From Terriglobia bacterium (GTDB lineage: Bacteria > Acidobacteriota > Terriglobia > 20CM-2-55-15): 33,030 nt of DNA. A program made the translations under genes and the position numbers. Within the stretch, counting starts at the first letter, position 1. The number at the start of each line of letters is the position of its first letter. The notes under the pieces were generated by a model. That model was not told the DNA's origin. It saw nothing but the letters and a program-made list of their open reading frames with translations, and searched no databases. The stretch covers positions 1 through 33,030 of the forward strand of contig DASXLG010000308.1 in the NCBI GenBank assembly GCA_036496425.1. The letters run 5' to 3'. Below, in pieces: positions 1-33,030 of the stretch.

Positions 1-123
1 CTGCAAGCGAGAAGTTTAGAAATGCAGGCTGCAGGTCGCGGCTGCAAGCGAGAAGTTTAGAAATGCAGGCTGCAGATCGCGACTGCAAGCGAGAAGTTTA
101 GAAATGCAGGCTGCAGAGCGGGA
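1..123. repeat. 41-bp tandem repeat array, three copies, cut by window edge
   Basis: Three near-identical 41-bp units start at 1, 42 and 83. They differ only in the last few bases, and a decayed half-unit follows at about 125. Each unit contains two copies of a TGCARGC core (TGCAAGC and TGCAGGC) spaced alternately 21 and 20 bp apart, at 2, 23, 43, 64, 84 and 105. The array probably extends left of the window. The same 20/21-bp architecture recurs at 6052-6372. There are no variable spacers, so it is not CRISPR. Function is unknown. Confidence 0.9.
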
Positions 124-632
124 GTGCAACCTGGGGATTGAGAAATCTCACATGCGCGGTGCAATCGTATCGCTCGTCAGCATCGCGTGTGATTATAGAA
201 CGCGACGTCCGATCCCCCAAAGCGTTGATCTTTGCCAGATGACTTCAGCTGCCCGCTTGGCCTTGAACCGCCTGATAAATGAACACCTTAGCGGAAGCTA
301 AGTTGTTCTTTGCGAGATCCGTCATCCCAGGTTCCCAGAGCCAACGCCCGTGTTCGTGGCACTGGGTGTGGTAGACACACTACTGGATGCTTTGCGTCGG
401 ATTCAGCGTCTGCTTTCAATCGGAATCGGTGTCGGCTTTCGCCGGAATACGCGACCTGATCGAGCTAATAAAGGCACGGGCAATGCAGGAGCCGGACGAG
501 AAGGAGGAATGAGCGTGGAGCGGATCTCTGCAATTCGTTTACGCTCAATGGTCATCTGTTCTGCCCGGCTATGCAAACCACGAGGCGGCGTATGGTTGCT
601 GGAGTGACAGTAGGGTAAAATGGATTTTAGTT
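124..632. other. Intergenic stretch without a supportable gene
   Basis: I see no gene here. Two short open frames exist (104-301, beginning inside the repeat array, and 350-607). Neither has a convincing ribosome binding site, a recognisable motif or protein-like composition. The stretch is probably eroded accessory DNA between the array and the toxin-antitoxin pair. Confidence 0.5.
616..621 (+). promoter_or_regulatory. Possible -10 box (TAAAAT) before the DUF433 gene
   Basis: TAAAAT lies 11 nt before the ATG at 633, and no Shine-Dalgarno sequence lies between them. Transcription from this box would give a very short or absent leader. No convincing -35 element is visible, so this is a weak call. 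Confidence 0.3.
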
Positions 633-914
633 ATGAGCACTGCAATCGGCACGCTGCTGAGCCGCTCTCCTAACATTTGTGGTGGGCGCATCCGAATCGA
701 CGGAACACGTGTAACTGTCCATCAGGTCGTGACCTGTTATCAACGCGGGCTAACAGCAGAAGAAATCGTCGAAGAATATCCTCACATCAATCTTGCTCAG
801 GTCTACGCAGCCCTCGCCTGCTATCACGCCAATCGGGATGAGATCGATCGCGAACTCGAAGCGGAAACCTCCGATTTTCTTCGGCTCGCTGACGAATCCA
901 AATCGAATTCCTAA
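633..914 (+). CDS. DUF433 family antitoxin
   Basis: This 93-residue protein has the DUF433 pattern: an N-terminal strand with GGRIRIDGTRVTV, then helices containing the GLTAEEIVEEYPHI segment and a LAQVYAALACYH helix. DUF433 proteins are small winged-helix-like DNA-binding proteins, commonly the antitoxin partner of DUF5615 PIN-like toxins, and are expected to bind their own promoter. The length is normal and the frame is intact. The DUF5615 gene begins 3 nt after the stop codon, the usual two-gene order. That partner is frameshifted, so the antitoxin may now be an orphan. Family assignment is confident; activity is inferred. Confidence 0.88.
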   Translation: MSTAIGTLLSRSPNICGGRIRIDGTRVTVHQVVTCYQRGLTAEEIVEEYPHINLAQVYAALACYHANRDEIDRELEAETSDFLRLADESKSNS

Positions 915-917
915 AGA

Positions 918-1240
918 GTGAAGGCTTCCCTTTATTTGGACGAAGACACGATGGCTACTGCTCTGGTCGTTGCGCTCCGCGCGCGTGGTGCGGATATACA
1001 AACATTCGTCGATGCTGGTTTGCGGGGAAAGGAAGACGGAGCGCTACTGGAATGGGCCGCTTCAAATAAAAGAACGCTCTACATTCAACGTGCCGGATTT
1101 CTGCAAATTGCACAAGATATCTCGACAGTGGTAAAGAACACGCTGGCATCATTATGGTTCCACGCCAACGCTACGACATACCCGATCAAGGACCTAACGT
1201 GTCCACAGGCCGCGGGACAATTTCAAATGTATTAACTTAG
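918..1240 (+). pseudogene. DUF5615 PIN-like toxin gene, frameshifted twice
   Basis: Translation from GTG 918 gives a good DUF5615 start (LYLDEDTM, an acidic PIN-like site; GLRGKEDGALLEWAA) but turns to nonsense after NKRTLY near 1082. The family continues in the next frame from 1084 (FNVPDFCKLHK) and then in the third frame from about 1115 (RYLDSGKEHAGIIMVPRQRY, stop at 1238-1240). Both breaks could be 2-bp contractions, tacac to tac and agaga to aga. The complete family protein is about 110-120 residues, matching the three pieces combined. In life the product would be a PIN-fold nuclease toxin neutralised by the upstream DUF433 protein. As it stands it is probably non-functional, unless the breaks are sequencing errors. 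A continuous 105-residue reading (918-1235) exists, but its C-terminus matches nothing in the family. Confidence 0.82.
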
Positions 1241-1298
1241 AAAAAGTGAACGTGGCAAAATGGGGGCGACCTTGTATTGCTTTGAGGAGTTCTGACCT

Positions 1299-3233
1299 AT
1301 GGTCGAGGATGAACAACCCAAGTTGAAACGTCGCGCGCCACGAAAACCGGCACGAACGGCGGCAGTTGGAAAAGTCAAGACTGCCGCTTCCGTCGACAAT
1401 CCTGCCTTCTTGGAAGACGTCGTGAGGCGCTTGGAGGGTCGGCAATCAGATAAAAACATCGTGTTGAACGTGCCGATATGGGGATGGACCGGAGACGGTA
1501 AGACTTGTTCGCTACTAACCGCTATCCATTACTGCGACCCTGCGCAGCACCCTCTTGGTCTGGCACTTATTACAAATACCGACGAGCTGACTAAGCTTGA
1601 GAATTCGGCTGAGGAATACAGGGGTTTAAACCTAACCGCGACGGCTGTAGGAACAACTGTTCGTCTCCGCGATCTCTCTGAAAAATTTGTAGATGATTGC
1701 GAGTGGCCCCCTGGTACAGACGAACCATCCGCGTACATTCTCGCAATAAGAAGCATCAGTGGTACGTTAGGTTATGTTCTGTTTCCAGATATTAAAGGTG
1801 GTAGTTTTCGGGAACTCGACGAAACAGCTCGGGATATCTTGAGCAAGGCCCACGCTATTCTGTTGCTTGTGAATCCAGAGCTGTATGTACAGCAAACGAC
1901 CGATGGGAAACGATACAGGGACGAAATATTGGCGCGCCTTCAAGAGTTTGCTGAGGCTGAAGTCCCTGTGTGCATAATGATCACGAAGGCCGATCGTTAT
2001 CAAGGGCCAAACGACGGCGCGGACACCGCATATAATCAACTGACCATAGTTGTCGAACGCCAGAAAAACCTCAAGGCTTTGCTTTGTAGGGTATCCGTTA
2101 TTGGCATCGGCGTACCCATGGAGGACGACAAACTGCCTCTCGCGTCCGCAAGAAAGCCTGAGACCTTGCTGAGGGCATGGATTTGGTTGCTCGCTGAAGC
2201 CCTTCACCGAACCTCCATGGAGATACGGAAGGTTGTCCCTTCGGTTAGTTTTCGGACCAACGGGGAAGGCGCTACACTTTCCGTTCGTACGATACCGGAA
2301 CTACGTCAATTGGGTCACTTCAGTGGTTCGCCTGGACGAGTCTTATGCGCAACAAATGACGACGCGCGGTCAGTTGCATTTACATTTGTGTCCGAGAAGG
2401 GTGAGTTGTTAGAGACTTCCTTGGAGTCAACTGCGATCCAGGAACCCAAGTTCAAAGCTGCCGGTGCAATACCTGGTTGGGCGCACATAGATCTCCTTGC
2501 CCACTATGTTGGAGGTGAGTTCGTTCTTGGCGCTCGGGCAAAGTGTAATTTCGTATGGCAGGGAACGAAAGGCACACATTTAAAAAAGATCTCCCTGCCC
2601 TACGAAATGGTCTCTTGGACCCCTATCACTGGCCGTCGCATTATAGGAGTTGACGCGTCGGGCAGGTTACACTCGTTACATTACGAAGGCGAAAAGTGGT
2701 TGCAAGCAGACTACATTGAAGGATTTTTAAAACCCTCGTCTGTCCTTACTTGCGCTTTTTCGGAGCGGTCCTCTCACGCCTTTGTTTTTAACGGCGATGC
2801 AGTTGAAGGCGTCGTTGTTGCTGCCGATGGAAAATTGGGAAATCGCGTTGCGCCTGATTTGATGGCAAAATTCGATACAACCGACACGATGACTAACAGG
2901 TTAGGACTGTGTTTATCAATCAGCAGCGACGATCAAGCAAGAATTAGCGCTTCAGGTAAGCCCCTTGAACTCGGCCCCGTCTATCCTGATGAGGCGAAAG
3001 CGGCTTGCGCGCTGGCTCCTTATTCAGCACTTCTAGCTCTAATTAACCCCGATCTCAGACTCAGCGCAGCCGCGATCGTGGGCTCTAAAATCATCAAGAC
3101 GAGTCCCGAGAATTCACCACTACTTGATGCTGCTCCTCAAACCATGGTTTGGGCTAACTCTGGTGAATTACTTGCCGTTTCATTTGCCGATAAGACCTGG
3201 CGGTTATTCCGTCCGATGGGCCTTGGCAGTTGA
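1299..3233 (+). CDS. P-loop GTPase with C-terminal propeller-like region
   Basis: This 644-residue protein starts with a basic Lys/Arg/Pro-rich tail (about 1-30). A GTPase domain follows, with Walker A GWTGDGKT (62-69), a G3-type DIKG (164-167) and a G4-type TKAD (229-232). This is the TRAFAC GTPase motif set and gives guanine specificity. A WPPGT segment near 136-140 and the DIKGGSF context resemble the DO-GTPases of NTPase-centred bacterial conflict systems, although I could not test that. Residues 320-640 are beta-rich with WD-like blades, for example MVWANSGELLAVSF near the end, and probably form a propeller. GAGGAG at 1284-1289 supports this ATG. It is the first gene of a cassette, with the next gene 10 nt downstream. 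No signal peptide is seen, so it is probably cytosolic. The precise role is unknown. Confidence 0.85.
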   Translation: MVEDEQPKLKRRAPRKPARTAAVGKVKTAASVDNPAFLEDVVRRLEGRQSDKNIVLNVPIWGWTGDGKTCSLLTAIHYCDPAQHPLGLALITNTDELTKLENSAEEYRGLNLTATAVGTTVRLRDLSEKFVDDCEWPPGTDEPSAYILAIRSISGTLGYVLFPDIKGGSFRELDETARDILSKAHAILLLVNPELYVQQTTDGKRYRDEILARLQEFAEAEVPVCIMITKADRYQGPNDGADTAYNQLTIVVERQKNLKALLCRVSVIGIGVPMEDDKLPLASARKPETLLRAWIWLLAEALHRTSMEIRKVVPSVSFRTNGEGATLSVRTIPELRQLGHFSGSPGRVLCATNDDARSVAFTFVSEKGELLETSLESTAIQEPKFKAAGAIPGWAHIDLLAHYVGGEFVLGARAKCNFVWQGTKGTHLKKISLPYEMVSWTPITGRRIIGVDASGRLHSLHYEGEKWLQADYIEGFLKPSSVLTCAFSERSSHAFVFNGDAVEGVVVAADGKLGNRVAPDLMAKFDTTDTMTNRLGLCLSISSDDQARISASGKPLELGPVYPDEAKAACALAPYSALLALINPDLRLSAAAIVGSKIIKTSPENSPLLDAAPQTMVWANSGELLAVSFADKTWRLFRPMGLGS

Positions 3234-3243
3234 CGAGGCCACT

Positions 3244-4512
3244 GTGACGATAGATATTGCAGCATTCCTACCTGCAGGTGAATGGGCGGAAATTCGTACA
3301 TTAAACAAGCCGCCGGGGATGATGGCGGATCACAATTGGGCGATTTTCGCAAGGGCTAGGTGGCTCCGTGATGGCGGAAAGCCTGGGTTTATCAAGTTCA
3401 TAGTTCGGGCTGGCTCTAAGGCTGGCGCAGATACCGAGATGATAACCGGCCACGATCGGCTTAAGGGCGTTTTCGATCGACTGGTAAGCCTTCAGGCATT
3501 CGGACTTGCGATTCCGCTAGTTCCCCTGTTTGAGGTTCAGCTGAAGGCGGAAGGCCTACTTGTGGCCATGGAAGAACTCGAACCCCTTCACGACATCATC
3601 AAGCGTGGCGAAGCTTACAGTTTATCGCTGAAGATTTTAGAAGACTTGGACCCCGAAAAAGATAAGGGTCCTTCTTGGCTGCATTTCGACATCTGTCCGA
3701 TGAATATTGGTGTTCTTGCCAACGGACGATGTGTTCTCATTGACGTGGAGAGTTTCTATCTTGAAAAAGATGACGTTTTTCAGGTTTCGATACCGGCGTG
3801 GAAGCCGTTTCGCGCACCTCAGGATCTTGTCGACAAGGTTCAGGACCAACTGGCAACGGGATCTGTAGACAAGAGCACCGCATATCTGAAGCAGCGGTAT
3901 GAAATCGCCCTTGCCGCTGCGGAGTGCGTTTTGGGCCCACTGGCCCCCCATGGCAACTTGACTTCATCTGTGCTGAAGACGTGGTTATCGGCCGCAGATC
4001 CAAAGGACCGTGCGGTGCAGTTTTGGGCCAGGACATTACAGGCAGCTCTTGACAACGGGCAGATTCGTCCAATTCGTGAACTGCACGACGAGTTGCAATC
4101 ATCACTCTCAGAAGTCGAGGATGTCGATCATGCGCCGCTCGTCCATGAACCCGTACTTCCGCCGATATCTATAGGAGAAGGGGCGGTTCCTTCAGCGCCC
4201 GGCGGGGGGCCGGAGGGTTGGGAGGAGGACTGGAATCTTCTAAAACCGGCTGCGTACGCCCTGCGGGCCGGTAAGCTTGAGAACGAGCAACTTCCACAAT
4301 ACCGGTTGGCCTTGGAGCGTTTGGCTCGCAAGTATCCGTCGCAGCGGTTATTTTGGAACGAACTCCTACTGGTTGCGATTTCTTATGAAAAGAACGCAGC
4401 TGAAGCATTGGCATATGCCAATGAGGCGTTGCAACACTTACGAGACGATCCCGATTTGAACAGAATGCGGAACATTATTCAGAGATGGGTTACGGAGCGC
4501 CAAAATGGATGA
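3244..4512 (+). CDS. Kinase-fold (protein kinase/aminoglycoside phosphotransferase-like) protein
   Basis: The open frame extends upstream to 3124, but that part overlaps the GTPase gene. GTG 3244 has GAGG at 3235-3238 and gives 422 residues. Kinase-fold landmarks are a lysine in GFIKFI (K51), the hinge-like MEELEPLHD, a catalytic loop HFDICPMN (H147, D149, N154) and a metal-binding LIDVES (D167 in place of DFG). This spacing fits atypical kinases or phosphotransferases, and activity looks possible. A Pro/Gly-rich linker near residues 300-325 leads to a C-terminal helical region with TPR-like helices (about 340-420). The gene overlaps its successor by 8 nt, so the two are probably translationally coupled. 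The substrate is unknown; the neighbouring GTPase or third protein are natural candidates. Confidence 0.8.
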   Translation: MTIDIAAFLPAGEWAEIRTLNKPPGMMADHNWAIFARARWLRDGGKPGFIKFIVRAGSKAGADTEMITGHDRLKGVFDRLVSLQAFGLAIPLVPLFEVQLKAEGLLVAMEELEPLHDIIKRGEAYSLSLKILEDLDPEKDKGPSWLHFDICPMNIGVLANGRCVLIDVESFYLEKDDVFQVSIPAWKPFRAPQDLVDKVQDQLATGSVDKSTAYLKQRYEIALAAAECVLGPLAPHGNLTSSVLKTWLSAADPKDRAVQFWARTLQAALDNGQIRPIRELHDELQSSLSEVEDVDHAPLVHEPVLPPISIGEGAVPSAPGGGPEGWEEDWNLLKPAAYALRAGKLENEQLPQYRLALERLARKYPSQRLFWNELLLVAISYEKNAAEALAYANEALQHLRDDPDLNRMRNIIQRWVTERQNG

Positions 4513-5404
4513 GCTGTATGGCAATCAATCGGCGGCCGTTCAAGTGTGGGGAAAGGGGTATAGAGTAACAGCCGATACCGAAGAGTTTCAGCGGTATGTC
4601 CCCCCATCTACGTCGCCGATAGCTCCACTTGAGAAAAAGCTTGAAACGGTCCCGTGGGGACCATTGCTGGCGCAACTTTATCCTCTTAGCGAACGTGAGT
4701 TGGCAGCGCAGCGTTGTATTTTGTTGGATCAGTCAGCACTGATGGCAGTTGCTTTCGCCCATACAGAGGACCGGCATCGGCGGCCTAGCTTACTGATGAC
4801 GTCAACAACTGTGAATATTAATTGGAATGATTTTGTCATCGGCGATATCGCATCGAAAGCTATTTCACTTTGTACTCGACTCGCCGGTGCTTATGCCGAG
4901 ACAATCAGGGAAAATCCGCAAAGTATCGGTCAGCAGCTGCGAGCTAACGGTTTCCTTCCTGCAAGATTGTTTGACTTGGCCAATGAATATCGAGATACGG
5001 AGCTTGATTGGGGAAACGTTCTGGCAGCCGTGAAGGATTGGCGAGGGATTGTGGGGGTTGGAACGACCAAGTTGGTTTTGCTTGGGGCTAATGTCGTCCT
5101 AGGTACGAAGTTTGAAGCGGAACGAACCCGACAATCCTTTGACGTCGATGGATATTACGACCCGAAGGATAGAGAGATCAAGCCTTTGTCGTCACGACTG
5201 GCACCGTGGGAACCCGGAAAGATAGAAACTCCGCCAGTAGTATCCGGTCCCGTGAGTACGGGTACTTCGCCGGAACTTCACGCCATGGTCCGCTCGATCG
5301 AGACTGTAGCGGCTGCCTTACATCGAATCGCCGACATAGGTGAAAAAGTTACCGCGATAGGTGAAAAAGTTGTTTATTACTTGATTGACAGGCGGAAGCG
5401 TTAA
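4505..5404 (+). CDS. Third cassette protein, unknown function
   Basis: This 299-residue protein overlaps the kinase-like gene by 8 nt (ATGGATGA) and so belongs to the same transcript. I do not recognise it with confidence. The first ~110 residues (QVWGKGYRV, then LLDQSALMAVAFAH and RRPSLLMTS) faintly recall the N-terminal region of GTPase-associated GAP1-type proteins, but this is only an impression. The middle is helical. The tail (about 255-299) is a predicted amphipathic helix with an imperfect IADIGEKV/TAIGEKV repeat and a basic end. No signal peptide or clear membrane segment is seen. Position suggests it works with the GTPase and the kinase-fold protein, possibly as adaptor or effector. 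Confidence 0.75.
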   Translation: MDELYGNQSAAVQVWGKGYRVTADTEEFQRYVPPSTSPIAPLEKKLETVPWGPLLAQLYPLSERELAAQRCILLDQSALMAVAFAHTEDRHRRPSLLMTSTTVNINWNDFVIGDIASKAISLCTRLAGAYAETIRENPQSIGQQLRANGFLPARLFDLANEYRDTELDWGNVLAAVKDWRGIVGVGTTKLVLLGANVVLGTKFEAERTRQSFDVDGYYDPKDREIKPLSSRLAPWEPGKIETPPVVSGPVSTGTSPELHAMVRSIETVAAALHRIADIGEKVTAIGEKVVYYLIDRRKR

Positions 5405-5430
5405 GCGGCTAAAGCGACACTCTTTGTTAA

Positions 5431-5676
5431 AAGCATTTCCGGTTTCACGATTTGAGGCATTGTTTCGGCTCGTGGCTGGCAATGAGCGGTACCGCTCCTA
5501 AAGTGATGATGGAACTGATCGGACACAAGACGCCTTCGATGACGATGCGCTACTCGCACCGATCGGTCGAATATAAGCGGCATGCCGTCGCCAAGCTTCC
5601 GAAACTCGGGAACTTACCGGCGGAGTCCCCCCCATCCCTCCTCGGCTACGGAGGCGAAAGTAGTAAGCTTCGGTAA
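5431..5676 (+). pseudogene. Tyrosine recombinase (integrase) C-terminal remnant
   Basis: The frame that opens after a stop at 5428-5430 begins FRFHDLRHCFGSWLAMSG. This is box II of tyrosine recombinases, with the HxLRH histidine and arginine. It continues with LIGHKT (third active-site His region) and MRYSH, which holds the nucleophilic tyrosine. The core-binding domain and the first catalytic arginine are missing, so roughly the last quarter of a normal ~300-400-residue integrase remains. It points toward tRNA-Leu, 20 bp downstream, the usual layout of an element integrated at a tRNA. It lies 26 bp after the three-gene cassette, which may be cargo of that element. Confidence 0.85.
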
Positions 5677-5696
5677 GCTGTAGATTCGAAAAACCC

Positions 5697-5782
5697 GCCA
5701 GGGTGGCGAAACTGGCAGACGCACCGGACTTAAAATCCGGAGCCCCGCAAGGGGCGTGTGGGTTCGATTCCCATCCCTGGCA
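5697..5782 (+). tRNA. tRNA-Leu (UAA)
   Basis: The 86-nt sequence folds as a class II tRNA. The acceptor stem is GCCAGGG/CCCTGGC with discriminator A, the anticodon stem CCGGA/TCCGG encloses loop CTTAAAA (anticodon TAA), and there is a long variable arm (GCCCC/GGGGC). The T arm contains GGTTCGATTCC. CCA is not encoded. Integrase relics on both sides point at it, so its 3' half is the likely attB of past insertions. Confidence 0.97.
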
Positions 5783-6030
5783 TTGATACAGCAGAAGTTA
5801 GAGATTGGTCGGTGTTGGCGGCCTTGCCCATTTGTGGTGCAACTGTGCCCGCGAGCTTAGGAAATGCGGTCATTTTTTTCGCGGCCTCTTTCATCAGAAC
5901 CGTTGGTGACGTTGTAGCGCTCGAAAACGGATCGAGTCTTGTGACCAGTCATCTGCATGGCTAGGCGCTCATGAATTCCAGCGCGAACGAGATTGCGAAC
6001 CGCTGCGAAGGTCCGGAAGCCTTTTTTCAT
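5730..6030 (-). pseudogene. Second tyrosine recombinase remnant, frameshifted, antisense into tRNA-Leu
   Basis: On the minus strand, one frame at about 6030-5895 reads [20 protein letters not shown] followed by [12 protein letters not shown]. This is the C-terminal catalytic segment of a tyrosine recombinase, with GHK and the nucleophile in RYN. Near 5893 the frame breaks, and the family sequence resumes in another frame as [11 protein letters not shown], which runs without stop to TAA at 5732-5730 inside the tRNA gene. Upstream, DLR (box II) is out of register with VRN, suggesting a further deletion. The sequence differs from the plus-strand remnant at 5431-5676, so it comes from another element. 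Overlap of the integrase 3' end with the tRNA is expected where the attachment site lies at the end of int. Confidence 0.8.
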
Positions 6031-6051
6031 ATCTAAACCTCGATATGCCGC

Positions 6052-6372
6052 ATCCAGGCTTCGACTTTCGAATCCAAGCTTGGATTCACGAGATCCAGGT
6101 TTGGATTTTGAAATTCAGGCCTGGATGTGACACATCGAGGCTTGGAAATCCAGATTTGCGCTTGGATGTGCGGGATGCAGGCTTGGAAATCCAGATTCGA
6201 GCTTGAATGTGCCAGATGCAGGCTTGGAAATCCAGATTCAAGCTTGGATGTGGCGGATGCAAGCTTGGAAATCCAGATTCAGGCTTGGATGTGCCAGATG
6301 CAGGCTTGGAAATTCAGATTCAGGCTTGGATGTGGCGGAAGCAGGCTTGGAAATCCAGATTCAGGTTTGAAT
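6052..6372. repeat. 41-bp tandem repeat array, eight copies of a 20+21-bp unit
   Basis: The GCTTGG core recurs at exactly 41-bp spacing at 6058, 6099, 6140, 6181, 6222, 6263, 6304 and 6345. A second core sits 20 bp after each (6078, 6119, 6160, 6201, 6242, 6283, 6324, 6365). Units differ by several substitutions, but there is no indel in the whole array. The usual half-units are ATGCAGGCTTGGAAATCCAG and a 21-bp ATTCAGGCTTGG form. A perfect 16-bp palindrome, AATCCAAGCTTGGATT, lies at 6071-6086. Forty-one is not a multiple of three, so the open frames across the array (6127-6411, 6207-6446) read the unit in three phases and are unlikely to be genes. Core and spacing match the array at 1-123. 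Confidence 0.93.
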
Positions 6373-6484
6373 CCTCCATTGCAGGCGAGGAGCGACAGTC
6401 CGGGATCTTAAGTGTCCATTCAACATATCTGGATTCAATAAGATAGCGTGCGATCGGACACGTCAGTTGTCCGACGGCCGCTCC

Positions 6485-6691
6485 ATGGAATCGATTCGCT
6501 GGCACTTCGACTGGCACTTTGTTAGTACCGGCGAAAGGGAGCCAATACGATCGGTTTGGAACGGCGTCATTGATTCCACCGAGAAAGCCACAGCGGCCGC
6601 AAGGCTTGGAGAAGGACTCGTTGAGGGCAGAGAATTTCTGCATATTAGAATTATCGCGGCGTCACCTGAGGGCGAATTGAGGTTTCTATGA
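6485..6691 (+). CDS. Small hypothetical protein coupled to nuclease-HEPN gene
   Basis: This open frame of 68 codons from ATG 6485 (74 from TTG 6467) ends in ATGA overlapping the start of the next gene at 6688, which argues for translational coupling. The product is soluble-looking, begins with a Trp/His-rich stretch (SIRWHFDWHF) and has an alpha/beta composition with a REFLHIRIIAA strand near the end. I recognise no family. No clear Shine-Dalgarno precedes either start. It could be a small regulatory or antitoxin-like partner of the nuclease, or a remnant of a longer gene. Confidence 0.5.
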   Translation: MESIRWHFDWHFVSTGEREPIRSVWNGVIDSTEKATAAARLGEGLVEGREFLHIRIIAASPEGELRFL

Positions 6692-7341
6692 GACATCCAG
6701 ATTGGACCCCTGAACGCACGGAACTGGAGCGCGTTGCGCGTCAATACCAAGACAAAGGCTATGACGTCGTTGTGGAGCCCGGCACGAATGAGATTCCGGA
6801 CTTTATTCGCGAATATCGACCCGACATGATCGCGCGGGGTTCCGGGGACTGCATTGTGATTGAGGTGAGGCAGCCTGCGACGGATAGCGAGCGCGAGAGG
6901 ATTCGTCTGATTTCGGAACGCGTCGAACGTCAGCCTGGATGGCGTTTCGTGTTGGTATCCCCCGAAGAACCTGCCTCATCTGTCGCAAACATCCCAACTG
7001 ACACGGAGGTCAGACGTCTGGTTGAAGAGGCACGTGCTCTGACCGCGAAAGGTCATCCGGAAGCCGCCCTCTTGCTCGCATGGGCAGCTCTCGAAGGTGG
7101 AATGCGGGTTGCCGCCTCTCGCGAGGGAGTTGCAGTCCAACGGCCAGACACGTGGTCACTGATGCGAGAACTTGTATCAGCGGGGCTGATCGACCGGCAG
7201 AAGTTCTCTAAGTTAAGTGACGTATTTAAGCTCCGCAGCGCGCTCGCTCATGGTTTGCAAACGGGGAACACTCAGGCTGTTCCCGGGGCTATCGATCTTG
7301 CCGTCACCGTCGCTTCGGAGCTGCTCACCTGGGCATGCTGA
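6688..7341 (+). CDS. PD-(D/E)XK nuclease-like (AHJR-like) protein with HEPN-like C-terminus
   Basis: This 217-residue protein has two parts. Residues 10-95 look like a restriction-endonuclease-fold domain of the archaeal Holliday-junction-resolvase-like type: an RPDMIA strand (D46) followed by CIVIEVR (E59, R61). The usual catalytic lysine of ExK is arginine here, so activity is uncertain. Residues 105-217 are helical and end with RSALAH (R183-H188), the Rx4H motif of HEPN RNases, in the typical LRSALAHG context. Nuclease-HEPN combinations are frequent in defence and toxin loci. The gene sits just after the 41-bp array and the tRNA-associated integrase relics, and is coupled to the small upstream ORF. 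Domain calls rest on motifs only. Confidence 0.75.
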   Translation: MRHPDWTPERTELERVARQYQDKGYDVVVEPGTNEIPDFIREYRPDMIARGSGDCIVIEVRQPATDSERERIRLISERVERQPGWRFVLVSPEEPASSVANIPTDTEVRRLVEEARALTAKGHPEAALLLAWAALEGGMRVAASREGVAVQRPDTWSLMRELVSAGLIDRQKFSKLSDVFKLRSALAHGLQTGNTQAVPGAIDLAVTVASELLTWAC

Positions 7342-7520
7342 GGAATCCGAGCGAACCGAAAATAAAGACGGCCTGAACCTCAGGATGGCTTTCAGCGAAA
7401 CCGCGCAGCGTGCGCTGCGTCAGCCAATGAGAACCGGTTCAAATCGGCCATAACCTCGACCGCCGAAGTTGTTTAGCCGGACAGGAGAAACAGGCTTACA
7501 CTTTTTCCTCGGGAGGGGTT

Positions 7521-8156
7521 ATGGCTGAAACCAAATGGACGATCAAAGGACGCGAATTTGTGCATTGCAATTGCGCATATGGTTGTCCCTGCCAGTTCAA
7601 TGCGCTGCCGACCCACGGCAATTGCCAGGCGGTCATGGGCGTTCAAATCGATGAAGGTTTTCATGCAGGCACGAAGCTCGATGGGTTGAGGATGGCGGCA
7701 ATCATGGTCTGGCCGGGCCCGGTCCACGAAGGAAAAGGTCAGGTGGTTCCGATTATCGATGAGCGGGGAACTCCGGAACAGCGTGATGCGCTGCTGCGGA
7801 TCATGGGCGGAATGGATACCGAGCCGGGCGCCACCGTCTTTCAGGTTTTTTCGACGACGTGGGAGAAGGTGCACGATCCTGTTTTCACGAAGATCGACTT
7901 CACAGTCGATATCGACAGACGCCGGGCGAAGCTCAATGTGCCGGGTGTTATCGAAGGACGCGGCGAACCGATTGTGAACGTCTCCACCGGAAAAGAGCAG
8001 CGAGCGCGAATCAATCTCCCGGACGGTTTCGAATACACGATTGCGGAAATGGGGCGCGGCTGGGCGAAGACTTCAGGGGCGGTCCAGATCAATCTGTCCG
8101 ACTCGTACGCGCACTTCGCCAATCTCCACCTCACGCAAAGCGGCGTCGTTCGATAG
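7521..8156 (+). CDS. DUF1326 domain-containing protein
   Basis: This 211-residue protein has the cysteine cluster CNCAYGCPCQFNA near the N-terminus and the conserved HGNC and IDEG elements of DUF1326. The family function is not established; the cysteines suggest metal binding. No signal peptide is seen. GGGAGG before the ATG is a good ribosome binding site. The next gene encodes a DUF2182 membrane protein, the usual partner of DUF1326, and begins 7 nt after the stop. Length and motifs are normal. Confidence 0.9.
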   Translation: MAETKWTIKGREFVHCNCAYGCPCQFNALPTHGNCQAVMGVQIDEGFHAGTKLDGLRMAAIMVWPGPVHEGKGQVVPIIDERGTPEQRDALLRIMGGMDTEPGATVFQVFSTTWEKVHDPVFTKIDFTVDIDRRRAKLNVPGVIEGRGEPIVNVSTGKEQRARINLPDGFEYTIAEMGRGWAKTSGAVQINLSDSYAHFANLHLTQSGVVR

Positions 8157-8163
8157 CGAGCTC

Positions 8164-8985
8164 GTGGCCAGCGCGGCGATCGAGACGCTGCTGAGGCGCG
8201 ACCGCCTGGTCGTGGTCACGGCATTAGGCGCGGTCACCCTCCTCGCGTGGGCTTACATCATCCGTCTCGCCCTTCAAATGGACATGACGGGAATGGACAT
8301 GACAGGATTCCGGATGGCTGTCGCGGCAGCCGGAATGGTGATGAGACCGGCATTCGAGCCGTGGAGCGCGGCGGAATTCGCCTTCACGTTTGCGATGTGG
8401 GCCATCATGATGATCGGCATGATGACGCCGTCCGCCGCTCCCATGGTTCTGCTCTATGCGCGGGTCGCCCGTCAGGCCGCGATCGACGGCAAACCGTTCG
8501 CCCCCACCGCCTGGTTCTTCGGCGGCTATGTTCTCATCTGGACCGGGTTTTCACTCCTGGCGACTGTCGCGCAATGGCTCCTGGATCGCGCGGCGATGCT
8601 GACGCCGGCGATGTCGAGCGCGAACGCGCTGCTTGGCGCAGGCGTCCTCATTGCCTGCGGCGTTTATCAATGGTCTTCGCTTAAGGACCAATGCCTGAAG
8701 CACTGCCAGTCACCGATGCACTTTATTCAGCAACACGGCGGCTTCCGGTCCGCGCCCTTCGCTTCGCTTCAGCTCGGAATATCGCACGGCCTTTACTGCG
8801 TAGGGTGCTGCTGGGCGCTGATGGCACTGCTCTTCATCGGCGGCGTCATGAACGTCTTATGGGTGGCGTCGATCGCAGTCTTCGTTCTCGCCGAAAAGGT
8901 CGTCCGCACGCGGCATCTCATTCCGCGGCTCGCCGGCCTGCTCTTTATATCCGGAGGGATTTTCCTTCTTCTGCACCGGCCATGA
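8164..8985 (+). CDS. DUF2182 integral membrane protein
   Basis: The open frame extends upstream into the DUF1326 gene, but GTG 8164, just after that gene's stop, gives a sensible 273-residue protein (MASAAIETLLRRDR). It has about six membrane helices and DUF2182 hallmarks: a Met-rich MWAIMMIGMMTPSAAPM helix and a YCVGCCWALM helix. A Met/Asp-rich MDMTGMDMTG repeat lies between the first two helices. DUF2182 proteins are thought to bind metal in the membrane and usually pair with DUF1326, as here. The exact substrate is unknown. Confidence 0.88.
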   Translation: MASAAIETLLRRDRLVVVTALGAVTLLAWAYIIRLALQMDMTGMDMTGFRMAVAAAGMVMRPAFEPWSAAEFAFTFAMWAIMMIGMMTPSAAPMVLLYARVARQAAIDGKPFAPTAWFFGGYVLIWTGFSLLATVAQWLLDRAAMLTPAMSSANALLGAGVLIACGVYQWSSLKDQCLKHCQSPMHFIQQHGGFRSAPFASLQLGISHGLYCVGCCWALMALLFIGGVMNVLWVASIAVFVLAEKVVRTRHLIPRLAGLLFISGGIFLLLHRP

Positions 8986-9052
8986 AGCAGCGTGTAATTA
9001 TGTTTCCGGACGCCGCGATGGCATCATTGGTAGTGCAGCTGCGAACACGCCT

Positions 9053-9652
9053 ATGAACAACACGTTCAACCGCTTCTTCAGAATCGCTATTGCCATTGTG
9101 AGTTTTGCAGTTCCGCCGCTCATTTCCGCATCAGCGACTGTGCCTCCGGATACGGACAAGTGGGTAGGGACGTGGATCCTGAACATCCAGAAATCCCAAT
9201 ATGGCGATGAGAAGCCTCCTGTAGATCCGGCGCTTATCCGGCAGATCCTGAAAATTCGTGTCTCGAACGGGACTATGGATCTTTATTTTCGGACGGAGAT
9301 GGTCGACGGAACCGATCTCGCGGACGAAACGCATCTGGTGGACTTGACGGGCAAGCCGCACGTGACGGAAATTGACGGCTTGAAGCAGGTGACCGAAACC
9401 TTCCGGCAGCTCGATCGAAATACAATTGAAATCACCCTCAAGGCACGCCCGACGGAGCCTTCGGATGTGGCGGATGGCGAACTCACCATTAAGGTGAATC
9501 TCGCAATGTCCGCCGACGGGAATACAATCCACGAAGTAAAGGAATACCACTACAAAGAGTTCGCCGATACCGGCAAAGCCGCGGCCAGCGATGACCGCAA
9601 TCCGGCCGAAGGATCAATCCTGGTTTTCGACAGACAACAGCCGAATCGATAA
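9053..9652 (+). CDS. Exported hypothetical protein (acidobacterial GTW-type)
   Basis: This 199-residue protein has a signal peptide (RFFRIAIAIVSFAVPPLISA, cleavage near residue 28). A mature domain follows, opening with WVGTWILNIQKSQYG. This GTW-LN-xKS motif is common in small secreted acidobacterial beta-rich proteins of unknown function. The rest is predicted to be mainly beta strands, perhaps lipocalin-like. It stands alone: the gene before ends 67 nt upstream and the gene after is convergent. Function is unknown. Confidence 0.75.
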   Translation: MNNTFNRFFRIAIAIVSFAVPPLISASATVPPDTDKWVGTWILNIQKSQYGDEKPPVDPALIRQILKIRVSNGTMDLYFRTEMVDGTDLADETHLVDLTGKPHVTEIDGLKQVTETFRQLDRNTIEITLKARPTEPSDVADGELTIKVNLAMSADGNTIHEVKEYHYKEFADTGKAAASDDRNPAEGSILVFDRQQPNR

Positions 9653-9749
9653 AGAAGTCCCGAAATCCGCCCCCTGGAAATCTTATTGGCAAACAAGACA
9701 CTTCCGGCTCGACCCAATCTCGGGCGGGGAGTTCAAAACCGATGTTTGC

Positions 9750-10769
9750 CTACCTGGTTTCGCTTTCGCGGATCCCGCGGCTGCGTGGAGGGGGCGCGGC
9801 CCAATAGCTGTTTCTGGCGGCGACCGAGGCGTGTTTTCTTGGCGTGCTGAGCTTGACCTCCACTTTGTGCAGTCCGGGATGGGGATCGGAAGGCTGGAAG
9901 CTGAGCAGATAGCGGTTGTAAAGATCGTTATCGAACTGGTTCATGCGGAACTCGAAGTTCTTGCCCGATTTGAACAGCTCGTACTGGCCGCCGGTCATTG
10001 CCGCGATTGCTTTCGGGATGTTCTTTCTCATTCCTTGAGTGGCCATAAGGATCGGCGCCAGCAGGTCCGCGTTATTGGCCTTCCCGGGATTCTTGCCGCG
10101 GGCGTCGTCCAGCACAGCGGAAAGTGCGGGGGAAAACGCGAGCGCGTACATGACGATATCGCTGCCGGCCATCGCGGTCGCGACGTTGGCCAGCGGCACG
10201 GCGCTTCCGTGGTCGCGCGTCTCGCTGATCAGAAGCAGCATTCGGAGGCGGTCGTTGGGAGTTTTGTTGAGCATCGCCACGGAATAGTTGACCGCGTCCA
10301 GGATGGCGGCGCCGCCGTCGCCGGGCCTCAGTCTTCTCAAGTCGTTCCGGATGGCCTTCTCGTCGCGCGTGAAATCGCGAGTGAGAGCCACTTTGCTGTC
10401 GAATTCGACGATGGCCACGTCGGTGTTCCCCTGTTCGAGCACCGGACCGAGCATTGCGCCGAGCCCCTTCATCCGCTCGAATTCGGCAGGGGCTGCTCCG
10501 CCACATTGAAGCGCAATGACGACAGAGACGGGCTGGGCATCGAGGATTTCGTCGAGCTGGACGGCCTGCTCGACGCCGTCGTCTTCGATCGTGAAATCGC
10601 CGGCGCGCAGTCCGAAGATCAACTTGCCCTTTACATCTTTGACGAGGGTGGGCGCGAGCACCACTGTCGTCTGCGTCCGCAGCACCTGGTCCTGATCCTG
10701 GGCCGAGGCGTTGCCGATCAGCAAAAAGATGCACAACAGGAGAGCGAACCGCTTGGACAACCTCACCAT
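9750..10769 (-). CDS. VWA domain protein (VWFA-related, TIGR03436-like), exported
   Basis: The open frame reaches 10856, but the ATG at 10769 gives a clean signal peptide (MVRLSKRFALLLCIFLLIG, then NASAQ) and 339 residues. After the signal come strands with VVLAPTLVKDVKGKLIFGL and DFTIEDDGVEQ, typical of acidobacterial VWFA-related proteins. The VWA domain follows, and the C-terminus has the RYLLSFQP strand. The DxSxS metal site (MIDAS) of ordinary VWA domains is replaced by an ALQCGGA segment, so the metal site looks degenerate. These proteins are numerous in Acidobacteria and of unknown role, possibly in envelope protein interactions. It is divergent from xth. Confidence 0.85.
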   Translation of the reverse strand: MVRLSKRFALLLCIFLLIGNASAQDQDQVLRTQTTVVLAPTLVKDVKGKLIFGLRAGDFTIEDDGVEQAVQLDEILDAQPVSVVIALQCGGAAPAEFERMKGLGAMLGPVLEQGNTDVAIVEFDSKVALTRDFTRDEKAIRNDLRRLRPGDGGAAILDAVNYSVAMLNKTPNDRLRMLLLISETRDHGSAVPLANVATAMAGSDIVMYALAFSPALSAVLDDARGKNPGKANNADLLAPILMATQGMRKNIPKAIAAMTGGQYELFKSGKNFEFRMNQFDNDLYNRYLLSFQPSDPHPGLHKVEVKLSTPRKHASVAARNSYWAAPPPRSRGIRESETR

Positions 10770-10830
10770 CTCATACCATCGTACTTCGCGGTTCGGGCAA
10801 TATGGTAATGTCATTCGCCAAAGGCTGGAT

Positions 10831-11721
10831 ATGCGGATCGCGACCTGGAATGTCAACTCGCTGAAAGCGCGTCTCGAGAAGGTTCAATGGTGGCTCGAGC
10901 GCGCCCGGCCCGATGTTCTCCTGATGCAGGAGACGAAACTGGCCGATGCCGACGCGCCGGTCGAGGCGTTCCGGGATGCGGGATATGAGTTCGCACACCA
11001 CGGCGAAGGGCGATGGAACGGCGTCGCGATCGCGAGCCGCATTGGGATTAGCGGCATCGTCACCAATTTCGGAGAGCCGCTCCGGCCTGCACGCACTCCC
11101 GATGCCGCCGATGCCGCTGACGATGAGCCGCTCGCCGAAGCGCGGATGATTTCCGCAGAGTGCGGCGGCATCCGCTTGGTTTGCGTGTACGCGCCGAATG
11201 GCCGTCTAGTGGGATCGCCTTTTTATGAAGCCAAGCTGGTCTGGTTCCGCCGGTTGGCGCAATGGCTGGAGAAAACCATCCCGGCAGGCGCGCCGATCGT
11301 GCTTGGCGGCGATCTCAACGTCGCGCCGGCGGACATCGACGTGTGGGATCCGCGCGCCTGCCACGGCGGAACGCACGTCTCCGAACCCGAGCGCGATGCG
11401 TTTGCCGCGCTCTGCCGCGCGGGCCTGGTCGATGCGTACCGGCTGCGCCATCCCGAAGCCGATCGATACACGTGGTGGGATTACCGCGCGGGCAACTTCC
11501 ACAAGAATTTCGGGATGCGGATTGACCATCTGCTGGTCTCGACGGCATTGACGCCGCGCATCATTTCGTCCGAGATCGACAGGGAAGCCCGCAAGGGCAA
11601 GCCGCTGCCCTCGGATCACGCCCCGCTCGCGATCGACCTGGACCACCCTGGACATCCCTTCGATGCCGGCTGGGCGTCTGCGGATCAGCGTGTCGCGGGC
11701 CGGCGCGCGAAGTTGGGGTAG
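10831..11721 (+). CDS. xth: Exodeoxyribonuclease III
   Basis: This 296-residue protein uses ATG 10831 (MRIATWNVNSLKARL), the canonical family start; the upstream in-frame extension is rejected. EEP-family motifs are present: N7 in WNVNS, the metal-binding glutamate in LMQETKL, the GGDLNVAPADIDVWDP active-site loop and C-terminal SDHAPLAID. Exo III is a Mg-dependent AP endonuclease and 3'-5' exonuclease of base excision repair. A short Ala/Asp-rich insertion (DAADAADD) lies between the first strands, and the length is slightly above the usual ~255-270. It diverges from the VWA gene with 61 bp between starts. Confidence 0.95.
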   Translation: MRIATWNVNSLKARLEKVQWWLERARPDVLLMQETKLADADAPVEAFRDAGYEFAHHGEGRWNGVAIASRIGISGIVTNFGEPLRPARTPDAADAADDEPLAEARMISAECGGIRLVCVYAPNGRLVGSPFYEAKLVWFRRLAQWLEKTIPAGAPIVLGGDLNVAPADIDVWDPRACHGGTHVSEPERDAFAALCRAGLVDAYRLRHPEADRYTWWDYRAGNFHKNFGMRIDHLLVSTALTPRIISSEIDREARKGKPLPSDHAPLAIDLDHPGHPFDAGWASADQRVAGRRAKLG

Positions 11722-11768
11722 CTGCGGGCTTGCTTCTATAGGTAGGCGGGGGGATAGCAGGCCTGTAA

Positions 11769-11774
11769 TATAAT
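11769..11774 (+). promoter_or_regulatory. -10 box TATAAT upstream of the exported paralogue gene
   Basis: A perfect TATAAT lies 34 nt before the ATG at 11809, in the gap after xth. No good -35 element is found 16-18 bp upstream (that stretch is G-rich). A GGAGGG ribosome binding site at 11794-11799 is well placed between this box and the gene. Confidence 0.45.
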
Positions 11775-11808
11775 ACCCGCGAAGTAGAACCCTGGAGGGA
11801 AACGGAGA

Positions 11809-12789
11809 ATGCGAAGCGGGGCCAAAAGCTGGACCCTGATTGTAACAATCGCTGCCGCGACCGCGATCATTTTGGGGCTGGTCATGACACGAAACGTGAC
11901 CACGGCCCAAGTCGGCGGTCAGGCTGCTCCAGCGCGGATTGCCGGCAAGCCCGACTTCAGCGGAATCTGGGAGGCCAACAACACGGCGAACTGGGATCTG
12001 CAGACCCACGCGGCACGGCCAATGGTCGCGCAGCCGGGATTTTCGCCGGGCTCGGTTACTCTGGCGGCGCCGGTCCTTGGACTGGGTTCCATCGGGTGGG
12101 TTCCTCCCGGTCAGGGTGTCGTCGAGGGCGAAGAGATTCCATATCTGCCCTGGGCGGCGGCGCGAAAGAAAGAAAACCTCGAGCACTGGATGGATCGCGA
12201 TCCCGAGATCAAATGCTTCCAACCCGGCGTTCCGCGCGCCATGTACATGCCGTATCCGTTCCAGATCGTTCAGAGCGCCAGCAAGATCATGATGGTGTTC
12301 GAGTATGCCAACGCGCAGCGAACGATCCATCTGAACAAGATGGAAGACTATCCGAACGTCGCCTACATGGGATATTCGGTCGGCCACTGGGAAGGCGACA
12401 CCCTTGTGGTCGATGTGAAGGATTTCACCGATGCGACCTGGTTCGACAGATCGGGGAACTTCCACAGCGACGCGCTGCACGTTACCGAGCGATACAATAT
12501 GGCGGGCCGCGACGTCATCCGTTACGAAGCGACGATCGAGGATCCCCAGGTCTTCACGCGTACCTGGAAGATCAGCATGCCGCTCTACCGCCGGCTCGAC
12601 ACCAACGCGCAGCTCATGGATTTCCGGTGCGTCGAGATGGTTGAAGAAACCATGTACGGCCATCTGCGGAAAGAACAGCTCGTCAAGCAGTGGGTCGGCA
12701 ACACCATGACGGTAAACATCACGCGTACGATTCCGCCGGGTGAGAAGGTTCACGAACGTTATATTTCAGGCAATCCGCCGGCGAAGTAA
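11809..12789 (+). CDS. Exported hypothetical protein, paralogue A
   Basis: This 326-residue protein has an N-terminal signal or anchor helix (WTLIVTIAAATAIILGLV) and a PDFSGIWEANN motif at the start of the mature part. It shares a C-terminal pattern with the gene at 13450-14496: G-W-E-G-(D/N)-T-L-(V/I)-V, then a (Y/F)xxTER or TEKF element, then EDPxxxTRxW. Such proteins are common and often clustered in Acidobacteria; their function is unknown. GGAGGG precedes the ATG. A DUF6152 gene lies 57 nt downstream and the second paralogue follows, so the three may act together in the envelope. Confidence 0.8.
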   Translation: MRSGAKSWTLIVTIAAATAIILGLVMTRNVTTAQVGGQAAPARIAGKPDFSGIWEANNTANWDLQTHAARPMVAQPGFSPGSVTLAAPVLGLGSIGWVPPGQGVVEGEEIPYLPWAAARKKENLEHWMDRDPEIKCFQPGVPRAMYMPYPFQIVQSASKIMMVFEYANAQRTIHLNKMEDYPNVAYMGYSVGHWEGDTLVVDVKDFTDATWFDRSGNFHSDALHVTERYNMAGRDVIRYEATIEDPQVFTRTWKISMPLYRRLDTNAQLMDFRCVEMVEETMYGHLRKEQLVKQWVGNTMTVNITRTIPPGEKVHERYISGNPPAK

Positions 12790-12846
12790 GCGAAGCGCGA
12801 AACATCAAGCGACGCGCAGTTGTAATAGTTATCGGAGGTCGGTTTT

Positions 12847-13293
12847 ATGGGAATCAAGTTCACTGTTGGAGCCGCCGCTGCGGGTATTGCGATTCTGTTA
12901 TCGCAGGCGCCTGTCTGGGCGCACCACGCGTTTGCGGCAGAGTTCGACGCGAATAAACCCGTCGATTTCAAGAACGCGACCGTCACGCGGGTGCAGCTGA
13001 TCAATCCTCACAGCTGGATCTATGTCGATGTGAAGCAGCCCGACGGCACGTCCGAGAACTGGGCGATCGAAGCGGGCAGTCCGAACATCCTGTTACGGCG
13101 CGGCATCACCAAGGATACGCTGAAGGTTGGACAGAAGCTCAATGTCGTAGGGTACCAGTCGAAAGACGGATCGCACCGGGCCAATGGCCGCGATCTGACA
13201 TTGCCCGATGGAACGAAGCTGTTCCTGGGCGGCTCCGGTGACGGCGCTCCGTACGAAGTGCAACGTCCGGGAATCGATACGGAGAAGAAATAG
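12847..13293 (+). CDS. DUF6152 family exported protein
   Basis: This 148-residue protein has a signal peptide ending near VWAHHAFAAEF. The mature domain contains the family signature: HHAF, then TVTRVQLINPHSWIYVDV, WAIEAGSPNILLRRG, LNVVGYQSKDG and GRDLTLPDG. It is a small periplasmic beta-barrel-like domain of unknown function. GGAGG lies upstream of the ATG. It is embedded between two paralogous exported proteins, an arrangement seen repeatedly in Acidobacteria. Confidence 0.88.
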   Translation: MGIKFTVGAAAAGIAILLSQAPVWAHHAFAAEFDANKPVDFKNATVTRVQLINPHSWIYVDVKQPDGTSENWAIEAGSPNILLRRGITKDTLKVGQKLNVVGYQSKDGSHRANGRDLTLPDGTKLFLGGSGDGAPYEVQRPGIDTEKK

Positions 13294-13299
13294 ATGTTA

Positions 13300-13424
13300 G
13301 CAATTCCCCTCCTGCTACAGGAGGGGTGGCGCAAAGCGCCGGGGTGGTCGGTCCGGAATCAACATGAATCGTGAGCGACCACCCCGCCCTTCGGGCACCC
13401 CTCCTCCTCGAGGAGGGGAGTTGC
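13300..13424. repeat. REP/BIME-like double hairpin element
   Basis: Arms at 13300-13350 and 13376-13424 form a long imperfect inverted repeat (GCAATTCCCCTCC...GGTGGTCG against CGACCACC...GGAGTTGC) around a 25-nt loop. Each arm also contains its own hairpin, CCCCTCC...GGAGGGG, followed by a smaller GC hairpin. This architecture is typical of REP/BIME elements that are mobilised in trans by RAYT transposases. It lies between DUF6152 and the next gene, and could also act in transcription termination or mRNA stability. Confidence 0.8.
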
Positions 13425-13449
13425 TCTTTCAAATGACGAGAGGTTTTCG

Positions 13450-14496
13450 ATGCGGCAAAGATATTTAGCACCGCTGGGTGCACTGGCGCTAGTTGCAGTG
13501 TTTGTCTCGCTGGCGGCGGTGTCCATGCGCAGCCAGACGAAAGCTGCGCCCAAAGCTCCGGGTTTGCCCAAACCGGGGCCTGCTCCCAGAACCGCATGGG
13601 GCGAGCCGGATCTTCAAGGCACCTGGTTCGTGATGGAGAATGTGCCGCTTGAACGCTCCGCGGCCAATGCCAACAAAGAATTCCTGACGGACGCGGAAGT
13701 CGCTGCCGCCGACAAGCAGAAGGCGGACGATCCGGGCCGCAATGCCCGATCGGCAAACAGCGCGCAGGACGTCAACGGCGCTTACAATGCGGTGTTCAAT
13801 TCGGTATTGAGAACCAGTAAGCGCACTTCCATGATCATCGATCCGCCGGACGGAAAAATTCCGCCGCTGACAGCCGAAGCACAGCAGCGCCAAGGCCGCG
13901 GAGGGCGCGGCGGACTCGGCGCAGGCGGTGGAGGCCGCGGCAATGCCGCGTCTGTCAACGACAATCCGGAAACGGTAGCGCAATCGCCGCGTTGTCTCGG
14001 CGTTCAGATGCCATTCCTTGCGACGAACCCGTTATTTGCGCAGGGAACCGTCATGCAGATTGTCCAGGGCCCGAAGTCGATGGGTATATATATGGAGGAC
14101 GATCATGCCGGCGGCGGCAACCGCGTGATTTTCATGGACGGCCGTCCGCATGCGCCGTCGACTATCAAAAACGTCCTGGGCGATTCGAGAGGCAAGTGGG
14201 AAGGGAATACGCTGATCGTCGAGACCACGAACTTCGTTCAAGGGTATCGCGGGGCAAATCCCGACACATATAAAATGACCGAAAAATTCACCCGCATCGA
14301 TTCCAACAATCTGCGGCGTGATATCACCTTCGAGGATCCAAAGACCTGGACGCGTCCCTGGACCGTCAGAATCGAGATGGGTAAGACCGACGACAGCCGC
14401 CACATGATCTTCGACTCCGCGTGCCACGAAGGAAACTACGGCCTCACCGGGATTCTGGTGGGCGCGCGCAGGGAGGAACAGGCGGCAAAGAAATAA
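13450..14496 (+). CDS. Exported hypothetical protein, paralogue B
   Basis: This 348-residue protein has a signal peptide (LAPLGALALVAVFVSLAAV) and a Pro/Lys-rich linker. The mature domain starts at AWGEPDLQGTWF, the same G(T/I)W theme as paralogue A. A Gly/Arg-rich low-complexity loop (about 138-160: GRGGRGGLGAGGGGRG) interrupts the middle. The C-terminal GKWEGNTLIVETTNF and FEDPKTWTRPW segments align by eye with paralogue A at 11809-12789. Function is unknown. It is separated from the DUF6152 gene by the REP-like element. Confidence 0.8.
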   Translation: MRQRYLAPLGALALVAVFVSLAAVSMRSQTKAAPKAPGLPKPGPAPRTAWGEPDLQGTWFVMENVPLERSAANANKEFLTDAEVAAADKQKADDPGRNARSANSAQDVNGAYNAVFNSVLRTSKRTSMIIDPPDGKIPPLTAEAQQRQGRGGRGGLGAGGGGRGNAASVNDNPETVAQSPRCLGVQMPFLATNPLFAQGTVMQIVQGPKSMGIYMEDDHAGGGNRVIFMDGRPHAPSTIKNVLGDSRGKWEGNTLIVETTNFVQGYRGANPDTYKMTEKFTRIDSNNLRRDITFEDPKTWTRPWTVRIEMGKTDDSRHMIFDSACHEGNYGLTGILVGARREEQAAKK

Positions 14497-14639
14497 GCCG
14501 CGGAACACTCCGGATGCGGAGATTGGATCTGCGTTGTCCGGCGTGATCTGCGGCTTGTTACGGCAATTTTCGGGAAGCTTCACATTTTCTTTTCAACTCT
14601 GCTCCTACAGTAGGTGAAGAGCGGAATGCGGAGGTTTCG

Positions 14640-16052
14640 ATGCCTGATGTACGCTACGTCTGTCTATCGGATACCCATTTCGGCGCCGATAACAGCCTCC
14701 TGACCAATCTTCGAGCCGGCACGGCCACCGTCGAGCCGCTCCATGCGAGTCCGGTGCTGCAGGCACTTGCCGCGTGTCTTTCCGATCTCATTTCGAAGAA
14801 CCAGAATGCCGCACCGCCGACCCTGATCCTGAACGGCGACATCATGGAACTGGCCCTCACCAGCGACAACAACGCGGCCATGGCGTTCGAGCGCTTCATG
14901 GAATTGATCGTTCCGAATAACGGCAAGCGGCTCTTCGCGAATGAAATGATCTATGTCGCAGGCAACCACGACCATCATTTGTGGGAGACGGCGCGCGAAA
15001 CGCAATATGCCAATTTCATCGACAAGAATCCCGATCTTCGGGACTTGCCCATTCCGTGGCACACCACAAATATCTTCAGCGGCGATCCCGTTCCGGCGTT
15101 CTTTCTGAATACGCTCATCCAGCGTCACGATGCGATGAAGGACATCACGGTCCGCGCGGTCTATCCCAACTTCGGGTTGAATGACGGACACGGGAAGCTT
15201 GTCATTTTTTCGCATGGTCATTACATCGAATCGATTTACACATTGATGACAAACCTGCGTTCGATGATCTTTCCGGATCGCAAGCCGCCGGTCACGATCT
15301 GGGATCTCGAGGCGGAAAACTTCGCCTGGATCGACTTTTTCTGGTCGACGCTGGGGCGGTCCGGCGGCGTCGGCACGGATGTCGAGCTGATCTACAACAT
15401 GATGACGGACCCTCGAAAGTTGAAAATCCTCATCAACAACCTGGCTGCGGGAATCGTTCGCGAGTTCGGCAAGCAGGGCCTCGGCGGCAGAATCGACAGT
15501 TACTTCCTGGGACAGTTTCTCAACCTGACGCTGGGCCGCGTTGCCGCAACGGAACGGCACGATGGATCTGCGCTCCTTACTCCGGACGCAACTGCCGGAT
15601 TGAAGAACTACATTGAAGGTGTGCTGCTGACACAACTCGATCAGGAGCTGAATCACAATCGACCCACGGAGTGGTCGTTCGTGTTCGGTCACACCCACAA
15701 GCCATACGAGGATACCGGGGAATTCGCGGGTTATCCGGGGTTGACCGGTCTTTACAACAGCGGAGGGTGGGTGGTCGATACGCCTCAGGCCGAGCCGCTG
15801 CACGGCGCCAGCGCCGTTCTCGTCGATGAAAACCTCGACGTCGTTTCGTTGCGCTTTTACAACCAGCAGGCGGACGCGGCGAACTATGCCGTCCGCGTCA
15901 GCGAAGCCCAGCGCCCGAATGGAACGCACTCGGCGTTTTATGAGCGGCTGCAGGGCCTCATTAATCCTAACCGCGACCCCTGGAAAAGTTTTTCGGCTGT
16001 CGTTGCCGGGGAGATTCCGCTGCGGTTGAGAATTCAAGGGGAAGGTAATTGA
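14640..16052 (+). CDS. Calcineurin-like metallophosphoesterase
   Basis: This 470-residue protein contains the full metallophosphoesterase motif series: DTHFG near residue 11, NGDIM near 62, GNHDHH near 105, FSHGH near 190 and GHTHKP near 347. A two-metal (Mn/Fe) site is therefore predicted, hydrolysing a phosphomonoester or phosphodiester. A ~150-residue helical insertion between the last two His motifs is unusual for simple family members and may set specificity. No signal peptide is seen. It is the first of five closely spaced genes; its stop overlaps the ATG of the next (TGATG). The physiological substrate is unknown. Confidence 0.88.
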   Translation: MPDVRYVCLSDTHFGADNSLLTNLRAGTATVEPLHASPVLQALAACLSDLISKNQNAAPPTLILNGDIMELALTSDNNAAMAFERFMELIVPNNGKRLFANEMIYVAGNHDHHLWETARETQYANFIDKNPDLRDLPIPWHTTNIFSGDPVPAFFLNTLIQRHDAMKDITVRAVYPNFGLNDGHGKLVIFSHGHYIESIYTLMTNLRSMIFPDRKPPVTIWDLEAENFAWIDFFWSTLGRSGGVGTDVELIYNMMTDPRKLKILINNLAAGIVREFGKQGLGGRIDSYFLGQFLNLTLGRVAATERHDGSALLTPDATAGLKNYIEGVLLTQLDQELNHNRPTEWSFVFGHTHKPYEDTGEFAGYPGLTGLYNSGGWVVDTPQAEPLHGASAVLVDENLDVVSLRFYNQQADAANYAVRVSEAQRPNGTHSAFYERLQGLINPNRDPWKSFSAVVAGEIPLRLRIQGEGN

Positions 16053-17299
16053 TGGATGACCAGCGTTTCAGCGTTTACTTCGCATTGGACGGCCGGAATC
16101 TGGATGGCCTGATCGGCAGCGCCGGCATTTTGCGCTTCGATTGGCCGGAACGGAAAACCTACGTTCAGCATTTCTACGGCATCAGCTCCGCCCACAATCC
16201 GTCGCTGGCGCCCAATGGAAAGCTGGCGCTGCTGGGCAATTTCAGCCAGACGATCATGCTTCTCGACATCGAAAAACCGGACAAGATGCGCGAGGTCAGC
16301 CGGCAGTCGACGATGTATTTCGAAGAGATCGATTATCGTTTGCGCGCGAACACGCACCACCTCTGGTATCCCGACAGCGAGCATTTCATCGGAGCGATCG
16401 GCGATCATATTTATCGCTTTCATGTCGATAACTTGAAGAGCCCGGAAAACCTCGGTCCGCACCGCCTGGAGAACGCCCACGAGCTGCGCTGGGACTCGAA
16501 CCGCAGATATGTCCTGATCGGAGACCTGGGCCCCGAGAAACATGACGTGCGCCAGGTCGGCGTATTCGATCTGGAAGAGCCTGATCCGCAGAAGCGGGCG
16601 AGAGTCATCAAAGTTCAGAATAATGTCTGGCATTGCCGGGTTCATCCGACCAAGCCGGTGGGTTATGCGCTGACATATTCGCTTATCACCGACCACGACG
16701 ACTGGGTGAACTGGTCGCCCAGTTTTGTCCGCGAGTACATCTATGAAATCGATCTTCCGACCGCCACAATCACCCGCACGTGGAGCAGCGGCGCCGAATA
16801 TCCCGGTCACCTGAATTCAGACGTCGATATCTCCAATGACGACGTGTTGTATGTCGCGAGCGGCGGCAGCCATGGCGTGCTCGAAATTCCGCTGGACCGG
16901 TTCGCCGAAAGCCGGTTCCTTCCCTGCATTCCCAAATGGACCACCCGCGCGTTCTGCATTCACGACAAGCTGCACTCGCTGCTTGGAGCATTTTCGCGCA
17001 AGTCCTTTCCGAGCAATACGCATTACATTCTCCAGACCCTGCAGGTGACGGGCGGACGGGTTCTGGACGGCATCTATGCAACGCGTGTCTCGCCGGACGG
17101 CAAGAACCTCATCGTCGGCAATCGCGGCTACAACGTGATCGCGGTTTACGACCGCAAGACCTTCAAGAAGATTTACGAAACACTGCTTCCGTTCCGGCGC
17201 GACGTTTACGGCAACACAACGGACCACTACAAGTTCACCAACAGATTTATGGGGTATCACCTGGGCGTCCATCACAGCGAATTGATCACCCGGGATTGA
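16052..17299 (+). CDS. YVTN/WD-like beta-propeller protein
   Basis: This 415-residue protein starts at ATG 16052, overlapping the phosphoesterase stop, with GGGGAAGG upstream. Blade-like strands recur throughout: SLAPNGKLALLGNFSQTIML, ELRWDSNRRYVLIGD and ATRVSPDGKNLIVGNRGYNV. Several conserved-looking histidines (THHLW, AHELRW, VWHCRVHP, GYHLGVHHSE) could line a metal or ligand site. There is no signal peptide, so a cytosolic propeller is likely. Its coupling to the phosphoesterase suggests a shared complex or pathway, with the propeller as sensor or scaffold. Family not identified. Confidence 0.78.
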   Translation: MDDQRFSVYFALDGRNLDGLIGSAGILRFDWPERKTYVQHFYGISSAHNPSLAPNGKLALLGNFSQTIMLLDIEKPDKMREVSRQSTMYFEEIDYRLRANTHHLWYPDSEHFIGAIGDHIYRFHVDNLKSPENLGPHRLENAHELRWDSNRRYVLIGDLGPEKHDVRQVGVFDLEEPDPQKRARVIKVQNNVWHCRVHPTKPVGYALTYSLITDHDDWVNWSPSFVREYIYEIDLPTATITRTWSSGAEYPGHLNSDVDISNDDVLYVASGGSHGVLEIPLDRFAESRFLPCIPKWTTRAFCIHDKLHSLLGAFSRKSFPSNTHYILQTLQVTGGRVLDGIYATRVSPDGKNLIVGNRGYNVIAVYDRKTFKKIYETLLPFRRDVYGNTTDHYKFTNRFMGYHLGVHHSELITRD

Positions 17300-17310
17300 G
17301 AGGGGAGTGC

Positions 17311-19131
17311 ATGGTATCGAATGTTTCTGCCGGCCCGGCCGGCGCTGACCCGCGACTGACGACACTGACGTGCCTTCGGCAGGCCAATCCTGACGACCCG
17401 CTCGCGAAGGAGATTGCGGCCGATCTTTCGGCCGCTTCTTCCATCCTTGAAATGGTCAAGGATTACATGACGCTGCTGCACGACAGCGTGGATAACAATG
17501 CGCCGCCGCTTGGGAAAATGGCGAAGCTGTTCGAGTTGGGGAACACGTTCGATTCTCTCGATGGCCATCATTACGGCATCGCTCCCGGACTTCGTACCGG
17601 CGACCTGCATGGCGCGGCTGCGGAATTCGGGAATCTGATCGGGTTTCTGTGGGGCTCGCTGATTGTCGGCGCCTGTCCATGGGCAGGCAAGACTTACACA
17701 CCGATGATCGGCGGCGACCGCGCGAATGTCGTCGGCGGCACGGTTCCTTCCGACATCAAAGTCTTTCGAGGAATCAACCATTTCAATCGGATCGCGGGCG
17801 CGCCCGTGAATATCGCCGCCAACACGCTTCTGACGTTCATGTGGCATTTGCAGAAGGCCACGGATGCCGAGAAGGCGCAATATGGCTACGACCGCAAGGG
17901 CGGCCACTTCGCCGCGCATCGCGCGCCGTCCGTGTGGCCCGGCACACCGCGGGAGGTGTTTCGCCTGAACTACCGCTACCACGCGCTCGGTAATTACCCC
18001 CCATTGACCTATCTCATCGACGAAATGGTTCAGATCGCGGACGGACTGTATCTGGGACAGGTGCTTTTTGCTACGGAACATCTCCTCGAGCAGTTCGACC
18101 CGCAAACCGATCCCTCGCATTATCGTTATCAGAACTTCGGATACTTCCTCTTGTTCGAGCCCTACTGGAATGCCGAAGCCCAACGCCTTTTCCCGTTCCT
18201 CGAAATGCCGGACGCCGCGATTCCGCCGGACGGAATCAACGCCGCGGTGCCGTCGCAGGCGCCGCCGGACAAGTTTTCGACGTTAACCCTGGCCAGCCCG
18301 CAGGATGGCGACGTCGATCCAAACCTTCTCGATCAGGTTCGCACCGACATCCGGAATTCCGGCGGCATCATGCGGACGCTCAAGTCCTACTCGGATGCCT
18401 TGATGAAGGAACACGCAACGGGTTCGCCGTTCTTTGACAAACTGCATGCGCTGTTCAATGCCGGCCTCTCGCCGCAGTCCATGAATGGCTTCTATCGTGG
18501 TGCTCTCGTGTCCTGGCAAAGCGAGGGTCTGCTGGCGCCATTTCACGAAAACACGATCGACGTCGCCTGGCAGGCAACCCGCTTCTTCTCTCCGTGGACA
18601 GGGAAGACGTTCAATCCCATCGATGCGGCGCAACTGGCAATGTGGACGGACGGCGGAGAACCGATGGGTTCCGAGCCCGCATGGAACTGCTCGAATACGG
18701 TTGTCTTCCGGACGCTGAAGGAGAAGTTCACTCGCGAATGCATGAAAATCGCCGGCGTGCGAATGGAGGATGCGGCGCCGGAAGAACACCAGCAATACGG
18801 TTTCGACGCCCATACGTTCTTCTTTATCGGGCGGAGAGACAAGTCCAGTCTGCTGCCGGAGAATAAAGGTAAGAAGATTTACCAGTTCAACTATCGCTGG
18901 AAGGCGTTGAAGAACATTCCGCCGGATTGCTTCTGCGTCGATGAGATTGCGCAGATTGCGGACGGTCTCTATTTAGGCCAGCTGATTTATGCAACGGATT
19001 GGCTCAAACCCTGGAATCCCAACACGCCGATCGCCGATTACAAGTACAAGCTGTTCGGTTACTTTCTTCTGATGGACGAGGAATGGCATCAACGGCGGCT
19101 GAGAATCGGCTTCGACCTTGATAACACCTAG
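17311..19131 (+). CDS. Two-domain internally duplicated protein, unknown function
   Basis: ATG 17311, 11 nt after the propeller gene and preceded by GAGGGGAG, gives 606 residues; the longer frame from 16936 overlaps the propeller gene and is rejected. Two halves align. One has WAGKTYTP, NYRYHALGNYPP, VQIADGLYLGQVLFAT and FGYFLLFEPYWN. The other has WTGKTFNP, NYRWKALKNIPP, AQIADGLYLGQLIYAT and FGYFLLMDEEWH. Each half is about 280 residues. The WxGKxF and D-GLYLG pattern loosely recalls GXWXG/DUF4334 proteins, but that is speculative. No signal peptide or membrane helix is seen. I cannot name a function. Confidence 0.8.
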   Translation: MVSNVSAGPAGADPRLTTLTCLRQANPDDPLAKEIAADLSAASSILEMVKDYMTLLHDSVDNNAPPLGKMAKLFELGNTFDSLDGHHYGIAPGLRTGDLHGAAAEFGNLIGFLWGSLIVGACPWAGKTYTPMIGGDRANVVGGTVPSDIKVFRGINHFNRIAGAPVNIAANTLLTFMWHLQKATDAEKAQYGYDRKGGHFAAHRAPSVWPGTPREVFRLNYRYHALGNYPPLTYLIDEMVQIADGLYLGQVLFATEHLLEQFDPQTDPSHYRYQNFGYFLLFEPYWNAEAQRLFPFLEMPDAAIPPDGINAAVPSQAPPDKFSTLTLASPQDGDVDPNLLDQVRTDIRNSGGIMRTLKSYSDALMKEHATGSPFFDKLHALFNAGLSPQSMNGFYRGALVSWQSEGLLAPFHENTIDVAWQATRFFSPWTGKTFNPIDAAQLAMWTDGGEPMGSEPAWNCSNTVVFRTLKEKFTRECMKIAGVRMEDAAPEEHQQYGFDAHTFFFIGRRDKSSLLPENKGKKIYQFNYRWKALKNIPPDCFCVDEIAQIADGLYLGQLIYATDWLKPWNPNTPIADYKYKLFGYFLLMDEEWHQRRLRIGFDLDNT

Positions 19132-19142
19132 AGAGGGCGCGC

Positions 19143-20270
19143 ATGTCTCATCCCGAGCCCAGGAGGGCCGATGTCGTGGAGAAACGCATTGATCCGGTGG
19201 ATTTTAAAGACACTCTGGAAGACGCCGAACACCTGCTGAAATACGCCGCCGAGATCGGCATCGAGATTGATGGCGATACGTGCGACGCCGTTCTGGAGGC
19301 GCGATCGGCGTTCAGCACCGGATGGGACGAAACCACGGCCGCGCATCTTCTGTCAGCGCTGACGCGGCTTGTGTCGCGGCTCAAGCCGGTGACTGCCGAA
19401 AGCCTGAAGGCCAGTACAAACGGTCAATCCGAGGCGACCGGCCGCCGGTACTGGGTGATCGCCATCGTTCTCGCCGTGGTGATCATTCCGTATTCGCTGG
19501 CGAGCTATGTGACGTCGTCGATTTCGGACTCGATCCGCAAGGACATCGTCACGGCCAATGATCTCGCCGTAAAACTGACCACGCAACTTCCGACTCCGGT
19601 GCTGCCGGCGGGCGTGAACCGGTCGGATGTGGTTAGTGAGCTTCAGACCTTTGCGGCCACTATCCGGGGAATCGACAGCCGGTCGGCCCAGTTGAACGTG
19701 TTCATTCTGCGGAGGGTCAAAGACCCGTTTCAGGAATTGCGGCCGGGCTTCAACAAAGACGCCAATAAGGCCCGGGACATGGCCAAAGAGCTGAAGGAGA
19801 AGCTACAGCTTCCGGTTCCGTTGCCGGATGACCTTTCAATCGTGTCGGCCGAAAGGATTTCGGTTTACCAGGATGTTCGCTATTACGGCCAGAGTGTTGT
19901 GGACGACGTGTCGGTGTGGTACTCGGCATTCGCCACGTGCATCCTTCCCGTTCTCTATGCGCTGCTGGGCACCTGTGTGTATCTGGTCCGCACTTTCGAG
20001 CAGGAAATAAGCAGCCGGACTTTCAAGCCGTCGCACGCGGATTTCCACCGCTTTCTCATTGCCGGTGTCGCAGGCGCCGTTGTGGGGTTTTTCAGTAACT
20101 TCGCAATCAACACAGGAACTTCGGTTTCTCCTCTGGCGATCGCCTTTCTTGCCGGATACGCAGTAGATGTCTTTTTCTCCTTCCTGGACGGATTGATGCA
20201 GACGTTCACCAGGAACAAGAACGCCGCCGGGGCTGCATCGAGTGCGGCAACATCCGGTGGAAACCCGTAA
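19143..20270 (+). CDS. Four-helix membrane protein, unknown function
   Basis: This 375-residue protein lies 11 nt downstream of the duplicated protein gene. Residues 1-100 are soluble and helical (acidic, FKDTLEDAEHLLKYAAEIG). One membrane helix follows at about 103-123 (YWVIAIVLAVVIIPYSLASY), then a soluble helical segment of about 130 residues, then three more membrane helices (AFATCILPVLYALLGTCVYL; FLIAGVAGAVVGFFSNF; LAIAFLAGYAVDVFFSF) and an Ala/Ser-rich tail. I recognise no family. The layout, a periplasmic or cytoplasmic helical domain between membrane segments, fits a membrane anchor or small channel for the operon's soluble proteins. Confidence 0.78.
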   Translation: MSHPEPRRADVVEKRIDPVDFKDTLEDAEHLLKYAAEIGIEIDGDTCDAVLEARSAFSTGWDETTAAHLLSALTRLVSRLKPVTAESLKASTNGQSEATGRRYWVIAIVLAVVIIPYSLASYVTSSISDSIRKDIVTANDLAVKLTTQLPTPVLPAGVNRSDVVSELQTFAATIRGIDSRSAQLNVFILRRVKDPFQELRPGFNKDANKARDMAKELKEKLQLPVPLPDDLSIVSAERISVYQDVRYYGQSVVDDVSVWYSAFATCILPVLYALLGTCVYLVRTFEQEISSRTFKPSHADFHRFLIAGVAGAVVGFFSNFAINTGTSVSPLAIAFLAGYAVDVFFSFLDGLMQTFTRNKNAAGAASSAATSGGNP

Positions 20271-20279
20271 AATACCGGT

Positions 20280-22703
20280 TTGGATTTACTCGAAACCCCA
20301 TTACCGGAATGGCTGTTGCCGCTCATGCTGCTGCTTTCGTTCGGCAGCGGTGTTGCGGCTCTGATTTACGAGATCGTCTGGTTCCAGCTGCTGGAACTGG
20401 TTATCGGTTCTTCGGCTGTTTCTCTCGCCGTCATCCTCGCCACGTTCATGGGCGGAACCTGTCTGGGTAGCGTCGTTGCGCCGCGTGCGATTCCGGCCCG
20501 TTATCATCCGCTGACGGTTTACGCCGCGATCGAGATCGGCATCGCTCTTTCGGCAATGCTGGTGCTTTCAGTCATACCGGCCATCGGGAGTGTCTACCTT
20601 GCCTGGGCCGGATATGGCCTGCGCGGATTCCTGCTGCGTGGGATTGTCGCGGCGGCGTGCCTGGGGCTCCCAACGTTACTGATGGGCGCTACCTTGCCGG
20701 CTCTTGCACGTCAGGTCGAGGAGACGCGGGAGGGCGTTTCGTGGCTCGGCTTCTTCTACGGCGCGAACATCGCCGGCGCCGTTCTGGGATGCCTGCTGTC
20801 GGGCTTTTATCTGTTACGGAAATACGATGTGACGACCGCGACATTTGCCGCTGCGGCGGTGAATGCCGCGGTCGCGGCCGCAGGGTTGTCTGTGGGCGCG
20901 GTCTATGACCGCGCGCGATGTCTAAATGCGAGTTCGGTGACAAAACGCGCCCACAGCAACGGATCGGGAAATGGAATCGTCTACCTGACAATTGCGATCT
21001 CCGGTTTTTGCGCCATGGCGGCGGAAACCATCTGGACACGCGAGCTGGGATTGCTGTTCGGCGCATCGGTCTACACGCTGTCTATTATCGTTGCGGTTTT
21101 TCTCGCCGGTCTTGGGATCGGCAGCGCGATCGGGTCTTTGCTCGGCCGCAATCTCTCGCATCCTCGGGCGGCCTTGGGGTGGTGCCAGCTGCTGGCTGCG
21201 GTCTCGATTGCGTGGACAGCATACAGCCTCGCCGCTTCACTGCCATACTGGCCGATCGACCCGTCGATTTCTGCCGGCATCTGGTTCAATTTTCAACTCG
21301 ATCTGGACCGCGCATTATGGGCAGTCTTACCGCCCACGTTGCTTTGGGGCGCCAGTTTCCCGTTGGCCCTGGCTTCCATACGGTCCGCAAGGAAAGACGC
21401 CGGAAGGTTGATGGCCGGGGTTTATGCGGCCAATACCGCAGGCGCCATTGTTGGAGCGCTCGCCGCAGGTCTGATTCTCGTGGCGTGGCTGGGGTCGCAG
21501 CGCGCAGAGCAGTTGCTCATCGGAGTCGCGGCCATTGCAGGCTTTTTGATGCTGGCGGGCGGCGGAAGCCGGCGGAGAGCCGTGGCCGTTGGCACCGTCA
21601 CCGTCGTGCTGGCGGCGGCGATGGTGAACTGTGTTCCAGAGGTCTCGAAAGTTCTTATCGCGTACGGACGCTATGCGTCAACCTGGGTCGGCAAGGGAAA
21701 TATCGTCTATGCCCGCGAAGGGCTGAACTCATCGGTGGCGGTTTCGGATTTCCCGAATGGCGTTCGGACGTTTCATGTCGCAGGAAAGATTCAGGCGTCG
21801 AATGTTCCGCGCGACATGCGCTTGCAGAGGATGCTGGGACACATGACGTCGCTCACGCCGCCGCATGCCCGGTCTGTCCTCGTGATCGGCTGTGGGGCCG
21901 GGATCACGGCCGGCGCCGTGTCGATCGATCCAGCTGTGGAACATCTGGCGATCGTGGAAATCGAGCCGCTCGTGCCGCAGGTTGCAGCGGCGTACTTCCG
22001 CCAAAACAATTTCGATGTCATTCATAACCCGAAGGTTCAGGTGCAGATCGATGATGGACGCCATTATCTTCTGACATCGCAGGAAAAGTTCGATGCGATC
22101 ACAGCGGATCCGCTCGATCCCTGGGTGAAGGGCGCCGCAAACCTTTACACAAAAGAGTTTTTCGAGGCGGCCAGGCAGCGGCTGAACCCCGGCGGCGTCG
22201 TGACCATGTACATCCAGTTATTCGAGACCAATCTGGAGGCTGTGAAAAGCGCCGTGGCTACATTCTTCGAAGTCTTTCCGAACGGCACGATATGGGGTAA
22301 TACCTATGAGGGGCGTGGCCACGACATGATCCTGCTGGGACAGGTTGAGCCGGCGCACTTCGATCTCGATGTGATGGAACAGCGCCTCCGCCGTTCCGAA
22401 TATTCTCGAGTGGCTCAGTCGCTGGATGAGGTGGGAATGCATTCCGCAGACGACCTGTTCGCGACGTATGCCGGACGTGCCTCGGATCTCAAAGAATGGC
22501 TGGAAGGTGCGGCGATCAATCGTGACAGGAATCTGCGGATGCAATACCTGGCGGGCGCCGGCCTGGATCTTGATAACAGTGCTGCCATCTATGCCGGCAT
22601 GCTCCGATACAGGCGGTTTCCGGCGGACATGTTCATCGGAACTGCAGAGCGCGTGAATTCACTGAAGCTGGCCATGATGCAACCTTATGGAAATCAGGAT
22701 TGA
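20280..22703 (+). CDS. Membrane-fused spermidine synthase-like methyltransferase-fold protein
   Basis: This 807-residue protein starts at TTG 20280, 9 nt after the previous gene; no better start lies upstream. The first ~460 residues carry about 12 membrane helices in two related sets (GSGVAALIYEIVWFQLLELV; GFCAMAAETIWTRELGLLFG), typical of fused MFS/spermidine-synthase proteins. Residues ~530-700 form the spermidine-synthase Rossmann domain: VLVIGCGAGITAG (glycine-rich loop), IVEIEPLV (acidic end of strand 2), DDGRHYL and DAITADPLDPW. Soluble spermidine synthases transfer aminopropyl groups to putrescine. The membrane-fused versions are poorly characterised and may act on other substrates. 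It may be transcribed with the four genes before it. Confidence 0.88.
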   Translation: MDLLETPLPEWLLPLMLLLSFGSGVAALIYEIVWFQLLELVIGSSAVSLAVILATFMGGTCLGSVVAPRAIPARYHPLTVYAAIEIGIALSAMLVLSVIPAIGSVYLAWAGYGLRGFLLRGIVAAACLGLPTLLMGATLPALARQVEETREGVSWLGFFYGANIAGAVLGCLLSGFYLLRKYDVTTATFAAAAVNAAVAAAGLSVGAVYDRARCLNASSVTKRAHSNGSGNGIVYLTIAISGFCAMAAETIWTRELGLLFGASVYTLSIIVAVFLAGLGIGSAIGSLLGRNLSHPRAALGWCQLLAAVSIAWTAYSLAASLPYWPIDPSISAGIWFNFQLDLDRALWAVLPPTLLWGASFPLALASIRSARKDAGRLMAGVYAANTAGAIVGALAAGLILVAWLGSQRAEQLLIGVAAIAGFLMLAGGGSRRRAVAVGTVTVVLAAAMVNCVPEVSKVLIAYGRYASTWVGKGNIVYAREGLNSSVAVSDFPNGVRTFHVAGKIQASNVPRDMRLQRMLGHMTSLTPPHARSVLVIGCGAGITAGAVSIDPAVEHLAIVEIEPLVPQVAAAYFRQNNFDVIHNPKVQVQIDDGRHYLLTSQEKFDAITADPLDPWVKGAANLYTKEFFEAARQRLNPGGVVTMYIQLFETNLEAVKSAVATFFEVFPNGTIWGNTYEGRGHDMILLGQVEPAHFDLDVMEQRLRRSEYSRVAQSLDEVGMHSADDLFATYAGRASDLKEWLEGAAINRDRNLRMQYLAGAGLDLDNSAAIYAGMLRYRRFPADMFIGTAERVNSLKLAMMQPYGNQD

Positions 22704-22753
22704 CGACCTTCTGGCCGAAGCGAAAAGGCGTTTACAGTCGATCAGAACAAAGC

Positions 22754-23401
22754 TCATTTGTGAAGGTGCGCTTCGATAACGTTCACGAAATCTTCGATGC
22801 TCGGCTTGATATAAACGCGCTGGCCGTCGATTAAGAACGACGGCGTTTCATTCAGCTTCAGCTGCTCCGCCTGGGTTTCATCCCGGAGGATACGATCCTG
22901 CACGGCGGGTGAGTGGAGCTCCTGCATGAATTTGTTCATGTCCAACCCGATGCGGCTTGCCAGGGCCATCACAATAACCTCCGCGTTCCGGCTCTCGCCC
23001 CACTCTCGCTGATGCTCGAAGAGCGCATCATGCATTTCCCAATACTTGCCTTGATCGCCGGCGGCTTCCGCTGCCATTGCGCCAAGCATCGCATTCGGAT
23101 GAACGGCGATGAGCGGGAAGTGGTGAAATTCGAGACGAAGTTTGTCAGGGTAGCGGCTCAAAATTTCTTTGACGAAGGGATGGAAGCCACCGCAGCTCGG
23201 ACATTCGTAGTCACCGAACTCGACCAGAGTTACCTGTGCGTTTTCGGGGCCACGGAAGTGACCACCTTTGAGCTGAACCGGCTTCGCTGTTCCCGTGTCT
23301 TCCACAGGCTGGTCCGGGGTGCGGCTTAAATACACGGCGGCGCCTGCCGCGATTCCAACCGCAATAACGATGACGGCAAGAGGCTTCAGCAGCTTTTTCA
23401 T
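22754..23401 (-). CDS. DsbA-like thioredoxin-fold protein
   Basis: This 215-residue protein has an N-terminal membrane anchor or signal (LAVIVIAVGIAAGAAVYL). A DsbA/Thioredoxin_4 domain follows with active site CPSC (C67-C70) in the DYECPSCGGFHPF context, a helical insertion and the cis-proline loop TPSFLIDG. It probably oxidises or isomerises disulfides in periplasmic proteins, anchored on the outer face of the inner membrane. It is convergent with the fused spermidine-synthase gene, and the next minus-strand gene upstream is an exported protein 50 bp away. Confidence 0.9.
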   Translation of the reverse strand: MKKLLKPLAVIVIAVGIAAGAAVYLSRTPDQPVEDTGTAKPVQLKGGHFRGPENAQVTLVEFGDYECPSCGGFHPFVKEILSRYPDKLRLEFHHFPLIAVHPNAMLGAMAAEAAGDQGKYWEMHDALFEHQREWGESRNAEVIVMALASRIGLDMNKFMQELHSPAVQDRILRDETQAEQLKLNETPSFLIDGQRVYIKPSIEDFVNVIEAHLHK

Positions 23402-23451
23402 GCCGTCATACTAGCGCGGACGGCACGCATCATCCAGATGAATGTCGGGGC

Positions 23452-23985
23452 TCATTTCTTTGGAGGCGGCGGCTGAGCAGGAGGCGTGTCCACGTGAACG
23501 GTTTCGTAGTGGACGGTCACCTCAGCCTTCACTTTGATGCTCGAGTCGGATGGCGAGTTATCGAAGACAAGATAGTAGTTGCCGGCCTGTGGAATTGCAG
23601 CCTGGATGTTCCCGTTTGTCGTCGTCTTGGATAAGTAGAGGAAGCCCGGAGGGATTTTATGGTCGCCGGTAAACTGGTTGTATTCAATCTCGTTGAGCAG
23701 CATTACTTGAATTCCTGAAACGCTCTCGGTCGAAAAATTACCCGTCACCCGGGCATTTTGCATGTGCGGCTCATCCAGAACGATCTTCACATCGTGACTG
23801 CTTCTGGCCGGAACTTCGAAATCACCGAGCGCCAGCGTGTGACTGACCGGAAGCGGACGGATCTCAAGAGAGTATGGGCCGCCGCTCGCCGGCCTGGCTT
23901 GCTGGACAGGGTGAGTCCGGCGGTAAAGGGCATAGAAGAGGACTCCAAGCGCCAGTATCATTAGGACCGGTCGTAGACGTTTCAT
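23452..23985 (-). CDS. Anchored hypothetical protein with beta-sandwich domain
   Basis: This 177-residue protein has one N-terminal membrane helix (VLMILALGVLFYALYR). A mainly beta domain follows, ending with an AAIPQAGNYYLVFDN strand pair, and the C-terminal tail is Pro-rich (PPAQPPPPKK). The GNYYLVFDN pattern recalls lectin- or GOLD-like sandwiches in which a polar response to tension or binding is scored, but no specific family is recognised. It is probably periplasmic. It lies upstream of the DsbA-like gene on the same strand and may share its transcript. Confidence 0.65.
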   Translation of the reverse strand: MKRLRPVLMILALGVLFYALYRRTHPVQQARPASGGPYSLEIRPLPVSHTLALGDFEVPARSSHDVKIVLDEPHMQNARVTGNFSTESVSGIQVMLLNEIEYNQFTGDHKIPPGFLYLSKTTTNGNIQAAIPQAGNYYLVFDNSPSDSSIKVKAEVTVHYETVHVDTPPAQPPPPKK

Positions 23986-24156
23986 CCCCTACAGTCTGTC
24001 ATTCAACCCGCGCCTACGCGCGTGTAAAGATTCTCTTTGATATTCATCATGCCCAGATTATAGATGGCTATATTGTCGGAATTTACGCGATCATTCGAAG
24101 TGAGTACATGAAGCTCGCGGTACCTTTAACGCACATTCGAAAATATCTGGTAAGTC

Positions 24157-24939
24157 ATGAAGACACATATTTGGGCCGCTTGCATTGTCTTGATCGCACT
24201 GAATGCCTCAAGAGCCAATGCGCAACCCGCACCGCCCGCATTGTCAGACGATCTGACCCAACCTGAAACGCAGCCCCTGATTCAATCGCAGCACAAGTAC
24301 CTTGTGATGCCTGCGAGTTTCGACATCCTGCGTGACGAGAGAGCGATCTGGAAAGACATGTTCCGGCCTCACGAAGGCGAGGCGAAATGGGTCATTCCGA
24401 TCGTCGGCGTGAATGCGCTGGCGATTTCCACAGATGCCTTCGCCTACAAGAACTTCAAACCGTCGGACACGGTTCAGACGGCCAGTCATGCTGTTTCGAG
24501 TCTCGGGGCTCCCTATCCCCTCTTCGCCGCCGGAGCCTCGATGTACCTTATCGGGCGTTACACCGACGATCTGCGCCTGAGGGAAACGGGCATTCTCGGT
24601 ACGCAGGCCCTGGTTCATTCGATCATTATGACGGGAGTATTCGAGAGCGCTACCAATCGTAAGCAGCCGAACGGATCGGGAGGAACCGGGTTCTGGAAGG
24701 GCGGCGACGCCTGGCCTTCCGGGCACGCCTCAATGTTCTGGGCTCTGTCGACCGTCGTGGCCGAGCAGTATCATGACAGTTCGCCGGTCAGATACGGCGC
24801 TTACTTGCTGGCTACGGCGGTGAGTGTGTCCAGGTTTACGGGCCGTCAGCACTTTCCATCCGATGCCCTGGCCAGCAGCCTGGTTGGTTATCTGGTCGGC
24901 CGATGGGTCGTTCATCACCGGAGCACGACGCGGAATTGA
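24157..24939 (+). CDS. PAP2-family phosphatase
   Basis: This 260-residue protein has a signal peptide (MKTHIWAACIVLIALNASRA, cleavage after ANA). Phosphatidic-acid-phosphatase motifs C2 (AWPSGHASMFW) and C3 (SRFTGRQHFPSDALASS) are complete, with both catalytic histidines and the arginine. The first motif is a variant, SATNRKQPNG. The enzyme probably dephosphorylates lipid phosphates such as phosphatidate or undecaprenyl diphosphate on the periplasmic side. The C-terminal helix LASSLVGYLVGRWVV is membrane-like. It is divergent from the gene at 23985, with about 170 bp between starts. Confidence 0.9.
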   Translation: MKTHIWAACIVLIALNASRANAQPAPPALSDDLTQPETQPLIQSQHKYLVMPASFDILRDERAIWKDMFRPHEGEAKWVIPIVGVNALAISTDAFAYKNFKPSDTVQTASHAVSSLGAPYPLFAAGASMYLIGRYTDDLRLRETGILGTQALVHSIIMTGVFESATNRKQPNGSGGTGFWKGGDAWPSGHASMFWALSTVVAEQYHDSSPVRYGAYLLATAVSVSRFTGRQHFPSDALASSLVGYLVGRWVVHHRSTTRN

Positions 24940-24971
24940 TTTAAGAAAATTGGATCATTGCATAGGATCCT

Positions 24972-25877
24972 TCAGTTCTCCGTGGGCTTCTGTATGTTGT
25001 CGACGACCAGAACCTCGACGGGCCCTTTTGACGATTCGAGCTTCAATCCGAATTGCTCGACTGCCGCAAAAACGGTCGGAATCGAGTCCCGGGAAAACCG
25101 GCCCTCGACGGCAGGACCCGGGGCGCCCTCGCGTGCGCCTGCACCTCCGCCCCCAAGCGGAACATTGGCCGAAGCCATACGGGGCAGTTGGACGTCGAAG
25201 AGGCCTTTGATTTCCGTCCTGTCGATGACGACGCGTCCCGCCCATCTCGAAAGCATCTCCGCCACATCGCTCATATCGACGCTCCGCCCGGACATCTGGC
25301 CGTTTTCAGGCACGAAGCCGTGGCACTGTCCGGCAATATTTCTCGATCCGAGTTCGTACCGGTGATCGCTGCGGCTCTGCCCTTCACACTCCCGGTCTTT
25401 GGGAGCCGGCTGAAACTTCAATGGATTCCTGGTCGTGACGAGTGCATAGACGGGCAGTTCTTTGGTTTCGCGATGCAGTTTCAAGTTGAACCGTTCGGCC
25501 AGGAGCGTCTGAAGCATCAACTTCAGTTGGGCCTCGGTCGCAGGGCCCTCCGCCTTCGCATCGAAATTGTAGACATCGGAGTTGATCCAATCCGGCCCGG
25601 ACAGAATCTTTCCATCGTAGGGGATCATGAACGCCGGCGGCACGTCATAAGCAAGAGCGATGACGAGCCTCAAGGGCTCATGCCTCACAACGCAGCGGCC
25701 CATAGGGACTATATTCTCCTGGCTATGGCTGTCGGTGCCGTGGCAACCCAGCATGATTTCCTCCGGGCCGCCGGCCCTGGAATTGTTCGGCTTGATCGAA
25801 GCCACCTCGAACGATGGATTCTGCGCCTGGGCGGCGATGGCGATTCCCAAAATCAGCGTGAGAGCGGCACGTTTCAT
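24972..25877 (-). CDS. TIGR03435 family exported protein
   Basis: This 301-residue protein has a signal peptide (ALTLILGIAIAAQAQ) and every landmark of the acidobacterial TIGR03435 family: FEVASIKPNN after the signal, LVIALAYDVP, SGPDWINSD, MLQTLLAERFNLKLHRET, ELPVYALV, VVIDRTEIKGLFDVQL and FGLKLESSKGPVEVLVVDNI near the end. The family is strongly expanded in Acidobacteria and its function is unknown. A Gly/Ala-rich loop lies near residue 240. It is convergent with the PAP2 gene. Confidence 0.93.
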   Translation of the reverse strand: MKRAALTLILGIAIAAQAQNPSFEVASIKPNNSRAGGPEEIMLGCHGTDSHSQENIVPMGRCVVRHEPLRLVIALAYDVPPAFMIPYDGKILSGPDWINSDVYNFDAKAEGPATEAQLKLMLQTLLAERFNLKLHRETKELPVYALVTTRNPLKFQPAPKDRECEGQSRSDHRYELGSRNIAGQCHGFVPENGQMSGRSVDMSDVAEMLSRWAGRVVIDRTEIKGLFDVQLPRMASANVPLGGGGAGAREGAPGPAVEGRFSRDSIPTVFAAVEQFGLKLESSKGPVEVLVVDNIQKPTEN

Positions 25878-25893
25878 ATAGAAAGGAAGGAAT

Positions 25894-25941
25894 CACAAGA
25901 AGCACAAGAGGCACAAGAAAAATCGGATTTTCCTTGTGCCT
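25894..25941. repeat. 9-bp CACAAGARG repeats running into a perfect-stem hairpin
   Basis: Three 9-bp units (CACAAGAAG, CACAAGAGG, CACAAGAAA) lie at 25894-25920. The last forms a hairpin: AGGCACAAG (25909-25917) pairs with CTTGTGCCT (25933-25941), extended by AAAAAT/ATTTT around CGG. On the plus strand a T-run follows at 25941-25945, giving an intrinsic-terminator look. No plus-strand gene ends here, so it may be a repeat element or act between the two minus-strand genes. Confidence 0.65.
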
Positions 25942-25943
25942 TT

Positions 25944-26231
25944 TTATGCCGCATCCAGCAGGCGGGTGCTTGCAATTTTGCAGACGCGTTGAAGAGTTGT
26001 TTCGATCCGCCTGTGCGCGTTGCGCTCATGGCGGTCATGAGCCAGGTGGGCCAGGGTTTTAAGATGCAGACAGAGAGACTCGAAGTACTCCCGTTTTTCG
26101 GGGTATAGCTCGGCCAGATGCCCGTAGCCCACGATAGTCCGCAATTCGTCCTGGGTGTCCAGGCCCGGCATCTCCGGGCGGCAGGAGTCGCTCGCTAACT
26201 TGGTGATTTCATAAAGAATCGAGGATGACAT
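25944..26231 (-). CDS. Small helical hypothetical protein
   Basis: This is a 95-residue product from ATG 26231 (MSSSILYEITKLASD), which has GGAG 9 nt upstream; a TTG at 26246 would add five residues. The protein is almost entirely helical with heptad-like spacing and many His/Arg/Glu residues (YFESLCLHLKTLAHLAHDRHE). I recognise no family; a four-helix-bundle fold is possible. It is followed on its strand by the hairpin at 25909-25941 and then by the TIGR03435 gene. It could be a chance open frame, but the ribosome binding site and composition favour a gene. Confidence 0.5.
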   Translation of the reverse strand: MSSSILYEITKLASDSCRPEMPGLDTQDELRTIVGYGHLAELYPEKREYFESLCLHLKTLAHLAHDRHERNAHRRIETTLQRVCKIASTRLLDAA

Positions 26232-26411
26232 TTCACGCTCCAACATTTATTAGACGGCCGCAGTTCCGGTTGTTAGGGCCTCAACTGATTTCAGGCAGGA
26301 GTGAACGCAGCCACGTCATGGTTCCGGATACCAGTAAGTCATCACTTTCATAGGAATGCGCCATGCATCCCGGGTTCCGGTGTGGTTATAATGTCTGTTG
26401 CACGTTCGACT

Positions 26412-26483
26412 GGCGCCGTACCCAAGTGGTAAGGGAGAGGTCTGCAAAACCTTTATGCATCGGTTCGAATCCGATCGGCGCCT
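26412..26483 (+). tRNA. tRNA-Cys (GCA)
   Basis: The 72-nt cloverleaf has acceptor GGCGCCG/CGGCGCC with discriminator T (U, as usual for Cys), a short D arm, anticodon stem GAGGT/ACCTT with loop CTGCAAA (anticodon GCA) and T arm CGGTTCGAATCCG. CCA is not encoded. Confidence 0.97.
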
Positions 26484-26495
26484 CTGGACCTGGTC

Positions 26496-26524
26496 GTAGG
26501 CGCGGGCTTTCAGCCCTCGCCTAC
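26496..26524 (+). terminator. Strong GC hairpin downstream of tRNA-Cys
   Basis: GTAGGCG-C-GGGCT pairs with AGCCC-T-CGCCTAC around a 3-nt loop, with one mismatch. It lies 13 nt after the tRNA. There is no T-run, so it is either a processing or termination structure or a REP-type palindrome. Confidence 0.55.
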
Positions 26525-26607
26525 GCCGGCTCGACTGTCCATATCAGTTTGAAAATACCTACCATAACTCCCCTCGTGACGTACTGCTGAAGAGAGACCC
26601 TACAGGC

Positions 26608-26613
26608 TATACT
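26608..26613 (+). promoter_or_regulatory. Possible -10 box TATACT for the SLOG-like gene
   Basis: TATACT lies 17 nt before the chosen ATG at 26631, with GGAGGG between them. No clear -35 sequence is seen, so confidence is low. Confidence 0.35.
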
Positions 26614-26630
26614 GAATGTGCGGAGGGCGC

Positions 26631-27179
26631 ATGAAAGCGGAGGACTGCATACTTTACAGTGGAGCGGCAAAAGGAGCAGAGGCGGCATTCGGGGCGGCGG
26701 CGGAGCGGAAGGGAATTGACGAGGTCAACTTCACGTTTGAAGGTCATAACGATGCAAGGATCCGCGGCATTCGAGTTTTGACGCACGAAGAGTTGAAACA
26801 AGGTGACGTGAGCCTTGCTTACGTCAGCCGGTTGATGCACCGGACCTATTCCGATACATCCCTGTTCCGGAAGATCCTGCAGAGCATCTGGCACCAGGTC
26901 AACAACGCTCAGGAAATTTACGTCATCGGGCAAATCCTGGATGACGGGACTGTCAAGGGCGGCACGGGCTGGGGCGCCGAATTTGCGAAGCTTTGTAATA
27001 AGCCGCTGTACGTCTTTGATCAAAATCGCGATGGCTGGCACCTCTGGACCGGCGATAACTGGGCTGCAGAGAGGTCGCCGGTCATCACGCATCCTCATTT
27101 TGCGGGAACCGGGACACGCGACCTCCACGATAGCGGCCGCAAGGCGATCGATGAGTTGTTCACGCGTTCGTTCAGCTGA
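26631..27179 (+). CDS. SLOG-like Rossmann-fold protein
   Basis: This 182-residue protein starts at ATG 26631, chosen over ATG 26616 because GGAGGG sits just before it. It begins ILYSGAAKGAEAAFGAAAER, a SLOG/LOG-like nucleotide-binding loop (SGxxxGAE), and continues with FTFEGH, a helical HRTYSDTSLFRKILQSIWHQ segment, and GGTGWGAEF followed by KPLYVFDQ. The GGTGWGAE loop resembles the substrate-binding GGxGTxxE region of LOG-type proteins. SLOG domains bind or hydrolyse nucleotides or related ligands and occur in signalling and stress contexts. The protein stands alone here, convergent with the CDP-alcohol phosphatidyltransferase gene. Substrate unknown. Confidence 0.75.
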   Translation: MKAEDCILYSGAAKGAEAAFGAAAERKGIDEVNFTFEGHNDARIRGIRVLTHEELKQGDVSLAYVSRLMHRTYSDTSLFRKILQSIWHQVNNAQEIYVIGQILDDGTVKGGTGWGAEFAKLCNKPLYVFDQNRDGWHLWTGDNWAAERSPVITHPHFAGTGTRDLHDSGRKAIDELFTRSFS

Positions 27180-27200
27180 GTTTTTAAGCTGTGCGCAGGT

Positions 27201-27842
27201 TCAAGGCGCGGCGGCGCCGCCACGCCTCTCCAGGGCGGAGAGTTCACGCCACGTGTACCAGATCCGCTGAGAGACGGTCCAGTTCGACAGGATGGCCATG
27301 ACCCAGAGCGCGGCGGCCATCCTGTCGCATAATGCGCCGATCACGAGCAGGACGATTCTTTCAGGTCTTTCCAGGAATCCGACTTTGCATGCCGGAATAA
27401 GCGATTCGGCGCGCGCCCGGGTGTAGCTGGTAAGAATGGAACCGATGAGGCAGAGGCCGGTGAGCCAGACGTACTGAAGGCGATTGATTCTGGCGAACCA
27501 GGCGATCAGTCCCAGCAGGAGCAGCACATCGGAATAACGATCGATCACCGAATCGAAAAAAGCCCCGAACTTTGTTACCCGCTTGGTGCGCCGCGCCACC
27601 TCTCCGTCGACGATGTCGAATATGCCTGCGAAGATCACGACCACGCCGCCCAACGGGAAGTATCCTTTATAGAAAAGGATCATCGCGACGATATTGATCA
27701 GCATCCCGATGAGCGTCAGGATATTCGGATGGACGCGAAGACTCGCCAGCAGGTTTACGATCGAATCGACAACGCGTTTGCCGCCGGCGCCGATGCGCCC
27801 CGTTATGGATCTGGGCTCTTCCACGCGGTTATTGACTGTCAT
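27201..27842 (-). CDS. CDP-alcohol phosphatidyltransferase family protein
   Basis: The ATG at 27842 overlaps the end of greA and gives 213 residues; a start at 27854 is also open. The catalytic signature D-G-x2-A-R-x8-G-x3-D-x3-D is complete: D79, G80, A83, R84, G93, D97 and D101. About six membrane helices follow the usual pattern. The enzyme transfers a phosphatidyl group from CDP-diacylglycerol, or a related headgroup, to an alcohol in phospholipid synthesis. The alcohol cannot be read from the sequence. Its place after mlaEFD and greA links it to envelope lipid genes. Confidence 0.9.
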   Translation of the reverse strand: MTVNNRVEEPRSITGRIGAGGKRVVDSIVNLLASLRVHPNILTLIGMLINIVAMILFYKGYFPLGGVVVIFAGIFDIVDGEVARRTKRVTKFGAFFDSVIDRYSDVLLLLGLIAWFARINRLQYVWLTGLCLIGSILTSYTRARAESLIPACKVGFLERPERIVLLVIGALCDRMAAALWVMAILSNWTVSQRIWYTWRELSALERRGGAAAP

Positions 27843-28299
27843 GCATCGTGACAAAGCTCAGAATTTCGAATGTCCTCGTGCCTGACGGGATTTTTACTTC
27901 AACAGTTTCGCCTTCACGCTTGTTCAAAAGGCTTCTTCCTATGGGCGAAGTGGTCGAGATCAATCCTGCCGGCGCATTCGCATCTTCGCTGGTTACCAGC
28001 TTGTACGTTACTTCCTCATTCTTGTCGACGTCGAGCAGGACGACTTTGGATCCGAGATTGATCCTGTCGCGCGGGATTTTATCGAAATTGATCATCGAGA
28101 GGTCCGCTGCCCTCTGTTTGAGCTGTCCCAGACGGACCCGCACGAAATCCTGCCGTTCACGCGCCGCCTGGTAATCGGCGTTCTCGCTCAGATCTCCGAG
28201 GGCGGCCGCCGTTTTGAGCGCCCTCGGTAATTCTTCGCGCAGTTCTTTTTCGAGAGTTTGAATTTCTTCTTCGAGTTTCTTTCTAATTTCTGAACTCAT
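27829..28299 (-). CDS. greA: Transcription elongation factor GreA
   Basis: This 156-residue protein has an N-terminal coiled coil (residues ~5-75) carrying the conserved acidic tip segment LGDLSENADYQAARERQ. A C-terminal FKBP-like domain follows, with INLGSKVVLLD, TYKLVTSEDAN and ISTTSPIGRSLLNKREGETVEVKIPSG. GreA enters the RNA polymerase secondary channel and stimulates cleavage of backtracked transcripts. AGGAAG precedes the ATG, 8 nt after the mlaD stop. It overlaps the next gene by 14 nt. Confidence 0.96.
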   Translation of the reverse strand: MSSEIRKKLEEEIQTLEKELREELPRALKTAAALGDLSENADYQAARERQDFVRVRLGQLKQRAADLSMINFDKIPRDRINLGSKVVLLDVDKNEEVTYKLVTSEDANAPAGLISTTSPIGRSLLNKREGETVEVKIPSGTRTFEILSFVTMHDSQ

Positions 28300-28307
28300 T
28301 GGGCTTC

Positions 28308-29384
28308 CTAGAACAGTTTGAAATTGATCGTTAAGAACTTCTTTGGATTCTGTCTGAAATCATAAATCAATTTCTGGATCTCCGATGTCGTCTCGTTCAG
28401 GCTGTTGAAAAGAGCGGGGTCCCGGATGAACTTCCCGGCGCTGCCCTCTCCATTCTGGACGGAGTCGACCAGAGTATTAAGTTTGGTTACGCCATTCCTG
28501 AAATCGGTGTACAGCGTATCGTCTTTCATCAGCTTACCCAGTGTGCCCTCGCCGCGGTCGATCCGCTCGGTGATGCTTTGGACCTTGGCTGTCAGATCGT
28601 CGATGTGGTTGTAAAGCGCTGGATCGTTTACAAATTTCCCGGCGCTGCCGTTCCCGCTTTCGATTTTTTTCACAAGAACGTCCATGCGGTCGCTCATCTC
28701 CATAAATTTCGTATACAGCGCGTCATCGGATATCAGCCGGCCCATGGTTCCGGGACCGGTGCGCGCATCGTGGACCAGCGTATTCGCCTCCTTTATGAGG
28801 TCATTGGTCCTATCGAAGACGGCGGTGTTGGTCAGGAATTGGCCTAAAGTGCCTTCGCCCTGGTCCACGCGATCGGCGATCTTCTTAAAGTCTTCGCTGA
28901 GCACCTGCAGGTTGGCAATAAAATCGTTGGTTCCCTGAACGATCTTCCGGATATCGCCTTCCTCGGTTCCCTGGATATAGCCCCCATCCGCAATCACCGT
29001 TCCGGCTTCGGTTCCGCGTGTGATGTCGACTTTGCTGTCGCCGAGCAAGCCGATCGTCGAAATCGAGACCTTGGAGTCGGTGCGAATAATATTCTTAAAC
29101 TTCGCTTCAAGCTTCATTACGGCTGCGACCGCTTTGTTCGGATCGGGTTCCGGGGAAATCTCGACCTTGTCGACATTGCCAATAGTCACGCCCTCCAGCG
29201 ACACTTCCGCCCCGGCCCGAAGATTGTTGGCGTTCTGGAAATAGGCGATCACCGTGTATTTGGGTACGAAAAATCCGGACTGACCGCTGACGTAGAAAAT
29301 GGCCAGCGCGAGGAGGGCGAAACTGGTAACAACGAGTATGCCCACTCGCAATTCAGTCCAGGCAAGGGATCGGCGTTGCGCCAT
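28308..29384 (-). CDS. mlaD: MCE/MlaD family lipid-transport substrate-binding protein
   Basis: This 358-residue protein has an N-terminal membrane anchor (VGILVVTSFALLALAIFYVSG). The MCE domain follows, with KYTVIAYFQNANNLRAGAEV, SLEGVTIGNVDKVEI, SISTIGLLGDSKVDI. The C-terminal half has five ~35-38-residue repeats opening G-(E/P/N)-G-(T/S)-(L/M/A)-G-(Q/R/K)-(F/L), for example GEGTLGQF and GNGSAGKF. MlaD-type proteins form periplasmic hexamers that move phospholipids between the membranes with the MlaEF ABC transporter. GGAG lies upstream of the ATG. Confidence 0.92.
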   Translation of the reverse strand: MAQRRSLAWTELRVGILVVTSFALLALAIFYVSGQSGFFVPKYTVIAYFQNANNLRAGAEVSLEGVTIGNVDKVEISPEPDPNKAVAAVMKLEAKFKNIIRTDSKVSISTIGLLGDSKVDITRGTEAGTVIADGGYIQGTEEGDIRKIVQGTNDFIANLQVLSEDFKKIADRVDQGEGTLGQFLTNTAVFDRTNDLIKEANTLVHDARTGPGTMGRLISDDALYTKFMEMSDRMDVLVKKIESGNGSAGKFVNDPALYNHIDDLTAKVQSITERIDRGEGTLGKLMKDDTLYTDFRNGVTKLNTLVDSVQNGEGSAGKFIRDPALFNSLNETTSEIQKLIYDFRQNPKKFLTINFKLF

Positions 29385-29396
29385 GTTTTTCTCCTC

Positions 29397-30194
29397 TCAC
29401 TTCAGAAAGCGTTTGATGTAGTCATCCTCGGATTTGCGCAGCACTTCATCGGGACCTTCGAAGACAATTTTCCCGTCCCGAAGCAGAAGAAACCTGGTGT
29501 TCGCAATGCAAAGAAACCCGCCTTCGGTCTGAAAATGGGTTTGTCCGTCTCCGTTCGTAGCGTACTCCGTGGAAAGTGTAAACGCATCGCGCATACGGTG
29601 GGTGACGAATACGCCGGTCACTTGCTTGGTGTCCCGCAGGGCGATAATGAGCTCATTGATCCTCTTTGACGTTATAGGATCGAGGCCGGCGGTCGGTTCG
29701 TCGTAAAGCATGATGCCCGGTTCACCGATCAGGGCACGGGCCAGAGCCACCCGCCGTTTCATTCCTCCGGAGAGTTCGCTGGGCATCTTGTCGATCGCCG
29801 CTTCGAGGCCGACAAAACCGAGAACCTCGCGGACCTTCGCCTCGATCTCGCTTTCATCGGCGTTCACCTCGTACAGCCGGTAGGCCACGTTCTCGCGTAC
29901 CGTCAGGGAGTCGAAGAGCGCCGACTCCTGAAAAACCATTCCGATCTTCTGGCGGATACTCATCAGATCGCGCTCGTCCATTCGTGAGATATCTTGCCCC
30001 TCGATCAGGATTGCACCTTCATCGGGTTTATCGATGCCGATGATCAATTTGAGAATCGTGGATTTCCCCGATCCGCTGGCGCCGATGATGATTTTGGTCT
30101 CACCCTTAAAGATCCGGAACGACACTCCGTTCAGAACCGGCTTATCGCCGGCATAAAACTTGACGACGTCACGCATCTCGAGCACGGGTTGCAT
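29397..30194 (-). CDS. mlaF: MlaF-type ABC transporter ATP-binding protein
   Basis: The frame extends to 30323, but ATG 30194 (MQPVLEMRDVVKFY) overlaps the mlaE stop as TGATG and is the family start, giving 265 residues. Walker A GASGSGKS, signature LSGGMKRR, Walker B IMLYDEPTAGLD and the switch THRM are all present. A short insertion after the switch histidine (TEYATNGDGQTHFQTEGGF) is common in this branch. It powers MlaE/MlaD phospholipid transport across the envelope. Confidence 0.94.
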   Translation of the reverse strand: MQPVLEMRDVVKFYAGDKPVLNGVSFRIFKGETKIIIGASGSGKSTILKLIIGIDKPDEGAILIEGQDISRMDERDLMSIRQKIGMVFQESALFDSLTVRENVAYRLYEVNADESEIEAKVREVLGFVGLEAAIDKMPSELSGGMKRRVALARALIGEPGIMLYDEPTAGLDPITSKRINELIIALRDTKQVTGVFVTHRMRDAFTLSTEYATNGDGQTHFQTEGGFLCIANTRFLLLRDGKIVFEGPDEVLRKSEDDYIKRFLK

Positions 30195-30961
30195 CACGTA
30201 TAAGCCAGAATCAAGCGAGTCAGGAAAAAATCGAAAATCAGGATCAGTACCGAGGATGCGACCACTGCCTGAGTCGTTGACCGACCGACGCCTTGCGTTC
30301 CTCCATAGGTTCGCAGCCCGCAATGGCAGCTGACCGATGCAAGAAGGGCGCCGAATACGAGGGGTTTAATCAGGCCGCCGAAGACGTCCACGTAGTTGAG
30401 GGAATCCCATGCCCGGCTCAGATAAAGAATGGGAGTGATGTGCAGCACGGACAGAGCGACGGCCAGGCCCCCGATGATCCCGAGGGAATCCGCAACAATG
30501 GTCAGTACCGGCATCATTGCAATCGTTGCCAGAATTCGCGGGACCACCAGTTTTTTGATCGGATCCGTTCCAAGCGCGCGCATGGCATTGATTTGCTCGG
30601 TAACCAGCATCGAACCCAGTTCCGACGCCATTCCCGATCCCACGCGGCCTGCAACCATAAGCGCGGCGAGCACCGGTCCCAGTTCTCGCACCAAAGACAC
30701 CGATACTAATCCGCCGGTCAGACTTGTTCCTCCGAACCGGGAGAGTTCTTTGGAGGATTGAAGGGTCAAAACCGCGCCGGTAAAAAAGCCTGTAAGCATG
30801 ACGACCATGAGCGATCCGACGCCGATGAGGTCCATCTGCATAAGGATGTCGCGCACGTAGAACGGCCGGCGGAACATGGAAACGAAAGCCTTGCCGGCCA
30901 GGAAGGACAGATCCTGCACTTCCTTGATGGCAGCTTTCGGCGATACAGGCATCGTGGCCAT
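30194..30961 (-). CDS. mlaE: MlaE-type ABC transporter permease
   Basis: ATG 30961 (MATMPVSPKAAIKEV) gives 255 residues, the usual MlaE length; the longer frame to 31096 would overlap aroC. Five to six membrane helices are present with the family segments: RRPFYVRDILMQMDLIGVGS, TGFFTGAVLTLQSSKEL, SLVRELGPVLAALMVAGRVG, TEQINAMRALGTDPIKKLVV and YGGTQGVGRSTTQAVV. No Shine-Dalgarno is visible. It is divergent from aroC with only 30 bp between starts and heads the mlaE-mlaF-mlaD-greA series. Confidence 0.94.
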   Translation of the reverse strand: MATMPVSPKAAIKEVQDLSFLAGKAFVSMFRRPFYVRDILMQMDLIGVGSLMVVMLTGFFTGAVLTLQSSKELSRFGGTSLTGGLVSVSLVRELGPVLAALMVAGRVGSGMASELGSMLVTEQINAMRALGTDPIKKLVVPRILATIAMMPVLTIVADSLGIIGGLAVALSVLHITPILYLSRAWDSLNYVDVFGGLIKPLVFGALLASVSCHCGLRTYGGTQGVGRSTTQAVVASSVLILIFDFFLTRLILAYT

Positions 30962-30979
30962 CGTAACGGAAAATTCGGC

Positions 30980-30985
30980 TATACT
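30980..30985 (+). promoter_or_regulatory. -10 box TATACT directly before aroC
   Basis: TATACT ends 6 nt before the aroC ATG and there is no Shine-Dalgarno sequence. Transcription should then start at or within a base or two of the ATG, that is, a leaderless mRNA. The box lies in the 30-bp gap to the divergent mlaE start. Confidence 0.5.
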
Positions 30986-30991
30986 CAACGT

Positions 30992-32164
30992 ATGCTGAGC
31001 TTTAGAACGGCCGGGGAGTCTCATGGCCAGGCCCTCATCGCCCTCGTGGAGGGCCTTCCAGCGCACCTTCCCGTTGATTTCGGCTTCATTGATCATGAGC
31101 TGAAACGGAGGCAGGGAGGCTACGGGCGAGGCGGGCGGATGAAGATCGAAAAGGACCAGGTTCGTTTTCTCTCAGGAGTGCGGCACGGAAAGACCATAGG
31201 CAGCCCGATATCCATGATGATCGAAAACCGGGATTGGCCGAATTGGGAAGAAATCATGTCGCCCCGCGAAGTGTCCGGTGATGCCGCGACCAAAAGAACA
31301 GTGACGCGGCCTCGACCGGGCCATACCGACCTTGCCGGTTCTCTGAAATTCAACCATACAGACGCGCGAAACATCCTGGAGCGTTCGAGCGCGAGGGAGA
31401 CTGCCGCACGGGTTGCATGTGGCGGGCTGGCAAAGGTCTTCCTCCGTCATTTTGGAATCGAGATTCTCAGCCACACGACTGCTATCGGCAATGCGCGGGT
31501 TCCGGACGACTTTACGGTTTCGTGGGATCAGCTCGAAGCCATCCGCGACGATGAGGTTGTCCACTGCGTGATTCCGGAACTCGCACAAGAGATGGTCCGC
31601 GAGATCGAAAAGGCGCAGAAGGACGGCGATACGATCGGCGGAACATTTGAGGTCATTGCCCGGGGCGTCCCGCTTGGGCTCGGTTCCCATACCGGGTGGG
31701 ACACTCGCATCGACGGCAAGCTGGCTCAGGCCATGATGTGCGTCAATGCCGTCAAGGCTGTCGAAATAGGCGATGGAGTGAAGGTGGCATACAGCCGCGG
31801 TTCACAGGCACACGATGAGATCGCCTATGACACCGCTCAACGGCGGTTTTCCCATCTGACCAATCGCGCCGGCGGCATCGAGGGTGGAATCACCAACGGC
31901 GAAGAGGTTCGCGTGGTCGGCTATCTCAAGCCGATACCGACGTTGAAAAAAGCGCTCCGCTCCGTCGACATGATCTCCAAGGAACCGTTTCTCGCCCAGC
32001 ATGAGAGGTCCGACACCTGTACCGTCCCGGCTGCCGGAGTGATCGGCGAAACCATGGTTGCCCTGGTTCTGGCCACTGCCTTCCTGGAAAAATTCGGAGG
32101 CGACTCCATCCTGGAAACCCAGCGAAATTATGAGGGTTACCTCGAACAACTGCGGAGTTACTGA
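30992..32164 (+). CDS. aroC: Chorismate synthase
   Basis: ATG 30992 (MLSFRTAGESHG) is the family start and gives 390 residues; the upstream extension to 30758 runs antisense over mlaE. Motifs seen are GESHG, KRRQGGYGRGGRM, RPRPGHTDLAG and ERSSARETAARVACGG. The enzyme converts 5-enolpyruvylshikimate 3-phosphate to chorismate using reduced FMN, the last common step of aromatic amino acid synthesis. It begins right after a TATACT box and probably has a leaderless transcript. Confidence 0.97.
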   Translation: MLSFRTAGESHGQALIALVEGLPAHLPVDFGFIDHELKRRQGGYGRGGRMKIEKDQVRFLSGVRHGKTIGSPISMMIENRDWPNWEEIMSPREVSGDAATKRTVTRPRPGHTDLAGSLKFNHTDARNILERSSARETAARVACGGLAKVFLRHFGIEILSHTTAIGNARVPDDFTVSWDQLEAIRDDEVVHCVIPELAQEMVREIEKAQKDGDTIGGTFEVIARGVPLGLGSHTGWDTRIDGKLAQAMMCVNAVKAVEIGDGVKVAYSRGSQAHDEIAYDTAQRRFSHLTNRAGGIEGGITNGEEVRVVGYLKPIPTLKKALRSVDMISKEPFLAQHERSDTCTVPAAGVIGETMVALVLATAFLEKFGGDSILETQRNYEGYLEQLRSY

Positions 32165-32176
32165 ACGTCCGCATGC

Positions 32177-32182
32177 GATAAT
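32177..32182 (+). promoter_or_regulatory. -10 box GATAAT directly before def
   Basis: GATAAT ends 8 nt before the def ATG and no Shine-Dalgarno is present. This is the same arrangement as at aroC and is compatible with a leaderless def-fmt transcript. Confidence 0.45.
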
Positions 32183-32190
32183 GTAACCGT

Positions 32191-32703
32191 ATGATTCGTG
32201 CTATTGAGCTCTGGGGATCGGAGGTGTTGGATAAGCCGTCGGATCCCGTCACCAACATCACCGGCGAAGAAGTGAAGCTGGTTCAAGACATGATCGAGAC
32301 CATGTACAAGGCGCCCGGCGTGGGACTTGCCGCGCCGCAGATCGGGATCTCCAAACGCATCATGGTTACGGATACGAGCAGCGGTGAGAAGAAGGACAGC
32401 CTGATCACGCTCGTCAATCCAGAGATCGTGGAGACGGATGGAGAACAATGCGAAGAGGAAGGCTGCCTCAGCATCCCGGGGTTCTCCGCCACTGTGGTGC
32501 GCCCCAAAAAAGTGGTTCTCCGGGGCGTCGATCTGGACGGACGGGAAGTCCACATCGAGGGTTCCGATCTGCTTGCCCGCGCCTTCTGCCATGAGATGGA
32601 TCACCTCGACGGCAAGTTCTTTCTCGATCACCTGAGTTTCATCAAGCGGGACATGATCAAACGGCGTATCAAGAAACTCATACGCCAGGGCAAGTGGGAA
32701 TAA
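32191..32703 (+). CDS. def: Peptide deformylase
   Basis: This 170-residue protein has all three deformylase motifs: GVGLAAPQ, EEGCLS and HEMDH. These supply the metal-binding Cys and two His plus the catalytic Glu. It removes the N-formyl group from nascent polypeptides. It overlaps the following fmt gene, the classical def-fmt pair that manages N-formylmethionine. The start follows a GATAAT box with no Shine-Dalgarno. Confidence 0.97.
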   Translation: MIRAIELWGSEVLDKPSDPVTNITGEEVKLVQDMIETMYKAPGVGLAAPQIGISKRIMVTDTSSGEKKDSLITLVNPEIVETDGEQCEEEGCLSIPGFSATVVRPKKVVLRGVDLDGREVHIEGSDLLARAFCHEMDHLDGKFFLDHLSFIKRDMIKRRIKKLIRQGKWE

Positions 32704-33030
32704 GACTCACCTTTATGGGCACCGCGGTCTTCGCGTTGCCGTCCCTGAGCTACCTGTTCGAAAAAGGCTATGAAATAAGCGGCGTCATCACGCAGCCGGA
32801 CAAGCCGGGCGGACGCGGACAGTCCATGCAGGCGTCTCCAGCTAAAAAGCGGGCTTACGAATTAAAGCTGCCGGTTTACCAGCCGTCCTCACTGAGGTCG
32901 GAAGAGGCGCGGCTGTTGATCGAAGCGCTTGCGCCGGAGATCGTCGTCGTTGTCGCTTATGGCAAGATTCTCCCGCCGTGGCTCCTGCAGTCACCGCGGC
33001 TCGGCTGCATCAATCTTCACGGTTCGCTGC
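32694..33030 (+). CDS. fmt: Methionyl-tRNA formyltransferase, N-terminal part (runs off the window)
   Basis: GTG 32694 overlaps the end of def by 10 nt and gives MGIRLTFMGTAVFALPSLSY, matching the family's M-R-I-x-F-M-G-T start; ATG 32715 would remove this strand. The frame continues with ITQPDKPGGRGQ, SPAKKRAYELKLPVYQP and VVVAYGKILP, and is cut at NLHGSL, the beginning of the NLHxSLLP active-site motif. The enzyme formylates initiator Met-tRNA using 10-formyl-tetrahydrofolate. The product is truncated by the window edge, not by mutation. Confidence 0.95.
   Translation, partial: MGIRLTFMGTAVFALPSLSYLFEKGYEISGVITQPDKPGGRGQSMQASPAKKRAYELKLPVYQPSSLRSEEARLLIEALAPEIVVVVAYGKILPPWLLQSPRLGCINLHGSL

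Follow-up and report, generated by a model that had tools for sequence, protein, structure and literature searches.

The window, the stretch of 33,030 nucleotides that we analysed at its full length, comes from a soil Acidobacteriota MAG (the home genome; 4.2% contamination) in which many contigs end inside tandem arrays, and our whole analysis is based on sequence. The closest named chorismate synthase, at 85% identity, belongs to 'Acidobacteria bacterium gp5 AA64'. The window contains the following features:

1..129, no strand assigned: second 41-bp array with 20+21 core spacing (CTGCAAGCGAGAAGTTTAGAAATGCAGGCTGCAGATCGCGA), truncated by the contig start
5697-5782: tRNA-Leu
6052..6372, no strand assigned: 41-bp (20+21) tandem dyad array of about 15 half-units, the outer ones degenerate and the inner ones homogeneous
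6071..6086, no strand assigned: perfect 16-bp palindrome AATCCAAGCTTGGATT, single, the best-preserved dyad core

The array at 6052-6372 lies past the tRNA-Leu and past sequence in which we read what look like remnants of a phage integrase. Its GCTTGG cores (at least 5 of 6 bases matching) number 15, at 6058, 6078, 6099 and so on to 6345, and the distance from core to core alternates strictly between 20 and 21 bp with zero indels, just as the first-pass annotation had it. Tandem Repeats Finder assigns 6113-6369 a period of 41 with 86% matches and 0% indels, and identity at lag 41 is 0.81, compared with a maximum of 0.37 in 2000 shuffles over lags 15-59. The 16-bp palindrome that had been ascribed to the first copies exists, but as one occurrence (6071) and not several. 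We rejected a coding repeat, as 41- and 20-bp units are out of frame and the array has stops in all six frames. No recognisable promoter was found beside it.

The array at 1-129 was missed in the first-pass annotation. The end of contig C253 (C253:49060-49263) carries the same unit, and the window array at 1-129 appears to continue the array there. Arrays break assemblies, and several genes of the protein family described below sit at contig ends adjoining an array. At 633-1235 of the window, a DUF433 gene precedes a DUF5615 gene; the two resemble a toxin-antitoxin pair, and the array on contig C80 has a similar pair beside it. Three unannotated genes occupy 1299-5404, of which the first weakly matches a double-GTPase. 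This cluster, which adjoins an apparent integrase remnant and the tRNA-Leu, has the look of a mobile or defence island. A gene with an AHJR-like restriction-endonuclease domain (6688-7341) lies 316 bp downstream of the 6052-6372 array.

By whole-genome search, we found a homologue of the 6052-6372 array at C20:41164-41700 (about 13 units, 80% identity), likewise overlooked in the first pass, and weaker homologues on C362, C240 and C84. A short sequence, GGGAATTCAGGTGTGCGCCCCCT, is common to L049:15663 and the end of contig C240, beside two array contigs, and is perhaps a mobile-element end. The window and C20 arrays have about 8 and about 13 units, a difference of about five whole units with no fractions, and the orthologous arrays of G004 and G003 have about 5.5 and 4.5 units of 80 bp. 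Free variation in copy number and spacing, or common indels, had been put forward as grounds to doubt selection on spacing. Here the picture is mixed: copy number does vary, but by whole units, and single-base slips do occur (L250, L042, L056), yet rarely.

The window array has no direct sequence relatives in congeners, with none at E 0.001 in 40 relatives, so searching by sequence is not enough to reveal the phenomenon. When we scanned about 540 kb of the home genome by autocorrelation, non-coding tandem arrays of wholly different sequences appeared that have lags of 20, 21, 40-42, 80-84 and 122-124 in common, and nearly all other tandem signals in the scan had lags divisible by three, as is usual in genes. 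Reading frames are left open in some of the 21-bp arrays and closed in others. Excluding stretches picked for a known array, there are about six arrays per ~450 kb, which suggests about 80 per genome, an order-of-magnitude figure as some sampled contigs were not random. The arrays match no known RNA family in Rfam, and we found no description of such arrays in Acidobacteria in the literature.

Related genes of about 210 codons lie downstream of four of the first arrays. The ~210-aa proteins form an uncharacterised family whose C-terminal domain is of the fibronectin-III type. Searches of Pfam and of PDB sequences gave fibronectin-III as the only match, with none to the ToxN/CptN/TenpN endoribonucleases; the N-terminal part matched nothing, and no recognised DNA-binding motif was found. 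The family has 53 matches in the home genome and 25, 7, 7, 3 and 0 in five congeners, and is absent at E 1e-8 from 35 further relatives; it is a family of about 50 copies that has expanded within the genus. A phage or plasmid origin was rejected, since tblastn against phage and plasmid records came up empty and viral contigs gave no match either.

We scored 65 family copies, drawn from the home genome, four congeners and one distant genome (G222), under a single rule. With an array score threshold set after a first look at the data, an array lies within 1500 bp upstream of 43 of the 65 copies and of 5 of 275 control ORFs, and downstream of 0 of 64 (Fisher p 1.9e-32 for the upstream association); those five are mostly family genes or family neighbours. 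The association holds in the four congeners too, and the majority of the arrays that we identified are located just upstream of a member of this family. A detectable array is missing in 22 of the 65 copies (16 of 44 in the home genome). The best period is 20.0-21.25 bp in 42 of the 43 upstream arrays, and the 43rd, at 124 bp, corresponds to six half-units of 20.67. At C258 and C378, the array is separated from the family gene by another gene. Less than 100 bp lies between the end of the array and the start codon in G222, L266, L270 and L257, where the array may therefore be transcribed.

Among 247 sampled genomes of the phylum, G222, which belongs to another family of the phylum, is the only distant genome with full-length family members. 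Upstream of each of its 4 intact copies is an array with a pitch of 20.5-21 bp and a private sequence. The gene family is missing from fourteen relatives of G222, so transfer, or contamination of the G222 MAG, is possible. The window contig holds no fibronectin-III family gene. In our best explanation, the 6052-6372 array is an orphan copy that lacks its gene or never had one, in a mobile-element-rich stretch beside tRNA-Leu.

Conserved leaders lie 5' of the start codon of family genes at L225, L235, L259, L276, L226 and L227; they resemble covarying hairpins (GGAGAAGG...CCTTCT, CCGGCCGC...GCGGCC), and those loci that were scanned against Rfam gave no match. At L282, L286, L288, L266 and L257, a GC-rich hairpin stands between array and start codon, and its arms change together (CCGCCGGCG/CGCCGGCGG versus GATCGTCGGCG/CGCCGACGATG).

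We then compared sequence and spacing across arrays. At L200, L204, L207, L233 and L237, units are 33-50% identical, and autocorrelation peaks at multiples of 20.0, 20.4-20.5 or 21.0, with a phase that stays coherent to lag ~260. In a minisatellite, spacing would be free to drift as units decay; we saw no such drift at this level of unit identity. The first-pass proposal that selection acts on the spacing itself has good support, both from this retention of phase in diverged units and from dozens of sequence-unrelated arrays at a 20-21 bp pitch. Arrays co-descend with their genes: of the 20 pairs whose proteins are at least 60% identical, 9 have detectably similar arrays, compared with 2 of the 757 pairs below that level. 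They also evolve faster than the adjoining promoter. The proteins of L236 and L238 are 76% identical and their promoters and proximal dyads are alike, whereas their arrays are unrelated, both with a 20.0-bp pitch. In these arrays, spacing seems to outweigh sequence.

The arrays are also symmetric. About 22 of 24 are near-equal to their own reverse complement (identity ~0.5-0.75, compared with 0.37-0.51 for a reversed-only control), so two-fold axes recur every ~10.25 bp. The A/T content has a ~10.25-bp rhythm, in many arrays stronger than the 20.5-bp one. Perfect dyads with 6-bp arms number 168, compared with about 33 in shuffles, although counts inside one array are non-independent. Dyad columns are more conserved than other columns in 17 of 22 arrays (p 3e-4), with some bias towards conserved columns because the dyads were picked from the consensus; the clearest case of conserved arms is GGAACA-n4-TGTTCC at L272. 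Between units, the arms show neither covariation (Watson-Crick cells 1372 observed, 1378 expected) nor a preference for G-U (G-T 320 versus 321.6 expected, A-C 177 versus 178 expected). Arms that are conserved yet independent fit the half-sites of a protein dimer and not a hairpin, and the lack of covariation rules against an RNA hairpin or a cruciform. The earlier suggestion of a protein bound to one face of the DNA is thus plausible, favoured by the dyad symmetry and the non-covarying arms.

Between array and gene, a sigma54-like promoter (GG-N10-GC) scores at least 18 at 16 loci; reversed controls give 1 such locus and reverse-complement controls 6. Immediately upstream of several of these promoters is a separate pair of perfect dyads, ~21 bp apart. 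Many loci lack a sigma54-like promoter; a different promoter-like motif, judged by eye to be roughly GTTRTAYNNAGTAGRGG, is common to other loci. Enhancer-binding-protein genes adjoin 5 family loci (four FHA-type, one then a Ser/Thr kinase), ECF sigma genes adjoin 5 family loci, and at C304 the array takes up the whole interval that separates an activator gene from the divergent family gene. Because of the sigma54-like promoters, the adjacent enhancer-binding-protein and ECF sigma genes and the other promoter-like motif, the fibronectin-III family is probably under alternative-sigma control, with arrays mostly lying upstream of the predicted promoter. As arrays turn over and proximal activator dyads do not (L236/L238), the adjacent sigma54 activator is probably not the array reader; paralogs with unrelated arrays argue against its reading the array by sequence. 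At L320:1345-5062 and L332:136-5998, near array loci or a contig start, an FHA-type enhancer-binding protein gene precedes a Ser/Thr kinase-like gene; together they may form a regulatory cassette controlled by phosphorylation.

Collectively, these patterns are consistent with a model, which we rate just short of an even chance, in which the arrays are tandem operators for putative dimeric DNA-binding proteins on one helix face, with private motifs and a common geometry. Each array would be a lattice of dyad half-sites, occupied by one dimer every two helical turns (20.0, 20.5 or 21.0 bp). Such spacing would place all dimers on one face, where they could contact their neighbours as a cooperative filament, and arrays upstream of fibronectin-III family promoters would presumably set the expression of those genes. 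The dyad motif private to each locus would change fast with the gene lineage while the two-turn pitch is retained. The geometry, the dyad symmetry, the placement solely upstream, the tie to the gene family, the joint descent of array and gene and the conservation of dyad arms are what we show, whereas the bound protein, its cooperativity and its regulatory effect are what we infer here. More doubtful is a stronger version, in which the arrays are a class of cis-elements selected for geometry (a lattice of two-fold symmetry at a two-turn pitch), with a private, fast-changing code per locus, and are inherited together with the lineage-expanded protein family. Every fibronectin-III protein, or else its partner, would then form a polymer on the array of its own locus.

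After operator arrays, a shape-reading protein, a two-turn copying mechanism and a repeat RNA are possible, in that order. If the arrays were architectural, then a sequence-tolerant wrapping protein would read DNA shape (bendable A/T steps at ~10.25 bp) and, upstream of family promoters, assemble a nucleoprotein structure that silences or insulates. Common geometry in unlike sequences is what such a protein would leave, as is an A/T rhythm that in many arrays beats the longer one; but shape reading alone does not predict that specific dyad arms are kept while other positions drift, and a general A-tract pattern is not visible, so we consider both the wrapping protein and its silencing or insulating outcome unlikely.

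We give a similarly low chance to a purely mutational origin, in which copying in steps of about two turns, by slippage or hairpin-templated duplication, would produce arrays that hitch-hike and have no job. Whole units are gained and lost, diverged edge units surround homogeneous inner ones as in minisatellites, and close paralogs show turnover of the whole array, all of which such copying would explain. It does not explain how old arrays keep phase with units ~50% diverged, nor does it account for the restriction of arrays to upstream positions, their link to a single gene family or the conservation of dyad arms. Less probable again is transcription of the array as a multi-unit RNA that acts with a protein, as in type III toxin-antitoxin loci. 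The order of array, GC-rich hairpin and gene, most of all in G222, L266 and L257, would fit, as would the unit length of ~40 and the private sequence of each locus, whereas arms free of covariation and G-U preference, the lack of an Rfam match, a protein that matches fibronectin-III models and not an endoribonuclease, and the promoter between array and gene at many loci all speak against it. Slippage commonly yields tandem 41-mers of ~85-90% identity, but an ordinary minisatellite without significance is very improbable given a pitch common to sequence-unrelated arrays and a gene-family association at p 2e-32.

Several known systems resemble these arrays in part. Upstream activating sequences of sigma54 enhancer-binding proteins also have dyads about two turns apart upstream of sigma54-like promoters, and activator genes are adjacent at five loci here. 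However, our arrays have up to ~30 dyads each and not 2-3, and the promoter-proximal dyad pairs are separate and conserved between paralogs whose arrays differ. Plasmid replication iterons are direct repeats of ~20-22 bp on one helix face, with private sequence and common spacing; the arrays here have no adjoining Rep gene or origin, and consist of dyads rather than simple direct repeats. The plasmid centromeres parC, tubC and parH are tandem repeats upstream of their operon, private in sequence to each replicon, on which ParR, TubR or ParG dimers form a helical filament and repress the operon (PMC5016525). The likeness lies in the upstream tandem repeats and private sequences. In contrast, our arrays are chromosomal and present in dozens of copies, the family protein has no recognised DNA-binding motif, and no ParA/ParM/TubZ motor or centromere-binding protein was apparent among the neighbouring ORFs examined at 20 loci. 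By the criteria for type III toxin-antitoxin loci (ToxI and relatives; PMC8860590), the tandem units upstream of a gene for a ~200-aa protein (43 of 65 copies here), the private repeats and the hairpin between array and gene (G222, L266, L257) are alike. Here, however, promoters are often downstream of the array, the protein is unrelated in sequence, and the units carry no sign of RNA pairing in arm covariation or G-U asymmetry.

Dozens of arrays that have pitch and symmetry in common, and almost no letters, make the constraint of helical geometry directly open to study. If each array has its own reader, then the genome would contain a large number of natural operator-protein pairs that are orthogonal to one another; if a single protein reads all arrays, then shape is what gets read. 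If each family protein or a partner polymerises on its own array, a single chromosome would hold dozens of orthogonal protein-DNA filament systems. The arrays also bring to light an unannotated protein family of more than 50 copies tied to alternative-sigma regulation, and 20-21 bp arrays upstream offer a simple rule for discovering such loci in other genomes.

Follow-up and report, generated by a model that had tools for sequence, protein, structure and literature searches.

A five-gene acidobacterial operon and a three-gene core that may belong to a rare metabolic module

Do five tightly packed genes of a Terriglobia bacterium serve a single pathway and, if so, what kind of compound might that pathway handle? 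The initial annotation had proposed one envelope-linked pathway making or removing a small metabolite. The genes, here termed g1 to g5, lie on the plus strand of the window (the whole stretch of 33,030 nucleotides that was analysed), and all five frames proved open. They encode a calcineurin-like metallophosphoesterase of 470 residues (g1, 14640..16052; PF00149), a probable β-propeller of 415 residues (g2, 16052..17299; a weak PF10282 match), a tandem-duplicated protein of 606 residues with two calycin/lipocalin-like barrels in its model (g3, 17311..19131), a membrane protein of 375 residues (g4, 19143..20270) and a fused MFS/spermidine-synthase-like protein of 807 residues that starts with TTG (g5, 20280..22703; NF037959). 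The packing is indeed tight: g1 and g2 overlap by one base, and the following gaps are 11 nt (g2/g3), 11 nt (g3/g4) and 9 nt (g4/g5). However, only g2 begins at the preceding stop codon, not two genes as described earlier. Its best start is the ATG at 16052, sharing one base with the TGA of g1; the TTG proposed before (16049) shares its frame, but the ATG is preferred. The ATG of g3 lies 11 nt past g2, whereas the mechanical start of that reading frame had been 16936. A consensus scan for sigma-70-like sites returned none between 14400 and 22900, where shuffled sequences had 3.4 on average. The result is weak and argues little for or against, as the same scan also failed to show a promoter that would serve all five genes together.

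The hydropathy scan separates the first three genes, which have no hydrophobic regions, from g4, which has four (about 101-127, 256-285, 304-323 and 327-351, in agreement with its annotation as a membrane protein), and from g5, which has many. The g1 product matches PF00149 at 29.1 bits, above the cut-off of 21.5. Its motifs of the two-metal type (DxH, GD, GNHD, H and GHTH) are intact, and residues D11, H13, D67, N109, H110, D111, H192, H351 and H353 are invariant in all four aligned proteins; we take these motif residues to have their usual two-metal roles. The g2 product scores 20.2 bits against the lactonase propeller PF10282, below the cut-off of 21.7, and one ortholog (L003) reaches 22.7. 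An AlphaFold model of g2 built with six close orthologs (pLDDT 29.5) was too poor for a fold search, and the suggestion that this protein is a sensor gained no support. The protein does have invariant histidines, which might form a metal site.

The duplication noticed in g3 is clear. Its two halves share 91 of 303 aligned columns (30% identity; BLASTP E 4e-34), and yet the protein matched no family in Pfam (E <= 0.1) or NCBIfam, nor did its second half match Pfam at E <= 1. In the model (pLDDT 80.0, pTM 0.52), g3 appears as two calycin-like barrels. The first half superimposes on 4mve_A with a VIA Z of 10.3 and an rmsd of 3.0 over 141 of the 148 chain residues, the sole VIA match of g3 to reach Z 8. 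Rows 2-5 of the same search hold annelid haemoglobin-complex chains and a designed protein rather than lipocalins; the latter score Z of about 4.8-6.1, a level possibly reflecting common arrangement alone. Foldseek against the PDB gave nothing at E <= 0.001 (best E 0.11), and a profile search by sequence (A3) did not recover 4mve.

If the five genes formed one pathway, their clustering might be expected to recur in other genomes. It does so in part. We detected g3 in five of 162 Blastocatellia genomes, and in all five it is preceded by a g2 ortholog (77-81% identical) and followed by a gene for a GMC flavoenzyme resembling cholesterol oxidase. In two of the five, g1 is joined to the g2-g3 pair; the other three lack it. 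Relatives of g1 that are 45-51% identical lie near g3 in G210, G268 and G523 (the G523 copy was also scored at 43-45%), and in G286 a g1 relative (50%) adjoins a GMC gene, with no g3 detected. Neither g4 nor g5 had a match in the loci of g3 relatives. Thus, the one-pathway idea is supported for three genes, since conserved clustering was found for g1-g2-g3 and not for g4 or g5. The module also has a further partner that lay outside the view of the initial annotation: the window genome encodes a GMC ortholog, 74% identical, unlinked and on a different contig. The GMC protein of L003, the only one scored, matches the cholesterol oxidase model NF058674 with E 1.3e-63 and 215.4 bits, and its top PDB matches are cholesterol oxidases (about 1e-27).

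Between the two classes, g2, g3 and the GMC protein are 71-81% identical, as opposed to 59% for the AroC control, which suggests horizontal spread. The g1-g3 module has probably been passed on horizontally between species. In ten relatives of the same order g3 was not found, nor was g1 in the five of those in the same genus.

Outside Acidobacteria, g3 relatives keep different company. A gene for a glycyl radical enzyme (GRE) occurs near them in 13 of 15 genomes, accompanied by an activase in 12 of the 13 and by an SCP2-like protein in 11. This tally includes L009, the source of the queries, and treats L008 and L058 as the one contig they are, counted once, with G496. Two genomes were scored as misses: in L012 (G218) the contig stops roughly 1.5 kb after the start of g3, which leaves the downstream neighbours beyond judgement, and L063 (G508) has diverged g3 pieces without a cluster. 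L010 (G216) was scored as a hit although a stop interrupts the GRE match there, the activase is split and only the last part of g3 is matched. Because several of the GRE-bearing relatives are close species (85-87% identical in a common phosphoesterase), the 13 genomes do not represent 13 independent events; those relatives that carry titles are metagenome bins. The assignments themselves vary in strength. The L009 GRE scores 552.9 against 24.3 bits for the PFL-like domain and 69.2 against 22.2 bits for Gly_radical, all four aligned GREs have the RVSGY loop and the GCVE motif, and the activase exceeds TIGR02494 (268.1 against 174.35 bits). For the SCP2-like proteins, PF02036 gives support in three of five members at E 3e-4 to 8e-3: L010 scores 21.3 bits, equal to the printed cut-off, L007 19.6 and L011 17.0, while L006 and L009 have no match. 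In G523 a single row holds g1, a GMC gene, the GRE, the SCP2-like protein, the activase and g3.

Taken together, these observations lead us to a tentative explanation, one that we would rate somewhat below even chances: g1-g3 may be the core of a metabolic module that is rare, probably moves horizontally and acts on a hydrophobic hydroxyl compound or its phosphate or phosphodiester form. The small metabolite proposed earlier would then be narrowed to an alcohol-type ligand of the sterol, terpenoid or lipid kind, or to a phosphorylated or phosphodiester form of it. In a presumptive order of steps, the double barrel of g3 would bind the greasy ligand and present it, and the two-metal centre of g1 would remove a phosphate or cleave a phosphodiester; g2 would presumably have a part in the same core. 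A redox step would fall to the cholesterol-oxidase-like GMC flavoenzyme, encoded near g1 or g3 in relatives and on another contig here. In the non-acidobacterial relatives, a GRE with a Cys-x-Glu motif of eliminase type, its activase and usually an SCP2-like protein would replace the flavoenzyme or, as in G523, join it. The membrane protein g4 and g5, a putative membrane-embedded Rossmann-fold transferase, would have been added in the window lineage. A sterol- or lipid-like substrate is a guess, because both families, the GMC flavoenzymes and the metallophosphoesterases, are versatile. Among the observations that run against this explanation, the operon in the window has no GMC gene, and g1 is missing from the three Blastocatellia genomes mentioned above. 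An envelope link gains slight support from a membrane protein in the cluster of three of five relatives and from N-termini, judged by eye, that look lipoprotein-like. Such lipobox-like N-termini occur on the g3 relatives of L007, L061, L062 and L057. Glycyl radical enzymes are known as cytosolic proteins; a direct handover between the two proteins in these four is therefore doubtful.

Alternatively, the genes might constitute a set for scavenging and remodelling phosphate or phosphodiesters, in which phosphoesterases free the phosphate, and the barrel, the flavoenzyme and the membrane genes process the released alcohol secondarily. Besides g1, further phosphoesterase-type genes do occur in relatives. 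PhoD-like genes are present in L005 (27.4 against 27 bits) and G286 (43% identical to that of L005), with a fragment recognized by eye in G268; other metallophosphoesterases accompany the GRE clusters of L007, L009, L059, L061 and L062; and in L002, L003 and L005 the GMC gene has beside it a second protein that resembles a phosphoesterase and has hydrophobic regions towards its C terminus, although at 20.9 bits it falls just below the Pfam cut-off of 21.5. However, the neighbours that recur throughout are enzymes of redox or radical chemistry, and three of five Blastocatellia genomes keep g2, g3 and the GMC gene while lacking g1. We consider this alternative unlikely.

It is also possible, if doubtful, that no common pathway unites the five genes and that a horizontally acquired g1-g3 was inserted upstream of g4-g5, a resident pair unrelated to it. 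The failure to find g3 in the order relatives and g1 in those of the genus would fit, as would the failure of g4 and g5 to turn up in the relative loci. Among 199 genomes of the phylum, g4 relatives were found in only two others, G103 and G049, which belong to one genus and have them away from g1-g3. There a gene for a fused MFS/spermidine-synthase protein lies 4.2 and 5.3 kb away, which could be the remnant of a pairing like g4-g5, but tblastn at E 1e-3 did not match these fused genes to g5. The junction spacing of 9-11 nt in the window speaks against mere juxtaposition. So does the fact that a different membrane gene, whose product is unrelated and has roughly four hydrophobic stretches, fills the slot after g3 in three of five relatives, for which reason a membrane partner may be required. 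An attempt to relate g4 to this Blastocatellia membrane protein was abandoned, since hhalign, with shallow profiles, returned a probability of 0.1 and no homology was seen. Separately, the Blastocatellia protein may be kin to one near the G496 GRE cluster (probability 89, E 2e-6, again with shallow profiles). An operon without a common pathway would leave the claim about g1-g3 unchanged.

A third possibility is polyamine metabolism, with g5 making or sensing a polyamine and a conjugate of a polyamine serving as the target of the flavoenzyme or of g2-g3; we regard it as very unlikely. The Spermine_synth domain of g5 (E 1.7e-23) favours it, and so do the polyamine genes that flank the module in L002-L005. 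In L003 and L004 these stand on both sides: an agmatinase (215 and 206 bits against 174) borders the module at one end, and at the opposite end lie an arginine decarboxylase (686.4 and 689.9 bits against 624.1) and a deoxyhypusine-synthase-like gene; in L002 and L005 a deoxyhypusine-synthase-like gene is likewise upstream. Polyamine flanks in four of five Blastocatellia fit another reading than a hydrophobic alcohol. Nevertheless, the four genomes are close (GMC proteins 89-93% identical), so that the flanks may reflect one insertion site, and the deoxyhypusine-synthase-like proteins score below their family cut-offs. In G268 the PhoD-like fragment and a 282-residue protein precede g2 up to the contig end, with no polyamine gene, and none is among the genes named in the GRE clusters. 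For g5 itself, spermidine-synthase activity is unlikely in view of its loop motif and profile scores: the GGGEG loop of PDB 1uir (E 2.5e-16) aligns with GCGAG, in which alanine replaces the acidic residue of GGG(D/E)G, and g5 scores 87.4 against 249.55 bits for TIGR00417 and stays below every spermidine-synthase equivalog cut-off listed. Finally, an anti-phage or mobile-element reading was rejected, as g1 scores only 24.2 against 420 bits with the anti-phage phosphoesterase model NF053862 and g3 had no match in the phage and plasmid collections.

Returning to the module centred on g1-g3, a bolder and rather unlikely extension is that g3-type barrels mark an undescribed hydrophobic-alcohol pathway in two interchangeable forms, an aerobic one with the oxygen-dependent GMC enzyme and an anaerobic one with the GRE eliminase and an SCP2-like carrier; G523, having both, would be an intermediate, and the GRE-bearing relatives would presumably live anaerobically. 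If this were true, it would reveal a GRE system tailored to a lipid-like substrate. The g3 family, unmatched in Pfam and NCBIfam, is in any case a frequent GRE companion in one bacterial group and a companion of a cholesterol-oxidase-like flavoenzyme in soil Acidobacteria. It offers a starting point in the search for the substrate of an orphan GRE clade, and it suggests that chemistry dependent on oxygen and chemistry sensitive to it may replace each other inside one module. For the window, the outcome is a division between a conserved core, g1-g3 with the unlinked flavoenzyme, and g4 and g5, apparently local partners or additions in this lineage.

How does this module compare with known systems? 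The closest structural counterpart of the first half of g3 is 4mve, which we take to be Tcur_1030 of Thermomonospora curvata, a GXWXG/DUF4334 protein. The difference is that g3 has two such regions and N-terminal helices, and the GXWXG and DUF4334 Pfam profiles matched neither g3 nor its second half; no DUF4334 was found in the window genome, an uninformative result given that the control genomes were equally silent. The g5 product passes the cut-off of the fused family NF037959 (127.4 against 40 bits), as its annotation implied; to our knowledge, no reaction has been assigned to this family. It departs from the spermidine synthase 1uir in the acidic residue of the loop, presumably important for that enzyme's function, while both aspartates of DLTDP are retained as DPLDP. 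The closest PDB kin of the L003 GMC protein are GMC cholesterol oxidases (1b4v, 1coy and others), and the segments HPLGG and VNPxxTI, presumably catalytic, are kept in the five copies that extend that far among the GMC proteins of g3-linked type and that of the window genome itself. However, the L003 protein is far below the NF058674 cut-off of 850 bits, the gene is unlinked in the window genome, and we know of no cholesterol oxidase clustered with g1-g3. The GRE partners recall the PFL2, glycerol dehydratase and choline TMA-lyase eliminases (TIGR01774, PF02901) in their Gly radical domain, RVSGY and GCVE motifs and nearby activase, yet the two that were scanned fall below every cut-off listed. 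No description of a GRE/SCP2/g3 cluster was found in the literature searched, including the portions consulted of PMC13101534 and PMC12583861, and the benzene- and limonene-activating systems, as presented in those portions, are unlike it. The context of these GREs likewise sets them apart from known eliminases: they stand with an SCP2-like protein and a g3-type protein, together with DUF6765 or metallophosphoesterases.

The five genes that the initial annotation had described as one operon, possibly serving a single envelope-linked pathway for a small metabolite, are indeed tightly packed. All five are open reading frames on the + strand: g1 (14640-16052), g2 (16052-17299), g3 (17311-19131), g4 (19143-20270) and g5 (20280-22703). 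The first two overlap by one base (the ATG lies within TGATG), whereas the following junctions have 11, 11 and 9 bases between the genes; 143 free bases precede g1, and the downstream neighbour of g5 lies on the opposite strand. A sigma-70 consensus scan of 14400-22900 gave 0 sites against 3.4 in shuffled sequences, a result nearly silent on the operon question, since a promoter for the whole operon was likewise missed. As for a single pathway, the gene neighbourhood in relatives supports the idea for g1-g3, while g4 and g5 look lineage-specific; moreover, the pathway extends to a flavoenzyme encoded elsewhere in the genome. Elsewhere in the window, four successive + strand ORFs of 105, 644, 462 and 299 aa (918-5404) lie upstream of a tRNA-Leu (5697-5782); the second has, by eye, a P-loop-like GWTGDGKT motif, and this region may represent an island of the mobile or defence type. 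Two adjoining ORFs at 7521-8985 resemble by eye the DUF1326/DUF2182 pair.

g1 is a calcineurin-like metallophosphoesterase with a complete metal-site signature, whereas g2 resembles lactonase-type propellers at a score slightly below the Pfam cut-off; its 17 histidines invariant across six orthologs offer just a hint, as these orthologs are closely related. g4, a membrane protein, exceeded the cut-off of no family. g5 falls within the fused MFS/spermidine-synthase family, but has Ala where an acidic residue is expected in the GGG(D/E)G loop. Profile searches of Pfam and NCBIfam matched no family to g3, the two halves of which are 30% identical to each other. Each half of its AlphaFold2 model (pLDDT 80.0, pTM 0.52, alignment of 15 sequences) begins with helices, followed by strands with helices interspersed. 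Foldseek returned 0 matches to this model at E <= 0.001. VIA-align ranked 4mve (Tcur_1030) first (Z 10.3, 141 of 148 residues), followed at Z 6.7-6.8 by annelid haemoglobin-complex chains and at 6.4 by a designed protein, the lower ranks being mainly lipocalins, NanoLuc and avidins (Z about 4.5-6.1). Judging by the model, we read g3 as two calycin-like barrels. A presumed likeness to GXWXG/DUF4334 proteins found no support in Pfam. At three relatives' loci (L007, L061 and L062) g3 is represented by two adjoining split genes, both of which, by eye, encode a lipobox-like N-terminus; thus, the tandem halves are able to occur as separate proteins.

The g3 family is rare. Among 199 genomes drawn from the window's phylum, and among 11 of its order, it was detected only in the window's own genome. 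A two-half profile found 11 loci in the species-genome collection, by title four from Acidobacteria or Blastocatellia and seven from Deltaproteobacteria, Proteobacteria or "bacterium", a lower bound because the scan works via two short peptide patterns. Profile searches detected g3 in 5 of 162 genomes of the class of genome G210 and, in a sample of 345 genomes from the phylum to which G213 (the WY5.bin12 bin) belongs, in 11. With overlap allowed for, the total is 5 Blastocatellia-class and 15 non-acidobacterial genomes.

All five Blastocatellia genomes have g2 upstream of g3 and, downstream on the same strand, a gene for a cholesterol-oxidase-like flavoenzyme (GMC). In three of them g3 is followed by the gene of a membrane protein that has about four hydrophobic stretches, and in two a g1 ortholog lies between the membrane and GMC genes. 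The order is g2-g3-membrane-g1-GMC in locus L003 and genome G268 (in the latter pieced from two contigs, the first carrying g2 and the beginning of g3, the second its end and the later genes), g2-g3-membrane-GMC in L005, and g2-g3-GMC in L002 and L004. The window has g4 and g5 after g3 instead, and profile comparison revealed no homology between g4 and the Blastocatellia membrane protein. Since the GMC homolog of the window's genome (74%) is on a different contig, the module is split there. At E <= 1e-20, g1 is present in 3 of the 162 genomes (G210, G268 and G286), close to g3 in the first two. In G286, where the g3 profile search found nothing, g1 (locus L079) is beside a GMC gene and near a FAD_binding_4 protein, a PhoD-like gene and a 1136-aa fusion of a second GMC flavoenzyme with an alpha/beta hydrolase (14494-17904). 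Among 26 chosen genomes, strong g1 matches are confined to the window's own, G210, G268 and G523, all near g3; G215 gave one weak match.

Outside Acidobacteria, g3 shares a cluster with a glycyl radical enzyme (GRE) gene in 13 of 15 genomes, counting L009, the source of the queries, and L010 (G216), which appears damaged or misassembled; the two misses involve a contig end (G218) and diverged g3 pieces (G508). Matches to an activase (12 of 13, L057 lacking one) and to an SCP2-like protein (11 of 13, not L054 or L056) accompany it, the SCP2 profile being borderline (3 of 5 small partners, E 3e-4 to 8e-3). DUF6765 (PF20551) occurs in six of the 13 clusters (L006, L011, which is the query, and L054-L057). 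Metallophosphoesterase matches were found in L007, L009, L059, L060, L061 and L062, of which L007, L059, L061 and L062 are close relatives; in L011 one was recognized by eye. PFL-like and Gly-radical domains characterise the GRE, along with an RVSGY loop and the motif GCVE; the two proteins scanned fell below every cut-off listed. The two contexts are joined in G523, where one strand carries in succession a g1 relative (43-45%), a 735-aa GMC protein, a GRE spanning two open frames, an SCP2-like protein, an activase and g3. G216, besides its GRE/g3 cluster, has elsewhere (L026, G216:C114, 7812-14076) a GMC relative (50-55%) on the same strand as genes for an old-yellow-enzyme-type reductase (PF00724) and a RoxA-like cytochrome (PF21419).

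How did the window come by the module? Identity to the Blastocatellia genomes is 77-81% for g2, 71-77% for g3 and 74% for GMC, versus 59% for the control protein AroC in four of the five (a second copy in G211 gives 56%; G209 had no AroC match). The window contig itself fits its genus: the AroC encoded at its far end shares 82-85% identity with that of four of five same-genus genomes, the fifth having no match. g3 went undetected in the 10 order relatives, several of them incomplete genomes. Horizontal transfer is the simplest account of these findings. Unequal evolutionary rates may explain the identities instead, given that g1 is at a mere 48-51%.

The flanks of the module suggest another link. 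In L003 (4406-18001) and L004 (4403-13716), arginine decarboxylase and a deoxyhypusine-synthase-like gene lie on one side and agmatinase on the other, the decarboxylase and agmatinase scoring above their cut-offs. The deoxyhypusine-synthase-like gene, below its own cut-off where scanned (L002, L003, L005), is likewise upstream in L002 and L005; the genomes of L002-L005 are close (GMC 89-93% identical). We take these genes to mark the insertion site of the module. The module may alternatively be functionally linked to polyamines, whose genes bracket it in L003 and L004, and the spermidine-synthase-like g5 of the window keeps this explanation in play. A PhoD-like gene paired with a 252-282 aa protein without known family is present in L005 (1607-3755, between the deoxyhypusine-synthase-like gene and g2), L079 (17951-19900) and L081 (3-1272), upstream of g2-g3 in two loci and near g1-GMC in the third; the small proteins resemble one another by eye. 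In G268, the stretch from the contig end to g2 holds this pair, seen also in L005, as a PhoD-like fragment and a protein of 282 aa, the two being recognized by eye.

Overall, the point of interest is a rare protein family that occurs in both flavin-oxidase and glycyl-radical clusters; searches of an open-access library, from which most subscription papers are absent, turned up no description of it. The recurrence of a barrel protein suited to hydrophobic ligands together with an enzyme that acts on a hydroxyl-bearing carbon leads us to propose a pathway for a hydrophobic alcohol. g3 would carry or present the alcohol, g1 would dephosphorylate it or cleave a diester, and the GMC oxidoreductase would oxidise it at the hydroxyl-bearing carbon, while g2 may serve as a scaffold or act as a lactonase-like hydrolase. 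Where a GRE is present, it might perform an eliminase-type radical elimination with the lipid-carrier-like protein. Phosphoesterases across the loci are frequent yet variable, and the lipobox-like N-termini seen by eye in the g3 relatives of L007, L057, L061 and L062 count against direct handover in those lineages. With respect to known systems, the L003 GMC enzyme scores below the cut-off of the cholesterol oxidase model NF058674 (215 bits versus 850, E 1.3e-63), but cholesterol oxidase is nevertheless its nearest known enzyme, with matches to the PDB structures at about 1e-27.
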